Part shown: positions 1 to 51,041 of the stretch, piece by piece
How positions within the stretch are numbered: position 1 is the first letter of the stretch
Layout: the number at the start of each line of letters is the position of its first letter
Source: a virus
Strand: one strand, 5' to 3'
IMG/VR virus record: IMGVR_UViG_3300017991_000145
Location: 1 to 51,041 of that record
DNA length: 51,041 nt
Translations under genes and position numbers: made by a program
Notes under the pieces: model-generated
The model's input: the letters and a program-made list of their open reading frames with translations, nothing else
Databases searched by the model: none
What the model was told of the DNA's origin: nothing

Positions 1-192
1 CGTGATATTCGCCTCGTCACCGTTCGCACCGAATAGGTACTCAAGCACAAGGGCGGATTCAATAGGAGGTACATCAGGGGTGTAGATGAAAACGGGGGTG
101 TACCCGCCCCGCTCATAGAAAGTCCCCCCGTACTCTCCGAAAGCTACGAGGGTCACCAAAAAACCAAGGATGACTGGTAGGAGTTTCTTCAC
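1..192 (-). CDS. Partial secreted or membrane-anchored small protein (3' end cut by window edge)
   Basis: The reading frame starts at a GTG preceded by a strong AGGAGG site and is open to the window edge, so the C-terminus is missing (64 codons visible). The N-terminus is MKKLLPVILGFLVTLVAF, a typical signal peptide or membrane anchor: two lysines, then a hydrophobic run. The rest (a GGTFYERGGYTP segment, then an acidic tail) matches no family I recognise. It is the most downstream visible gene of the leftward virion module and follows another signal-peptide protein with only a short gap. Its function is unknown. It could be an outer-surface or lysis-related protein, but nothing visible proves that. 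Confidence 0.7.
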   Translation of the reverse strand, partial: MKKLLPVILGFLVTLVAFGEYGGTFYERGGYTPVFIYTPDVPPIESALVLEYLFGANGDEANIT

Positions 193-212
193 GGGGGTTT
201 CCTCCTGCTAAA

Positions 213-572
213 TTAGTATGCGCCTATGACGATAGAGGCAGTGCCATTTGTAGTGGCATAACACACGCTCTCGATAGATGTCTTTTCCCTGGCATCGAAA
301 ACAAACTTCTCGCCTCCAGGTATACAGACCACTGAGTTGGCGGCCAGCCGAGTGCTGAAGTCATTGGTACTGATATTGACCAAAGCGTAGACTTTGTTTG
401 TCTCGTTCATGTTCGAAATCGAAAGGGTATTAACGTTGTTAATGGGTTCCCACTTAACAACATCTGTTGTCGCCGTTGTCTCTGTCCCGTCCCCAGTAGT
501 CCAATTTGCAGCGATCACTACTCCTGTCAGGAGAACCATCGCCACCAGAAAAATGTTCTTGAATTTCTTCAT
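213..572 (-). CDS. Small protein with N-terminal signal peptide, virion module
   Basis: A 119-residue protein. The start chosen is the ATG with AAGGAG seven or so bases upstream; a longer frame exists but would begin inside a terminator hairpin. The N-terminus MKKFKNIFLVAMVLLTGVVIA is a signal peptide with a cleavage-like IAA site. The mature part is Thr/Asn-rich and ends in a TASIVIGAY segment, the kind of beta-strand ending seen in small phage structural proteins. It lies behind an intrinsic terminator that separates it from the decoration-like gene upstream, so it is probably expressed at a lower or separate level. Function unknown. A host-surface-directed protein or a virion accessory protein are both possible. 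Confidence 0.75.
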   Translation of the reverse strand: MKKFKNIFLVAMVLLTGVVIAANWTTGDGTETTATTDVVKWEPINNVNTLSISNMNETNKVYALVNISTNDFSTRLAANSVVCIPGGEKFVFDAREKTSIESVCYATTNGTASIVIGAY

Positions 573-590
573 GTCACTCCTTTCAAGAGT

Positions 591-622
591 AAAAATGGGG
601 AGAGGGACTGTCCCCCTCCCCA
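591..622 (-). terminator. Intrinsic terminator after the decoration-like gene
   Basis: Read leftward, a GC-rich hairpin (TGGGGAGGGGGA pairing with TCCCTCTCCCCA around a short loop) is followed at once by a run of five T. It sits just after the stop of the 141-residue gene and before the Shine-Dalgarno of the next one, as expected for a rho-independent terminator closing the head-gene transcript. Confidence 0.75.
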
Positions 623-631
623 TCAATAAGC

Positions 632-1057
632 TTAACCATCGAGGTCTTCGATGTCAGCAATTACAGCCCAAACACGGACTGCACCTGCGGCACCGGCATC
701 GCCGGAGACCGAGAGGTCCATAGTGTCAGAAGCTGAAATGAGAACGTTAGCTTTAGCTTCACCACCTGAGTACTTAGTACCAGCTGCGGCAGAAACATCG
801 CTCTCACCCAGGAACTCAGTACCTGTTGCCAGGCCCAGAGCTGCTGTGATGCTGTTAGTTGTAGGTGTAACTACCTCAAGACCGGCACACATGATCAGTG
901 ATGCAGCCTCGAAGGAGAATACCTGGATGACGTCGTCTGCTCCATCAGCGACTCCGCCAAGAGTAATGTCCTTCTCAAGGACCCCGACTTTAGCACCGAG
1001 TGCAGGGAAACCCCCACGCTTTACAGTACCGACCTGATTTGTAATAGTATCAGCCAT
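632..1057 (-). CDS. Probable capsid decoration or head-stabilising protein
   Basis: A 141-residue protein rich in Ala, Gly, Thr and Val, with a good AAAGGAG site. It has no signal peptide, unlike the two genes after it. It begins MADTITNQVGTVKRGGFP and ends in a series of short beta-strand-like segments (VRVWAVIADIEDLDG). The position directly after the major capsid gene, the small size and the composition fit a capsid decoration protein, but I see no diagnostic motif. The assignment comes from position in the head module and is an inference. It shares the capsid gene's transcript and ends at a terminator, so it may be made in large amounts. Confidence 0.55.
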   Translation of the reverse strand: MADTITNQVGTVKRGGFPALGAKVGVLEKDITLGGVADGADDVIQVFSFEAASLIMCAGLEVVTPTTNSITAALGLATGTEFLGESDVSAAAGTKYSGGEAKANVLISASDTMDLSVSGDAGAAGAVRVWAVIADIEDLDG

Positions 1058-1082
1058 TGTCTTTCTCCTTTAGGGTTATCGA

Positions 1083-2006
1083 TTAGCCTTTAGCAGCGAA
1101 CAGAACGCCAAGAGCTTCAGGCTTGATTACTTCGTAACCGTAAACCTGGAGACCACGGTGCAGCATACCGAACCCGTTCGGGTTGTCCTGCACTTTGTTC
1201 TGTGTCAGCTGTGTTGCAAAGGTAGTAGCGTCGTCGTGACCAAACAGGATGCTTGTACCGTTCGTAGAATCGCCCGAAAGCAGATTGCTATTGAACAGTG
1301 TGAACCTGTCGATCATTCCGAGCATACCGTTACGCATGATAGAAGTGCTATCACCAGCAAGGCTTGCATCTTTCAGATCAGACTTCTTGATCAGACCAGC
1401 AGCCCACGGAGGGAGAACAAAGAAACGTCCTGTCTCAGGAACGTTCTGCTCATCCAGAACTGTACCGCAGTCTACGATGTAATCAAGGATGTTCGACTTA
1501 TCGAGGCTAGCTGGTGTACCAGCAACACCAAGGTTAAACGCGCTGGACTTTACACCAGCTGTTGCACCCTTGTTGTCTGAAGAAGCATCGGTAGGAATGT
1601 TACCAAGAACATCCGTATCAATCTCAATCTTCAGCTGTTCAGCAGCGTCATCTGTCCAGTCTTCGATGAACCCTTTAAGGTCTGTCTGAGCCTTATCAAC
1701 GTCTTCCGATACGAAAGACCAGTACTTACCCTTGTTGATTTCAAGAGTAACAGCTGTGCTTTCCGGCTGTTCGTTGACGAGGGTCTGACCCTTAACATAG
1801 TTACGGATCGTCATGTCAGGTGTTGAACGGATGTAAACCGTATCACCGTACTTCTTGATCTCGCCTTCATATGCTGTGTTTGTAATAACGGACAGAACTG
1901 TCGCGTCATAGTATTTAACCAGGAGTTTACCGGAATAAAGAGCCGGTATGTATCTCATGGTTGTTGAACCAATATTCACTTTACCCGGAGCTACAGGATA
2001 TGACAT
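1083..2006 (-). CDS. Major capsid protein (P22-like or HK97-fold coat protein)
   Basis: A 307-residue protein that would form the icosahedral shell. Sequence features fit coat proteins of the P22 gp5-like group of podoviruses. An N-terminal segment (FIPALYSGKLL type) is followed by a 'YEGEIKKYGDTVYIR' strand and 'VTLEINKGKYWSFVSEDVDKAQ' type E-loop and spine helix text, with C-terminal 'GYEVIKPEALGVLFAAKG'. Length is close to the usual 300 to 430. A strong GAGGAGG site precedes the ATG. It follows a scaffold-like gene and precedes a decoration-like gene, the standard head-module order. I rely on motif style and gene order rather than an alignment. An alternative assignment is unlikely. Confidence 0.85.
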   Translation of the reverse strand: MSYPVAPGKVNIGSTTMRYIPALYSGKLLVKYYDATVLSVITNTAYEGEIKKYGDTVYIRSTPDMTIRNYVKGQTLVNEQPESTAVTLEINKGKYWSFVSEDVDKAQTDLKGFIEDWTDDAAEQLKIEIDTDVLGNIPTDASSDNKGATAGVKSSAFNLGVAGTPASLDKSNILDYIVDCGTVLDEQNVPETGRFFVLPPWAAGLIKKSDLKDASLAGDSTSIMRNGMLGMIDRFTLFNSNLLSGDSTNGTSILFGHDDATTFATQLTQNKVQDNPNGFGMLHRGLQVYGYEVIKPEALGVLFAAKG

Positions 2007-2056
2007 TTTGTCTTCCTCCTCACTACGTTGTTAAGCTATGGGCAAAGTTGGGATCA

Positions 2057-3103
2057 CTATGCAGCAATCCTTCCTTCACTCACAGCAAGATCTATTTCTC
2101 GCTCAAGCTTCCGTCGCTCTTCGTCGCGTCCTTTAAATTTACCTCTGACACAATCGGTATAAAACCGCTGTATGTCTTTCTCAGTAAACGATGGTTTCGC
2201 TTTTTCTCTCGGAGCAACGTTAGCCTTACTTGCAGTCTTACGGGGTTTAGCCGTAGGGACTTTCGGCGCATCCGACGCCACTGGAGGTTCTTCGACCCCC
2301 GAAGAATTCGTACCCAAGTATGACTTAAACAAGGTCACAAGCCTGGAGGGTCTACCTTCGGACACAGCCCGGGCACCTATCTCACGGTAAGACAGCCCAC
2401 TATTAGGCTCTATACCATCAAGAAAAGCGTGCCAGCTTGCATCACTTTGGTTCATCTCTCGGGCTCCTGGTACCTGTTCTTCTACCTTCGACCAGAAAAT
2501 CTGATCTGACGACTCAGTCACCTGTGACTCAAGGTATTCAATCCTCTTCAAGAGGGGACTGACCTCGGCACGGATAAGCTGTTCGGCAACACCTTTGGCC
2601 ATCCGAGCCTGAAGCTCGAGGACTTCTTCGCCGTAATCCGCAACCTCATCTTCTTTGAGGTACTTCATATGAGCTGGTCCTTTTTCTGCTTCAATCTCTT
2701 CGACACTCGGTTTTGCTTCAATCGCCTTAGCGATCAGTACAGACATCTGCTGCTGCATAGAGTTCACAGTGTCCTGAAGTCTCGGAACCTCTGCATTGTA
2801 CTTACCCTGAAGGGACTTGTACCTGCTCTCCCAATCTACAGTATCCTGGGTTGGGGCTTCTGGTTCGTCAACAACTTGATCCGTCTTCTCTTCAACAACG
2901 GGGTCTGCTGCTTCCGGTTCTTCTATCTGCGGAATCTCACCGCTCGGGTCATATGTATCGGGAGTCTGATCCGAAGGCTCTGGTGCAAGAAGATCCTCCA
3001 GGGGCGTAGCCTGAGCTTCGCTTTCCTGCTGGGCCTTTTGCAGAGCTTCGATCGCAGCATCCGATTCTTCTGCCGCTTTTCTCACTGCTTCTGGTAGTGC
3101 CAT
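2057..3103 (-). CDS. Probable capsid scaffolding protein
   Basis: A 348-residue protein, very acidic and Pro/Glu-rich in its first third (repeated PEPSDQ, EEPEAADP and DEPEAP stretches). A predicted coiled-coil middle (RLQDTVNSMQQQMSVLIAKA) follows, then a basic Ser/Ala/Lys stretch (KPRKTASKANVAPREKAK), ending in a charged helix. Acidic, helical, low-complexity composition with a basic C-terminal part is typical of scaffolding proteins, where the C-terminus binds coat protein. Its place between portal and coat genes supports this. AGGAG lies eight bases before the ATG. It would direct prohead assembly and leave before or during packaging. No enzymatic motif is seen. Confidence 0.75.
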   Translation of the reverse strand: MALPEAVRKAAEESDAAIEALQKAQQESEAQATPLEDLLAPEPSDQTPDTYDPSGEIPQIEEPEAADPVVEEKTDQVVDEPEAPTQDTVDWESRYKSLQGKYNAEVPRLQDTVNSMQQQMSVLIAKAIEAKPSVEEIEAEKGPAHMKYLKEDEVADYGEEVLELQARMAKGVAEQLIRAEVSPLLKRIEYLESQVTESSDQIFWSKVEEQVPGAREMNQSDASWHAFLDGIEPNSGLSYREIGARAVSEGRPSRLVTLFKSYLGTNSSGVEEPPVASDAPKVPTAKPRKTASKANVAPREKAKPSFTEKDIQRFYTDCVRGKFKGRDEERRKLEREIDLAVSEGRIAA

Positions 3104-3196
3104 GTTGACTACTCCTGTCGCGCCTCATTCGAGGTGTGCAACGTTTGTTATTTTTCGAGGGGCTCCAGTATCACCTGCACCATGCAGATGGCCGGA

Positions 3197-3427
3197 CTAC
3201 CCACTAAATTTTCCTAAATGTTCCATCGCGTTATCAAAGCTATCCAGGATCTCATTGAGCACTTGGGCTTTACCCTGGCTCCTGTATAGCTCAACGTCTT
3301 CCAAAGTGTCGTTATCCTTCCGGATCAGGTCAAGGCTTTCCCTCAAGAACTCCATGAACCTCGACCCAGCACCATTCTCCCTCAAGGAGATGAGGTCTTT
3401 AAATTCCTGCTGCTGCATTTTCTTCAC
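3197..3427 (-). CDS. Small hypothetical protein between portal and scaffold
   Basis: A 76-residue, mostly helical, charged protein (MKKMQQQEFKDLISLREN at the start). I prefer a GTG start because a GAGGAGG site lies six bases upstream of it; the ATG three codons later would be too far from that site. The start overlaps the end of the portal gene by 29 bases, suggesting coupled translation. Many podoviruses carry a similar small gene next to the portal. Its role is unknown: assembly chaperone or portal-associated factor are guesses. There are no cysteines, membrane segments or known motifs. Confidence 0.65.
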   Translation of the reverse strand: MKKMQQQEFKDLISLRENGAGSRFMEFLRESLDLIRKDNDTLEDVELYRSQGKAQVLNEILDSFDNAMEHLGKFSG

Positions 3428-5744
3428 GGAAAACCTCCTCTTCTGCCTGGTCAAGAGCATCCTCACCGCCGGTCAGGGTATCAAGCTGACTGACTGCGGA
3501 TTCTGCAACAGACGCATAGTCTTTTGCTGCTTGAGCATCTGTCTGAGTTTCACGGGCCGCAGCCTCTGACTCAGCCTTGGCTGCTTCCAAGGCAAGCTTT
3601 TGTCTCTCGATCTCGAGTTCTGCCAGCTTGACTTGATTGTCAAGTCGCTTGGACTCCATATCCATCTGCTTAACCTGGAGGTCAAGTTGGAGGGCTTGGA
3701 GTTTAAGCTCGGCTTCCATCTGAGTCTGAGCTGCTTGGGCTTCCTGAGCCTGAGTCTGGGCCTGTTCTCTTTCGTTGGCCATGTCCCGGACTTCATCCGG
3801 GCCCTTAACAATCTGAGTGCCTTCCATCTCAAGAGCTGAAGCAACCTCCCGGAGGACGTTACCTCGTCCCTCAAGACCCATAAGAATAGCATCTTCAGGA
3901 TTGAGAGTAGCTGTAAGGAACTGCATACGGCGTTCGGCCATCTGCTCCTTGACCATAACTGCGACAGCTCCTGTAGTGACGATCTCTATGTCGCCGCGTA
4001 TGTCTGGATCTGGGTCGAACTGCATATTGTAATCGAACTGTCTGCGTACGGTTGGTTTGAAAATGTCCTTATCGATACCGAGGATGACCCGCTTGATGCC
4101 TTTAGCTGCTGAGGACATGAGCATAGATAGACCACTGGAGGTCCTGCCTGCACCTGCAACCTTGTCACTGCCAAAAGCGTAAGCCGGGATTCCTGTATAG
4201 TCATCTGCCAGTCTTGCAAAGTTTTCATAAACCCGGAAAAGCTGTTCGGCGTTTGAGTTCGGTTGGAAGAAACGAACCGCGGGTATCGACTGGTTGTTCC
4301 TGTTAACTGTCTGCCAAACCTTACCCGGGTATACATTCTCAATGTCTTCCCCCGGGGCCAGGCGATCAGTATCGACCTCAGACTGGGGACCGGAAGCGAG
4401 ACTCATGTTGTACACCAAAGCCCGGACAGCTGCATTGCATATCCGCTGAAGGTCTTCCATGAGTTCAGGGACGCCTTTGTACCAAAATGACCCCGGCACT
4501 TTTCGCCAGCCCGTCTTCGAGTACGGCCGGCGTCCCAATTCGTCTTCATTCTTATTGACAAAAATCAGGGTCGAGTTGACTACTATGGCGTTTACTTCGT
4601 ATTCCTCCAGCGGTTGGATCTTGATATCCTTGAACCCTGGCATCTTCTCAACGCCATGCTCTATCAGCTTCTGTCCCTGGACCGGGCACCAGAACTCAAG
4701 AGCGTCGACGTAATCACGGTACATAACTTTGTCCGTGTCTTTATCCTCCAGGTCGTCCCTGTCGGAATCAAGAGAGTCTTTCACAGTGGAGTCATTCGCC
4801 ACAGTATCAAAAGATTCGAGAACTTCATCGATGGCGTCAGCATCATACCCGGGCTCTTCTTTCAGAGCCACAAGGTCAGAGCGAGATAATTTAACTCTCT
4901 CGATAAGACTGCCGTCATTTATACAGGTAGCTCCTGGGGATGGGTATATGTCAAGAGGTGAGACTCTCTCATATTCAGGCCGCACTTTATCTACGACTAC
5001 CCTGTTAGCTTTCCCGGTAGCTTCGTCTATCTGCCATTCGATGCGCTGGTACTGCCGAGGTATAGGGCCTTTTATAATACCGGCTTTAAGTGTTACGACA
5101 TCAGAAAGGAAATCTTCGAAAGCGTCATCCCAACCACCCTCGACCATCTGGTCGTGGATCTTGGTCTCCATCTTGAGAGTTCGCTTGTCAAGCTCTATCT
5201 TGAGGCTCTCTTCTGCCTCCGGCCTCATCTCCTCAAGGACAGCAGGCAGATCTTCGATATCTACCTCAGCCCCCTGCTGGACGAGGAAATCCCGCAGTCT
5301 CTGCGCTGTCATCTCCAGCGTCTTCTGAACCAATGGTCTTGTCGGTTCAGGGTCTGGAGTGGGGTCTATACCCCAGGACTTATCAGAGGACGAGAATATG
5401 TCAGCGAGCCAGGACTCACCGTGGGAACACTTGACATTCGTAAGACCCATGAAGACATCAGCACCGCCGGCTTCAAGGATCTTTTGTAACTTCGTGGGGT
5501 CATACTCAGAATCACGAGACCGCAGATTGTCAATCATCTGCTGCTGGATACCCTCGTCTTCCTTGTGGGACTTATTCTGCTCCCAAACGCCGAGCAGATA
5601 ACCGACAAGTCCTCTCACCTCAGCAGACTGCTGATCAAGGATTGCCTTCTCTTTTTCCTCTTGCTCGGTGCGTTGAGCAGCCTCAGCAACGGATGCTGCT
5701 GAGGCCACTCTCAGAGGACCACCTTGGAACTCGGGCTGAGCCAT
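3399..5744 (-). CDS. Portal protein (podovirus type)
   Basis: A 781-residue protein forming the dodecameric DNA gate at one capsid vertex. The N-terminal part has the usual podoviral portal text: YDPTKLQKILEAGGADVFM, then LTNVKCSHGESWLADIF and a PTPDPEPTRP segment. The middle has GAGRTSSGLSMLMSSAAKG-type residues seen in portals of this group. The last 150 residues form a long Gln/Glu/Ala/Lys coiled coil (barrel-like helix), also known from P22-type portals, which run about 725 residues. A GAGG site precedes the ATG. The neighbours (large terminase upstream, scaffold and coat downstream) agree. Assignment is by motif style and context. Confidence 0.88.
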   Translation of the reverse strand: MAQPEFQGGPLRVASAASVAEAAQRTEQEEKEKAILDQQSAEVRGLVGYLLGVWEQNKSHKEDEGIQQQMIDNLRSRDSEYDPTKLQKILEAGGADVFMGLTNVKCSHGESWLADIFSSSDKSWGIDPTPDPEPTRPLVQKTLEMTAQRLRDFLVQQGAEVDIEDLPAVLEEMRPEAEESLKIELDKRTLKMETKIHDQMVEGGWDDAFEDFLSDVVTLKAGIIKGPIPRQYQRIEWQIDEATGKANRVVVDKVRPEYERVSPLDIYPSPGATCINDGSLIERVKLSRSDLVALKEEPGYDADAIDEVLESFDTVANDSTVKDSLDSDRDDLEDKDTDKVMYRDYVDALEFWCPVQGQKLIEHGVEKMPGFKDIKIQPLEEYEVNAIVVNSTLIFVNKNEDELGRRPYSKTGWRKVPGSFWYKGVPELMEDLQRICNAAVRALVYNMSLASGPQSEVDTDRLAPGEDIENVYPGKVWQTVNRNNQSIPAVRFFQPNSNAEQLFRVYENFARLADDYTGIPAYAFGSDKVAGAGRTSSGLSMLMSSAAKGIKRVILGIDKDIFKPTVRRQFDYNMQFDPDPDIRGDIEIVTTGAVAVMVKEQMAERRMQFLTATLNPEDAILMGLEGRGNVLREVASALEMEGTQIVKGPDEVRDMANEREQAQTQAQEAQAAQTQMEAELKLQALQLDLQVKQMDMESKRLDNQVKLAELEIERQKLALEAAKAESEAAARETQTDAQAAKDYASVAESAVSQLDTLTGGEDALDQAEEEVFREENAAAGI

Positions 5745-5763
5745 AGTACCTCACCACGAAAAA

Positions 5764-6195
5764 TTAGTTAGCTGAACGACTTACTTCCACCCATTCGTCA
5801 GTAGTCGGTGCAATCAGCGTAATAGTATCATCAGCGTCACCAGCAAATGCTGCTGACAGAGAAGCTGTACCGGAATCAGCGATTCCCAGCTTATTGGTGG
5901 CCCCTGTGCCAACAGTCAGAGTGACCTTATCGCCGGCCTCTTTAGGAGCTGCCAGAGTGATAGTGTTGGTATAGCCATTGGCCTGGCCACTTGGTGTGAT
6001 GAGATAATGAGCTGACTTAACAGTGAGAGCTGTACCATTGTCGCCACTGAAGCTGACATTAGGCTTAAGGGTCTCACGGCCGATGTTAAGCAGGTCTGTC
6101 ACTGAGAAACTCTCGTAACGGGCTGCAACTGCCGACAGGCAGGCCACAGCTAGGAAAGCTCCAGCGAATTTAGCGAGTAGACTACGGTCCTTCAT
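5764..6195 (-). CDS. Signal-peptide protein between terminase and portal genes
   Basis: A 143-residue protein with an N-terminal signal sequence (charged MKDRSLLAK, then hydrophobic FAGAFLAVACLSAVAA). The mature part is Thr/Ala-rich and ends DDTITLIAPTTDEWVEVSRS. That ending resembles small phage structural proteins which finish with a '..W.E.SRS.N' strand. A strong GAGGAGG site precedes the ATG, and a good promoter lies in the gap upstream, so it may be transcribed apart from the terminase. A signal peptide is odd for a protein in the middle of the DNA-packaging and head cluster. Function unknown. Confidence 0.7.
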   Translation of the reverse strand: MKDRSLLAKFAGAFLAVACLSAVAARYESFSVTDLLNIGRETLKPNVSFSGDNGTALTVKSAHYLITPSGQANGYTNTITLAAPKEAGDKVTLTVGTGATNKLGIADSGTASLSAAFAGDADDTITLIAPTTDEWVEVSRSAN

Positions 6196-6244
6196 TCTTG
6201 ATCCTCCTCTTGTTTCAACTACGACATTGAATTATTATGGGTTG

Positions 6245-6273
6245 ACCATAACAGTAAAACCCACGATTGTCAA
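6245..6273 (-). promoter_or_regulatory. Sigma70-like promoter upstream of the signal-peptide gene and portal
   Basis: Read leftward: a perfect -35 hexamer TTGACA, a spacer of 17 bases, then TATGGT as the -10 box (four of six matches). It lies in the 88-base gap between the terminase stop and the next start, the right place for a secondary promoter boosting portal, scaffold and coat transcription. No start site has been measured. Confidence 0.5.
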
Positions 6274-6283
6274 GGAAAAAAGA

Positions 6284-7813
6284 TTAACTCCAGGCAGAAA
6301 AATCCTTGACTCTTATGTTTTTCTTCTCCGCGAGGCCCACTCCGGTCTCAAATTGACCTAACCCAATGCTCACAGAAGCCTTCCTGAGATGCAGGCAACC
6401 ATACTGCAAAGCGTCGTGGGGGTGAGAGAATTCGTTCTTTTCGGGGGTTTCCGTGAACCTGTCCTTGCTGCCACTGAGCCGGACTTTCCGGAACTGGTAG
6501 CCTCCGAGAAAGCCCCGGCGTAAGACTTCACAGGTGGGGGAGAGGACAAATCCTGGCTCGCCATCCACCAGTTTGGACAGGAACCAATCAACAGATTCCT
6601 TCCTCGGGATGAAGTCATTCGTCGGGGCTGAGACCACGGGGAAGCCATTCTGCTCCAAGGACTGGAAGCAGGTAACTTCATTGGACTGAGCCCTTGCACC
6701 GCCTGCCGGGTCTCCGACACAGGCAAAGTGCATCCCCTGGTATTTTTCAGTTGTCAGAAAAGGTTTCACCACATCACGGGAGAATCGGTCACTTCCCATA
6801 TCCTCGCTGACCAACTCGTCAAGAACACGGAGTTGGCCTTTGGGGGACATCTGCATAATGATACAGCTCGGAGTCAGGCCAAAATCCCACCCCAGCAAAA
6901 GAGGTAACCCGCGGTAAGGTTGCAACTCTTCTTTGGCACAGTGGACTTTGTCGTTATATGCTGCGTAAACAGGTTTCCCGGTATAGATACTGCCGTATTG
7001 CCCGAGGACGTAGACCTTAATCCACTCCTCTGACTTACCCGGAACCATCCGAGCATAGTAATCAAAACCGCTGTTGTGGTTCTCGATATTCTCCGCCCTC
7101 TGGATTCCGTGAGTCCCGTCATTGGGGACGTAATGCACATCTCCCTCTTTGTTCTCTATCCGGATCATGGCAGGAGGTTGCTTCCAAAAGCGGTACCCTT
7201 TCGGTTTCTCTGTCTCCGCCAGGCGGTACCACCAGTGGTCAGTGTCCGGTGGGTTGGTATCCATGACAATGCCTGTCCATGTCGTGCCTCCCATGTTCTT
7301 GGCAGGGTAGCGGTCGACACGGGAGGTAAGCATCTCAAGGACACTCTCCCGGATTTCAGACGCCTCGTTGATAAATGCCCCGGTCAGTTCAAGGGACTTG
7401 AGCTTCTTAACGTCGTCCTCGATGTCAAGAGCCAGGAAGAGGAACTCCGCCTCCACCCGGGTTCCATCAGGTAAATCAACCTTCAGAACGCCCGAGATCG
7501 GAGTGCTCTGCCGGATAGGGCACACAGCCCGGGGTATCCAGTCTTCGAATGTCTTGATGGTCGTCGACAGCAATTCGGGGTACGAGTTACGTATCAACGC
7601 CCAGCGGGACCGACGCACCCCGTTATGAGGTTTCTGCTCAAGGGCTCTAGTGTAGAGCTCCATGATGCAGGCTACTGTTTTCCCGCCTCCCACAGGGCCA
7701 AGTATCCCTCGTACAAAAGCGTTCGAACGGTGGAACTCTTGAGCTGTCGGCAGTGCTTTATAGACCTTCTTAAAATCTTCTTCACAAAATGCTTCCTGTT
7801 TCGGTTGTGCCAT
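6284..7813 (-). CDS. terL: Terminase large subunit (packaging ATPase and nuclease)
   Basis: A 509-residue protein of usual TerL length. The N-terminal ATPase has Walker A GPVGGGKT at residues 39-46 and a Walker B region GAFINEA near 145-151 with Glu150 as likely catalytic carboxylate. The C-terminal RNase H-like nuclease shows LLLGWDFG with Asp310, VGDPAG with Asp368 and SHPHDALQ with Asp467. It pumps DNA into the prohead and cuts the concatemer. The start chosen is the ATG seven bases after GGGGAGGAG; an in-frame GTG six codons upstream lies inside that site. The matching small subunit seems to lie about 6 kb away, in a separate transcription unit. Confidence 0.93.
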   Translation of the reverse strand: MAQPKQEAFCEEDFKKVYKALPTAQEFHRSNAFVRGILGPVGGGKTVACIMELYTRALEQKPHNGVRRSRWALIRNSYPELLSTTIKTFEDWIPRAVCPIRQSTPISGVLKVDLPDGTRVEAEFLFLALDIEDDVKKLKSLELTGAFINEASEIRESVLEMLTSRVDRYPAKNMGGTTWTGIVMDTNPPDTDHWWYRLAETEKPKGYRFWKQPPAMIRIENKEGDVHYVPNDGTHGIQRAENIENHNSGFDYYARMVPGKSEEWIKVYVLGQYGSIYTGKPVYAAYNDKVHCAKEELQPYRGLPLLLGWDFGLTPSCIIMQMSPKGQLRVLDELVSEDMGSDRFSRDVVKPFLTTEKYQGMHFACVGDPAGGARAQSNEVTCFQSLEQNGFPVVSAPTNDFIPRKESVDWFLSKLVDGEPGFVLSPTCEVLRRGFLGGYQFRKVRLSGSKDRFTETPEKNEFSHPHDALQYGCLHLRKASVSIGLGQFETGVGLAEKKNIRVKDFSAWS

Positions 7814-7845
7814 TTGGATTCTCCTCCCCACTACGACATGGTGTT

Positions 7846-8112
7846 TTATCCTACGACACGGACTTTGGACTTGACTTCGGTCTCTTTGGAAACAATATCG
7901 CCTTCATAGAGCAGGACATACTCGCCCTCCTCAGCGGCATCAGTGATCCACTTAAGAGCCAATGAACGATCCGTAAATGGCCCCGATTGAGGACGCAGAG
8001 AAACCTGATCCCCATCCATCTTGTGAACTCTCCGGTACACGAAGATCGGCTTCTTCTTCCTCGGTCTCCTTGCTTTCTGTGTCGGTTCGCTGTTCGGTGT
8101 TTCTTCGCTCAT
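7846..8112 (-). CDS. Small basic hypothetical protein, overlaps upstream gene
   Basis: An 88-residue protein. The first 25 residues are disordered and basic (RRPRKKKP), and the rest looks folded: FVYRRVHKMDGDQVSLRP, then a helix and EGEYVLLYEGDIV. A GGGAGAT site lies just before the ATG. The first 161 bases overlap, in another frame, the 3' end of the 331-residue gene upstream, an unusually long overlap. The folded character of the C-terminal half outside and inside the overlap supports it as real. Its position just before the terminase suggests a packaging or head role, but I recognise no family. Confidence 0.65.
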   Translation of the reverse strand: MSEETPNSEPTQKARRPRKKKPIFVYRRVHKMDGDQVSLRPQSGPFTDRSLALKWITDAAEEGEYVLLYEGDIVSKETEVKSKVRVVG

Positions 8113-8947
8113 TCTGTATCTCCCAGGTCTCCCATGTTATGGGGCCTTTCGGTTTGGTTGTTTTAGGGTCAAAGGGCTTAGGCTCTTTGATCGGTTGGTT
8201 GTTAACATTGAAGCCTTCCTCAATCCTGCCGTCGTGGTAGAACACGTAGGATCGAAGCTCCGTTACCTGCCGGCATATAGTGCCAAAGGACGCATGGGAA
8301 TCGAAGGTATCAATATGTCTGGACATATCAAACCCCGGAGTCCGGGCTAACAAGACACCCCTCTCGGAGGGACCCATATCAGAGTCAACAGTTATCTGCA
8401 CTACCTGCCTCTCCTGCCCGGGCCGTGGTCTTATCTCCGTAAGGACCTCGGGGTTCCAGGCAGAGGTATCAGAGGCTACCACCTGCATACCCCAATACGA
8501 ATCAGGGCGCCCAAGATCCTCGAAGACATCTGCACTCACAATGATCTGGTATTTATCACGGAATGCAGGAGAGACCAGACTCCGCACTCTGTGCGCAGAG
8601 CTTACGACCTGCGACTCCAGGAGACTAACTCCCGGAGGGGTAGTAGTCCAATACCGTGGGTCGTGGTCAAAGTTCGTATGGGGCTCCCCGTCGTCCCAAT
8701 CCAAAGCGTCTGCAAAGGGATTAGGTGTCTGGTCAGCCTGAGTCTGCCATATCCTGCCAGGGTATATCCTGTCTACATTAGGTATCTGGTAGTCGTGTAT
8801 CGTGATACTAGGGATTGGGCGGATGTTAACCCGATCCCCCGCCGCTTCCTCGGGAGGAGGTGGCATCTCATCCGTCGGCTCGGGGATTGGGCGAACCCAA
8901 TCTCGGAGCCGTGTCGCAGCCTCAAATATTTCTGAAGCCCTCGACAT
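7952..8947 (-). CDS. Hypothetical protein, 331 residues, upstream of terminase
   Basis: It starts MSRASEIFEAATRLRDWVRP after a GGGAGGG site; the ATG overlaps the metallophosphatase stop as TAATG, so translation is probably coupled. The first 60 residues are Pro/Glu-rich. The middle has alternating strand-like segments (YQIIVSADVFEDLGRPDSYW, RQVVQITVDSDMGP). The last 60 residues are Glu/Thr/Ser-rich, and this part overlaps the next gene. No enzymatic motif or membrane segment is visible. The position between metallophosphatase and terminase is the only context for function. The low-complexity tail in the overlap may have been gained by loss of an earlier stop codon. Confidence 0.7.
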   Translation of the reverse strand: MSRASEIFEAATRLRDWVRPIPEPTDEMPPPPEEAAGDRVNIRPIPSITIHDYQIPNVDRIYPGRIWQTQADQTPNPFADALDWDDGEPHTNFDHDPRYWTTTPPGVSLLESQVVSSAHRVRSLVSPAFRDKYQIIVSADVFEDLGRPDSYWGMQVVASDTSAWNPEVLTEIRPRPGQERQVVQITVDSDMGPSERGVLLARTPGFDMSRHIDTFDSHASFGTICRQVTELRSYVFYHDGRIEEGFNVNNQPIKEPKPFDPKTTKPKGPITWETWEIQNERRNTEQRTDTESKETEEEEADLRVPESSQDGWGSGFSASSIGAIYGSFIGS

Positions 8948-9993
8948 TACACTACCCTCCCTTTAACGATACGTTTGTTCTGTAGCTCAAACCAGTCGTC
9001 GTCCGTCGGGTCACGTTCGATGACCGCAAAGCCATTGACCCAGTCGTTAGCCGGGCAGTAGGCCGGATGCAGTTCACAAAGACAACCGACACTCCAGCAG
9101 GAGAGAGGGCGGTCTCGTAAAGTCTTACCGACGTAGTTATCCGAACGGTGCCAGTGTCCTGTGAGACAGCACTCCCTCGTTTTCAGGAACATGTTTCTCG
9201 CAGGGTTAACTCCACCGGATCTGCCACCGTACTCGTCTCCGTGCATCACGTTGAGCTTACCAAACTGCATAGGTCTCTTATCAGGAACCCACTTGATTCC
9301 GTAAAGGTCAAGCTCCAGTACCTCGTCAAGGGTACGGATAAAGTTTGCACCGAACAGTTCAGGACATGCCGACATACCAGCCTTCGGTATCCGGGCTTCA
9401 TGGTTGCCTTCCTTCCAGATGATCTTAGCATCCGGGAAAGCCTCACGGAGGGATGTCAGGAACATATGCACCATCTCAATCTCCCCGGCCAGGCCACGCT
9501 CCCTCGGGTCCTTCTCGAACCGGGAGACTTTGTAACAGTCCATGATGTCCCCGCCAAGCAGAATGGAATCACACTTCTGATCCAATCCGTACTGCAAGGC
9601 CAGCTCGAGTGCTTCTTTGCTGTGGTACGGGAAGTGGATGTCAAAGAGACTCAGCATCTTCTTGTAACTCGTCGGGATGATAAAGGGCTCAAACCCGTTC
9701 TCCGGACCTTCCGGCAGACGGAAAGGATTTGTCTCAGTAGCCTCAGGCCTCCCCTCGGAACAATCCAGCTCCTCGGACACCTGATCCCGGAGAGCACTGC
9801 CAAGAGCTTTTGTCCGGTACCGGATCATTGTGCGGATCTGGTCAATGTCTTTAAAAACCCCAGGCACCTCAGCATAGATCAAACGGGCCAGAGTCCTCTT
9901 AGGCATGTTAGTGTACTGTTTGAGGTAATCAGTTACGATCGCCCCTTCTACCGATTCAGGTGTGCCTTTTTTCGTTTTCGTTTTACTTCCCAT
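8947..9993 (-). CDS. Calcineurin-like metallophosphoesterase with N-terminal helix-turn-helix-like part
   Basis: A 348-residue protein with the full metallophosphoesterase signature: D118-x-H120, GGD at 147-149, GNHE at 196-199, H251 in VMHGD, and GHWH at 279-282. These residues bind two metal ions. The first 70 residues look like a helical DNA-binding domain (YLKQYTNMPKRTLARLIYAE). The family includes nucleases of SbcD/Mre11 type as well as phosphatases; the DNA-binding-like N-terminus favours a nucleic-acid substrate, but that is inference. The start was chosen at the ATG with GGAGA seven bases upstream; a longer frame has no such site. It lies between the nucleotide-metabolism genes and the terminase. 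Confidence 0.85.
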   Translation of the reverse strand: MGSKTKTKKGTPESVEGAIVTDYLKQYTNMPKRTLARLIYAEVPGVFKDIDQIRTMIRYRTKALGSALRDQVSEELDCSEGRPEATETNPFRLPEGPENGFEPFIIPTSYKKMLSLFDIHFPYHSKEALELALQYGLDQKCDSILLGGDIMDCYKVSRFEKDPRERGLAGEIEMVHMFLTSLREAFPDAKIIWKEGNHEARIPKAGMSACPELFGANFIRTLDEVLELDLYGIKWVPDKRPMQFGKLNVMHGDEYGGRSGGVNPARNMFLKTRECCLTGHWHRSDNYVGKTLRDRPLSCWSVGCLCELHPAYCPANDWVNGFAVIERDPTDDDWFELQNKRIVKGRVV

Positions 9994-10006
9994 AATAAAA
10001 TCTCCG

Positions 10007-10567
10007 TTAGATAAGTGCGGTAAACGTTTTGATAAAGTTCGACGAGTTCTGCTGAGAGAAAGAGTTCTCGTAATCCTCAAGCCACTCCCCCTTCTCCTCC
10101 TCGGTCATAATCGAATCATGCCCATCGAGACACGACCAGTCCGCCAGTTCCTCAGAGCCAAAGAGATGGTTGCCCTCAACAGACAGCATCTCCATATCAG
10201 CGTCATGCAGCACAAGAAGCTCCCCTTCACTTGGCAGCCTGCCCAGATACTTCTGATAAATCAGGTTCTGTATCTTAGTCTCAACGTCCCGATACCCAGG
10301 CAGCATATCTTTCAACGGCTTTGGTATATCCCTCAGGTATGCTTCAGAAGCATCATGCAGAAGACCTATCAGCTGCGCATCCCTTCCGTGGGGCAACAGA
10401 AGACGGCAGACCCACAGAGAGTGCAGAGCCACAGTGCCCGAAGAGAAGTTAGCAAAACGATGTTCCCTCGAAAGAGCCAACGCAATGTCGTTAACCCGAA
10501 CCATATCAGCGGTAGGCTCGTCAAACACAAACCGACCAGTAGGCGTCATTATCCAGTTATCCTTCAT
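10007..10567 (-). CDS. HD-domain nucleotide phosphohydrolase (YfbR/DatZ-like)
   Basis: A 186-residue protein with an HD metal-binding set: H49, H71-D72 in GLLHDASEAYLRD, and D122 in HDADMEML. The text TPTGRFVFDEPTADMVRVND followed by the HD core is the pattern of phage HD hydrolases related to YfbR 5'-nucleotidases, the group that includes DatZ dATPase of 2-aminoadenine phages. It would hydrolyse a deoxynucleotide. The chosen start has a GGGAG site and overlaps the end of the upstream gene by 11 bases; a longer in-frame start lacks support. The overlap with a dATP/dGTP diphosphohydrolase-like gene suggests a joint role in the nucleotide pool. Whether it is truly dATP-specific cannot be read from sequence by eye. 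Confidence 0.82.
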   Translation of the reverse strand: MKDNWIMTPTGRFVFDEPTADMVRVNDIALALSREHRFANFSSGTVALHSLWVCRLLLPHGRDAQLIGLLHDASEAYLRDIPKPLKDMLPGYRDVETKIQNLIYQKYLGRLPSEGELLVLHDADMEMLSVEGNHLFGSEELADWSCLDGHDSIMTEEEKGEWLEDYENSFSQQNSSNFIKTFTALI

Positions 10568-11165
10568 CTTCGGTCTCCCCCTTCTCCGCACCGCCATCAC
10601 CCGGTATGTTAGAAGCAAAGTCATTGAGGTCATCCCATTTCGGATCAAGGATACCCCCGACAATAGCACGGTCATAGTGAAGTGCAAACATAACGTTGCA
10701 CATCAAAGCTGCCGGATGGTCCTCATCGTCCAGAGCATCTACTACCTTCTCAGCGTGACGCCAGAACGAATCAAGGGTCCGGGAGATGAACATACCTTTC
10801 GCCCAGTTCCACTCGTCGTACTTCTTAGCACCTTCCTCAAGCCACTTCTGCAAACGGTCCTGCCCATAAAGAGCCGCGGCGTTGGCTAGAGCGATGTCAA
10901 GGTACTGATAGTTCCTGTGCAGTTCGTACATCATAACCATCTCGCCGGCGAAGACCGCCATGTCAGCGAACTTAACAGCATCCTCGTCCTCGCCGTACTT
11001 CCCGCCCTTCTTGTTCACAGCGAAGCGTTGCTTGAGCATACCGAACTTTGCATACGGGGAGAAGAGTCGTGGTGACACTTTCCCTTCAGCGGCGTCCCGT
11101 ACTGCGCCCCCTTCAAATTCCTGTCTCTTGCCCGAGTCCTTCATTTCCATCTGCGGTTCCTCCAT
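10557..11165 (-). CDS. dATP/dGTP diphosphohydrolase-like protein (DUF5664, MazZ-related)
   Basis: A 202-residue protein. Its text follows the DUF5664 (dATP/dGTP diphosphohydrolase N-terminal) pattern: GGAVRD..EGKVSPRLFSP near the start, then GAKKYDEWNWAKGM, a conserved Arg-His (DSFWRHAEKV), and DEDHPAALMCNVMFAL. Glu and Asp residues in these helices would bind Mg2+ as in all-alpha NTP pyrophosphatases (MazG-like). It would cleave dGTP or dATP to monophosphate. The ATG overlaps the upstream stop as TAATG. About 45 residues (CVNKKGGKYGEDED.. to YQYLDIALANAAALYGQDR region) are inserted relative to the short family consensus I remember. The following gene is an HD phosphohydrolase. Confidence 0.75.
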   Translation of the reverse strand: MEEPQMEMKDSGKRQEFEGGAVRDAAEGKVSPRLFSPYAKFGMLKQRFAVNKKGGKYGEDEDAVKFADMAVFAGEMVMMYELHRNYQYLDIALANAAALYGQDRLQKWLEEGAKKYDEWNWAKGMFISRTLDSFWRHAEKVVDALDDEDHPAALMCNVMFALHYDRAIVGGILDPKWDDLNDFASNIPGDGGAEKGETEDEG

Positions 11166-11962
11166 TAGTTGACGATAGCGTAATCTTCCATGATGTCGCG
11201 TATCCTCTCGTTAACACTCGGAAGCTTTATGTCCTCGTCTTGTAGTTTCGTGGTGTCGACGACGACATTGGCAAACAATCCGTTGGTTGCCCTTATTGCT
11301 TCGTTCATGTAAAAATCCTTCCCGGGATTAACCTTCGCCTGGTACTCTTCAGCCACCGAGTAATAACTGGTGACTCCAGGATTAAAGACATTATAGACTC
11401 CCGTACACTTCCTGTCAACTAAAATCTCAATGCAATAACCAAGATCAGAAAGTGAAACAGCCGAAGTCGGTTCGTGGGAGAGAACAGTCTCCCTCGATAC
11501 TCTCGTAATCAGATTGTCCAAGTGAGGCTGATGCGAAAAAATATTCCGGGTACGGAGTATAAGAGCATCGTCATGGGGTAAAAGAGTTTCAGCGTAATAC
11601 TTAGACCGGGAGAACCAGTCGACAGGTTCGACCGGATCGTCCTCAGCAGCACCGACCGTTCCAGTCGGGTGCAGGTCGGCATCCGATATATGGACAAACT
11701 GTATCGAGGGATTGATGAGATTCTTGACCATATTAAAAATCCGAGGTCCTACAGCATGGGCCCGGTACTGAACAAGCTTCTTGGCTTTCCTCGGGGCACT
11801 CACGGTATTCACAACCACATCCGGATTCGTAGCCTGGAGAAACGCCTCCATCATAACCGCGGAACCCAGGTCGTCAAGAGGTTCAGGTACCGTATCAAAT
11901 CGATCCGCCAACTCCCGGCCAAGCCAGCCGTCCCCAATCACAACATACTTCTTAGACTTCAT
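11165..11962 (-). CDS. NAD(P)-dependent epimerase or RmlD-like reductase with altered active site
   Basis: A 265-residue short-chain dehydrogenase/epimerase-like protein. The N-terminal Rossmann strand is VVIGDGWLGREL (residues 7-18, a GxGxxGxx variant), followed by NPDVVVNTVSAP and FVHISDADLHPTG, as in RmlD/epimerases. The expected YxxxK catalytic pair appears as F117-S-R-S-K121, so the tyrosine is replaced by phenylalanine. The segment after it (ALILRTRNIFS) matches the family. It may act on nucleotide sugars, or be a non-catalytic relative. A GGGGAGGAG site precedes the ATG. It sits in the nucleotide-metabolism part of the leftward operon, coupled to the next gene by TAATG. Confidence 0.78.
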   Translation of the reverse strand: MKSKKYVVIGDGWLGRELADRFDTVPEPLDDLGSAVMMEAFLQATNPDVVVNTVSAPRKAKKLVQYRAHAVGPRIFNMVKNLINPSIQFVHISDADLHPTGTVGAAEDDPVEPVDWFSRSKYYAETLLPHDDALILRTRNIFSHQPHLDNLITRVSRETVLSHEPTSAVSLSDLGYCIEILVDRKCTGVYNVFNPGVTSYYSVAEEYQAKVNPGKDFYMNEAIRATNGLFANVVVDTTKLQDEDIKLPSVNERIRDIMEDYAIVN

Positions 11963-11964
11963 CG

Positions 11965-12147
11965 TTACGTCTCTCTCCTCCCCACTTTATCTTTCCAGGC
12001 CCGGTACCTGACATGCCCACAGTGCGAGCACCTCTCGACCTTCGCAGTATACGGGATACTGCAAAGGCCGGAGGGCTTCATCTCTCCTCGGCGACACTCA
12101 GGGCATGAATTCTCAAGAACCGGGTTTTCCATTTCCTTCTTCGGCAT
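11965..12147 (-). CDS. Small zinc-ribbon protein
   Basis: A 60-residue protein with two CxxC pairs (C15/C18 in SCPECRRG, C40/C43 in RCSHCGHV), the layout of a zinc ribbon. The ATG overlaps the stop of the zincin gene as TAATG, which favours this start by coupling; a second ATG at codon 6 has a GAAGGA just upstream and is a possible alternative. It probably binds nucleic acid or a protein partner; no specific role is visible. Confidence 0.7.
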   Translation of the reverse strand: MPKKEMENPVLENSCPECRRGEMKPSGLCSIPYTAKVERCSHCGHVRYRAWKDKVGRRET

Positions 12148-12515
12148 TACTTAAGCAGCCTCTCCAGTTTAACGACGACCTTCTCGTGTTCAATATCGAG
12201 TTCCCCGGCAGAACCAAAGCGGTCCCGGGCCAGATCATCGTAGTTGCTTAACATCAAGTGTATCATCTCGTGCTTTGCCAGATCCTGTACCGTAGGCACT
12301 TCCTCCCCCTGATGATCCGGTGCGTCGGGAGCAAGGAACACGTTAGCCGTCCTGCCCCGCTGGTCAGCATTGATCCCGGCAAAGGAGTTCGGTACGCACT
12401 GGTTAAACTCAAAATAAAGGTGGTACCCGGTAACACCGAACTCCTTCTGGTAGTACCTGCACCACTTCTTGAACTCAGTGAAGTCCTTCTTAGTTCTACG
12501 TACTCTTGGTTTCAT
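12147..12515 (-). CDS. Zincin-like metallopeptidase (HEMIH motif)
   Basis: A 122-residue protein. A zinc-peptidase signature lies in AKHEMIHLML (H82-E83-x-x-H86), followed by an acidic helix containing E109-H110-E111 that may give the third ligand. The N-terminal half (GYHLYFEFNQCVPNSFAGI) forms the strand region typical of compact phage zincins. It could cut a host or phage protein, or be a SprT-like DNA-protein crosslink peptidase; the sequence does not decide. The Shine-Dalgarno is weak (AGGGAAT). It is followed directly by a zinc-ribbon gene in TAATG overlap, which recalls SprT-like proteins that carry a zinc ribbon in the same chain. Confidence 0.75.
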   Translation of the reverse strand: MKPRVRRTKKDFTEFKKWCRYYQKEFGVTGYHLYFEFNQCVPNSFAGINADQRGRTANVFLAPDAPDHQGEEVPTVQDLAKHEMIHLMLSNYDDLARDRFGSAGELDIEHEKVVVKLERLLK

Positions 12516-12551
12516 CTATTCCCTTTTCGTGGTTAAGTTACAAGCATTATC

Positions 12552-12794
12552 TCACATCCCCGTAGTCGTGTCAACACTTAAAAAATTAACAGACCAAAGA
12601 ATCCAGGCACACAGTCCAGACATACCGAGGACGACGAGGTGGACGGCCAACACTGCTTTAAGTCCCCGGGCCCAGCAGATCCTGAAAGGGTTAGAGACCA
12701 TATTGAGAGGCACGACCCAGAAAAAAAAGATATAGGCGATACAAGGGAAGGACAAGACCCCTGCCCAAGCCAGTACTTCTTTAAGCGATCCCAT
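12552..12794 (-). CDS. Small membrane protein with two predicted helices
   Basis: An 80-residue, strongly hydrophobic protein: helix one covers about residues 8-33 (VLAWAGVLSFPCIAYIFFFW), helix two about 45-70 (GLKAVLAVHLVVLGMSGL). A GGGGAGGA site lies six bases before the ATG, good evidence that it is translated. The start overlaps the end of the first gene of the operon by 14 bases. Possible roles are holin-like membrane action or superinfection exclusion, but size and topology alone do not decide. It lies in the promoter-proximal part of the leftward operon, away from any visible endolysin. Confidence 0.65.
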   Translation of the reverse strand: MGSLKEVLAWAGVLSFPCIAYIFFFWVVPLNMVSNPFRICWARGLKAVLAVHLVVLGMSGLCAWILWSVNFLSVDTTTGM

Positions 12795-13008
12795 AATGTT
12801 CCTCCCCTATCTTAGTCCACCAGGATATAGGCCCCCAGCTGCGACGGGTGAATGACTCTACCAAGGTCAAATACGTTTTAGTCACAAGGGTACACGACAT
12901 AGACCCGAGCTTCGGAACGAACTTCTCCGCTTCAACATAGCGTTTTACTTTCCTGAGCCTGGGTGATATCACCTCTGTCTCTTTCCATCTCCTCTTAATT
13001 GTATACAC
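12781..13008 (-). CDS. Small basic protein, first gene of the leftward operon
   Basis: A 75-residue basic protein (YTIKRRWKETEVISPRLRKVKRY). I choose a GTG start because a full AAAGGAG site lies five bases upstream; an ATG five codons earlier would begin inside that site. It is the first gene after a near-consensus promoter, with an expected leader of only about 15 bases. C-terminal residues are aromatic-rich (SWGPISWWTKIGEEHYG). No family recognised. The position at the head of the operon and the basic charge would fit a regulatory or DNA-binding peptide, but this is a guess. Confidence 0.65.
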   Translation of the reverse strand: MYTIKRRWKETEVISPRLRKVKRYVEAEKFVPKLGSMSCTLVTKTYLTLVESFTRRSWGPISWWTKIGEEHYGIA

Positions 13009-13031
13009 AACATCTCCTTTCATTTTCGTAT

Positions 13032-13060
13032 AATATACCAAAAAAATTTTAAGAGGTCAA
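13032..13060 (-). promoter_or_regulatory. Strong sigma70-like promoter of the leftward operon
   Basis: Read leftward: TTGACC, a 17-base spacer, then TATATT, followed by an AT-rich start region. Both hexamers match consensus in five of six positions, and the spacer is ideal. It lies immediately upstream of the first gene of the left operon. The spacer contains a run of T, which may add curvature. Confidence 0.75.
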
Positions 13061-13437
13061 GTGTTTATTTGTGGGGAGGTGGGATTGGTCCGGTGGGGTG
13101 AAAGAGTGTTAGGCGTAAGTGTTTAGTACCGGTACCCTATTTACCCCCACCCCCTAATCTCGCCTTGGTCCACTACCCCCTCGTCCTACCGCTACTCCAG
13201 ACCTTTTTTGAGCCGAAACTCGTTGCACTCGTAGAAATTCCCAACGTTTTGGAAAGAGAGTGGTTGATCCCTAACTGATCGTAATGCCCACGTCAATAGG
13301 TTGAGCAGTCATCATTTGATGGCGTAAAGCTCAACCTTCTCTTTTGTTTGCTCGTTTGCTCGCTTCGCTCGCTGCACTCGCTGAAATTTTCACTTTTCTG
13401 GATCGTTGTTTGTTAACCCTTAATAAAGGAGAATATT
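13061..13437. other. Intergenic region between divergent transcription units
   Basis: About 380 bases without a convincing reading frame. It holds a C/T-rich stretch with runs of C (around 13140-13200), a GTACCGGTAC palindrome near 13127, a nested hairpin described separately, and GCTCGC-type direct repeats near 13350-13382. It ends in the Shine-Dalgarno of the first rightward gene. I found no clear rightward promoter by eye. Confidence 0.6.
13298..13337 (+). ncRNA. Nested stem-loop, possible leader RNA or terminator
   Basis: AGGTTGAGC at the left pairs perfectly with GCTCAACCT at the right (9 bp). Inside it, CATCA pairs with TGATG around two bases, giving a second stem. The sequence after it on the plus strand is TCTCTTTTGTTT, which is T-rich, so a leaky terminator is possible. 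As it lies about 100 bases upstream of a coding start, a regulatory leader is the other reading. Confidence 0.4.
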
Positions 13438-13842
13438 ATGTCAAGATCCGCAAAAGCTATTATCGACCATATCTCATTGGGTAAGTCGAAGGTACAGCAG
13501 AAGCCTGAAGTGTTGTTCGTTGTAACAACTGTTGAAGGCATCACTATGTTCCATCGTGACTCACTCAGTGATAAGGAGATATCTTCTGGCCCTAACGAGG
13601 GTCGAACGATGTGTCAGGTGACACTCGAACGGTATCGTCGTGCTCTTGAGCTCGACGAGTCTGCCACACCAGCAGAAATAATCTCTGGACTCCAGAAGTT
13701 CAAGGGTGAAGAAGTGACTGTCGTTATCGGTAGTTACACTGACCCTGATACTCAGGTAATCACGCCAGAGATAGAGAGCCTTATGCTCCCCGGTGTAGGC
13801 GGCATGGCCGTCGACGCCTTCGTCGCATCGCTCAACATATAA
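13438..13842 (+). CDS. Isolated hypothetical protein, 134 residues
   Basis: It starts MSRSAKAIIDHISLGKSK after AAAGGAG at ideal distance and ends at a strong terminator ten bases downstream, so it forms a single-gene unit. The text PEVLFVVTTVEGITMFHRDS and EEVTVVIGSYTDPDTQVITPE suggests an alpha/beta fold. The C-terminus is hydrophobic (MLPGVGGMAVDAFVASLNI). There are no cysteines, known motifs or membrane segments. Being alone, with a good ribosome site and terminator, it may be abundant. Its location in the switch region between the divergent operons fits a regulator or a virion protein, but neither is shown by the sequence. Confidence 0.8.
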   Translation: MSRSAKAIIDHISLGKSKVQQKPEVLFVVTTVEGITMFHRDSLSDKEISSGPNEGRTMCQVTLERYRRALELDESATPAEIISGLQKFKGEEVTVVIGSYTDPDTQVITPEIESLMLPGVGGMAVDAFVASLNI

Positions 13843-13851
13843 CTGAATATA

Positions 13852-13893
13852 GGTAGGTCAGACCCTCATAAGGGCTGGCCTACCGCTCTTTTA
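13852..13893 (+). terminator. Intrinsic terminator of the single-gene unit
   Basis: GGTAGGTCAG and CTGGCCTACC pair (one G-U), with an inner CCC/GGG stem around TCATAA, followed by GCTCTTTTAT. The stem is long and the T tract follows directly on the plus strand. It is close to the 134-residue gene's stop codon. Confidence 0.85.
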
Positions 13894-13903
13894 TATAAAG
13901 GAA

Positions 13904-13972
13904 GGCTCGCTACGCTCGCTTATTTTTTCTTTTAGGCTCGCCGCAAGGCGGCTCGCGACAAGCTAGCTCGCT
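13904..13972. repeat. GCTCGC-type short direct repeats
   Basis: GCTCGCT-like units recur here (GGCTCGCTACGCTCGCT, then GGCTCGCCGC and GGCGGCTCGCG, then AGCTAGCTCGCT). The same kind of unit occurs at about 13350-13382 (GCTCGCTTCGCTCGCTGC). GCCGC-AAG-GCGGC can form a small hairpin. The two clusters flank the single-gene unit and its terminator. Meaning unknown. Confidence 0.5.
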
Positions 13973-13998
13973 GTAAACTTCGATCAAGGAGTTATGAA

Positions 13999-14061
13999 AT
14001 GGAACTCATATTCTTATTAAGTGTCATATCAATTGGCTTAGCCGTCGCGTTTGTTAGATAA
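13999..14061 (+). CDS. Possible 20-residue membrane peptide
   Basis: The frame MELIFLLSVISIGLAVAFVR is a single hydrophobic helix with one acidic residue at the start and one Arg at the end, so it would sit in the membrane. An AAGGAG site lies seven bases upstream of the chosen ATG; an overlapping ATG five bases earlier would give only eight codons. Nothing else explains this well-placed ribosome site. Similar short hydrophobic peptides act as toxins or small membrane regulators, but here that is only a possibility. It has no tight neighbour and lies between a terminator and the convergent small terminase gene. Confidence 0.4.
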   Translation: MELIFLLSVISIGLAVAFVR

Positions 14062-14089
14062 TACGATAACACCCTTACCGCTAAGCCCC

Positions 14090-14593
14090 TTAATCACTCT
14101 CACCTCGTTCTACTCCTTGTACTTCAAGGTTTAGGACGACCCCTTTATGTTCGACACGCTGTCGATCTGCATACTTCTCAGGATTCCCTGCTTTGAGCTG
14201 GAGAGCCAGGAGAGAGTCGGAATAGACTGTCTGATCACCACACTTCTTACCTTTGTGGAAGACACCTTTCTTGACACCCTCTAGTGCTCTACGGTCAGCT
14301 TCATCTTCTCTAAGCTGTTGACGGAGAGTCTCTCCTAGCTCACGGGAACGTTGGTATAAGGACCAAAGGACGCCAGATTGATCAATGTGGTAGAAGTCAG
14401 CAAAGTCTGACCAGACAAGGTCAAGTTGTTGAAGAGCCGGCTTGTGGTTGTGTCCGAGAGCGAGGAGTTCGCAAAACTCCACTGCCTTTTCCCGCGTACA
14501 TGTACCTACCTTCTTCCTTTTCACTTTCCCCTCCACCAGCTCTTTCCTATCATCCCATTCGATGTCAAACAGCTTCTCTTTTAGCTTTTTCAT
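14090..14593 (-). CDS. terS: Probable terminase small subunit
   Basis: A 167-residue protein. The N-terminal part is helical and basic (helix-turn-helix-like segment from TREKAVEFCELLALGHNHKP). The C-terminal part carries SLLALQLKAGNPEKYADRQR then VEHKG, the pattern found in many phage small terminase subunits (LKA..PEKY..R..VEH.G). It would bind the packaging start site and deliver DNA to the large subunit. The ATG follows GGAGGAG closely; a GTG directly before it is less likely. It is separated from the large subunit gene by about 6 kb and transcribed from its own leftward promoter-like element, next to the repeat-rich region, which might contain its binding site. Confidence 0.72.
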   Translation of the reverse strand: MKKLKEKLFDIEWDDRKELVEGKVKRKKVGTCTREKAVEFCELLALGHNHKPALQQLDLVWSDFADFYHIDQSGVLWSLYQRSRELGETLRQQLREDEADRRALEGVKKGVFHKGKKCGDQTVYSDSLLALQLKAGNPEKYADRQRVEHKGVVLNLEVQGVERGESD

Positions 14594-14645
14594 CACTCCT
14601 CCAAAAAAAAGTTGTAAAAATTTGTTACAAAAATGTAACGCTAGT

Positions 14646-14667
14646 CATAAGTCATTGAATATCAAGG
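14646..14667 (+). repeat. 22-bp direct repeat, copy 1
   Basis: CATAAGTCATTGAATATCAAGG; the second copy starts 40 bp further and differs at two positions. The pair brackets the leftward promoter-like element, a layout typical of operator sites. Confidence 0.7.
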
Positions 14668-14670
14668 AGT

Positions 14671-14705
14671 AATCAATATACGTTCCATAACTCATTGAAT
14701 ACCAA
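14671..14705 (-). promoter_or_regulatory. Leftward TTG-N19-TATATT promoter-like element
   Basis: Read leftward: TTGGTA, 19 bases ending TTATGGAACG, then TATATTGATT. The last 20 bases match those of the two rightward copies, and the spacing is the same 19 bases. It points at the small terminase gene. A 19-base spacer is long for sigma70, so an activator, or another polymerase, may be needed. Confidence 0.5.
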
Positions 14706-14707
14706 GG
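14686..14707 (+). repeat. 22-bp direct repeat, copy 2
   Basis: CATAACTCATTGAATACCAAGG; two mismatches to copy 1. It overlaps the -35-like end of the leftward element, so a protein bound here could block or activate that promoter. Confidence 0.7.
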
Positions 14708-14833
14708 CTTTAACCCCCCTAAACCCTAAAATAATTAAAATAATAAATAAAACCGTGAGATAAACCCCCAAAAAGAGGGTCAAGGTACCCTATTCATTGA
14801 GGCTACTTCGAGGCCCCGGTTTTTCCCGATTTT

Positions 14834-14900
14834 TAATTATTTTGCCATTTACCCCTGTTAACCTATTGACTCCCAGGGGTTTATAGAACGTATATTGATT
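14834..14900 (+). repeat. 67-bp direct repeat A with promoter-like element
   Basis: It begins TAATTATTTTGCCATTT and ends CGTATATTGATT. Inside are TTGACT (14866-14871) and TATATT (14891-14896) separated by 19 bases. The second copy follows after nine bases and differs at about eight positions. It points toward the rightward operon. Confidence 0.75.
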
Positions 14901-14909
14901 TTAAGCAAA

Positions 14910-14976
14910 TAATTATTTTGCCATTTGCCCCTATTAACCCATTGACTCCCAATGGTTTATGGAACGTATATTGATT
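14910..14976 (+). repeat. 67-bp direct repeat B with promoter-like element
   Basis: Second copy of the 67-bp unit, again with TTGACT, a 19-base gap and TATATTGATT, followed by GAAAAATGTTACATTTTTT. The conserved core TTATGGAACG next to the TATATT box is shared with the leftward element, so the core is likely a protein-binding site. Confidence 0.75.
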
Positions 14977-15224
14977 GAAAAATGTTACATTTTTTACCAT
15001 TTTGAGTCCAAATCGTAACATTTTTACTTTCCCTTTCTCATTTTTGAGACCTCGATTTAGCCAATATTTACAGGGGTCTCATTTTTACCCGAAAATTTGG
15101 CACGCTTCTTGCTAAGAGCCACTCAGAGCTCTCAGCCTACCACTTTATTTTGATATCTTATTAACATAAATCTACGTTTTTGTCAATTAAATAAACTTAA
15201 CCAAAGAAAGGGGGACTACTTCCC

Positions 15225-15779
15225 ATGTCTGACAATACTTTAATACGAAAAGACCAACTACCCGATAACGGGCGTATCATCAACGAAGCCCTAATGTTCG
15301 CCGACGCTAAGATCATAGGCAAAGACATCGCCGGCTTCCGGCTGCTGACTTACCGTTCAGAGTATGTGCACGGTATGCCTGTCGTATTCAACCAGGATTT
15401 AATACCAGACGGAGACTTCCCGGACACACCTTTCAATGAGAATACCTGGTTGTGCTTCGAGGAGACAGGCAACGTTTACGGACGTATTGCCTTAGATGAA
15501 TATCGCAACTTTAACGGGGATTATGTATTAGCCCCTTACTTTTGTAATAACGAGATTTCAGGGTCTTCAGCCCGTGACCTACTGGGTTTCAAGTCTTCCT
15601 GGGGTATCGGAAATCACGAACACCCTAGTAGCTGGGGGGATGCCCTCGTTCAGGACAGTTCATGGGAAGTTGGACGTATTTGGGAGGTTGTCTATAAAGA
15701 CGCCGCACCTGAAGCTCCACCTGTATCTCGCTCCTGGGTTCCGACGGTTGGGGAGAAGGAGAAGGAGAAGGAGAAGTGA
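15225..15779 (+). CDS. RTWVP-tag family protein 1 (hypothetical)
   Basis: A 184-residue acidic protein, first gene of the rightward operon after the control region. AAAGGGGGA lies upstream of the ATG. The body (VFNQDLIPDGDFPDTPF, then LCFEETGNVYGRIALDEYRN) is unlike the four following genes. Its C-terminus has the shared tag: a Pro-rich stretch, then SRSWVP, then a Glu/Lys tail made by a GAGAAG triplet-type repeat. This tag recurs in six other proteins of the window. Function unknown; the tag being held constant on different bodies suggests a common partner. The last bases overlap the next gene's GTG. Confidence 0.75.
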   Translation: MSDNTLIRKDQLPDNGRIINEALMFADAKIIGKDIAGFRLLTYRSEYVHGMPVVFNQDLIPDGDFPDTPFNENTWLCFEETGNVYGRIALDEYRNFNGDYVLAPYFCNNEISGSSARDLLGFKSSWGIGNHEHPSSWGDALVQDSSWEVGRIWEVVYKDAAPEAPPVSRSWVPTVGEKEKEKEK

Positions 15780-16261
15780 TACCGGATTATCCTAGAAGAA
15801 TTATGGCAGTGTTCCCTAACCCACATACCGTTGTGTACGTGGACTGGGAGCACCCTTTGGAGTTACATCTCGAACAGTGCAAAGAGCTCGCTGAGCTTAT
15901 CTCAAGAGACATGCAATGCACTTGGGGGTCTAACCGTCTGATCATACAAGAAGCCAATTCCTTTTATAGGAGGAGGAATAACTCTGTAGCCATACGGCTG
16001 GATAGTGCCTGGGCTGCCCAATGGGGTGACTACAAATGGTACTATGGTGAGTATACCTCTACTTCTGGAATATCGGAGACTTCGTTAGAGCTCATTGTGT
16101 ATGAAGACTTTATCAGTCGTTTAGCGGAGGAATATCCCGATTATTACGGCTATTTAGTCCCGACACCGCCGGCACCGAGCATATCCAGATCCTGGATACC
16201 TGTAGCCAACGGTGATAACGAGAGGGAAAAGAAGGAGAGAAAAAATGAAATTCGATATTAA
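15776..16261 (+). CDS. RTWVP-tag family protein 2 (paralogue group)
   Basis: A 161-residue protein. The GTG start overlaps the upstream stop by four bases and has GGAGAAG just before it; an ATG nine codons on has a poorer site, and the GTG gives an N-terminal length similar to its paralogues. It shares with the next three genes an opening of the form .FPN..TVV, a middle ending in a VYEDFISRL-type helix, and the tag (SISRSWIP here, with Ile for Val). It is the most divergent of the four tandem paralogues. The tail after the tag is highly charged (EREKKERKN). Function unknown. Confidence 0.72.
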   Translation: MIPDYPRRIMAVFPNPHTVVYVDWEHPLELHLEQCKELAELISRDMQCTWGSNRLIIQEANSFYRRRNNSVAIRLDSAWAAQWGDYKWYYGEYTSTSGISETSLELIVYEDFISRLAEEYPDYYGYLVPTPPAPSISRSWIPVANGDNEREKKERKNEIRY

Positions 16262-16736
16262 GGAACTTAAAAAGCTCTTCCCTTTTCATAGTGTGATACT
16301 CGCTGTTAGGGAAGAAAGCCAGATTGACTTGGCTTTTAGTCTCGTAGAAGTAGTTGAAGCATTTCACGGTAGCGGGGACGCTGCTTCCGGAAGAGACTTC
16401 TTCACTAAAACAATGCTCAAAAAGCTAAACCTACATAAAGGTAAAGCTTTGGGGGTAAGAGTAGAGTATAGCGCGATAATCCAGGGATTTATGCCTTGGG
16501 TTTATTCAGGGCTAAGTTATTATGAGCGCGAAATAGAACGGGCTGAGGCATGTGGTCATAGACCTCACATGGCTATCTACGAGCTTTCAGAGTTCGCTGA
16601 GAAGCTTGGTACACTCGTTGATCTATCTGGGTACGGTATATGTCTACAGGTTAAACCGACCATGTCCCGTACCTGGGTGCCTGTTAATACAGGTGACAGT
16701 GGTGATGAGGGAGAAGGAGGGAGAAAAAAGCAATGA
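16245..16736 (+). CDS. RTWVP-tag family protein 3 (paralogue group)
   Basis: A 163-residue protein starting MKFDIKELKKLFPFHS after AAGGAGA; its start lies inside the last codons of the previous gene. The body follows the paralogue pattern: LFPFHSVILAV, a central helix, a basic strand (LGVRVEYSAI), then YELSEFAEKL and the tag TMSRTWVP near residue 140. An acidic Gly-rich tail (GDSGDEGEGG) follows. Compared with the others it has longer spacing before the tag. No catalytic residues are conserved across the group that I can see, so a binding role seems more likely than an enzyme, but this is inference. Confidence 0.75.
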   Translation: MKFDIKELKKLFPFHSVILAVREESQIDLAFSLVEVVEAFHGSGDAASGRDFFTKTMLKKLNLHKGKALGVRVEYSAIIQGFMPWVYSGLSYYEREIERAEACGHRPHMAIYELSEFAEKLGTLVDLSGYGICLQVKPTMSRTWVPVNTGDSGDEGEGGRKKQ

Positions 16737-17170
16737 ACTATACAGAATATTGTAAAGCTTTCCCTTTCAAAACTACTGTAGTCCTGATGGAAACGAAGGA
16801 AAACATTGAGATAATGTTCAAAATCCTGGGACCTATGGGTTGTCTTAGACGACCGGATGAGGACTTCCGGGAAATACTGACTGAGAAACTGAATAGTTCG
16901 CCCGGGAAGTTCTCTCATGGAGGGCCGCAGCACGTATATCTTGAGAGGAACATGACTGATGAGAGACTGAAGTACTGGACCTACGCGCATGCAGGTTACC
17001 TAGATGAACAATCTGACTACAAAAGAGGTATCAATGCCGAGGTTTTGTCTCTACAAGAGTTCATTCCAAGACTCTCAAAGGCTATTACTCTACCTCTAGA
17101 GGTCATGGGAACTGTCAAGCCACCCATGTCCCGTACCTGGGTACCTGTTGAAATGGGGGAACAGCCATGA
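16733..17170 (+). CDS. RTWVP-tag family protein 4 (paralogue group)
   Basis: A 145-residue protein with ATGA overlap to the previous stop. It opens MNYTEYCKAFPFKTTVVLME, has a middle GKFSHGGPQHVYLERN, the helix LSLQEFIPRL, and ends PPMSRTWVP followed by a short VEMGEQP tail. The last 41 bases around the tag are identical to those of the next gene, which suggests recent duplication or gene conversion in this part only, since the bodies differ strongly. Function unknown. Confidence 0.75.
   Translation: MNYTEYCKAFPFKTTVVLMETKENIEIMFKILGPMGCLRRPDEDFREILTEKLNSSPGKFSHGGPQHVYLERNMTDERLKYWTYAHAGYLDEQSDYKRGINAEVLSLQEFIPRLSKAITLPLEVMGTVKPPMSRTWVPVEMGEQP
17115..17155 (+). repeat. 41-bp exact repeat over the RTWVP tag, copy 1
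   Basis: An identical 41-base sequence occurs about 400 bases downstream in the next gene. It encodes the PPMSRTWVPVEM part of both proteins. A related but diverged version lies at the same place of the gene before. Confidence 0.9.
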
Positions 17171-17592
17171 TTGACCTGGTAAAACTATTCCCGAATGAAA
17201 AGACTGTCGTGGAAATTCACTCCTTGTCTGAATTTGATGGATTGTTAGAGGATATGGAGAAGTTTGATACCTGGTTGATGAGAGACGAGATTATCAGTAC
17301 TGCGAAATTGTTTTTTAACAGAGAGAACTGCTCTGTAGGATTGCGGATGGTGCATAGGACCTACGAGGGTGTAGTAAAACTGGCTCCGGCTTGTAATAGG
17401 TTACAGCTCTACTCAAAGATGTGTCGAATCTACCTCGGGTATAGTAGGTGGGTACCGAGAGAGTTCTTAACTGTTAATGAATTCATGTCTCGGGTACTTG
17501 AAGCTGAAAAAGCACTCAAGCCACCCATGTCCCGTACCTGGGTACCTGTTGAAATGAAAAATAAGGAGAAGGAGAAAACCGATGCTAAGTAA
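17167..17592 (+). CDS. RTWVP-tag family protein 5 (paralogue group)
   Basis: A 141-residue protein with ATGA overlap to the previous stop. It opens MIDLVKLFPNEKTVVEIHS and carries the group's middle (FFNRENCSVGLRMVHRTYEG) and the helix FLTVNEFMSRVLEAE before PPMSRTWVP. The tail is Lys/Glu-rich. This copy is the clearest representative of the paralogue body. Its end overlaps the start of a small membrane-protein gene by 11 bases. Function unknown. Confidence 0.75.
   Translation: MIDLVKLFPNEKTVVEIHSLSEFDGLLEDMEKFDTWLMRDEIISTAKLFFNRENCSVGLRMVHRTYEGVVKLAPACNRLQLYSKMCRIYLGYSRWVPREFLTVNEFMSRVLEAEKALKPPMSRTWVPVEMKNKEKEKTDAK
17516..17556 (+). repeat. 41-bp exact repeat over the RTWVP tag, copy 2
   Basis: Identical to the 41 bases near the end of the preceding paralogue. 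Exact identity at synonymous positions while the gene bodies have diverged points to recent copying of the tag segment. Confidence 0.9.
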
Positions 17593-17761
17593 TTTGGTAA
17601 TTGTAATTCTGGTCTTGAACGTGTTGATCGCTGTCGAAGAGTGGTTCGGTCTGACTATCAGCAAAGAAAATGGGAAGCCCATATTCGGCCTTATGATCGG
17701 ACTGTTAATCCTGGCCTTTGCTCTTGACGCGGCATACCTTATTATGACGTATGTTAAATAA
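17582..17761 (+). CDS. Small two-helix membrane protein, 59 residues
   Basis: It starts MLSNLVIVILVLNVLIAVEE after AAGGAGA and overlaps the previous gene by 11 bases. Helix one covers about residues 4-18; a short charged loop (EEWFGLTISKENGK) follows; helix two covers about residues 33-57 (GLMIGLLILAFALDAAYLIM). It is followed by a terminator hairpin, so it closes the tag-gene operon. Topology with both ends on the same side is suggested by the charges. Possible holin, exclusion or membrane-anchor role; nothing decisive is visible. Confidence 0.65.
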   Translation: MLSNLVIVILVLNVLIAVEEWFGLTISKENGKPIFGLMIGLLILAFALDAAYLIMTYVK

Positions 17762-17783
17762 TAAAAGAAATACCAATAAAGCA

Positions 17784-17818
17784 TTGGCGGGAGAAAGCCC
17801 CGCCCCAATTTCTATTTT
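17784..17818 (+). terminator. Terminator-like hairpin after the tag-gene operon
   Basis: GGCGGG pairs with CCCGCC around a GAGAAAGC loop, with flanking TTGG/CCAA able to extend the stem with two unpaired bases, followed by TTTCTATTTT. It lies just after the membrane-protein gene on the plus strand. Confidence 0.6.
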
Positions 17819-17899
17819 GACGGGCAAGCACAAATGCTTGGGACAGCTGGCTAGGTGCACCCTTGGGTCGGAAGTCTGCCTCTTTTGCCTCTGCCCGTC
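17819..17899 (+). ncRNA. Possible structured RNA closed by an 8-bp stem
   Basis: GACGGGCA at the left end pairs perfectly with TGCCCGTC at the right end, enclosing 65 bases. Inside, AGCA-CAAA-TGCT forms a small hairpin, and a GGTGCACC palindrome can add another arm, so a multi-branch fold is possible. It is not a tRNA: no T-loop consensus is present. It lies between a terminator and the leader of the next gene, in a place matched by a second structured segment at 20.23-20.30 kb. Confidence 0.35.
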
Positions 17900-17933
17900 G
17901 CCACTTTTTAAGAACTAACAAAGGAATTGAACC

Positions 17934-18359
17934 ATGAAAAAGAAAAGAAGGGAAAGAAGAGTAAGAATTAAATTCAAAAAAGTATTCCCCAAAGACCTCT
18001 ATTCAACCTACGGAAGCTCAGGAGTTTTTATGGGGAGCTCCTTCCGCCTATGCCACGAAGGGGTACACAGATATTACAAGTTGCCTAAAAATCTGGAAGA
18101 TTTTACGATCGTGGTATGTAAAGACGAGCCAAGAGACCTACCTGAAGACAGTTACACCATAGTAAAAGTTCGGTTCTTTCCGGGTATGAACAAGTACGGG
18201 TACTTGGACGCTGACGGAATTTCCGGGATGAGCGACATAACTGACCCCGTAGCCTTCACTCTGGACAGTGGTCAAGGTGACAGGATTATTGGGCGTCTAT
18301 TCAGTACGATTGAGTTAAGAGACTGGAAGCCGGTATATGTCTGGCTGGAATACCAATAA
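17934..18359 (+). CDS. Hypothetical protein with very basic N-terminus, 141 residues
   Basis: It starts MKKKRRERRVRIKFKKVFP after AAAGGAATTGAACC. The first 17 residues are almost all Lys or Arg, then a folded-looking part rich in Tyr, Gly and Asp (FPGMNKYGYLDADGISGM) ends in WKPVYVWLEYQ. The basic tail could bind nucleic acid or membrane. It is preceded by the hairpin and CCACTTT leader that recurs in this region, and followed by another CCACTTT directly at its stop. No family recognised. Confidence 0.7.
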   Translation: MKKKRRERRVRIKFKKVFPKDLYSTYGSSGVFMGSSFRLCHEGVHRYYKLPKNLEDFTIVVCKDEPRDLPEDSYTIVKVRFFPGMNKYGYLDADGISGMSDITDPVAFTLDSGQGDRIIGRLFSTIELRDWKPVYVWLEYQ

Positions 18360-18449
18360 CCACTTTCTAAAAATTAACATTGGAGACCCCATCTAAACCA
18401 CTCGTACCAGTAATTAACATATAAACCAAAACAAAGAAAGGAAAGTTCA

Positions 18450-18776
18450 ATGAAACTCGTAACAGTAGGAAATGAATCATATCTCGTAGCCAAGGTAACC
18501 AACAAAGACGGAGCAATGACCTTGGCAGAGGCTTACTCACTCAGTGGTAAAGTCCCTGAAGTAGCCGTATCGTCTTTTGGTTTCTATCTGAAAAAGAAAC
18601 TGAAAGGTGAACTGATCACCTTGAATGTCACAGGTGGCGTTGCAACATCAGTACGCGACCTCAGTGAGAAAGAGAAAATCATCCTTGATGATCTCCAGAA
18701 CAAGATGCAGCTTGCAAAAGATCTTGCAATGCCAAGGCTCATCGAGAGAACCTTCGCCGATATCGCAGGTGTTTAA
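18450..18776 (+). CDS. Hypothetical protein, 108 residues
   Basis: It starts MKLVTVGNESYLVAKVTNKD after AAAGGAAAG. The N-terminal half looks like a small beta-rich domain (EVAVSSFGFYLKKKLKGELI). The C-terminal half is a long charged helix (LSEKEKIILDDLQNKMQLAK), ending FADIAGV. A terminator-like hairpin follows within seven bases of the stop, so it may be made as a single-gene message with its own leader. No family recognised; no membrane or metal-binding features. Confidence 0.72.
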   Translation: MKLVTVGNESYLVAKVTNKDGAMTLAEAYSLSGKVPEVAVSSFGFYLKKKLKGELITLNVTGGVATSVRDLSEKEKIILDDLQNKMQLAKDLAMPRLIERTFADIAGV

Positions 18777-18782
18777 ACTATC

Positions 18783-18813
18783 TGCCGGGGCGCAATTCCC
18801 CGGCCCACTTTAT
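18783..18813 (+). terminator. Hairpin with CCACTTTAT tail, copy 1 of an exact 31-bp repeat
   Basis: GCCGGGG pairs with CCCCGGC around CGCAATT, followed by CCACTTTAT. The same 31 bases occur again after the SPFH gene. The stem is strong, but the T tract is short and interrupted, so termination may be partial, or the element may protect or process the RNA. Confidence 0.6.
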
Positions 18814-18861
18814 GGTAATGTAAACCCTCTTTTCTAAAACTAACCAAAGGAGACAATAGAT

Positions 18862-19272
18862 ATGGATATTCTGTATCACATGGGAGCTATATTTATCATA
18901 TGGCTCATAACTGTAATAGCAATAACTGCAACACGCAGAGGATGCCTACAACTCACTCATGTAGACTACAAAGAAGCTACGAAGACTGCTTTCTCACACA
19001 TCTACTCGTGGGTTCACATTCTCTGTATCCTGGCAGCGGTAATCATTGCGCTATTGCTTTGGAACCCGCTGGCTCGGGACGCTGAAGAGTTTCGCAAAAT
19101 CCCGGACGCTGAGGTAGACGAACAGCACGCTCCCGCAAGTCCGGAAGAAATTAAGGTGCTGAATAAGGAGAAAGTAAAGCAGAAGGGCGAGCTTCTGAAG
19201 AAGGAAGCCGAAGCAGACAACAATAAAGCAATGGAAGATGCAACGAAGCTCTTCCAAAACACAGGAAAATAA
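18862..19272 (+). CDS. Two-helix membrane protein, probable partner of the SPFH protein
   Basis: A 136-residue protein after AAAGGAGA. Helix one spans about residues 7-24 (GAIFIIWLITVIAITAT), helix two about 48-67 (WVHILCILAAVIIALLLW). The last 65 residues are a charged helix (VLNKEKVKQKGELLKKEAEA), probably cytoplasmic coiled coil. It ends two bases before the SPFH lipoprotein gene, the pair forming an operon bounded by the two identical 31-bp hairpins. Together they may make a membrane complex. I do not recognise the family. Confidence 0.72.
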   Translation: MDILYHMGAIFIIWLITVIAITATRRGCLQLTHVDYKEATKTAFSHIYSWVHILCILAAVIIALLLWNPLARDAEEFRKIPDAEVDEQHAPASPEEIKVLNKEKVKQKGELLKKEAEADNNKAMEDATKLFQNTGK

Positions 19273-19273
19273 T

Positions 19274-20191
19274 ATGTCTAAAAGATATTGGTTCATCATG
19301 TTGGCACTCGTCGCAGTAATGTTTAACTCAGGTTGTGGCAAAGTCGTACCTCCAGGTACCAGCGTCATCGTTCTGAAACCTCGCGGTACGGGTATGATCA
19401 AGCACGAAGGAGTATTCAAAGCCTGGGGCAGAGACAAGGTATATTTTGTCGACACCAAGCTTAAGAGCTACAACAAAGATATTCAGGTACTGTGTGCCGA
19501 CGACATCAACATGACGATCAGACTCAAATGGGTTGGTTCTTTCAAGGTTGATAATAAAACACTGGACGTGATCAAGAAAAAGGTCCCGGCGCAGAGAGTT
19601 AACAGAGGAGACATCGAAGGTTATGAGCTCTCCCTCAATACATTCTTCGCTACAGCTATGGAAGACCTGCTGAGTGCTACGGCACGAGATATTATCAGTC
19701 CGTACGTGACCGATAACATCCGTGAGAAGCGTCAGGAAATACAGAAGTCAGTGCGCCAAGCCTTTCTTACTCGCATGGCTGCGCTGAAGTATCCGGTAGA
19801 GACTGCTGATGTACTCATTACGAATCTGGATTACCCGAAAGAGGTAACCGAGATGCGTAAGAAAATCAAGCAGGAAGAACTCAGAGATATTGAGAACGCA
19901 GCGATCGCCAAAGCAAACGTAGCAAAAGCAAAACGTAATGCAGAGCTTGCATCAGAGAATGGTAAGGCTGCTCTCGTGCAGGCAAAATCAGATGCTGCAT
20001 CTAACAGAGTAAGATCTGCTAGTCTTACCCCCGAGATCCTGGCTGTTAAACAGCTTGAGACTCTGGTCAGACTTGCAGAAGGTCAGAACAACACCGTAGT
20101 TGTTATTCCCTACGAAAGTATTCGTCCGGGAATGGAAGGGCTCCTCTTGAACCGGGAGTCCATGGAGCGCATGACCAAGAAGCTCAAATAA
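19274..20191 (+). CDS. SPFH/band 7-domain lipoprotein
   Basis: A 305-residue protein. The start chosen (AGGAAAAT just upstream) gives a lipoprotein-like signal MSKRYWFIMLALVAVMFNSG with Cys21; a longer frame upstream lacks this logic. Residues 30-190 read as an SPFH/band 7 domain: VPPGTSVIVLKPRGTG, then KDIQVLCADDINMTIRLKW, and the dimer-helix region DIISPYVTDNIREKRQEIQK. A coiled coil follows (EELRDIENAAIAKANVAKAK), as in stomatin or flotillin relatives. SPFH proteins form membrane scaffolds. In a phage this could remodel the envelope or block superinfection; that is inference. The lipobox lacks the usual Leu at position -3. Confidence 0.8.
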   Translation: MSKRYWFIMLALVAVMFNSGCGKVVPPGTSVIVLKPRGTGMIKHEGVFKAWGRDKVYFVDTKLKSYNKDIQVLCADDINMTIRLKWVGSFKVDNKTLDVIKKKVPAQRVNRGDIEGYELSLNTFFATAMEDLLSATARDIISPYVTDNIREKRQEIQKSVRQAFLTRMAALKYPVETADVLITNLDYPKEVTEMRKKIKQEELRDIENAAIAKANVAKAKRNAELASENGKAALVQAKSDAASNRVRSASLTPEILAVKQLETLVRLAEGQNNTVVVIPYESIRPGMEGLLLNRESMERMTKKLK

Positions 20192-20196
20192 CTATA

Positions 20197-20230
20197 TGCC
20201 GGGGCGCAATTCCCCGGCCCACTTTATTTT
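20197..20230 (+). terminator. Hairpin with CCACTTTATTTTA tail, copy 2 of the exact 31-bp repeat
   Basis: Identical to the hairpin at 18783 over 31 bases, here with a longer T stretch (TTTATTTTA), so it is a better terminator. It follows the SPFH gene's stop by five bases. Confidence 0.65.
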
Positions 20231-20303
20231 AGACGGAGCGTGGGGTGGGCCCGTATGAGTCGAAAGACCACAAGCAGATAGGACGCTGTCTGCACCCTCT
20301 CCA
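20231..20303 (+). ncRNA. Possible structured leader RNA
   Basis: GTGGGG near the left can pair with CTCCAC near the right (one G-U), and AGAC...AGCG with CGCTGTCT, giving a multi-stem fold. It lies between the repeated terminator hairpin and a CCACTTT leader, in the same arrangement as the segment at 17.82-17.90 kb, although the two share little sequence. Confidence 0.28.
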
Positions 20304-20334
20304 CCACTTTAAACAAATAACAAGGAATTAAACC

Positions 20335-20550
20335 ATGACAAGAGAAAAAGTGGTAAGTCAGGCTTGGGTAGAAAACGATAATAAGCTCTGTATACGCTGG
20401 AATCCTGACGAGGGTGCGGAAACGCTTGGAATGTTTCACCCAAGCAAGCACGAAATCATTGCGGAAGCCTTTATAGGTAAATCAGCGACAGAGGCTTGCG
20501 ACTTGTTTAATGAGATAGTTTATTCGGAGTTACAACATGGAGGGCTATGA
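20335..20550 (+). CDS. Hypothetical protein, 71 residues
   Basis: It starts MTREKVVSQAWVENDNKL after AAGGAATTAAACC, a leader nearly the same as that of the 17.93-kb gene. The text LCIRWNPDEGAETLGMFHPS suggests a small beta-sheet domain followed by a helix (ATEACDLFNEIVYSELQ). The stop overlaps the next ATG by four bases, so it is the first gene of a long tightly packed operon. Function unknown. Confidence 0.7.
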   Translation: MTREKVVSQAWVENDNKLCIRWNPDEGAETLGMFHPSKHEIIAEAFIGKSATEACDLFNEIVYSELQHGGL

Positions 20551-20930
20551 TGACAAGAGAACAATGGGCAAAGCTGACGCCTGAAGAACAGCGAATCAAG
20601 GTTGCTGAGTTGTGTGGATGGTCAGACATCTGGTACAGCCACGAACAAGGGCAACCCTTCGGACTGACCGGGTACTACAAAGAGACGAAGTTATACCGAC
20701 GTCTCGTACCTCACTACCTCAACGACCTCAATGCTATGCACGAGGCTGAGAAGCTGTTGTTTACTGAGGCAGGTACGGAGCATCTTGAATATGAGTTTGC
20801 TGATTGGTTAGGAGAAATCGTGCCGGACAAGCCGACGGACATAACACATTGGATGGTTCACGCAACAGCAGCACAACGGGCAGAAGCTTTCGTATTAACG
20901 ATGGATGAAAGGACGGTGAGGGATGAGTGA
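20547..20930 (+). CDS. Phage ABA-sandwich-like small protein
   Basis: A 127-residue protein. It resembles small phage proteins of the 'ABA sandwich' type: TPEEQRIKVAELCGW near the start, then PHYLNDLNAMHEAEKLL, and THWMVHATAAQRAEAFVLTM near the end. In that family these are the conserved helix ends; the function is unknown. Two ATG codons stand side by side; GGAGGG lies just upstream and could serve either. The protein is acidic, with no membrane segment. It overlaps both neighbours by a few bases. Confidence 0.7.
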   Translation: MMTREQWAKLTPEEQRIKVAELCGWSDIWYSHEQGQPFGLTGYYKETKLYRRLVPHYLNDLNAMHEAEKLLFTEAGTEHLEYEFADWLGEIVPDKPTDITHWMVHATAAQRAEAFVLTMDERTVRDE

Positions 20931-21162
20931 TTTAGCTGGAAGAATAGCAAAGACGGGCGCAGAGTTGGCGGAAGATCCGGAAGCGGAGATCCATAGACTC
21001 CAGCAGGAGAACGGGCGGTTGAGGGAGGCGTTGGAGGAGATTGCTGGGGCTAAAAAGATGGTGATGAACAGGATTATTTCAGTTACAAAGGGCAGGCATC
21101 CTGTCCATGTAGCTAAAGCCGCCCTCTCAGCGCAGGACGACAAGCAGGGAGGTGAGGTATGA
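20923..21162 (+). CDS. Small coiled-coil protein, shares segments with next gene
   Basis: A 79-residue protein: a short N-terminal part, then the coiled coil HRLQQENGRLREALEEI, and the ending KAALSAQDD plus an acidic tail. The coiled-coil segment and the AALSAQDD ending both occur again in the next gene, with closely similar DNA, which indicates duplication. It overlaps both neighbours by four to eight bases. Such Gln/Glu-rich 'LQQENGRLR' proteins are common as short phage genes of unknown role; it may form a dimer with its neighbour. Confidence 0.62.
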   Translation: MSDLAGRIAKTGAELAEDPEAEIHRLQQENGRLREALEEIAGAKKMVMNRIISVTKGRHPVHVAKAALSAQDDKQGGEV

Positions 21163-21737
21163 GTGAATACGGTGATATGTGCAAAGAATTGAGAGATAAC
21201 AAGCGAGAGGCAAGAGCCTTGTTTGGCATACCATGCGAAGGTTGCAGGAAGATGCGACCAAAAGCAGAGCCTACGATTATGATGCCACAGCGCAAGTGCA
21301 AAGTATGCGGCAATCAGGATCATCGAACATGGCGCAACATAGCGGTAGACCTCCAACGCCAGCTTGACGAGGCGAGGGAGCTTGCTACTCAAGAGCGTAA
21401 GGCTAGGCACGAGATGGATAAGGCTTGGCGAAAGCAACTTGCCCAGCTCCAGCAGGAGAATGGGCGATTGCGGAAGGCTTTGGAGTTCTACGCAAAAGGC
21501 AAGCACATGGGAGGCCGTTATAAACGTCTAATGCAAAGTGACTGCTACGTCACGGAAGATGGTTACAAAGCAATGGCCGCCCTCTCAGCGCAGGACGACA
21601 TAAGCGCAAACACGCTTGCCATGATTGACAAGTCGGCGCAGAACTTCAAGGACGGCAACGTGTCGGAGCCTGTTGAGGATATGAAGCATGACGACAACCA
21701 ACCACAGAAACTATCACAAACAGAAAGTTGCCGGTAA
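21159..21737 (+). CDS. Zinc-finger plus coiled-coil protein, 192 residues
   Basis: It has two CxxC pairs (C26/C29 in GIPCEGCR and C47/C50 in RKCKVCGNQ), probably one zinc site. A long coiled coil follows (NIAVDLQRQLDEARELATQE, then QLQQENGRLRKALE), then AALSAQDD and a polar tail. The tail's last segments are shared with the preceding gene. The ATG overlaps the upstream stop by four bases. It may bind nucleic acid through the zinc site. No enzymatic residues seen. The end of the gene contains another possible short frame, which I did not accept. Confidence 0.68.
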   Translation: MSEYGDMCKELRDNKREARALFGIPCEGCRKMRPKAEPTIMMPQRKCKVCGNQDHRTWRNIAVDLQRQLDEARELATQERKARHEMDKAWRKQLAQLQQENGRLRKALEFYAKGKHMGGRYKRLMQSDCYVTEDGYKAMAALSAQDDISANTLAMIDKSAQNFKDGNVSEPVEDMKHDDNQPQKLSQTESCR

Positions 21738-21811
21738 CGGCTGGAAGGGCAAAACTAACCACACTTAGCCGTAAGTGTAGCGACTTACGCACAAAGGAGG
21801 AAAGGGGAGAA

Positions 21812-22096
21812 ATGATGGACGCGAAATCACTGTTGAAAGACGCGAACGAACAGATCAAAGAAGAATACGGGTTCTCACTCCTCGATAGATTCCTGGAGGA
21901 TGAACAGGCACCGAAGATACTGCGCCTTCTGACGATGGCATCGATGAATTGGGGTGATAAAGACATGCTGTTATGGAAGGCAGGGAAGATACTTCAACGT
22001 AGGTATGGTTACCAACAAGTGCCGTCTCAGTGTGAACTTGAATGTTCCGCAGGACTCTGGGCTCTGGTCCAGAAAAATCCGGAACTGTTGGATTAA
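21812..22096 (+). CDS. Hypothetical protein, 94 residues
   Basis: A helical protein starting MMDAKSLLKDANEQIKEEYG. Of two adjacent ATG codons either may be used; GGAGG and GGGGAG both lie close upstream, and a longer in-frame start has no ribosome site. The rest (LTMASMNWGDKDMLLWKAGK, then VPSQCELECSAGLWALVQKN) has two Cys in CELEC but no full metal site. It follows a gap of about 70 bases after the previous gene. Function unknown. Confidence 0.65.
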   Translation: MMDAKSLLKDANEQIKEEYGFSLLDRFLEDEQAPKILRLLTMASMNWGDKDMLLWKAGKILQRRYGYQQVPSQCELECSAGLWALVQKNPELLD

Positions 22097-22114
22097 TAGA
22101 AGAAAGGAGGCGTT

Positions 22115-22645
22115 ATGTTTAACGCAAAAGAGGATTTCAAGAAGCGTATGCGCCTCCGGAAAGTGGAGGAGGCTCTTCTTAGAGGAATGAATGATGGGAA
22201 GAAAGGGACCAAACAGGACCGTAATCTCCCGCTCCCTCCCAGGGACGTAAAGAGCCTGGAGATAGAGGATGAGGACCTCAGAAGGAAGCCCGGTCGTCCT
22301 AAAGGTAAGGACATGAGGATGTTACGCATCAACAGACACCGGGATACAGAGGAATATTCATTTCAGACGATCAAGTTAGAGGACATACACCGCGGTAAGT
22401 GTGAGCCACCCGATGAGGATTGCTACCCTATCGTGGCCCTGACAGGGCGGGGTCTGACGAGAATCGTCCGTACCTTACAAGTGTACCTTCAAGGCATCGC
22501 GCCTCATATAGAGCAATCTGAGAGGTTTTTTGCCCCATACGAATGGGACCCGGAGGTACGAAGGTGCCGGTCCCTGACCGATTTGAAGAAAAAATTACGT
22601 ATTTTAACCCATAAATACTTAACCGAACACCCGAAAAGGAGGTGA
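22115..22645 (+). CDS. Basic protein with AT-hook-like motif, 176 residues
   Basis: It starts after AAAGGAGG. The protein is strongly basic at both ends. Residues around 57-66 read RRKPGRPKGKD, close to the AT-hook core (RGRP), so it may bind the minor groove of AT-rich DNA. The C-terminal part (YPIVALTGRGLTRIVRTLQV, then helices) looks folded. It could be an architectural or regulatory DNA-binding protein, for example acting on the AT-rich control region, but that link is a guess. No other motif is visible. Confidence 0.68.
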   Translation: MFNAKEDFKKRMRLRKVEEALLRGMNDGKKGTKQDRNLPLPPRDVKSLEIEDEDLRRKPGRPKGKDMRMLRINRHRDTEEYSFQTIKLEDIHRGKCEPPDEDCYPIVALTGRGLTRIVRTLQVYLQGIAPHIEQSERFFAPYEWDPEVRRCRSLTDLKKKLRILTHKYLTEHPKRR

Positions 22646-22648
22646 ATC

Positions 22649-22873
22649 ATGGTAGATCTGATCGCAAAAAATATAGCGGCCGTGTCCTATCTTGCTGATA
22701 TTTCCGAAGATCGGCCCGTGCATATCACGATAACCAAAGGCCGATGGAAGCTCCGGGTAGAGGCTAAAGTCGCTTCTCCCGGGTTCATACAGTGGGGAGA
22801 TGCACTCCATGAGGTAGTTACAAAGATGAGGATAGTCCTGTCCGCCCATAAGGAGGCGGGTACTGATGGCTAA
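22649..22873 (+). CDS. Hypothetical protein, 74 residues
   Basis: It starts MVDLIAKNIAAVSYLADISE after AAAAGGAGGTG, a very strong site. The text VHITITKGRWKLRVEAKV suggests a beta hairpin, followed by a helix (ALHEVVTKMRIVLSAH). It overlaps the next gene by eight bases. Small alpha/beta protein of unknown role. Confidence 0.68.
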   Translation: MVDLIAKNIAAVSYLADISEDRPVHITITKGRWKLRVEAKVASPGFIQWGDALHEVVTKMRIVLSAHKEAGTDG

Positions 22874-23066
22874 TAAACAACGATGCTCACATAGCTGGCG
22901 CACCATATCAGCCCTTGGAGGAGCTGATTGGTGCCGGCTATGTGGCACCTTGAGACTGGGTGGTGTGTATCACTACCCAAAGATACGGTTCCCCGTGGAT
23001 GAGTACGTAATGGAACCTGTCATACGAGGGAAGTATGGTAAAAAAGCAAGGAGAACACGGAAATGA
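22866..23066 (+). CDS. Small zinc-binding protein, 66 residues
   Basis: C7-S-H9 and C23-R-L-C26 form a likely zinc site (CSHSWR and WCRLCGTLR). The C-terminal end is basic (GKYGKKARRTRK). AAGGAGG precedes the ATG. The stop overlaps the next small gene as ATGA. One of a run of four small Cys-rich genes. Confidence 0.68.
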   Translation: MANKQRCSHSWRTISALGGADWCRLCGTLRLGGVYHYPKIRFPVDEYVMEPVIRGKYGKKARRTRK

Positions 23067-23188
23067 AGATGAAGAATTGCCCCTACTCCCCCAATGTCCG
23101 CTGCTCTGAAGTAGGGGCGGGGAAGTGTGAAGGGTGTAAGAACTTTACACCGAAAGAGGAAGAAGTAGAGGTTCTCGATGTTGACTGA
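23063..23188 (+). CDS. Cys-rich micro-protein, 41 residues
   Basis: The frame MKMKNCPYSPNVRCSEVG goes on to KCEGCKNFTPKEEE and ends in an acidic tail. Four Cys (6, 14, 22, 25) could hold one zinc or an Fe-S cluster. The ATG overlaps the previous stop by four bases, AAGGAG lies about ten bases upstream, and the end overlaps the next start, so the tight packing supports it as a real gene. Confidence 0.62.
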   Translation: MKMKNCPYSPNVRCSEVGAGKCEGCKNFTPKEEEVEVLDVD

Positions 23189-23477
23189 AACTGAATTTGA
23201 TGCCGGAGATTATGGGTGGAGTGACATACAAGACCACTTGGAACGTCAACCTTACCAAGTAACCTGCTACAGTTGCGGGAATGCTTTGACTATAAAAAAT
23301 CCCCAAGTCGATTCGGACGGGGACATACTCGCAAGCGTAGAGGTCTGTTCCTGCTATGAGGAAGAGATAACAGGCCTTGCCGACGAAGTCGAGAACCTTA
23401 AGGCAGAACTCGAAGAAATCAAAAAAGAAAATGAAAACATGAAAAGAGTAAGGAGGAATGGGTTATGCAACTCATAA
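23178..23477 (+). CDS. Zinc-binding plus coiled-coil protein, 99 residues
   Basis: C30/C33 (TCYSCGN) and C57/C59 (EVCSCYE) are likely metal ligands. The last 40 residues are a coiled coil (ADEVENLKAELEEIKKENEN) ending in a basic RVRRNG. The ATG overlaps the previous gene's end; GAGG lies six bases upstream. It probably dimerises. Function unknown. Confidence 0.65.
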   Translation: MLTETEFDAGDYGWSDIQDHLERQPYQVTCYSCGNALTIKNPQVDSDGDILASVEVCSCYEEEITGLADEVENLKAELEEIKKENENMKRVRRNGLCNS

Positions 23478-23671
23478 AAGAACCAGACCTTGACAAGCAC
23501 CTGACTCAAGTGAGAACAACCACTTGCTGTCAATGCCCGACCCGGTATGAAACTGTAGGACCCAGGTATGCGGAATCCTTTACTAAGGCTGGATGGGTTA
23601 TCGCTCTTGATGAGCTGAATCACACAGAGCACGCTCTCTGCCCCCATTGCCGTAACAAGAACGGATTGTAA
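23465..23671 (+). CDS. Small zinc-finger protein, 68 residues
   Basis: Cys 21/22/24 (TCCQCPTRY) and C59/C62 (LCPHCRNK) make a probable zinc site around a short helix (YAESFTKAGWVIAL). AAGGAGG precedes the ATG. Phage proteins of this size and pattern are common and of unknown role. It is the last of the run of Cys-rich genes, followed at once by a tag-family gene. Confidence 0.68.
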   Translation: MQLIKEPDLDKHLTQVRTTTCCQCPTRYETVGPRYAESFTKAGWVIALDELNHTEHALCPHCRNKNGL

Positions 23672-23672
23672 G

Positions 23673-24092
23673 ATGGACAGCGTACGAGTAATAGACCTTC
23701 AGGACCTATTCGAGAACCCGAAGTACGAGTTCTACGTAGCCGTCTTTGAACCAGACCCCGCCTATGAAATATTGATGGGGGTACGGAAGAGGGTTAGGGA
23801 AGAACTCCAAGGGGATTTAAAATCGAATATCTACGTAACATCAAGACGTATCTTTGAAAATAAGGTGACAGAGAGGAAGGGTATGCAGGGTCATCTAGTT
23901 GGCTTCCACTATAATGACCACTACCAGCTATACAGTACTCCATCTTCGCACCTACGAAGAGTAAACCGGCGTAAATACGGAAAAAGGGTGGAGAAATGTG
24001 AGATATCACTGGACACCTTGCAAAAGATATTGAACGGAGAAAATACAGCACCTATGCCTACAATGACGAGGACCTGGGTGCCTATAGAATAG
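23673..24092 (+). CDS. RTWVP-tag family protein 6
   Basis: A 139-residue protein 6 kb away from the first cluster. It ends TMTRTWVPIE, so the tag (with Thr for Ser) is at the extreme C-terminus, with no charged tail. The opening VRVIDLQDLFENPKYEFYVA recalls the LFPN..TVV opening of the paralogue group, so the body may be a distant member. The rest (YVTSRRIFENKVTERKG, HLVGFHYNDHYQLYS, ISLDTLQKIL) keeps the strand-strand-helix order. The ribosome site is weak. Function unknown. Confidence 0.72.
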   Translation: MDSVRVIDLQDLFENPKYEFYVAVFEPDPAYEILMGVRKRVREELQGDLKSNIYVTSRRIFENKVTERKGMQGHLVGFHYNDHYQLYSTPSSHLRRVNRRKYGKRVEKCEISLDTLQKILNGENTAPMPTMTRTWVPIE

Positions 24093-24156
24093 CCCCAATG
24101 GTCGCGGGTGGCTTTAAAACCCATGACCGACGATTTAACGGAAAAGGAAATTAGTT

Positions 24157-24630
24157 ATGACAAAACAACAGATACAAGATGCTTTTATGGATCGGCTCTT
24201 TGAGCTGGAACAACAATTACATGTGGATGGCCAATTCATCCAGCTTAACATCTTAGAGTTGAAAGATAAACCGTATAGATCAGGCGAATACAATACTTGG
24301 GTATCTTCTAACATGGCTAAGATATTGGAAGTCCTCAAGTCCCTGGCAGACATGGGCTTTACCTCTGATAATTGTAACATAGGGGATGAATCGGCCATGA
24401 TTCGAGTGTTAACCAATAATCAGATTCTATTCATTAGAGCCAATGTCGATGATTCGGCGAGGAACACCGTCAAAGATAAAAGACTCACGGTTGGGTCGAA
24501 CAATGATCTGTACCGCGAGTGGGTACAGTGGCCTTTTGAAGAGGTGTATGAATTCATAACACAACAGGCAACGCCGCCAATGACTCGGACATGGGTACCA
24601 TTTACAGAAGGGAAAGAAAAAGATGGTTAA
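24157..24630 (+). CDS. RTWVP-tag family protein 7
   Basis: A 157-residue protein, AAAAGGAAATT upstream. The body (QQIQDAFMDRLFELEQQLHV, then YNTWVSSNMAKILEVLKSLA) is helical at first and ends in a FEEVYEFITQ helix before TPPMTRTWVP, with a short charged tail. The Pro-Pro before the tag and the helix before it match the paralogue group at 16-17.6 kb. It overlaps the next gene by eight bases. Function unknown. Confidence 0.72.
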   Translation: MTKQQIQDAFMDRLFELEQQLHVDGQFIQLNILELKDKPYRSGEYNTWVSSNMAKILEVLKSLADMGFTSDNCNIGDESAMIRVLTNNQILFIRANVDDSARNTVKDKRLTVGSNNDLYREWVQWPFEEVYEFITQQATPPMTRTWVPFTEGKEKDG

Positions 24631-25117
24631 ACGTAAGGCAGTAAGGAAGAAGAAATCAAATAGCACACTCCGGATGTTATCACCCGGGGAACTCAAGGCC
24701 GGTCAGTTCGTCTCCATATTCAGATGTCTGGATGAGACAGGCAAAGCTATAAAAGATCACAAGAAGATACCTGATTTGACAGGGCACCAGGCGTTCTTTG
24801 CTATCACGCCGCGTCACGACCATCCGTATGCAGAATACATCGGAGCTGTGATGGAAGTGAAAGCAGTGAACCGACCTTTCCTCCTCGTTGAACTTTTAGC
24901 AGGGGCATCTCAATGTCCCGCTATGCACCTCGACACCAGAAAGTGTTGGTTGATTGAAGCACCCAATGAGTATGTAGTTGAATTGCATAAACTGATCGAA
25001 CGACAGGATAAGATAGAGGAAGACAGGCAGAAAGCCCGTGCCTCTTTCACTTCGGGAAGCAGTGGCTTCGCAGCTTTATTCGGTGACTCTGGGGAGGCAC
25101 CGAAGACGGAGGACTGA
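24623..25117 (+). CDS. Hypothetical protein, 164 residues
   Basis: It begins with a basic tail (MVKRKAVRKKKSNSTLRML), has a beta-rich middle (PYAEYIGAVMEVKAVNRPFL, LVELLAGASQCPAMHLD), a helix (ELHKLIERQDKIEEDRQKAR) and an acidic C-terminus. It has no tag. Last gene before a 190-base gap, so it closes the operon. The basic N-terminus followed by a compact domain and acidic tail would fit a nucleic-acid-binding protein, but no family is recognised. Confidence 0.65.
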   Translation: MVKRKAVRKKKSNSTLRMLSPGELKAGQFVSIFRCLDETGKAIKDHKKIPDLTGHQAFFAITPRHDHPYAEYIGAVMEVKAVNRPFLLVELLAGASQCPAMHLDTRKCWLIEAPNEYVVELHKLIERQDKIEEDRQKARASFTSGSSGFAALFGDSGEAPKTED

Positions 25118-25308
25118 TCTACAAATTAGTCTCCTCCTCACTACGACATGGACGACCACCTGGTTTGGTACGACACTCCGATACAATAAACGTGAGTAAG
25201 TACGACCTTGCTGGGTGACTCGCCCATCTCTTTACAAGTAATACTTTTGCCTGCCTATCCGGTCACAGGCAAGAGTAAATCTAAAATACGACCGGGATAC
25301 GAAAGGTT
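25118..25308. other. Intergenic segment with TACGAC repeats and a small hairpin
   Basis: It contains CTACGACATGG close to the start (a 21-base stretch here matches the upstream region of the terminase gene in 20 positions), further TACGAC copies, and a 7-bp stem (TTGCCTG with CAGGCAA, 12-base loop) near 25249-25274. No clear sigma70 promoter was found. It separates the tag-gene operon from the Ubl cassette, so a control element is expected here. Confidence 0.45.
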
Positions 25309-25662
25309 ATGTCAATGATATATGACGTAGCAAAACTCAAGAAGGGCCTCGAAGAGGCAAAAGACGCAACCGCAGCAGCAGCCAAAGTAGGGCTCAAAGA
25401 AGGCGAAGCAGCAGTCGTAGAGGCAGCCAAGAGGTTTGTCGCTAACGGCGGTACTCGCACAGTCAACACTTCAGAGGCAGTCCTCCTGAAGAGCCCTGAC
25501 TACAAGATCGAAGACTATGACAAGGCCATCCGTGCTCTTGACATGTTCGGTTGCGAGCAGGCAGACGGCGACGAGCTTCCGTTCGACGCAGAAGGCCTGC
25601 TGAATGGCGCAGGCAAAGTTGCAGATCGTAAGATCCGCGTCCGTATCTCCGCTGCTGAGTAA
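25309..25662 (+). CDS. Hypothetical protein upstream of the Ubl gene, 117 residues
   Basis: Ala-rich and acidic, with a first helix (IYDVAKLKKGLEEAKDATAA) and a second part KSPDYKIEDYDKAIRALDMF. It ends KVADRKIRVRISAAE. GAAAGG lies close before the ATG. Codon use is strongly biased to GCA and GAA, which hints at high expression. It is separated from the Ubl gene by 86 bases that can form an imperfect hairpin (AAGTACTTACC with GGTAGTACTT). Whether it belongs to the Ubl system is unknown; the position suggests so. Confidence 0.68.
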   Translation: MSMIYDVAKLKKGLEEAKDATAAAAKVGLKEGEAAVVEAAKRFVANGGTRTVNTSEAVLLKSPDYKIEDYDKAIRALDMFGCEQADGDELPFDAEGLLNGAGKVADRKIRVRISAAE

Positions 25663-25748
25663 TAACGAGCAGTATCCGTAAGTACTTACCACGGTAGTAC
25701 TTTCAAACAACAAAAACAAAAACGAAAAACAAAGAAGGAAAAATACAC

Positions 25749-25964
25749 ATGAGTATTCAGATCAAATTCGGACCATCAAACTCCATCGAGAAACCTGTAT
25801 CGGATTACCCGACAGTCTCCAGCATCCTTAACGACACTAACATCAAAACTCTTCTGGGTTTTGGTTCTAACGTCGAAGCTTCGGTTAACGGAGCAAGTGG
25901 TGTAGAGCAGCTCTCTGATGGTGACATGGTGACTATCTCTAACAGGGCGTCTACAAAGGGTTAG
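25749..25964 (+). CDS. Ubiquitin-like beta-grasp protein (PRTRC protein C-like)
   Basis: A 71-residue protein. It begins with a beta hairpin (MSIQIKFGPSNSIEKPVS), then a helix region with VSSILNDTNIKTLLGF, then EASVNGASGVEQLSDGDMVT and a final strand ISNRASTKG. The order strand-strand-helix-strand-strand and the 'V.NG......L.DGD.V.I' ending is that of MoaD/ThiS-type Ubl proteins, and the chain ends in an exposed Gly as required for adenylation by an E1. PRTRC protein C also ends in a Lys-Gly, as far as I recall. It is followed by a strong terminator, then E2-, E1- and JAB-like genes. The gene has AGAAGGA upstream. Confidence 0.75.
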   Translation: MSIQIKFGPSNSIEKPVSDYPTVSSILNDTNIKTLLGFGSNVEASVNGASGVEQLSDGDMVTISNRASTKG

Positions 25965-25997
25965 AGTAGAAAACTAAAACGCCACTACAAAAAGCCG

Positions 25998-26034
25998 CCA
26001 CGGGGTTACTTCGGTAGCCCCGTGGTTTTTATTT
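25998..26034 (+). terminator. Strong UUCG-loop terminator inside the Ubl cassette
   Basis: CCACGGGGTTAC pairs with GTAGCCCCGTGG around a TTCG tetraloop (12-bp stem, one G-T), followed by TTTTTATTT. It lies between the Ubl gene and the E2-like gene on the plus strand. Read-through would give less E1, E2 and JAB message than Ubl message. Confidence 0.9.
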
Positions 26035-26051
26035 AGTCGAAGGAAAATATT

Positions 26052-26801
26052 ATGGACAACTCAAAATATTTACGATTGACCGAGTCTGGCGAGTGCCAGC
26101 TGGTCGAAGAAAAGATTTCAAAACTCAACCCCTCGTCCGCTCTCCAGCAGTATGTCCAGACCCAGGGGTTCTTGACTCCCGGACTGGGGGCAGGCACTTA
26201 CGTATACTTCTGCTCACTCGGTATCATACCTATCAAAGTGATGGAAGAGGTACCTTTCAAAACGGCCATGGTTCTGGTTAATGCAGCGGGCGAAGACGGG
26301 GAAGAGAAACCTGTATTCATGCCGAACTTCCGAATCGGAGCCCATGGAGCTATATCCTCGGAGGAACCATTCAAGCTTGTACCCCCCGAGGACATGCGCC
26401 TGATCTTCTTGTGCAGTCCGGGTCTGGGTAAGTGTTACTTTGTGGCACAGGACAAACGCACAGGTGAGTTATGGCACCCATTGGTTACCAACACATACAG
26501 TGATGGTGCGATCTGCATGGGTGGAGCTCAGACCCCTGCGTTCAATGCAAATGAAGGCATCGCAGCATACCTCGACCAGTACGCTAAGTCTTGGGGAGAT
26601 GCTGGATGGAACAATGATCTGTCAGAACACAGCGGCAACTTCATTGATGAGTGGTTGCAGTTCGATCCGAAAACCAAAAAGAATATCCTGCCGAAAGACA
26701 GACACTGGACAGAGATGTCAGCCGGTAAGATATCCTTGACCGAAGATCTTAACAATGCACTCGCTATGTTGCATGAAGGTCTTGGAGGAAACAGAGAATG
26801 A
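26052..26801 (+). CDS. E2-like Ubl-conjugating protein (PRTRC protein B-like)
   Basis: A 249-residue protein. Its last two thirds follow the PRTRC protein B pattern: YVYFCSLGIIP, then LIFLCSPGLGKCYFV, then a Trp-His-Pro segment and TNTYSDGAICMGG, with Cys155 in the place where E2-like proteins carry the thioester cysteine. Further GIAAYLDQYAKSWGDAGW matches the helical end of the family. It would take Ubl from the E1 and pass it to a target. The gene starts after GAAGGAAAATATT and overlaps the next gene by four bases. The assignment rests on motif style; the catalytic role of Cys155 is an inference. Confidence 0.68.
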   Translation: MDNSKYLRLTESGECQLVEEKISKLNPSSALQQYVQTQGFLTPGLGAGTYVYFCSLGIIPIKVMEEVPFKTAMVLVNAAGEDGEEKPVFMPNFRIGAHGAISSEEPFKLVPPEDMRLIFLCSPGLGKCYFVAQDKRTGELWHPLVTNTYSDGAICMGGAQTPAFNANEGIAAYLDQYAKSWGDAGWNNDLSEHSGNFIDEWLQFDPKTKKNILPKDRHWTEMSAGKISLTEDLNNALAMLHEGLGGNRE

Positions 26802-27193
26802 CACAGGTTAATAATAGTCTCTTTGGAGTACTCTCTCGAGCTCCGAGGGATCACAGTGCCTCGACACCAGGTTCTGGTACTCCTCGGAATATCGTTGAGT
26901 ACTTGGACAGGAGGTTCCCGCCCAAGTTTACTTCGAGCACTTCGGCTGGGAGCTTCGACTCCCGGGTAGAGCTTGTACTCGACTACTTCTTAGTGTGTAA
27001 GAGTATGTCGTTGTGGACTATCTTAGGCTCTGAAGCCAATGTAACAGAACTCAAAGATACCATAAACAAGATGGAAGACTATCGGGGTTCCGGAGTAAAC
27101 CCTTACCACAGACCAGGAGATACTGTGGTAGAGGGATCTAACAACTTATTTCAGACTCTGACACGCAGGGCTGAAGGAGGAAGTTTATTTTAA
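26798..27193 (+). CDS. Hypothetical protein inside the Ubl cassette, 131 residues
   Basis: Ser/Thr/Pro-rich at the start (SRAPRDHSASTPGSGTPRNI), then a helix RVELVLDYFLVCKSMSLWTI and a polar end. It overlaps both neighbours (ATGA with the E2-like gene, TAATG with the E1-like gene), so it is translated with them. No family recognised. It may be a cofactor or substrate of the conjugation system. One Cys (in LVCKS) is the only one. Confidence 0.68.
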   Translation: MTQVNNSLFGVLSRAPRDHSASTPGSGTPRNIVEYLDRRFPPKFTSSTSAGSFDSRVELVLDYFLVCKSMSLWTILGSEANVTELKDTINKMEDYRGSGVNPYHRPGDTVVEGSNNLFQTLTRRAEGGSLF

Positions 27194-27894
27194 TGAATGT
27201 ATATCTTATTGGTTGCGGTGGGGTTGGAGCCTGGATAGCCCAGGCTCTGGGCAAAACCTTGGGAGCGGAAGACACTCTTGTCCTTGTGGATAGAGACGTC
27301 CTGGAAAAGAGGAACTTGGATCGACAGATCTTTGATTCTTCTCAGATAGGGTCACCCAAGTGTAATGCTCTGGCAGATGCAATCGAACCTACAAAATGTA
27401 AAGTACAGTCCAAGTGCCTGTACCTTGGAGAGTCGGGGGCAGACGAGGAACTGGATATCCCCGAAAGATCCTATATCATTGTAGGGACAGACAACCATCC
27501 AGCTCGAGCATATGCTCTAGCCCTCGCCGACAAGACGGACTCTTGCTGTATCATAGCAGCAAACGAGTATGAAGACGCTGAAGCTTATTTCTATACACCT
27601 GTATGGAGGGACAGCGGAAGCGACCCACGGAAATATTATCCGGAGATTCTGACGGACAGAACCGATGACCCATTGAGCCCACCTTGTACAGGCGAGGCCC
27701 AGGAAGCAGCACCTCAGTTGGCTATAGCCAATATGAACGCTGCCTCCTATGCTATGTGGCTCTTCTGGTTCTGGACACAACACGCCAAGAATGTTACAGA
27801 AAAGGAAGCCCAGCTTATGGTACCTGTCCATATAAGGAACAGTGTAAGCCGGATGATGCCTACGACTCTTGGTGAGTTGCTTAATGCTTCGTAG
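27193..27894 (+). CDS. E1-like adenylating enzyme (ThiF family, PRTRC type)
   Basis: A 233-residue protein. The N-terminal Rossmann motif is LIGCGGVGAW (GCGGVG at residues 7-12), followed by LVDRDVLEKRNLDRQIF, with Asp33/Asp35, Asn41, Arg44, and Lys56 in GSPKCNAL. These are the ATP-binding residues of ThiF/MoeB/E1 enzymes. VGTDNHPARAYAL is the usual strand before the active site. Cys165 in SPPCTGEAQ is the likely thioester cysteine. It would adenylate the C-terminal Gly of the small Ubl protein. The length is close to PRTRC ThiF proteins; there is no second domain. It is coupled to the preceding gene by TAATG. Confidence 0.85.
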   Translation: MNVYLIGCGGVGAWIAQALGKTLGAEDTLVLVDRDVLEKRNLDRQIFDSSQIGSPKCNALADAIEPTKCKVQSKCLYLGESGADEELDIPERSYIIVGTDNHPARAYALALADKTDSCCIIAANEYEDAEAYFYTPVWRDSGSDPRKYYPEILTDRTDDPLSPPCTGEAQEAAPQLAIANMNAASYAMWLFWFWTQHAKNVTEKEAQLMVPVHIRNSVSRMMPTTLGELLNAS

Positions 27895-27919
27895 TTATAA
27901 GAGAGGAAGGGAGTAAGCT

Positions 27920-28615
27920 ATGGCTGAAACTACCACAGAAGAAGAAAAAGAAAAGAAAACGAAAAGGAAGTTGCAGTTCAAGATCCGGGAGTCAGAACAT
28001 TTCCCACCGGCTCTTATCCAGGCGATCGACTCCATGGGTATTACCGGGTTGACTCGGAATATAATCAATGCGAGTCTCAACATCAGGGTACCTGAAGACG
28101 CTACGACTATCGAAGATCTGGAAAAGTACTTGCATGAGTTACAGCCCCGTCATTTCTACAGCACGTTCAGTAACGTAGAGTGGCTCGGTGTATCTAATCA
28201 GGTACCTTCGTCTTTGCGCCGGGAGAACAGACCTCTCAGCTTCTCTATACCCCTCAAAGCCAAGGCCAAAATGCAGGGGGTTGTAGAAGTAGAGGCTCAG
28301 ACAGAGATCCCAATTGACTGGTCGCCTGAGGCTTTGCGTACGATTGGGTTAACGAGGGAAGACTTCAAGCCAAGATTGAAGGATCACCTACGCTCCGCAG
28401 TTCGACGACGCGTTAACGCATTGTCTGTCAGTGATATGACATCTGGCGTTCAGGGGGATGTCTCCGACTTGGCGTTCGTAAACGGTTCAGCACCTGAATT
28501 AGTTAATTGGTCTGATGAGGAGCTCGTACAGTTGGCTAACACTTTAATGGATTCTTATGAGCAGGCAATGGGGCAGAGGTACCCCGGACGTCCTGCTTCT
28601 GAGAGTACCATTTAA
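27920..28615 (+). CDS. Hypothetical protein between E1 and JAB genes, 231 residues
   Basis: It begins with an acidic-basic tail (AETTTEEEKEKKTKRKLQFK), has a helical middle (DLEKYLHELQPRHFYSTFSN), a beta part (PLSFSIPLKAKAKMQGVVEV) and a charged helix ending. GAGGAAGGGAG lies before the ATG. There are no Cys, so it cannot carry a thioester; target, adaptor or E3-like scaffold remain possible. No family recognised. It lies 25 bases after the E1 gene and 17 bases before the JAB gene, so one transcript is likely. Confidence 0.7.
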   Translation: MAETTTEEEKEKKTKRKLQFKIRESEHFPPALIQAIDSMGITGLTRNIINASLNIRVPEDATTIEDLEKYLHELQPRHFYSTFSNVEWLGVSNQVPSSLRRENRPLSFSIPLKAKAKMQGVVEVEAQTEIPIDWSPEALRTIGLTREDFKPRLKDHLRSAVRRRVNALSVSDMTSGVQGDVSDLAFVNGSAPELVNWSDEELVQLANTLMDSYEQAMGQRYPGRPASESTI

Positions 28616-28632
28616 ATGAGGGAATAGAAATC

Positions 28633-29991
28633 ATGCAGGTAATTAAAAATAAACCTGTAGAAAAACAGAAGATAGGTCTCTATGAGGGGCCTATCGCTGT
28701 TATTCCAACAGAAGTAGAGAACCCCGTGCTCAACTGGCACGGGGCTAAGATTTCTTTTCGTTTGTGGCAGCAGATGTTGAGTTTCTTCCAATGGACTTAT
28801 GGTGAGTTCAAAAGCGAATCTCAACTTCGGTTGTTCTACAACGAAGAGAACCACAACTGGAAGGCTATGGCCATGCCGCAGTACATTGGTACTGGCATGT
28901 CGAGTAAGGAGATTGATGACCATGATGATCTGGAGAAACTCTTGACAAGGGTCAACCCTATGAAGGGTTGGTCTGAGGCAGGGACTATCCATCACCATTG
29001 CACAAGCTCAGCCTTCCAGTCGTCCATTGATCTCGCGGATGAGAAAGATAAGAACGGTCTTCATATCACCATTGGACATGTGACAATGCCCAATGTGGAT
29101 ACGGACTTTCGAGTCTCCTTCCGCGGTATCATGTATAACGTCGCCGTCGAAGACTGGCTACATAAGAGAATAACCATAGATGAATCAGGAAAGACACCCA
29201 ACTCAGAGGTGCCTTTCCCTAAATACTGGAGAGACTCTCTGTACGAGAAACCTCGGACAGTGGTAAGCTCCGGCTATGGTTACTCCTCTTACGGTGCCAA
29301 CCATCTCCGCGGGACAAGTAAGAATCTCACTATCCTGGGGAGAGGATCTGGAGGTTCTTCGCCGAGCCACGGAGTAGGTACCTATGCAGCGAGACAGGCT
29401 ATCATAAGGAAGAAACGGGCGGAAATAGATGCAGAACAGATGAAGAGGATCGATCACCTCTTATCAACTGGACTCATGGAGCCTTCCGAAATCATGGGTT
29501 GTCGCAGCTACCTTAAGGGGTTGGAGCGGAACCTTAAGATCGACCCTATGGTTATGTCTCTGGACGATCTCGAAGTGTACCTTACTAATCTGGAGCAAGC
29601 AACTGAAATCGTCAAGCAGACGGTGGAAGAGTTTGACATGGAAAACTGGGATGTCCTGGCAGATATCAGGCAGATGACCAGTAAGTACACAGACGAGTTC
29701 GACTACAGTACGGAGACTTTCTATGCTATTAAGGATATGCTATCTTTGTATAAAGAAGGCAAGCTCCTTAGTAGTACAGACGAGTTCGACGACGAGTGTA
29801 TAGTATGCAGAGGAACAGGGCTCACAGATGACCTTGAGTTCTGTCCTCTGTGTCAGTATAACAGAAACAAAGAAGGACAAGGAGAATTAGATCTTGACGA
29901 CCTCATTATCGGAGACGGAGGGGAAACTATTGAACCTTCTGTATCCTTATCAGATGGAGGCAGCGGTCAATCTCAGAACTTCCTTGGCTAA
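28633..29991 (+). CDS. JAB/JAMM metallopeptidase with C-terminal zinc motif (PRTRC A-like)
   Basis: A 452-residue protein. The JAMM motif is GTIHHHCTSSAFQSSID at residues 118-133: H120-x-H122, then S130-x-x-D133, followed by EKDKNGLHITIG as in prokaryotic JAB proteins. The upstream Glu may be Glu58 in YGEFKSESQ. Such enzymes remove Ubl proteins from targets. The middle is a Gly/Ser linker and long helices. The C-terminus has two CxxC pairs (C389/C392, C404/C407) as a zinc ribbon with an acidic tail. Its last 62 bases overlap the helicase gene. With Ubl, E2 and E1 upstream this completes a conjugation-deconjugation set. Confidence 0.78.
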   Translation: MQVIKNKPVEKQKIGLYEGPIAVIPTEVENPVLNWHGAKISFRLWQQMLSFFQWTYGEFKSESQLRLFYNEENHNWKAMAMPQYIGTGMSSKEIDDHDDLEKLLTRVNPMKGWSEAGTIHHHCTSSAFQSSIDLADEKDKNGLHITIGHVTMPNVDTDFRVSFRGIMYNVAVEDWLHKRITIDESGKTPNSEVPFPKYWRDSLYEKPRTVVSSGYGYSSYGANHLRGTSKNLTILGRGSGGSSPSHGVGTYAARQAIIRKKRAEIDAEQMKRIDHLLSTGLMEPSEIMGCRSYLKGLERNLKIDPMVMSLDDLEVYLTNLEQATEIVKQTVEEFDMENWDVLADIRQMTSKYTDEFDYSTETFYAIKDMLSLYKEGKLLSSTDEFDDECIVCRGTGLTDDLEFCPLCQYNRNKEGQGELDLDDLIIGDGGETIEPSVSLSDGGSGQSQNFLG

Positions 29992-31228
29992 ATATGGAGG
30001 TGCCTTAGATGCCAGTGACACTGGCACAGGCAAAACGTTTACAGCTTTGGGGGTGGCGGCCTTGCGGGGGATAGCCCCACTGGTGGTGTGTCCCAAAGCT
30101 GTAAAGACCTCTTGGCGCAAAGCAGCTGAGTTCTTGAACGTACCTATCTTAGACGTATGTAATATAGAACAGTTGAAGACAGGGAAAACCCCTTACTTAA
30201 AGAGGGCAGCGAAAGGCAAGTTTGTCTGGAAACTGCCACGGGGTTCTCTCCTGATCTACGACGAGGTGCAAGGTGCCAGCGGTTACAAGTCACAGAATGG
30301 CAAAGTGTTAGCCCTTACTAAAGCGTATGGGATTGAAACGCTCTGCCTTTCTGCGACAGTAGCTGACAGCCCCCTGAAGATGAGAGCCATCGGTTACCTC
30401 CTGGGACTTCACAAGTTCCGGGATCATTACAGTTGGTGCCTCAAATACGGGTGCTATCAAAACAGCTGGGGAGGATTGGCCTTTGTCAAAGGGAATCACA
30501 GGCTGGATCATTTGAAGAAAATCCATGAGCAGATCTTTCCAGCGAAAGGCCAGCGAGTACGGATTGCAGATCTACCAGATTTCCCTGAAAACGCAACGTT
30601 TGTAGAAGCCTATGATTTGGGCGGATACACCAAAGAAATTGATGAGATCTACGCGGAGATGGAAGAAGAAATCCTGAACCCGGACTCTGATCAAAGCCCA
30701 TTAACATTGATGCTTAGAGCCTCTCAGAAATCTGAGCGGTGCAAGGTACCATTGCTGATGGACATGACAGAGGATCTACTCGATGAAGGGAAAAGCGTTG
30801 TCATATTCGTATCATTCCGAGAGACTATGGATTCACTATGTGAAAAGTTCCCGGAAGCTTCAATCATCATAGGCGGTCAAAAGGAGGCAGACCGAGACAA
30901 TGAGATTGAGAAGTTTCAACAGGACTTGAACCGGGTAGCTCTGGTGATGATACAGGCAGGAGGAGTTGGCGTTAGTTTACATGACACCCACGGGAAACAC
31001 CCAAGGGTATCATTGATAACCCCAAACTTTTCTGCTGAAAAGATGAAGCAAGCCCTCGGTCGTATCCACAGAGCAGGAGCAAAGAGTAAATCCATTCAAC
31101 GGATTCTCTATGCGGCCGGCACCGTGGAAGAGTCTGCGTGCAAGGCAGTTAGGAAAAAACTTGACAACCTTGACATGCTGAACGACGGTGACTTGGCGGG
31201 AGATTTCATAGATATTCTGAAAAAATAG
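29930..31228 (+). CDS. SNF2-like superfamily 2 DNA helicase
   Basis: A 432-residue protein. Motifs: Q-motif-like YPYQM at the start, Walker A DTGTGKT (residues 30-36), DEVQ (111-114) as motif II, SAT in CLSATVAD as motif III, and QALGRIHRAG near the end as motif VI. Order and spacing fit short phage SNF2/RAD54-like or DEAD-type helicases. I choose a TTG start: GGAGGGG lies six bases upstream, and the LYPYQ motif then sits at the N-terminus as usual. It begins inside the JAB gene. It probably remodels DNA or protein-DNA complexes in replication or recombination. Confidence 0.85.
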   Translation: MNLLYPYQMEAAVNLRTSLAKYGGALDASDTGTGKTFTALGVAALRGIAPLVVCPKAVKTSWRKAAEFLNVPILDVCNIEQLKTGKTPYLKRAAKGKFVWKLPRGSLLIYDEVQGASGYKSQNGKVLALTKAYGIETLCLSATVADSPLKMRAIGYLLGLHKFRDHYSWCLKYGCYQNSWGGLAFVKGNHRLDHLKKIHEQIFPAKGQRVRIADLPDFPENATFVEAYDLGGYTKEIDEIYAEMEEEILNPDSDQSPLTLMLRASQKSERCKVPLLMDMTEDLLDEGKSVVIFVSFRETMDSLCEKFPEASIIIGGQKEADRDNEIEKFQQDLNRVALVMIQAGGVGVSLHDTHGKHPRVSLITPNFSAEKMKQALGRIHRAGAKSKSIQRILYAAGTVEESACKAVRKKLDNLDMLNDGDLAGDFIDILKK

Positions 31229-31257
31229 TTGACTTCAACTACCTATCGGAGTATATT
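31229..31257 (+). promoter_or_regulatory. Sigma70-like promoter for the replication genes
   Basis: TTGACT, a 17-base spacer, then TATATT, starting right at the helicase stop codon. Both hexamers match consensus in five of six. The expected start lies about 30 bases before the nuclease ATG. The same TATATT box is used in the leftward operon promoter and in the control region. Confidence 0.72.
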
Positions 31258-31291
31258 ACCCGACAGTCGCCACGAAAAAATAAAGGATAGT

Positions 31292-32422
31292 ATGACAGAG
31301 GAAAAACGCCAACACGCACAGTACTCACCAAGCTCATTGGAAAAATATGAGTTGTGTCCGTGCTTCGAGCCCAGTGAAAGCTCTAACACTCAGGCATCTG
31401 AGGATGGTACGAGACTTCACGAAGCTACTGAACACGAGAACTTCGACTTATGTGAATCTTCTTTCGAAGAGGAGTGGGTTCATTCCGCTCTGAACGTAAC
31501 AGGAGAATACCATCAGAGTCTTGGGGTAGATAATACTGTCGTGTATAAAGAAAGACTGCTGGATGTAGCAGGGATAACCAAAGGATCAGCTGACTGGCTC
31601 GGAATAAATAAGAACCGTGCCGCAGTAATTGATTATAAATTTGGTAAAGTCCCGGTGACACCAGCGGTTACCAACCCTCAAGGTCAGGGATACGTACTAG
31701 GAGTGTTCAATGATTTCCCGGGAGTGGACATCGTTGATCTCGCCTTTGTATGCCCCAGAATCCCAGAGGTTACCAGTGAGACATACTACCGGGTACCGGA
31801 TGCGTCTCGCATTGAGCGCAGGATACTTGATATTGTAGAGAGGGCATCAGACCCTCACTCAATCGAGCAGCCTTCGCCCAAAGCTTGCCAGTGGTGCGGC
31901 AAGAAAGCAACATGCCCTTCGCTGAACAGCACAGCTGTCACAGTGTCAAGGGGCTTCGGTCTCCCTATACCGGAAGAGTTCGAGCCTGGAAGAATCCTTC
32001 GCCCTAGAGATAGAGCAAAGGCCCAGATACTCAGCCAGCTTCTGGAGGATTGGGGGAAGCAAGTTCGTAAAGCAAACGCTAAGGCGGTGCTGGAGGATGG
32101 TATTGAAATACCGGGATTCTCTTTGCGCTCCAAACGTGGTAAGCTTTGCGTTGATGATACCATTGGCCTAATCGAGTGGGTCAGAGGCAAATATAACCTG
32201 GACCTGGATAGCGTGTTTCACGCCTGTTCTGTTAAAGTTCCGGAGCTCGTGAATCAGATCTATGCTCAGGCCCAGTCAGAAGGGAATGATGAAGTAGATA
32301 AGAAAACGATACGAGAAGAACTAACAGAACAAGCAAGCGAGTATATACATGAAGCAGATTCAATTGTATATCTACAGAAACAACGAGGAATAAAGAATGA
32401 AGAAATCATTAGCGAAAGATAA
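31292..32422 (+). CDS. PD-(D/E)XK nuclease (DUF2800/Cas4-like)
   Basis: A 376-residue protein. It opens YSPSSLEKYELCPCFEP, the start of RecB/Cas4-type nucleases, then GTRLHEATEHE. The core is GSADWLG and AVIDYKFGK (D-x-K active site), then PQGQGYVLG (the conserved Gln). Later CQWCGKKATCPS gives three Cys which, with one near the N-terminus, could bind an Fe-S cluster. These features match DUF2800-type phage nucleases. The start has AAAGGA ten bases upstream; a longer frame would begin at the promoter. It probably makes single-stranded ends for recombination, acting with the next gene. Confidence 0.8.
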   Translation: MTEEKRQHAQYSPSSLEKYELCPCFEPSESSNTQASEDGTRLHEATEHENFDLCESSFEEEWVHSALNVTGEYHQSLGVDNTVVYKERLLDVAGITKGSADWLGINKNRAAVIDYKFGKVPVTPAVTNPQGQGYVLGVFNDFPGVDIVDLAFVCPRIPEVTSETYYRVPDASRIERRILDIVERASDPHSIEQPSPKACQWCGKKATCPSLNSTAVTVSRGFGLPIPEEFEPGRILRPRDRAKAQILSQLLEDWGKQVRKANAKAVLEDGIEIPGFSLRSKRGKLCVDDTIGLIEWVRGKYNLDLDSVFHACSVKVPELVNQIYAQAQSEGNDEVDKKTIREELTEQASEYIHEADSIVYLQKQRGIKNEEIISER

Positions 32423-33140
32423 AACACCAGAAGAACATCAGCCAGATCCAGCCGCGATGGAGGACATTGAGGGCACAACAGCCGTTGCACCTCGGGAAGA
32501 ACACCTGCCTGTAGCACAGACGGGACACTCATCCGGAGACGTTAACGAGTCAGACCTCCTCATACCACGACTGAATATAGTCCAGAGCGTTGGACCACTG
32601 TCGGGTGAATTCGAAGGCGGAGACCTTGTCTTGAATGGAGAGACAGTGATTGCGCCAAAGAACACACCTGTTAACATAACCGTCATCAACATCGTAAAGT
32701 ATTATGAGGAGAACCTTCCTTATGAGGCTAACGGACCATTGCCGAAGAGGTTTGGTTCAATTGACGAAGTCCTTGACGCAGGTATGTGGACTGATTGGAG
32801 AGGGAAAGAAAGACCACCAGCCCGTGAAGTGGCGGAGGCAACCGTGTTGATTCAGAAGCCCGATGACCTTGAGTCATTTAGCTTCAGCATCGAGTGCGAA
32901 GACAAGTTCTACGCATTGGCTCGGTGGAAGATGAAAGGCACAGCGTATGGCATGGCAGCCAAGAAGATTTTTACTGCGGAGAAAATTGAACTCCGCAATA
33001 CAGGCCTTCTTAGCGGTACATGGCAACTCTCCTCTGACCGTCAGCTGAAGGGACAGAATTATGTTTTCTGTCCAATACTTCGCTTGACAGGGAAGAACTC
33101 AGATGATAAGATTAAGCTTATCAATGAATTAGTAGGTTAA
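32397..33140 (+). CDS. Possible single-stranded DNA-binding or replication accessory protein
   Basis: A 247-residue protein that starts inside the end of the nuclease gene after CGAGGAA. The first 60 residues are disordered and acidic. From there LLIPRLNIVQSVGPLSGEF to KLINELVG is a beta-rich domain (VNITVINIVKYYEENLPY; YALARWKMKGTAYGMAAKK), with aromatic and Lys residues as in OB-type folds. In many phages a nuclease of the DUF2800 type is followed by an SSB-like gene, and this protein takes that position, but I do not recognise the family itself. The assignment is contextual. Confidence 0.5.
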   Translation: MKKSLAKDKTPEEHQPDPAAMEDIEGTTAVAPREEHLPVAQTGHSSGDVNESDLLIPRLNIVQSVGPLSGEFEGGDLVLNGETVIAPKNTPVNITVINIVKYYEENLPYEANGPLPKRFGSIDEVLDAGMWTDWRGKERPPAREVAEATVLIQKPDDLESFSFSIECEDKFYALARWKMKGTAYGMAAKKIFTAEKIELRNTGLLSGTWQLSSDRQLKGQNYVFCPILRLTGKNSDDKIKLINELVG

Positions 33141-33148
33141 CAACAGTT

Positions 33149-33188
33149 ACTATTGAGGCGGTGTGGGTCACTGCACCGCCTCAATAGT
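33149..33188 (+). promoter_or_regulatory. 15-bp perfect hairpin upstream of the DNA polymerase gene
   Basis: ACTATTGAGGCGGTG pairs perfectly with CACCGCCTCAATAGT around a ten-base loop (TGGGTCACTG). No T tract follows; instead the polymerase Shine-Dalgarno comes within ten bases. It may stabilise the message ends, slow transcription, or be a binding site for a regulator of polymerase translation. Confidence 0.65.
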
Positions 33189-33213
33189 GATTTGCAAAGG
33201 GAGGGAGACCCCA

Positions 33214-34992
33214 ATGCAGGTAGTAGCAATTGACTTTGAGTCGTACTACGACAAAGAGTACTCGATAAAAACCATGGGCCCAGATGCCTATGTCGCAGAC
33301 GGAAGATTTGACCCGTACCTCGTATCCATATACTGCGAAGACTTTCAATATGTAGGACCTGTTGAAGACGCGGATTGGTCTAAGATAACAGGGATGACAG
33401 CGATAGCCCACAACGCAAGGTTCGATAAAATAGTATTCGATAAGTGCAAGGATATGGGCCTCATACCTCATGTAAGTCAGCCAAAAGGCTGGCATTGTAC
33501 AGCTGACCTAGCCTGCTTCCTTCAAGCCCCTAGAGACCTTGAGGGTGCGGTCGATGTTTTGCTGGGCGTGAAGCTGGATAAGCGGACCAGAAAAAAGATG
33601 GACGGTCTGACATTACAGCAAGCCCGTGAAAAAGGCATGGAGCAGGAACTCCTTGACTACTGTCTCAACGATGCCAAGTACTGCTATGAGATATGGAAAC
33701 AGGAATCTGATAAGTGGCCTGAACTTGAGATGCGTCTGTCTGTTAAGAACAGGGAAGACTCTATAAGAGGGGTGGCCATAGATGTACCAAAGCTGGAACA
33801 GTATATAGAAGAAGTCCAGTTGGTTATGTGGGAGGCAGCGAAGAACATTCCATGGGATTGGAGCAACCGTAAGACACCCCTATCCCCTAAACTCCTCGCT
33901 GAACAATGCCGTAAAGTAGGTATAGTACCTCCCAAATCTCTGGCGCAGGACAGTGTAGAGTGCCAGCAGTGGGAAGATAAGTACGGCGAAGAGTACCCTT
34001 GGGTAGGAGCCATGAGAGACTGGCGTAGAGGTAACGCAGTCCTTAAAAAACTGCAAAGGATTAAGGTAGCATTAAGAGATGACAATATATACCCATACAC
34101 AATCAAGTATTTCGGAGGACACACCGGCAGATGGAGCGGGGGTGGCGGATTCAATATGCAAAATATCTATCGTGACCCTGTTGAGCTGGGCGGTTACTCT
34201 TGGGATTTCCGTAGCCTTATTGTGGCTCGGCCGGGTAAGGTCTTGTATATCACGGACTTATCACAGATTGAAGCTCGTATTCTCCTGTGGTTGGCCGACG
34301 ATCTTGAGACGCTGGTAAAGATAGCTGAGGGGTTCAGTGTCTACGAGGCCCATGCCATTGCTACAATGGGGTGGGAGGTTCAAGACCAGGCCCTCAATGA
34401 TGCAGACCCTAAGACCTATGCTTATGCCAAAGCCCGTGTCTTGGGTTTGGGTTACGGTTGTGGGTGGAAGAGGTTCGTGGAACTGGCTTGGACTTTGGCA
34501 AAACTTAGACTGACTGCCGCAGAGTCAAAGGTTACGGTCACAGACTTCCGTGCCTCGAACCCCAAGATCACTGCTCTTTGGAGATCTTTGGATTCATACC
34601 TCCAGTGGAGTGTGGGTGATACTTTTGAACTTGAGCTGGCCTCAGGTAGGACCTTGTCGTACTTCAATGTGCGCCGTTCTTCCTCCGGTCTCAAGGTTGA
34701 CATAGTCAGAGAAGGTTATCGTAGTGAGCATACCTATGGCGGAAAGCTGACAGAGAACGCTGTTCAGGCCATAGCAAGAGATTTCTTCGCAGAGAAGATG
34801 TTGGAACTTGAGGATGCCGGGTTCGTTCAACTCTGGCATGTCCATGATGAATACATACTTGAAGTCGATGAGGACGCAGACCATGAGAAGGTAGTTGCGG
34901 AGATTAGAGCCTTAATCTCCGCAGTCCCGGACTGGTTAAAGGGCTGTCCTATTGATTCTAAAACAAACATAAGCCATTGCTATCTAAAATAG
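33214..34992 (+). CDS. Family A DNA polymerase with 3'-5' exonuclease domain
   Basis: A 592-residue protein. The exonuclease part has AIDFES (D7/E9), AHNARFD (N67/D71) and YCLNDAKY (Y149/D153), the three Exo motifs of DnaQ type. The polymerase part has GRWSGGGGFNMQN, motif A ITDLSQIEAR with Asp348, motif B region KARVLGLGYG, and motif C HVHDEY with Asp545. It replicates the phage genome. The start has GGGAGGGAG upstream; a longer frame would start in the hairpin. It is shorter than T7 DNA polymerase (704), fitting phage polymerases of the short PolA type. Motif B keeps the KxxxLGxGYG form rather than the usual RxxxKxxxFGxxYG. Confidence 0.93.
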   Translation: MQVVAIDFESYYDKEYSIKTMGPDAYVADGRFDPYLVSIYCEDFQYVGPVEDADWSKITGMTAIAHNARFDKIVFDKCKDMGLIPHVSQPKGWHCTADLACFLQAPRDLEGAVDVLLGVKLDKRTRKKMDGLTLQQAREKGMEQELLDYCLNDAKYCYEIWKQESDKWPELEMRLSVKNREDSIRGVAIDVPKLEQYIEEVQLVMWEAAKNIPWDWSNRKTPLSPKLLAEQCRKVGIVPPKSLAQDSVECQQWEDKYGEEYPWVGAMRDWRRGNAVLKKLQRIKVALRDDNIYPYTIKYFGGHTGRWSGGGGFNMQNIYRDPVELGGYSWDFRSLIVARPGKVLYITDLSQIEARILLWLADDLETLVKIAEGFSVYEAHAIATMGWEVQDQALNDADPKTYAYAKARVLGLGYGCGWKRFVELAWTLAKLRLTAAESKVTVTDFRASNPKITALWRSLDSYLQWSVGDTFELELASGRTLSYFNVRRSSSGLKVDIVREGYRSEHTYGGKLTENAVQAIARDFFAEKMLELEDAGFVQLWHVHDEYILEVDEDADHEKVVAEIRALISAVPDWLKGCPIDSKTNISHCYLK

Positions 34993-35003
34993 AAGGGAGA
35001 TCT

Positions 35004-37136
35004 ATGAAACTTTTAGCAATTCCTAACCTCGCCTCGGCTGCTTCATTTGAAGTAGAGCCTTGGTCATACAGAGTCAAGATACCAAACGCTGTCGCAGACA
35101 ACAAGGCTGCTTTTATCGGGTGGTGTCAAAAGCCTTCGACTCAGAACTGCCATTTTTCCGGCATGGAAGGGCTTGACCCTTTCCGTCGGATCGGTAAAGA
35201 CAATCCGGTTGCCCTCATACGTGGGCTGGTTGCTGACTACGATGCAAGAATGACGGACGCAATGTTCCAGGATTTGAAAAACCATTGCCCTACCGAGTTC
35301 GTACCCAACTGGTGTAGCTATACGTTCTCAGGTCGAGGACGTCTGGTCTGGATGTTCGACGAACCTGTAGCCGTAGCGAATCATCGCCTGCTCAAATCGT
35401 TCCTTCGTATTGTATCCAAGAGACTACAGCTGAACGTACTGCTTCCGGGGTTTGAGGAAGAAGCTTTCCTCACACCATCTAAGTATTACGACAAAGGACA
35501 TACGTGGAAACAGCTTGAGACGAAACGAATCCCAAGAAACTTCCTCTTCCAATGGATGTACGAGGCAGGGGGTAAGGTCAACTGGAAGATCCAGGACGTA
35601 GTTATACCTCTTGAGATAGTCAAGGCCAAGATAGATGAAGCATACCCAGGTGAGTGGAAAGGTCCGTTCGAGGTGGGGTCAAGAGGACGCAGGTTCTGGG
35701 ACCCTGATGCCAAGAATGAGACATCCGTTATCGTCAGAGAGACAGGGTTCCAATGTTTCTCAGGTGATCAGGGCTTTGTTCCTTGGTCTCAAGTACTTGG
35801 TACTTCCTTCGTCAACGAGTACGAGGCTGATAAGACAGGTGAGATTATCGCTGACCTCTACTATGACGGTAAGAACTACTGGAGAAAACCTGATGATGTC
35901 TGGGAACCTCTGTCAAAAGAAGATTTGCGTTTGATGTTAAAGGTTAAGTATGGTCTTTGTGGGAGTACCTCTCGCAAAGAGACTGCCTCCGAGGTCGAAA
36001 GGGTTATGTATGCTATACAGGAACAGAAAACTGTTACTGCTGCTCTCCCATTTGTACACTTCCCTTCCGGTCTCGTGAGGCAGACTGGCCTTAAATATTT
36101 GAATACGTCATCAGTCAAGTGTCTGGAGCCTGCAAAGGATGCGCCGGCCGATTGGGGCGACAAGTTCCCATGGCTGGCTTCTCTTATCGATGGCCTCTTT
36201 GACCCTGCTGAACAGAAGGAATTCTTTTTGTCTTGGTGGAAGCACTTCTATGGCAACGCTCTTAAGTTCAAGCCACGTACTGGGCACGCTCTGTTTATTG
36301 CAGGGGACCCCGGCGTGGGCAAAACACTTCTTTCAACGGGGGTCGTATCGCGCTCTGTCGGGGGACATGTGGATGCAAGCTCGTACTTGCTCGGCGAGGA
36401 AAAGTTCACATCTCATGTGGTCTCCTCCCCTGTCATGTCAGTCGACGATACGGTCCCCGCTTCTGATTCTCGGAGGCATACACGGTACTCAGCTATGATC
36501 AAAAAGATCACAGCCAACCGTTACCAAACATATGAAGAAAAGTTCCAGAAAGCGGGACAGGTTCTATGGATGGGTCGCGTTATAGTCTCATGTAATCTTG
36601 ACCCGGAGAGCGTTAAGCTTTTACCAAACGTTGAGCTGAGTCTCCTCGATAAGGTCATGCTGTTCCGATGCAAGGACAGTGGTCTGACGTTCCCTTCAGC
36701 TGAGGAGATCGATAAGACTATATCCGCAGAGCTCCCATATCTGTGCAGGTACCTCCTCGATTGGGAGATACCGAAACAATGTGAGGGAGATGCACGGTTT
36801 GGGTGCAAAGCGTACCACGAGAGATCACTGTTTAGTGCTGCACTTCAGACAGGTGCCAGCTTCACGTTCCTTGAACTGCTGTACGACTTCCTTCAGAGCT
36901 ACTCCGAAGGAGTTGTGGGATCGAAGCAAGACGCTTGGAAGGGGTCGCCAACTAGACTGCTGGCGGATATGAGTCTTGACCCTAACATCGGGGGCATTGC
37001 AAGTAAGTACAAGCCTGCCCAGATCGCAAGTCTCTTGGGGCAGTTACAGTCTCACGGTTACGGCTTGACAAAGACAGAGTCTTCAACACAGAGAACGTGG
37101 ACTATTCCGTTTGATCTCGTTAACAATATTAATTAA
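35004..37136 (+). CDS. Primase-helicase with SF3-type helicase domain
   Basis: A 710-residue protein. The N-terminal third contains GLVADYDARM (an Asp-x-Asp pair) and YTFSGRGRLVWMF, which resembles archaeo-eukaryotic-type primases. The C-terminal part has Walker A GDPGVGKT (434-441), SVDDTVPAS as Walker B region, and GRVIVSCNLDP with the motif C Asn, the pattern of SF3/D5-like helicases (DUF5906-like). It would prime and unwind at the fork next to the DNA polymerase gene. AAGGGAG lies before the chosen ATG; a longer frame starts inside the polymerase gene. The primase part is less certain than the helicase. Confidence 0.85.
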   Translation: MKLLAIPNLASAASFEVEPWSYRVKIPNAVADNKAAFIGWCQKPSTQNCHFSGMEGLDPFRRIGKDNPVALIRGLVADYDARMTDAMFQDLKNHCPTEFVPNWCSYTFSGRGRLVWMFDEPVAVANHRLLKSFLRIVSKRLQLNVLLPGFEEEAFLTPSKYYDKGHTWKQLETKRIPRNFLFQWMYEAGGKVNWKIQDVVIPLEIVKAKIDEAYPGEWKGPFEVGSRGRRFWDPDAKNETSVIVRETGFQCFSGDQGFVPWSQVLGTSFVNEYEADKTGEIIADLYYDGKNYWRKPDDVWEPLSKEDLRLMLKVKYGLCGSTSRKETASEVERVMYAIQEQKTVTAALPFVHFPSGLVRQTGLKYLNTSSVKCLEPAKDAPADWGDKFPWLASLIDGLFDPAEQKEFFLSWWKHFYGNALKFKPRTGHALFIAGDPGVGKTLLSTGVVSRSVGGHVDASSYLLGEEKFTSHVVSSPVMSVDDTVPASDSRRHTRYSAMIKKITANRYQTYEEKFQKAGQVLWMGRVIVSCNLDPESVKLLPNVELSLLDKVMLFRCKDSGLTFPSAEEIDKTISAELPYLCRYLLDWEIPKQCEGDARFGCKAYHERSLFSAALQTGASFTFLELLYDFLQSYSEGVVGSKQDAWKGSPTRLLADMSLDPNIGGIASKYKPAQIASLLGQLQSHGYGLTKTESSTQRTWTIPFDLVNNIN

Positions 37137-37145
37137 GGATATGTT

Positions 37146-37442
37146 ATGGTACCCGAAGACGTAATGCCGGATGAAGAGTTTGAGAAGCACGAGGATATCT
37201 GCGAGCAGTGTGGTAGGTGCTGTCGAAAGAAGACAGTGATCTTTGGAGAGATCGTTGCCACTACCGGAACGTGTGACTTCCTCGGTAAAGATAACAAGTG
37301 TGTATGCTATAAGAACAGATTTCAAGCGTACCCTCAGTGCCGACCAGTAGCACAGGCGATGCTTGAAGGACTGCTACCTCCGGACTGTCCGTATGTCAGA
37401 GACTTCCCGGGGTACAAGTGTGCAGTTGAAAGGTGGATGTAA
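37146..37442 (+). CDS. Cys-rich YkgJ-like metal-binding protein
   Basis: A 98-residue protein with CEQCGRCCRKK near residue 20, then CDFLGKDNKCVCY and YPQC, followed by PPDCPY and a final YKC. This 'CxxCxxCC ... CxFL....C..Y..R...C' layout is that of the zinc/iron-chelating YkgJ family (UPF0153). AAGGATA lies before the ATG. The biochemical role of this family is unknown; in a phage it may protect or modify host functions. It lies directly after the primase-helicase. Confidence 0.72.
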   Translation: MVPEDVMPDEEFEKHEDICEQCGRCCRKKTVIFGEIVATTGTCDFLGKDNKCVCYKNRFQAYPQCRPVAQAMLEGLLPPDCPYVRDFPGYKCAVERWM

Positions 37443-37765
37443 TGAACGAAGAGCATAAACTAAACGATGAACTTGAGCCGACAGACATGCCGACCCCCCA
37501 CTTCCTGGTGATGCTTGCCGTTGTCGTGGTGATGATTGTCTTGTTCAGTTGGAGTGTGACCAAGGTACAAAAACCGTTCGAGCAGAAGAAGCCCTGCTTA
37601 CTCTGTGGCCACAGCCAGTGTGCAAACCCAAACGATCACGGCCTGCCTAAGTGGATGGAGGATATAAAGCCCCACTACCATGCAGATGACACAAACATAT
37701 GCTTCTGCGCTGAATGGCCTACTGAGTTGGACGAACTGGTATCTGAAGGAGGACACACGCTATGA
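37442..37765 (+). CDS. Single-pass membrane protein with Cys/His cluster, 107 residues
   Basis: The start chosen is the ATG overlapping the upstream stop (TAATG) with AGGTGG before it; a GTG three codons earlier is possible. One membrane helix (residues about 22-38, FLVMLAVVVVMIVLFSW) is followed by a part with CLLCGHSQC, several His, and CFC, probably a metal site. Its tail is acidic. It overlaps the resolvase gene by four bases. Function unknown; a membrane anchor for a metal-binding domain is all that can be said. Confidence 0.65.
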   Translation: MNEEHKLNDELEPTDMPTPHFLVMLAVVVVMIVLFSWSVTKVQKPFEQKKPCLLCGHSQCANPNDHGLPKWMEDIKPHYHADDTNICFCAEWPTELDELVSEGGHTL

Positions 37766-38214
37766 ATAAAATAAAGATTGCAGTAGACCCTGGAGCAGTA
37801 GGTGGTTTTGCTATAGCCACCTACCCTTATAAAGTCTTGGACGTCGATGCCGTTAAGATGCCTAAAGGCATAGAGGCACAGCTGGAGTTGATGGAGAGCT
37901 TGGCGGAAGGTTGCGAGGTTGAGCAGTTCTTTATAGAGAACGTGGGCGGGTATCGTCCCGGTAACAGCGGACCCTCCGCAGCAAAGTTTGGCAGACATGT
38001 AGGTTTTCTGGAAGGTGTCATCCTCGCAAAGCACTGGCCTATGGTCAAGGTAGCCCCTATCACATGGATGAAGAAGGTGGTGCCTGATCGACCAAGGGAA
38101 AAAGAAGCCCGGAAGAAGTATATCAAAGCCCAGATGCAAGAGGGGTACCCTGATCTCAAGGTCACTCTTGCTACAGCTGACGCTCTGGGAATCCTTACCT
38201 ACGCCATTACGTAA
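37762..38214 (+). CDS. RuvC-like Holliday junction resolvase
   Basis: A 150-residue protein with RNase H fold text: IAVDPGAVGGFAI (Asp9), FFIENVGGY (Glu59) and TLATADALGILTYA (Asp140), the acidic residues of RuvC-type resolvases, which usually have 150 to 190 residues. It would cut branched DNA before packaging. ATGA overlap with the previous gene. Its stop codon directly touches the stop of the convergent giant gene, with no spacer, so both transcripts must end inside the opposite gene or overlap. Confidence 0.82.
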   Translation: MNKIKIAVDPGAVGGFAIATYPYKVLDVDAVKMPKGIEAQLELMESLAEGCEVEQFFIENVGGYRPGNSGPSAAKFGRHVGFLEGVILAKHWPMVKVAPITWMKKVVPDRPREKEARKKYIKAQMQEGYPDLKVTLATADALGILTYAIT

Positions 38215-41200
38215 TTACCAAGCCTTCATCACTGCATCTCGGTCTTCTTCAGTGTACTTGATGTTCGATTTCTCGAACCTACGCTTGAGAGACTGAGTCA
38301 GTGATTTTCTCGTACCCATCACACGCCTGATTCTGTTCATGTGTTCCTTCATCTCACTGTCTCTTGGACCACCGGGGCGGTTGAGTTCAGCGTAGATCTC
38401 AAGATAGATACGACCCCGAACTTTCCGGAGAACTTCATCCATTACATCCTTACGGTTGTAACCGTTCAGCTCCGCAGCCTTCAGGGTTTCGTTCATTGCA
38501 CTCTTAAGCTGGCGTTTTAGATCCCTGCGCCTCGTCAACTCACCCGCAGCCTGTCTGTCAGCCTGGGCATAGACCAGAGGTATTAACCTTTTCACTGCTT
38601 CGAACTTACTGGTTCCGAGTTTGGCCGGGGCGAAGAAAGATGTCGGCCTGTCGTCCAGTGTATTGAGTATAGACATCGGGACAAACTTTGAGGCTACCGC
38701 AAACGCCCTGGATTTTTTGAATTCTCCATCCACATGGAAGAGACCAAAGGTATCAGCGTCGGCCCAAGGCATATCCCACCAAGCTGAGTTCTTGGCGAGG
38801 AGCTGTTCCATGGAGGTCTTAACAGCCATTGAACTCTTAGACATTATAGTCCTTACAGGATGTTCGAACCACCCTTGAACCTCGTAAGCCTGCTTACCCC
38901 AGCGGAGGTAGACTCTCCGGCGGTTGGTTGTACCGTACTTAAGACCAAGGCTCCTTGTTATAGGAGTGACGTCAATATAAGAACGGCGACCTTCCTCATT
39001 GAGCCATGGGAATATCTTATCATCCTCGTCCGGATCGCCGAAAGCGGCGTAGATCATGGCCTGTAAAGCAGCCGGAACACCGAACAAAATCATCGTGAAG
39101 AACGCAGGCCAGTACTTGTCGAGCTTCTGATCTCTTGAGACTGTACTGAATTTGCCTTTCTGTAGGGGGTTCTTGACCCCGGCAACACCTTCAATGATGT
39201 CAGGCACCCCTGATATGTTCAAAGCTGATATCGTCCAATCTGGGGCGAATATGAGGCTCTGCATAATATCCCTCACCATCGGGTTGGCCCACAAGTACTG
39301 CTCCCACTCCTGTCCACCGAAGGCATCATTAACGTGCTGAGAGATGTCACTCATCAAAGCATCGGTAGGAACGCCGGCATATTCAGGGCTTGCCTGAGCT
39401 TCGGCCAGGATTCTCTCAGCGATATGAACCTTCATTGTAGGCTGCATCACATACCAAAGGAAGTCATCGGCCTGATTCTTTACCTTCAGGAGCCCTTTAA
39501 GAGCCGGAGCTGTGAGGTGTCGGGTCAATGGAGTCTTACCGGACAGCGTTATCAGGTTCTTGATTATGTCATTAACCCTGTTAATGTCGTAATCCGGAGC
39601 CCCGACAGCTACTTCAAGACCGCTACCGACCCACTGCTTCAGCACTCCGCTCTCATCCCTCAAGGATTTGTACTGTTTGGCCATGTCTTTGATGTTCTTG
39701 GCAAAGTGGAAGGGTGTCATCAGAGGGTTATTCTTGACATCCAGACCGAAAGAAGCAGCGTAGGATTCATAAAGAGCAAAGTGGTGGAACGCTGAGAACC
39801 CAAGAGCAAGGGACTTGGTCAGGTTATTGAACATCCGGATACCTCTCAAGGTACTGTAAAGACGAGGGTTCGACTTCTTAAGATCTTCAAAACCTTTGCT
39901 GGTCACATGCTTGAGGAGCTGTCTCGGTGCCCCGTCACGTACCCAGAAGCCGGAGACATTAAGTTCCGGAGTCTCAACAAAGGAGTATCCCCTGGATGAC
40001 AGCTCATTTTCTATGACGTTGGTAATATCCTGGATCTGTTTCCACGGGTTACCGGCTCTGTTCATCTCCAGATCTTTCAAGGTGCTCTCGCCCTTCTCGT
40101 TCTTGGGAGCCACCTTCTTGGCAAATGGAATCAGAGTTTCAAGAACAGCGAAAGCCTGCTCGTTGCTTATTGAAGTATCCTTCTCTTCCTGCCATTGATC
40201 CTCTGTTTTCCTTGGGATCATAGCCATCTCACCGTTAATGTCAGCGGTGGTGCTGGCTACGGTCAGGTATTTCTTGTTCCTGATCACTTCGGATACAGTG
40301 TTCTGCCACATTGGGAAGAGGGATGTAACCTTCAGAGTCTCAGGAAGATACCCGCCTTTGACAAGAGCCTGCTCATAAGAATCGTACTGCCTCATCTCGG
40401 AGCGTCCAGTTTCTTCCAGGCGTTTCCTTGATTTCTCATTGGCAGCCTCGGAAGCCTGCTTCTGTTTCTGCTTCATCTTAGTATCAGTAAGGCGTTGGAT
40501 CTCTTTCTGAGTACTCTCTTTAGCAAGGAACTTCTCAAGTATTGCATCTTCCGGCACTTCTCCGTAGTGGAGTTCAATGACTTCCAGCTTGGCCTCGTCC
40601 TCAACCTCTTCACGGCTTGGTACTTCTGCCGGATTCGGGATGTACTTGTACTTCTGCATCACGTAGTTGGGGAGGAACCTGATCCAGTCCTCTTCACCGA
40701 TACGGTCAGCGAAGCCACGGACTCTTTCATTAGCCTCAAGCCTCTGCCTGTTCATCTGGTCACGGATCTCTGTCTTAAGAGCATTGATCTCTTTGGCGTT
40801 ACCCACAGCGGCCAGGATCTTTTCAACGGACAGAGCTTTTGAGAACTCACCAGACCCGACAAACTGAGAAAGACCATCGACTTCATCGGCTGTCTTACCT
40901 GTGTTAGGGTCAACCCAAAGAGGATTGCGGAGGGGTTCTTTCTTCAGCTCGTCCTTGGATTCAGAGAACAAGACGTTGCCCTCAGCATCCTTACGGATTT
41001 CTGACTCATTAAAGATATGATTAGAGCCGTTGAGAGATGCACCGATCGCACTATCTATCAGGCCCTCTTCTATTTTTGCAACCTTAGAGAGTTGTTTGAT
41101 GCGTCTTTGCCAGTTTCTGGCTATTCTCTCGTCATCACGGATCGCAGCACGGGCAGCACGGGCCTCTTTGATTAACGTCTGCTGAAGTTGAGTGATGGCC

Positions 41201-44200
41201 CTTGGACTCTTACGCACCCTGTTCTCAAGATGACGCCATGCAACCATTGAGGCAGTGAGGTCGTCCTTCTCGGACACCTCTCTGTCATACCTTCTTACCT
41301 CGTTGGAATCTATGCCGGTGTCAGGGGTGTAGACGATGTCAAATGTTTCCTGTCTTCTCGGCTTCTGCCTTGCCAGCTGTTCGAGTCTATCGAACTGGTG
41401 CTTGTACTTGGCAGACGACCAGACCTTCCGCTTCTGGCGGATAAGTTTCAACCTCTGTTCAGGAGTGAGGTTTTCGTTCTCCAGCTGGTATGCAAAGTTA
41501 CGGGCCATCTTGTGGTGTTCCTTTGACACCTTCTCACCTTTACGGAAAGCGATAGCAAATGCAAGGTTACTCAACCGCTTAGGAGTATCGTATCTCTGGA
41601 ACGCTATGGCCGAGGCTGTGGTCGTTCCTTTGTCAGTGTCAGTATCCTGATCTGTCTGAAGCATATCGAGGAACTCACTCTGAGTCAGAGTAGTATGACG
41701 TTCAAGAGGGGACTGGTCTTTCTTTTGAGTCCTGTTCTGGACAGGAGTCGTAGTGACAGGCATCTCTTTCTTTGTCTCGGGAGCTTCGATAATATCAACA
41801 GCGTCAGCTTCTGGCTGCGCTGTGTTTACAGCTGTCTGAGCCGGAGGAGTAAACGCCCCTGTCTTAAGAGAGTCTCTCTTGTCCGGGTCGTAGAAAGCCA
41901 CATCGTCTGATGCAAGATTTGCCGCATATGATGCAACAAGTACCTCATCAGTCGGACTCATTGAAGCTTTATTCCAGTACTGCTCCTGTTCTACGGCCTT
42001 CTCGTTCAACGCTTTACTGAACACCGGACCTACCAAAGAAAGGAACCCACCGGAGCTGGTGCTGTTGGATGCACCGAACCTGCTGGTTGTGTAGATAGCA
42101 AGCTTCAGTTGTATATCAAATGGGAGTTTATCGAAATCTTCCTGCGCCCCCTGCAACAGCTCCTGAGGTACGCCCCTGAGCTGGTATGATTTGAGTATCT
42201 GGACACGGGAGGATTTCCCCACCTGCCTCTTTTCAAGGAGACCAAAGAGGCGGTTGTCCGGATACTCTTCTTCCCACTTCTCAAACTGGGAGGGTACTTC
42301 CCTGAGTACCTTTACGAAAGACTCCTTGTCCTTCATCATAGAGTACAGAGCGTCAGAGATTACGACGTTATCAAGCCTGCGTTCGTACTTGATCTTAACC
42401 TCATCCGGAACCATAACGTTCTTGCTATCTACTTTGGAACCCGTCTCTTTCGAGAGCTCCCTGGCTCTGGCTGCCTTGTATATAGCCGCAGATCTCTCTG
42501 CGATGGGAGCTGACTGCTTGGAAAAGTACAGAGCCTGGTTGAATATAAAGTCATAAGCAGAATCCAACGCCTTACTTGAAGCGTCTACAAAAGGAGAGTT
42601 GAGCTCATTCACCCTCAGGGTATTGAGCATCGTCATCTCATTACTCTTGATCCTGTTAGCCAGATCTTTGGAGCGTTCATAAGAAGTGCTTGTCTCCGGG
42701 ATAGTACCTGAAGCCAGCTTGAAGAAGCTTGCCATACTGGAAAGGTCACGGCCAAGACGGTGGAGATTCCTGAAGTCCTGGAACTTCTTGGATTTCTTAC
42801 CATACTTCTTACCCAGTTTACTCCAAGTAACTGAGATGTCTCCGCTGTTACGGACAGAAGCTCTCTCCCTTTCAAAGTTAACAAAGTCCATCACGATGTC
42901 GGAGTGCAGGTAGTCAGCGATGAGATCAACGTAGTCTACCATCTTCTGATCGTTGTTCAGGTTACTATTGGCGAAGACCAAAGCATATGCTACTTCCAAG
43001 GTGCGAGGGTTGATACCAAGGTGCCTGACCTCATCATCCTTGGCATTATCCGCAAACATATTGAGGATGTTACCGAGGAAGTTCTTTGTGAAGATCGCAT
43101 GTCCCTGTCTTTTCTGAGCAGCTTCCGGTGTGAAAAGATCAACCGTTAACTTTTCTTTACGGCCAGGAACCTCGATCTGGTAAGGCTTGGTTGAAGCCAT
43201 TTTCTTACCGTGGAACGCTTTCTCATTCAGGAACAGTTCGTGCATATTAAGCATACTGAAACCAGAGGAAGCAAGAGCACCCATAGCCAGACCTTGCTTC
43301 CCTTCAAGATTGGCAGTCCGAAGTTCCCGGGATCTCCGCGGATCAATCAGCGGGTGCTTTGACTTGTCTTCCATCTTCTTATATCTTTGAACCGTGGCGT
43401 CATAAGCCTTCTTGTCAATTGGAGACTTGATAGCGTTGAGATTGGTGACGTCCTGGTACTGACCAACCATCTCGAAGAGAGCCATGTTGATCATCTTACC
43501 GCGGTCGGACTCGATATCAAATCCAGCAACAGGCTTCTTACCTTCAATCTTCTGAGACACGAGCAATGGAGTTTCAACATATCGTTTGTCAGCGTCAAAG
43601 TCAGAACCGGCATTGACCTGATCTTCAAGAGCTGTCTCTATGAAGTTGGCGGTCGTCGGCAGCCTGCGCTGTAAACGGGCGACAGAGTGGGAGTGAGCAT
43701 CATCACCCGGAACACGGGAGATAATTACCGGAGCTCCAGGGATTATGAACTTACCTTCTTCTGTCGGGTGACGTTCAATCTCCCAGATCTGGATGTCCCA
43801 GTTCTCTGCATTGTCAAGGAGGAACTCTCTGTCTTTGACGGACTTACCGTTCAAAACTACCATATCAAGGTAGCGAGGAGTAGTGCCGTTCTCAAGATCC
43901 CGGGCAATCATACGGCGTATGAACTTCTCAGCGGCTTTAACCGACTTGAAAGTACGGTCATAGTTTGTCGCCCTGATCCTTTTGTCGACCGAAGCATTGG
44001 CACGGGAGATTCTGTTAACCATCCCGGTCGCTTTGCCTTCTTTAAAATCTTTGTATAGTACAGCCTCGAACTCACCATTGGCATTAATGTTACCCGCAGT
44101 GATTGTAGGGAGGTTAGCCCTAGCGGAGGCCGCCGGTATCTCAACGAGCTGAGCCATATAGGTCTTGTTCTCTACCAGATCATTGTATTTGTAGCTGTAC

Positions 44201-47200
44201 TGAGCCAAGATCCTGCGCCGGGAACGAGCATCCGGTAGCTCACGACCATCAGCAATCTTCTGGAGCCACGGGATACCTACAGCTGAAACATCCTCCTCAA
44301 CCTTGAAACCTCCACGGGTATGGAGACCTTGAACCTCTGTATCAAGCCTCTTGGTCTGTGCTGTCTGATCATCCCAAACAGCGGGGCCGAGGTTAGCTAG
44401 GTCCGGTCCCTTCTGGACGAGAGCGTTCTTGTCCTCGGAACGTACGGAATGACGTACGTCTTGAACCCAAAGAAGATCGTCGGTCTTAATCCTGCCGAGG
44501 ATCTCCGGGCTTATCTGAGCGTCTGTAGTATCGGCGTTCTGTCCATTGTTCTCAAAGAGATTGACCACCTCACCGCCATGCTTCTTGGCAGAAGACGGGT
44601 GGAGTATCAGATGTATCTTCTTGGTCGGATCTTCCTGAGCGTTATTATAATCTGTCACTGCTTTCCAGATCTTATACCTCGCACTCTCGGGATCGAACTC
44701 TGAGAGGTCTTTCGTAAGCGTGATGAAATTAGTCTTAACAAGTGAACGTTCCTGAGGGTCGGCTCCGGATACCAAAGACTTGGTTGTAAGGAGCTGAGGG
44801 TAGGCTCTTTCCTGAGTAATCCAGGAACCCAAGGCTTTCTGGTAAGCATTGGCCATATCTTCTGTCATGTACGCAACACCATCAGTAGCTTCCGGCATAG
44901 CACCAAGCTCGTCCTGGAGTTCAAGGTCATTGATCGTAACCGTGTTCAGCTCGGTACCTTCAATATTGAGGAGCTGACCTATGACTCTGGGGTTCGCAGA
45001 GACACCACCAGTCAAAGAGGAACCTGCCCTCTTAACCAGATCAGTGTCGTCCTTGTAGTTAGTGTACGCTGAGTGCAGCGTCCTGTCTACAAAAGGTCTG
45101 TTCAGTATATAGTTGAAAGTGAATGGGTCGGTGATCTTCTTGAGGTTAAGCGGGTTAACCATAAAGAGATCGCGCTTCTCTTTGGGGATGCTACGATATA
45201 AAGCTGAATATTCTTTAAGCTTCTCGTTGGCTTCCTTTGAGCCCTTCGTGTACTTCGGTACAGAGATGAAGAGGATCTCTTTCTTATCACCCATCGGTCC
45301 GGCCCAGAGGTAGAAGGTATCATCACCCTTGTTGAAATAATCCACTTCGAGGTCTGCAAGGTCTGTCTCAGGTAGGTTATCTACGTTAACAGCCTTTGAA
45401 CCTTTCTCAAATACTCCGGCGTGGAAGAAGTAGTCTTTGAAATCTTCACTGGCATCAAGGACTTTTGCAATCTGATGTTTCTGACGGAGGTTGTTCTTAC
45501 TGTTACCTGTGGCTTCAAAGAAGCGCATCGGGTTAAGTTCAAGTCTATCAGCGTTGAGTTGTTCAAAGAGAGTGAGGTTGCTGGCAGCGACATCGCCTTC
45601 AAGACCCAAAGCCTTGGCTGTGGTTTTGATAGCCTCTGCCTGTGGTCCTGTAGTAGGTACCGAGGTGAATACTTCTTTAACAACTGAGGTACGGAATTTC
45701 CTGATATCCGGCTGAGTGATAGTCTTTTTCTGTGCCAGTGTACCAAGTCTTGCAGAAAGGGCACGGGCCACTTCGTCGATCCACCACTGAGCACGGAAAG
45801 CAGGATCGTTCCTTCTCTGCTGAAGAAGCTTCCTGGCTTTCGTATCCCTGAACCTTGTGTACTGAGCTCTTGCATCTGCATACTCCTGAGCATTGGCAAA
45901 CCCTGTCGGGAATGTGGAAGACTTATGGGCTTCCATCTCTTTGAGCCAAGTTGGATTGAGAGCCCCGCCTGTCAGCTTAGAGATATATGGAACAGCTGAA
46001 GTCTTCCGGTTGCGGAAGAACTTACTGTGCATCTCCAACATCTCAGCAGTAGCCTCGGGGGTCTCAGTCATCTTGTTAATCGTATCTTCAATGATCTTGG
46101 CATTGACGAAACCGATGTCTGTTACATTGACCGAATCAAAAGCAGGTCCTGCCTTATCGGTATTGACCTGTGACTTCTCAACAGCTGGTATGAAAGTGTT
46201 ACGGTAATACTGGAGCGCAGCAATGGCGTCGCCAAGAGCAAAGTCTTCCCCTGCACTTTTGATCGCGTTCCTCAAATCCTGTACGCCTTCGGGTCCTCCC
46301 TCTTCGGCAAGGAATTTATCAAGTGCTTCCTGGCTGAGAGTAGCTTCTTCAAGTCTCGTCTCTGCAACGGCCAGCACCTCCCTGGCCCTTCTCGCATTAG
46401 CAGGGGTGTAGTCAAAACCAAAACTCTGGAGGAACCTCTGGTTCATCGCTTCGTTACGACGTTCAGGGTTCACATCACCAAGACCACTCTCGACTCCTGC
46501 GTTGGGGTCAGTAGTCTCCGGGTCTTTGAGAGCAGCAACGGTTGTGTACTCTGCCTGTGACAGAGTTCTCACCTGATCTGATTTACCAACGGCTTCAGCT
46601 GTGGCATCGTTGGAAGCTTTGGCTACTTCCTTCTTGACCTTCTTCGGCTTCGGTGCTTCAGCAACAGGTTCAGCTTCAGCAACAGGTTCAGCTTCAGCAA
46701 CAGGTTCAGGCTCCGGAATCAACTCTTCCTCAGCAACTTCAGGTGTAGTAGGGGCCTGGGCCTCTTCAACCGTTGGTTTCTCAGCGGGTTGTTTTGCCGG
46801 TTTCTTATCTACTTTCGGCTCCTCAGCGACCTCAGGCTCCTTCGGAGTCTCAGGCTTACGCTTGGCCATCTCTTTATCAAACTCATCGAGGAAGTCATCC
46901 TTCGGTTTCTTTGCCGGGGCTGGCTTCTTAGTCGGAGTAGGCTTCTTGGCTCTCGCCTGCTCAAGTACTTCCTCAGTAGTAGGTTTATCTTCCTTCGGCT
47001 TTGCCGGTTCAGCAAGAGTGATAGCGTTGAAAGCTTCCGCACCAATACCTTCCTGAATCAAAGAGTCCATTGACGCATCGAACCCAGGAATCTGCTTCAT
47101 TGCATCGTACATGTTCTGAAGCTTTGCGTTCTGAGGTTCGGCTGCCATATCTTCAACACGGTAGCCGAGGTGCATAGATGCCAGCTTGGAGAACAACTCA

Positions 47201-49785
47201 AAGCGACCGGCATCGTTCCGGGTCATGTCGGAGATCAGGAGTTTACCCGCAGCGAGATCTCCTTCTGATCTGTCAGACATCTCAAGAACGAACTTTGCTA
47301 CGGTGTCAAGGAACTGAGACCTTGCCCTGCCTGTCTTCATCCTCTTAAGAAGGGACTCAACAGTATCCTCAGCGATATCCCTGCCTGTAGCATCGGGAGC
47401 AATGTGGATTGTCTTTCCGTCTTTGGATGTGAAAGCCTTGACACGGAAGAACTCACCGGCTTCTGTCTCATACCCGGCAATCTTCTCACCCTGCGGAGTA
47501 CGGGCTCCGAATCTACCCATCATCAAAACCTTGGGGGTCAGTTGACCTAGGTTACCCATCTTGGTCAAAGCCCGGCGGATCTGGGTGAGAGGTTCTGCCT
47601 TCGCCTCGAAAAACTTCAGAGCTTCCGGCCTGGCTTTGAGGTCACGCATAGCACCGAGATCAAACTCATGTGTATTAGGCAGGCCCTCGAACTCACCACC
47701 TCTTACTTTGGAGATAGCAGTTACGTATTTGGCAAGGGCCGGGTTGTCATTCAATACCTCGACAGAGGCAATTAACTCAACCGGAGCCTGAGGTGCCCGG
47801 GCTTCCTGCTTGGCTTCAAACTGTCGACTGCGTAAACGAAGGAGAGAATCCTGTGTCTCCTTAATCGCGGCCTCAATACTTGGCACTCTGGCCGCCGGAG
47901 CGTCTATGAGTCTTGCCTGTAATTTCTCAAGCTTGTCTTCCTGTTCAGAAATCTCGATACCTGTGCGGTAATCCTCAAGACCTACAGACACTACGCCGTC
48001 ACGGATAGCCGTCCGAAGAACATTGAGATCCTCAGCGTCAACCCTTTTACGCATTTCAAACTCAGCAACGAGATTCTTTACTCTTGCTCTACCTTCTTCA
48101 GGGGTAGGTGCGGACTCGTATACATCCCTGAGGTTCTGCCCAGTGAAAGATTGAAAGAACTCGTTAAGAGTCCCCGGCCTGGCCTTGTCAATACCCGGTA
48201 TATTCTTTATGAACGGGAGGTTAGAATACCACTTCTCTGTTCTCTCATTGATAGCGACATCGACAAGAGCATTAGTTATGCTGTCCATCTCATCGTTCGT
48301 TACAACGGGATCACCAGTAAAGAAGCGTTCAAGGACTCTTGCGTTCTGCTGGGTAGTCTCAACTGTCGGGACATCTCGGATTGCACCGAGGGCACGGGAG
48401 CCAGCTGGGAGGATTGAGAAAGCAACCAGCATGGCGGCGGAATCTCGGGGTCTAGTAACCGGCATCATTGCGCTTTCCATTACCCTTGTGGCCCACCCTT
48501 TCTGGGAGCCGTCCTCGTTTACATTCTCATCACGGTCAAGGTTGAGGACAGAGTTGTATACAGAAGTTAACCACTCCTCACCAAACTCTTCAAGAGGTCC
48601 ACTTATAGCTCCCGGACCGAGCAGTCTATCTGACGTATCCTTCATCTGAGTCGCCAGTTCTCTGATCCTTGGAGACTTCAAAGCACCACGAACCGCACGG
48701 AGCGTGGGGGAGTTCAATGCTGCATCTGCTGCTGAATCGCCGGCGGCTCTGGCAAAAGCACGGGAGAACGCCTGGCCTGTAGCACGACGGAGCGGAGCTG
48801 TGATCTTGTCTCCGAGAATACCGCCTACCTGTTCAAAGGCCAACTCACCGAACTGAGCCAGCTCTGCATCAGCCAACTCCCTAAGGAAATTCTTTTGGCT
48901 TGGGTGTAGACCGGGTCTGCCATTCTCATCCATCTCAACAACGGGAGCCATCTTGTCAGCGACCCGAGCGAAGACATGACCTTGGAAGAAAGGCATCCTT
49001 GCAGCAGTCGGACCTACAACTTCTGTCATAAGACGAGAGGCCATACTCCTTCTTGCCCACCTCAAGAGTATCTCGTTCTCTGCTTTGGCAAGAGCAGCCC
49101 CTGCGGGTTTCATACCTTTGGCTTTTAGGTAACGGGTGGCTGCTTTGGTAAGGGTCTCGGCCTTCTTAGAATTGAGCATGGCTCGACCTGCACGGACAGA
49201 GCCGACCCGGGCAGCACCTCGGGTCAAAGTAAATTCAAGGGCAGTACGCACCTGATCACTTACAATATCAGTTACGGCACCTGCAAAGGTTGTCTCTCTG
49301 GCACCTTCAATACGACGCTCGTTAGCCCATTCATTGACTACTGCCTCATCCCTTTTACGGGTGTTGTCGTTATCCGACTGGCCGGACTGCAACCTTTGAT
49401 ACGCATTACGGGCGGCGGTAGATTCTCCACCTTTGAAAAGAGGACCGACAAAGGGTACTTTTTCTACAAGACCTTCTTTGGTCAGGAAATTCTCTTGGAG
49501 AGATTCAGCAATGCCACGATCACCACGGGCGTCAGCGGCGGCAGATATCTCTTCTGAAGATAGAAGACGATCAGGGCGTGCCTGAGGTTTAGGTGCTAAC
49601 TCTTGATCTTCTACTTCTGGGGTTCGAGGGGACCGGGCGGGAGTTCCAAATGTAACTCTCTGTTCTTCCTCTTCTTCCTCCGGTCTAGGTACTCCGACTG
49701 CTTCGACCGGGTTCTGTCCGATCGGCGGTATGGGAGTGTCCTCAAAACCCAGACCAGCGTTCGGGTCCAGGAATGACTCAACCAT
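38215..49785 (-). CDS. Giant 3856-residue virion-type protein with RNA polymerase-like core
   Basis: One uninterrupted frame of 11.6 kb. Residues 1-900 are mostly helical and resemble large phage polyvalent proteins. A Pro/Lys/Glu linker covers about 920-1060. The central part (about 1350-2600) has, in order, a HPSSAKKHGG segment near 1730, QDVRHSVRSEDKNALVQKG near 1780, then SRVPGDDAHSHS and NAGSDFDADKRYVETPLL. DFDAD is residues 2062-2066 (bases 43588-43602). RNAP beta' has NRAPTLHR and then YNADFDGDQ at matching places, and crAss-like virion RNAP carries DFDID. The last 1100 residues have SAFHHFALYES text, typical of the polyvalent C-terminal LPD38-type region. I infer a packaged RNA polymerase. 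AAAGGAC precedes the ATG. Confidence 0.75.
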   Translation of the reverse strand: MVESFLDPNAGLGFEDTPIPPIGQNPVEAVGVPRPEEEEEEQRVTFGTPARSPRTPEVEDQELAPKPQARPDRLLSSEEISAAADARGDRGIAESLQENFLTKEGLVEKVPFVGPLFKGGESTAARNAYQRLQSGQSDNDNTRKRDEAVVNEWANERRIEGARETTFAGAVTDIVSDQVRTALEFTLTRGAARVGSVRAGRAMLNSKKAETLTKAATRYLKAKGMKPAGAALAKAENEILLRWARRSMASRLMTEVVGPTAARMPFFQGHVFARVADKMAPVVEMDENGRPGLHPSQKNFLRELADAELAQFGELAFEQVGGILGDKITAPLRRATGQAFSRAFARAAGDSAADAALNSPTLRAVRGALKSPRIRELATQMKDTSDRLLGPGAISGPLEEFGEEWLTSVYNSVLNLDRDENVNEDGSQKGWATRVMESAMMPVTRPRDSAAMLVAFSILPAGSRALGAIRDVPTVETTQQNARVLERFFTGDPVVTNDEMDSITNALVDVAINERTEKWYSNLPFIKNIPGIDKARPGTLNEFFQSFTGQNLRDVYESAPTPEEGRARVKNLVAEFEMRKRVDAEDLNVLRTAIRDGVVSVGLEDYRTGIEISEQEDKLEKLQARLIDAPAARVPSIEAAIKETQDSLLRLRSRQFEAKQEARAPQAPVELIASVEVLNDNPALAKYVTAISKVRGGEFEGLPNTHEFDLGAMRDLKARPEALKFFEAKAEPLTQIRRALTKMGNLGQLTPKVLMMGRFGARTPQGEKIAGYETEAGEFFRVKAFTSKDGKTIHIAPDATGRDIAEDTVESLLKRMKTGRARSQFLDTVAKFVLEMSDRSEGDLAAGKLLISDMTRNDAGRFELFSKLASMHLGYRVEDMAAEPQNAKLQNMYDAMKQIPGFDASMDSLIQEGIGAEAFNAITLAEPAKPKEDKPTTEEVLEQARAKKPTPTKKPAPAKKPKDDFLDEFDKEMAKRKPETPKEPEVAEEPKVDKKPAKQPAEKPTVEEAQAPTTPEVAEEELIPEPEPVAEAEPVAEAEPVAEAPKPKKVKKEVAKASNDATAEAVGKSDQVRTLSQAEYTTVAALKDPETTDPNAGVESGLGDVNPERRNEAMNQRFLQSFGFDYTPANARRAREVLAVAETRLEEATLSQEALDKFLAEEGGPEGVQDLRNAIKSAGEDFALGDAIAALQYYRNTFIPAVEKSQVNTDKAGPAFDSVNVTDIGFVNAKIIEDTINKMTETPEATAEMLEMHSKFFRNRKTSAVPYISKLTGGALNPTWLKEMEAHKSSTFPTGFANAQEYADARAQYTRFRDTKARKLLQQRRNDPAFRAQWWIDEVARALSARLGTLAQKKTITQPDIRKFRTSVVKEVFTSVPTTGPQAEAIKTTAKALGLEGDVAASNLTLFEQLNADRLELNPMRFFEATGNSKNNLRQKHQIAKVLDASEDFKDYFFHAGVFEKGSKAVNVDNLPETDLADLEVDYFNKGDDTFYLWAGPMGDKKEILFISVPKYTKGSKEANEKLKEYSALYRSIPKEKRDLFMVNPLNLKKITDPFTFNYILNRPFVDRTLHSAYTNYKDDTDLVKRAGSSLTGGVSANPRVIGQLLNIEGTELNTVTINDLELQDELGAMPEATDGVAYMTEDMANAYQKALGSWITQERAYPQLLTTKSLVSGADPQERSLVKTNFITLTKDLSEFDPESARYKIWKAVTDYNNAQEDPTKKIHLILHPSSAKKHGGEVVNLFENNGQNADTTDAQISPEILGRIKTDDLLWVQDVRHSVRSEDKNALVQKGPDLANLGPAVWDDQTAQTKRLDTEVQGLHTRGGFKVEEDVSAVGIPWLQKIADGRELPDARSRRRILAQYSYKYNDLVENKTYMAQLVEIPAASARANLPTITAGNINANGEFEAVLYKDFKEGKATGMVNRISRANASVDKRIRATNYDRTFKSVKAAEKFIRRMIARDLENGTTPRYLDMVVLNGKSVKDREFLLDNAENWDIQIWEIERHPTEEGKFIIPGAPVIISRVPGDDAHSHSVARLQRRLPTTANFIETALEDQVNAGSDFDADKRYVETPLLVSQKIEGKKPVAGFDIESDRGKMINMALFEMVGQYQDVTNLNAIKSPIDKKAYDATVQRYKKMEDKSKHPLIDPRRSRELRTANLEGKQGLAMGALASSGFSMLNMHELFLNEKAFHGKKMASTKPYQIEVPGRKEKLTVDLFTPEAAQKRQGHAIFTKNFLGNILNMFADNAKDDEVRHLGINPRTLEVAYALVFANSNLNNDQKMVDYVDLIADYLHSDIVMDFVNFERERASVRNSGDISVTWSKLGKKYGKKSKKFQDFRNLHRLGRDLSSMASFFKLASGTIPETSTSYERSKDLANRIKSNEMTMLNTLRVNELNSPFVDASSKALDSAYDFIFNQALYFSKQSAPIAERSAAIYKAARARELSKETGSKVDSKNVMVPDEVKIKYERRLDNVVISDALYSMMKDKESFVKVLREVPSQFEKWEEEYPDNRLFGLLEKRQVGKSSRVQILKSYQLRGVPQELLQGAQEDFDKLPFDIQLKLAIYTTSRFGASNSTSSGGFLSLVGPVFSKALNEKAVEQEQYWNKASMSPTDEVLVASYAANLASDDVAFYDPDKRDSLKTGAFTPPAQTAVNTAQPEADAVDIIEAPETKKEMPVTTTPVQNRTQKKDQSPLERHTTLTQSEFLDMLQTDQDTDTDKGTTTASAIAFQRYDTPKRLSNLAFAIAFRKGEKVSKEHHKMARNFAYQLENENLTPEQRLKLIRQKRKVWSSAKYKHQFDRLEQLARQKPRRQETFDIVYTPDTGIDSNEVRRYDREVSEKDDLTASMVAWRHLENRVRKSPRAITQLQQTLIKEARAARAAIRDDERIARNWQRRIKQLSKVAKIEEGLIDSAIGASLNGSNHIFNESEIRKDAEGNVLFSESKDELKKEPLRNPLWVDPNTGKTADEVDGLSQFVGSGEFSKALSVEKILAAVGNAKEINALKTEIRDQMNRQRLEANERVRGFADRIGEEDWIRFLPNYVMQKYKYIPNPAEVPSREEVEDEAKLEVIELHYGEVPEDAILEKFLAKESTQKEIQRLTDTKMKQKQKQASEAANEKSRKRLEETGRSEMRQYDSYEQALVKGGYLPETLKVTSLFPMWQNTVSEVIRNKKYLTVASTTADINGEMAMIPRKTEDQWQEEKDTSISNEQAFAVLETLIPFAKKVAPKNEKGESTLKDLEMNRAGNPWKQIQDITNVIENELSSRGYSFVETPELNVSGFWVRDGAPRQLLKHVTSKGFEDLKKSNPRLYSTLRGIRMFNNLTKSLALGFSAFHHFALYESYAASFGLDVKNNPLMTPFHFAKNIKDMAKQYKSLRDESGVLKQWVGSGLEVAVGAPDYDINRVNDIIKNLITLSGKTPLTRHLTAPALKGLLKVKNQADDFLWYVMQPTMKVHIAERILAEAQASPEYAGVPTDALMSDISQHVNDAFGGQEWEQYLWANPMVRDIMQSLIFAPDWTISALNISGVPDIIEGVAGVKNPLQKGKFSTVSRDQKLDKYWPAFFTMILFGVPAALQAMIYAAFGDPDEDDKIFPWLNEEGRRSYIDVTPITRSLGLKYGTTNRRRVYLRWGKQAYEVQGWFEHPVRTIMSKSSMAVKTSMEQLLAKNSAWWDMPWADADTFGLFHVDGEFKKSRAFAVASKFVPMSILNTLDDRPTSFFAPAKLGTSKFEAVKRLIPLVYAQADRQAAGELTRRRDLKRQLKSAMNETLKAAELNGYNRKDVMDEVLRKVRGRIYLEIYAELNRPGGPRDSEMKEHMNRIRRVMGTRKSLTQSLKRRFEKSNIKYTEEDRDAVMKAW
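46655..46708 (-). repeat. Three tandem 18-bp repeats inside the giant gene
   Basis: Three exact 18-bp units (plus-strand unit GCTTCAGCAACAGGTTCA) encode repeated EPVAEA in the charged linker of the giant protein. Exact identity suggests slippage; the linker tolerates length changes. Confidence 0.9.
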
Positions 49786-49798
49786 CAGTTATGTCCTT

Positions 49799-51004
49799 TT
49801 ATACGCCACCCTGCTCCTTCGGTGGGATTCCACCTGTTTCTGTAGGGGTGGCTTGGGTTAATCCCCCGGTCATCTGTCCGAATATCGGGAGGAGTGTATT
49901 CAAAATCTCTTCTTTTAATGCGGAATCTTCAGGAGCAGCACCGGCGGCTTCGGTAATCCTGTCGACAAGACTGAGGACCTGAGCCTGCTGAGGTGTCAAA
50001 CCCTGACGGGTGAGACCACGGGATTCAAGGGTAGTATTACCTTTGCCTGCATTGCGGAGACCAAGGGCGAAGTTGCGCTGAGCGGCTTCTCTGCCGGCAA
50101 TCTCCTTCTGGATCTGGCCCTGCCTCTGTAACTGACCCTTGTCAAATACTTCCCGGAAAGATCTCTGTCCGGCTGCATCCAGCTTGGCCTCAATAGCAGC
50201 GGCCTTACGAATCGTACCTGTGTCTCTTGTATTAGAAGCACGGATAAGAGTCATACGGTCGCCAAGGCTGAGGTCATTAAAAGCTTTCTGTCTGGCACTA
50301 TCGTAAGCCTGGGCAGCAGCGTTATCAATATCCTCAATAGAAACCAGGGCTTCCCTTGAAGCATCCTCTTTGGCAGCCTCCTCTGCGTCCATCATAACGC
50401 CTCGGTTGAGGTCTGCCATGACATCTGACCCCTTCATGTTCTCTTCTGAGAAATCCTCTTTGATCTGTTCGCTGGTAACAGCTGGTTTGAAGCGAGGCTC
50501 AACAGCCATTCCTGCTTTCTCAGCAATCGCTGCCCCTTCTTTGGTCAATGTCTTGGAAGGTGTCCCTGTTACAGCTATATCTGCTGCGACACCTCCGAGG
50601 GCTTCCCCTACTCCAATAGTCCCACCCTTCCTTAGGTTCGCCCCTGCCTGGGCCACAGTACCCCCGACAGTGTTAGGGATTCCTGTCATCTTATCTACTA
50701 TCTGGGACCCTGCCTCACTGTATCGCGCAATACCCTCCCCTAAACCACTCATAAAATTCTTAAATTTCGAATCCCGACCCCGTCTAACATCGGCAGCGGC
50801 CGTCTGTTTTTTACCTCGGATCGCACGACCCCCTCTAAGGACGGAAGAGAGACTAGCAGCAGCTTCTGCGGCACTTGGAGTACGAGGGTTTTGGGCTCTG
50901 CGGGTGATCGCGGGGGTACCCAGACCCAGTTCCATTTCTTCTTCACCTGTGAGACCTGCCTGTGGGTCAACAGGGGCTCCTACTGTAGTTTCGATACCAG
51001 CCAT
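49799..51004 (-). CDS. Probable internal virion or DNA-ejection protein, 401 residues
   Basis: Ala/Gly-rich and helical, starting MAGIETTVGAPVDPQAGLTG after a perfect TAAGGAGG. A Gly-rich amphipathic part (VAQAGANLRKGGTIGVGEAL) is followed by a long helical part, ending NTLLPIFGQMTGGLTQ. The composition and the position directly upstream of the giant gene resemble internal virion proteins of podoviruses, which enter the cell with the DNA. It lies 13 bases from the giant gene's start, so the two are co-transcribed. No lytic or nuclease motif is seen. The upstream gene lies outside the window. Confidence 0.62.
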   Translation of the reverse strand: MAGIETTVGAPVDPQAGLTGEEEMELGLGTPAITRRAQNPRTPSAAEAAASLSSVLRGGRAIRGKKQTAAADVRRGRDSKFKNFMSGLGEGIARYSEAGSQIVDKMTGIPNTVGGTVAQAGANLRKGGTIGVGEALGGVAADIAVTGTPSKTLTKEGAAIAEKAGMAVEPRFKPAVTSEQIKEDFSEENMKGSDVMADLNRGVMMDAEEAAKEDASREALVSIEDIDNAAAQAYDSARQKAFNDLSLGDRMTLIRASNTRDTGTIRKAAAIEAKLDAAGQRSFREVFDKGQLQRQGQIQKEIAGREAAQRNFALGLRNAGKGNTTLESRGLTRQGLTPQQAQVLSLVDRITEAAGAAPEDSALKEEILNTLLPIFGQMTGGLTQATPTETGGIPPKEQGGV

Positions 51005-51041
51005 TATGTCCTCCTTAAGACTCCTATTTATACATAAACCA

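Follow-up and report, generated by a model that had tools for sequence, protein, structure and literature searches.

A putative ubiquitin-like conjugation and deconjugation cassette in phage genomes, related to the plasmid PRTRC systems

Described systems and the phage locus

Full sets of a ubiquitin-like protein (Ubl), E2, E1 and JAB protein are known from bacteria and plasmids, where they act as defence systems or have an unknown role. The plasmid PRTRC cassette (NCBIfam TIGR03735-TIGR03742) matches operon type 6d of Iyer et al. 2006 (PMC1779556, Table 1 row 6d), in which the E2 has an active Cys with a conserved His downstream, the small Ubl has a highly conserved C-terminal Gly, and the N-terminal domain of the JAB holds a strictly conserved Arg and Trp (PMC1779556). 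BilABCD has an E1 with an inactive and an active adenylation domain, and BilA is a tandem Ubl (PMC11354881). In phages, TAPI and TAPK of Lambda-type tails represent a Ubl and a JAB (PMC1779556), as in the cassette described here, but these tail assembly genes come without E1 and E2. None of the papers we could search describes a full Ubl-E2-E1-JAB set belonging to a phage lineage, and the literature yielded nothing on PRTRC with phage, nor on crAss phage with ThiF in such a sense.

The window analysed here comprises the 51,041 nucleotides of the record IMGVR_UViG_3300017991_000145, which represents a real phage because major head, portal/adaptor and terminase genes are present. Judged by its sequence, a six-gene set on this bacterial virus resembles the system by which human cells attach ubiquitin to proteins and take it off again. 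The region 25749-29991 contains the genes for Ubl, E2-like protein, X, E1/ThiF, Y and JAB in that order, all on the + strand, and thus the complete set in one direction with two proteins in between that the initial annotation had proposed. Each of the six gene starts has a Shine-Dalgarno-like sequence. A terminator-like hairpin with a 13-bp stem and a T run (25997..26026, + strand), detected by pattern scan and folding, lies between the Ubl and E2 genes (-26.7 kcal/mol, z -3.2 for folding of 25965-26050). Outside the cassette follows a replication module (29894..37136, + strand) encoding a helicase, a DUF2800 exonuclease, a 247-aa protein, a DNA polymerase and a DUF5906 protein, in agreement with the proposed position before replication genes. 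The proposed lack of a ParB-like gene also agrees with our profile search, which gave no significant match for ParB in the window; the same applies to the profiles of E and F, which PRTRC naming counts among the cassette proteins along with the ParB-like one. No E3 was recognised for the cassette.

Proteins of the cassette

Profiles built from plasmid PRTRC proteins only were searched against 1,818 ORFs. The E2 of the window ranked first with PRTRC_B (E 5.4e-6) and its JAB with PRTRC_A (E 1.3e-3), while the PRTRC ThiF profile placed the phage ThiFs first, with the window E1 at 6e-13. Independently, the NCBIfam models PRTRC_B, PRTRC_A and PRTRC_ThiF matched the same three ORFs, all below their curated cut-offs (16.8/131, 18.4/102 and 27.4/145 bits, respectively). 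Since the plasmid profiles rank these ORFs first and NCBIfam concurs, the assignment of E2, JAB and E1 goes beyond chance. The comparison with PRTRC families suggested by the initial annotation thus gave NCBIfam matches, all below cut-off, for A, B and ThiF, and no match in the window for C.

The Ubl (25749..25964, + strand) has 71 aa, ends in NRASTKG, and gave no match in family profile searches. Its AF2 model shows strands and helices in beta-grasp order (pLDDT 83, pTM 0.70); this fold is therefore a prediction only, as the model was built from a single sequence. The best VIA-align match is MoaD of the MoeB-MoaD complex (Z 7.7), and the structural matches are mostly of the MoaD, ubiquitin and SUMO types. 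The corresponding position in an Opitutus element encodes a homologue with 41% identity (E 7.5e-8). Together with the model, this syntenic homologue supports the beta-grasp-like protein with a Gly end that had been proposed. An hhalign comparison of two Ubls with PRTRC C revealed nothing beyond the common K-G end.

Conjugated Ubls characterised so far mostly end in Gly once processed, and the terminal Gly had been taken as diagnostic for the cassette. The Gly is not conserved: it is present in the window, but in 0 of 27 distinct relatives, all of which end in Ala, Val or Asn, most of them in Lys-Ala. Within the phage Ubl family the terminal Gly is an exception and not a family trait. The relatives include three tandem Ubls and two fusions of the Ubl to a helical region (G001, G003); a Ubl had at first seemed absent from these two phages, but was found further upstream in fused form. 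Many phages keep the Ubl end ..QASSKA-stop, and the tandem Ubls hold an internal ..AANSKA/ junction, which together point to a selected and processed end.

The E2-like protein (26052..26801, + strand, 249 aa) is linked by profile to PRTRC_B and Prok-E2_D. Its ORF carries TNTYSDGAICMGG, including Cys155 in the stretch N147-TYSDGAI-C155-MG, as initially described. Among 29 relatives N147, C155, G157, N187 and D189 are invariant. At the position of the PRTRC Thr-His the phage E2s have [W/C/I/Y/S]-N-x-D in a loosely aligned stretch, and the His placed near the E2 active site by Iyer et al. is absent from the phage E2. An AF2 model from three sequences reached pLDDT 32 with no usable fold and was not used. 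Both the G001 and the G003 E2 end in GG, which was set aside as likely reflecting the ribosome-binding sequence of the next gene.

In the E1/ThiF-like adenylating enzyme (27193..27894, + strand), a single domain of 233 aa, the annotated motifs GCGGVG and NLDRQ and Cys165 were found again, and Pfam ThiF matched at 1.2e-15. GxGG, D33, N41, R44-Q45, K56 and D100 are invariant, and the Cys is present in 28 of 28 relatives. The JAB/JAMM metalloprotease-like protein (28633..29991, + strand, 452 aa) has the complete motif E ... HxH-x7-SxxD with E62, H120, H122, S130 and D133 (HHH, then SxxD), confirming the HxH and SxxD noticed before. While HHH and Ser were part of the search pattern, E62 and D133 are invariant in 40 relatives. 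With a profile of Verrucomicrobiota JABs the JAB of the window ranked first of 2,989 (6e-13). R66 is Arg in 17 and W76 Trp in 38 of the 40 relatives; these residues may correspond to the Arg and Trp of Iyer et al. A Cys cluster lies close to the C-terminus, and the JAB gives a zinc-ribbon match below cut-off.

The cassette family and its relatives

The cassette family has no annotation that we could find and surfaced only through motif searches. Close-relative searches with single proteins returned almost nothing from viral contigs, and those of annotated phages nothing for E2, JAB and Ubl. Another 54 viral contigs came to light through the JAB motif search, and in most of them Ubl, E2, E1 and JAB follow each other as in the window; this order also occurs in the phages G001 and G003 and in the Opitutus element. 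Loci complete enough to show an E2 encode an E2-like protein whose Asn and Cys are invariant. In 4 of 5 other loci with annotated neighbours, polymerase, primase, helicase or exonuclease genes adjoin the cassette. One locus (L003) was a false match whose protein shares FYNEENHN by chance, and MoeB matches in an Acinetobacter 'phage' were rejected as bacterial metabolism.

In E1 trees the window-type enzymes form their own clade beside and outside PRTRC ThiF, with supports of 96/96 and 98/97 in one tree, 99/98 each in another, and SH-aLRT values of 94 and 93 after addition of 23 more viral E1s. A frame change splits the Opitutus E1, of which only the C-terminal part was used; from the Opitutus Ubl end taken alone no conclusion was drawn. 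The phage cassette shares with PRTRC the separate genes for Ubl, E2 (Prok-E2_D kind), JAB and a minimal E1, the E2 core PxxNxYxxGxxCxG and the Ubl end with an A..K+small-residue motif. Both occur on mobile DNA, and some PRTRC sets adjoin replication genes (pQBR103). However, the phage E1 clade lies outside PRTRC, the phage E2s carry [W/C/I/Y/S]NxD instead of the downstream TH, the Ubl end is mostly K-A instead of K-G, and the order is Ubl-E2-X-E1-Y-JAB, without ParB, E or F, in phage genomes. The likeness to PRTRC put forward initially is therefore retained as a relationship in the A, B and ThiF profiles, but the phage set is not itself a PRTRC cassette: with an E1 clade of its own and a different E2 signature, it appears as a sister lineage.

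The nearest sister by E1 tree is a Verrucomicrobiota E2-JAB-E1-Ubl set found here, which adjoins a retron-type reverse transcriptase. Its JAB (6e-13) and Ubl are related to the phage ones, and its E2 has FNSDL; unlike the phage cassette it lies on bacterial contigs, and its Ubl ends in GEKG with 0 to 29 extra residues. In crAss-like phages JAB and ThiF genes also stand together beside replication genes, and a possible Ubl and E2, seen by eye only, adjoin them, but the crAss-like E1s form a separate, distant clade. Examples from crAss-like and Flavobacterium phages are cr111_1, phiCrAss001 and Fpv2, the search of the Flavobacterium phages covering the JAB only. BilABCD, CBASS Cap2/Cap3 and Bub share the chemistry of Ubl or target C-terminus, E1, E2 and JAB, but their E1 is larger or fused, their context is defence, and only the E1 core matched by sequence. 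Since the window E1 is one domain and its Ubl single, the locus does not qualify as BilABCD.

Proposed function and alternative explanations

The genes, their families, catalytic residues, order and neighbours and the fold prediction of the Ubl are directly supported. We propose that the locus is probably a phage-borne cassette for ubiquitin-like conjugation and deconjugation, of a lineage sister to plasmid PRTRC (Iyer type 6d). As the best reading we infer, with regard to chemical steps, targets and benefit alike, that this lineage would tag and untag proteins during DNA replication. Because of the terminator-like hairpin, the Ubl may be produced partly uncoupled from the enzymes. The JAB would trim tandem, extended or fused Ubl precursors to ..K-A (..K-G in this phage), and the E1 would adenylate the Ubl C-terminus and may carry the Ubl on Cys165, from where it would pass to Cys155 of the E2. 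The E2, perhaps aided by X or Y, would attach the Ubl to a protein, from which the JAB could take it off again. The targets are most likely proteins that act in DNA replication or recombination, of either the phage or its host. In our assessment PRTRC profile ranks, Ubl fold and homologue, conserved gene order, near-invariant catalytic residues, the retained Ubl end with its counterpart inside tandem Ubls, the GEKG ends with 0 to 29 extra residues in the Verrucomicrobiota sister sets and replication neighbours were counted in favour, and the non-Gly ends of the 27 distinct relatives, the absent E2 His and the lack of a recognised E3 against.

The minimal ThiF/MoeB-type E1, MoaD as best structural match of the Ubl, and a related Verrucomicrobiota Ubl that matches Pfam ThiS just below cut-off would also suit a sulfur carrier, in which the E1 adenylates the Ubl, its thiocarboxylate feeds sulfur transfer to a nucleotide, tRNA or cofactor, and the JAB only matures the Ubl. 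We consider this unlikely, since sufficiently complete loci encode the E2-like protein, in which Asn and Cys do not vary, and neither a rhodanese nor a cysteine desulfurase or cofactor gene could be recognised in the annotated neighbourhoods. It is quite improbable that the proteins merely form a non-covalent regulatory or structural complex, with Gly loss reflecting lost conjugation: relatives without terminal Gly and the helical fusions in G001 and G003 fit this idea, but the catalytic residues of three enzymes are nearly invariant in the same phages, and the Ubl C-terminus is itself conserved.

The cassette could also serve counter-defence, competing with or stripping host antiviral Ubl conjugates (Bil, CBASS Cap2/Cap3, Bub), for example by action of the JAB on host Ubls. 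In favour, the enzymes of Bil and CBASS are related to those of the cassette, whose E1 matches the PADLOC E1-E2 set, and many phages carry it. Since a lone JAB would suffice, yet own Ubl, E1 and E2 are all retained, and the recognised neighbours are replication genes, we assign little probability to this role. Retrons are defence systems, and the reverse transcriptase beside the sister cassettes in Verrucomicrobiota would be in line with a phage-carried defence or superinfection-exclusion module against other phages. Such a module is very improbable, as the cassette sits within a replication module, and the genes recognised next to the phage cassettes examined include neither a retron reverse transcriptase nor a known defence gene.

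Cells use ubiquitin and SUMO to regulate replication. If our proposal of tagging and untagging is correct, phages run their own tagging system within their replication program. A more tentative extension, which we regard as possible but doubtful, is that these Ubls are widespread phage modifiers with a mature Lys-Ala end, JAB-processed precursors, a dedicated E1 and E2, and replication-protein targets during infection; the K-A end would then show that the terminal Gly is dispensable for the chemistry. The sister relation to PRTRC and the retron-associated sets offers three contrasts for finding the roles of such mobile systems.

The two interspersed proteins gave no family match (X, 26798..27193, + strand, 131 aa) or no convincing one (Y, 27920..28615, + strand, 231 aa) in family profile searches. 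Overlaps of a few bases occur between the genes of E2 and X and between those of X and E1. In G001, G003 and Opitutus the position of X is taken by a gene of varying length, and Y has counterparts in some relatives by position and weak profile.

Gene content and family assignment of the cassette

The window is a single virus record of 51,041 bases, with genes for the major head, portal/adaptor and terminase proteins on its minus strand. The cassette (25749-29991, plus strand) comprises six genes, each with a Shine-Dalgarno-like sequence, for proteins of 71 aa, 249 aa, 131 aa (X), 233 aa (ThiF-like), 231 aa (Y) and 452 aa. Genes one and two are separated by a hairpin (stem of 13 bp, T run), so that the 71-aa protein could be produced at a higher level than the other five. 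Downstream follow genes for a helicase, a DUF2800 exonuclease, a DNA polymerase and a DUF5906 protein, in agreement with the initial annotation, which had placed the cassette directly before replication genes. On the minus strand, one protein of 3,856 aa (38215-49785) takes up almost a quarter of the record; its counterpart in the related phage G001 is shorter (2,436 aa or more).

Judged by its sequence, the 233-aa protein is certainly of the ThiF family (Pfam ThiF, 1.2e-15). In public libraries the 249-aa protein (PRTRC_B, 0.0034; Prok-E2_D, 0.0078) and the 452-aa protein (PRTRC_A, 0.0013) matched under the cut-off. Because of these weak matches, profiles were built from plasmid PRTRC proteins only and searched against 1,818 open frames from the window, two related phages and two crAss-like loci. 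The 249-aa protein was the top match of the E2 profile (5.4e-6) and the 452-aa protein that of the JAB profile (1.3e-3), while all phage ThiFs came out top with the ThiF profile. At the level of profile matching, three independent profiles pointing to three genes in one short cluster is not chance, and the E2-like, ThiF-type and JAB genes initially recognized there were confirmed. A second JAB profile, built from three Verrucomicrobiota JABs (one above the Pfam Prok-JAB cut-off), matched the window JAB at 6e-13.

The 71-aa protein, initially described as beta-grasp-like, had no family match in the libraries searched. AlphaFold2 without alignment predicted the beta-grasp element order (pLDDT 83, pTM 0.70), and the model matched MoaD, ubiquitin and SUMO types, best MoaD in the MoeB-MoaD complex (Z 7.7). 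The model thus supports the description, although with a middling Z the predicted likeness is at fold level only. A homologue (41% identity, 7.5e-8) occupies the equivalent position in an Opitutus MAG, ahead of genes for E2, X, E1, Y and JAB. In the related phages G001 and G003 the Ubl domain makes up the N-terminal portion of a ~237-aa protein encoded farther upstream.

A sister lineage of PRTRC and its bacterial relatives

The Opitutus element (L038 2211-11232, at a contig end) carries a classical PRTRC set (NCBIfam ThiF, 1.8e-71, plus B, C, E and F matches) and a window-type set side by side on the same strand, so both kinds can share one element; its window-type E1 is split by a frame change. 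In the E1 tree the window type formed its own clade beside PRTRC (support 96/96 versus 98/97). With a third group added, both clades reached 99/98, and with 23 more viral E1s the SH-aLRT values were 94 and 93, respectively. By its E1 phylogeny, the cassette is not PRTRC but a sister lineage of it. Window-type and PRTRC E2s have the core N-x-[YF]-x-x-G-x-x-C-x-G in common, whose Asn-Cys spacing matches the UBC active site. Window-type E2s, however, have an N-x-D motif where type 6d E2s have a His downstream of the active site (Iyer et al., PMC1779556).

After removal of near-copies, GxGG, D33, N41, R44-Q45 and K56 were invariant where present in the 28 E1s, all of which have D100 and a Cys at or adjoining position 165. 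N147, C155, G157, N187 and D189 were each found in 29/29 E2s, and E62 and D133 each in 40/40 JABs, for which HHH and Ser belonged to the search pattern.

The third E1 group comes from four Verrucomicrobiota genomes with sets of E2-like, JAB, E1-like and Ubl genes (minus strand in L049, 4683-11376; L050, about 4859-10708; and L052, 1519-5667; also L051, 289-1725). A retron-type reverse transcriptase adjoins in three of the four, where the contig reaches far enough, L051 being a short contig. The reverse transcriptase has RT_XIII as its best PADLOC match (2e-77) and carries VTG and YADD motifs. Such a locus could be a retron whose effectors are a ubiquitin-like set. L050 also contains CRISPR-like repeats (about 2892-4182; FNPRPPRGER when read through) close to its set. 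In a Verrucomicrobia MAG (L028 1799-2344; L041 2671-13494) a window-type JAB is truncated shortly past the HHH motif and adjoins a 3,607-aa protein. That the bacterial relatives are Verrucomicrobiota is only a hint to the host of the window phage.

Occurrence among viruses

Searching IMG/VR for the JAB motif GT[IV]HHHxxxxAFQS yielded 55 contigs. A JAB of the window kind (E at most 7e-23) was present in every one of the 54 new loci, and most have genes for E1, E2 and Ubl as well, arranged as Ubl-E2-E1-JAB; several loci without the full set run off the ends of the fetched stretch. Among five annotated loci, four (L074, L098, L063, L070) have DNA polymerase, primase, helicase or exonuclease genes as neighbours, and in L081 the only match was to a family of unknown function. 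Since the window's own helicase type was found in 2 loci only, several kinds of phage probably carry the cassette.

In phage G003, E1 and Y are separated by a gene (L009 1172-1834, minus strand) that on inspection by eye resembles a GIY-YIG/NUMOD endonuclease. In two crAss-like phages (L012 2770-6645; L013 3194-6624) JAB and ThiF are adjoined by proteins that, judged by eye, resemble a helically extended Ubl and an E2 (..GGCLGNG); JAB relatives occur in 74 phage records, cultured Bacteroides and Flavobacterium phages among them.

The Ubl C-terminus and the proposed conjugation

The terminal Gly, taken initially as diagnostic of the Ubl, did not hold among its relatives: the 27 distinct ends from thirty loci comprise 21 Ala, 5 Val, 1 Asn and no Gly. 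Most end exactly in ..QASSKA; the Lys is retained, and the next residue is Ala in nearly all and Gly in the window. Some continue for 1-7 residues beyond K-A, and the G001 and G003 Ubls into a helical region. PRTRC C often ends in ..GTKG or ..AKG, at times with an extension, and the retron-linked Ubls in GEKG followed by 0 to 29 residues. A C-terminus that is processed and activated would be expected to look like this, with a Lys-small-residue motif, a fixed end behind it and extensions in some cases.

We consider it the most likely reading, with moderate confidence, that the JAB would trim the Ubl, the E1 activate it and the E2 transfer it onto a protein, an attachment which the JAB could undo. 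The Ala end is the main doubt on conjugation and also the most interesting point, because we know of no conserved Ala end shown to be conjugated. A function of the cassette in sulfur transfer seems unlikely, counter-defence and a non-covalent role are each somewhat less probable again, and defence carried by the phage is very improbable. On the conjugation reading, the targets would belong to DNA replication or recombination, as suggested solely by the recurrent genomic position in the replication module.

Three viral contigs encode tandem double Ubl proteins (L055 962-1465; L083 2416-2892; L106 6996-7499), in which two domains are joined as ..AANSKA/SEVS.. or ..AANSKA/ADEVS.., like a small polyubiquitin.
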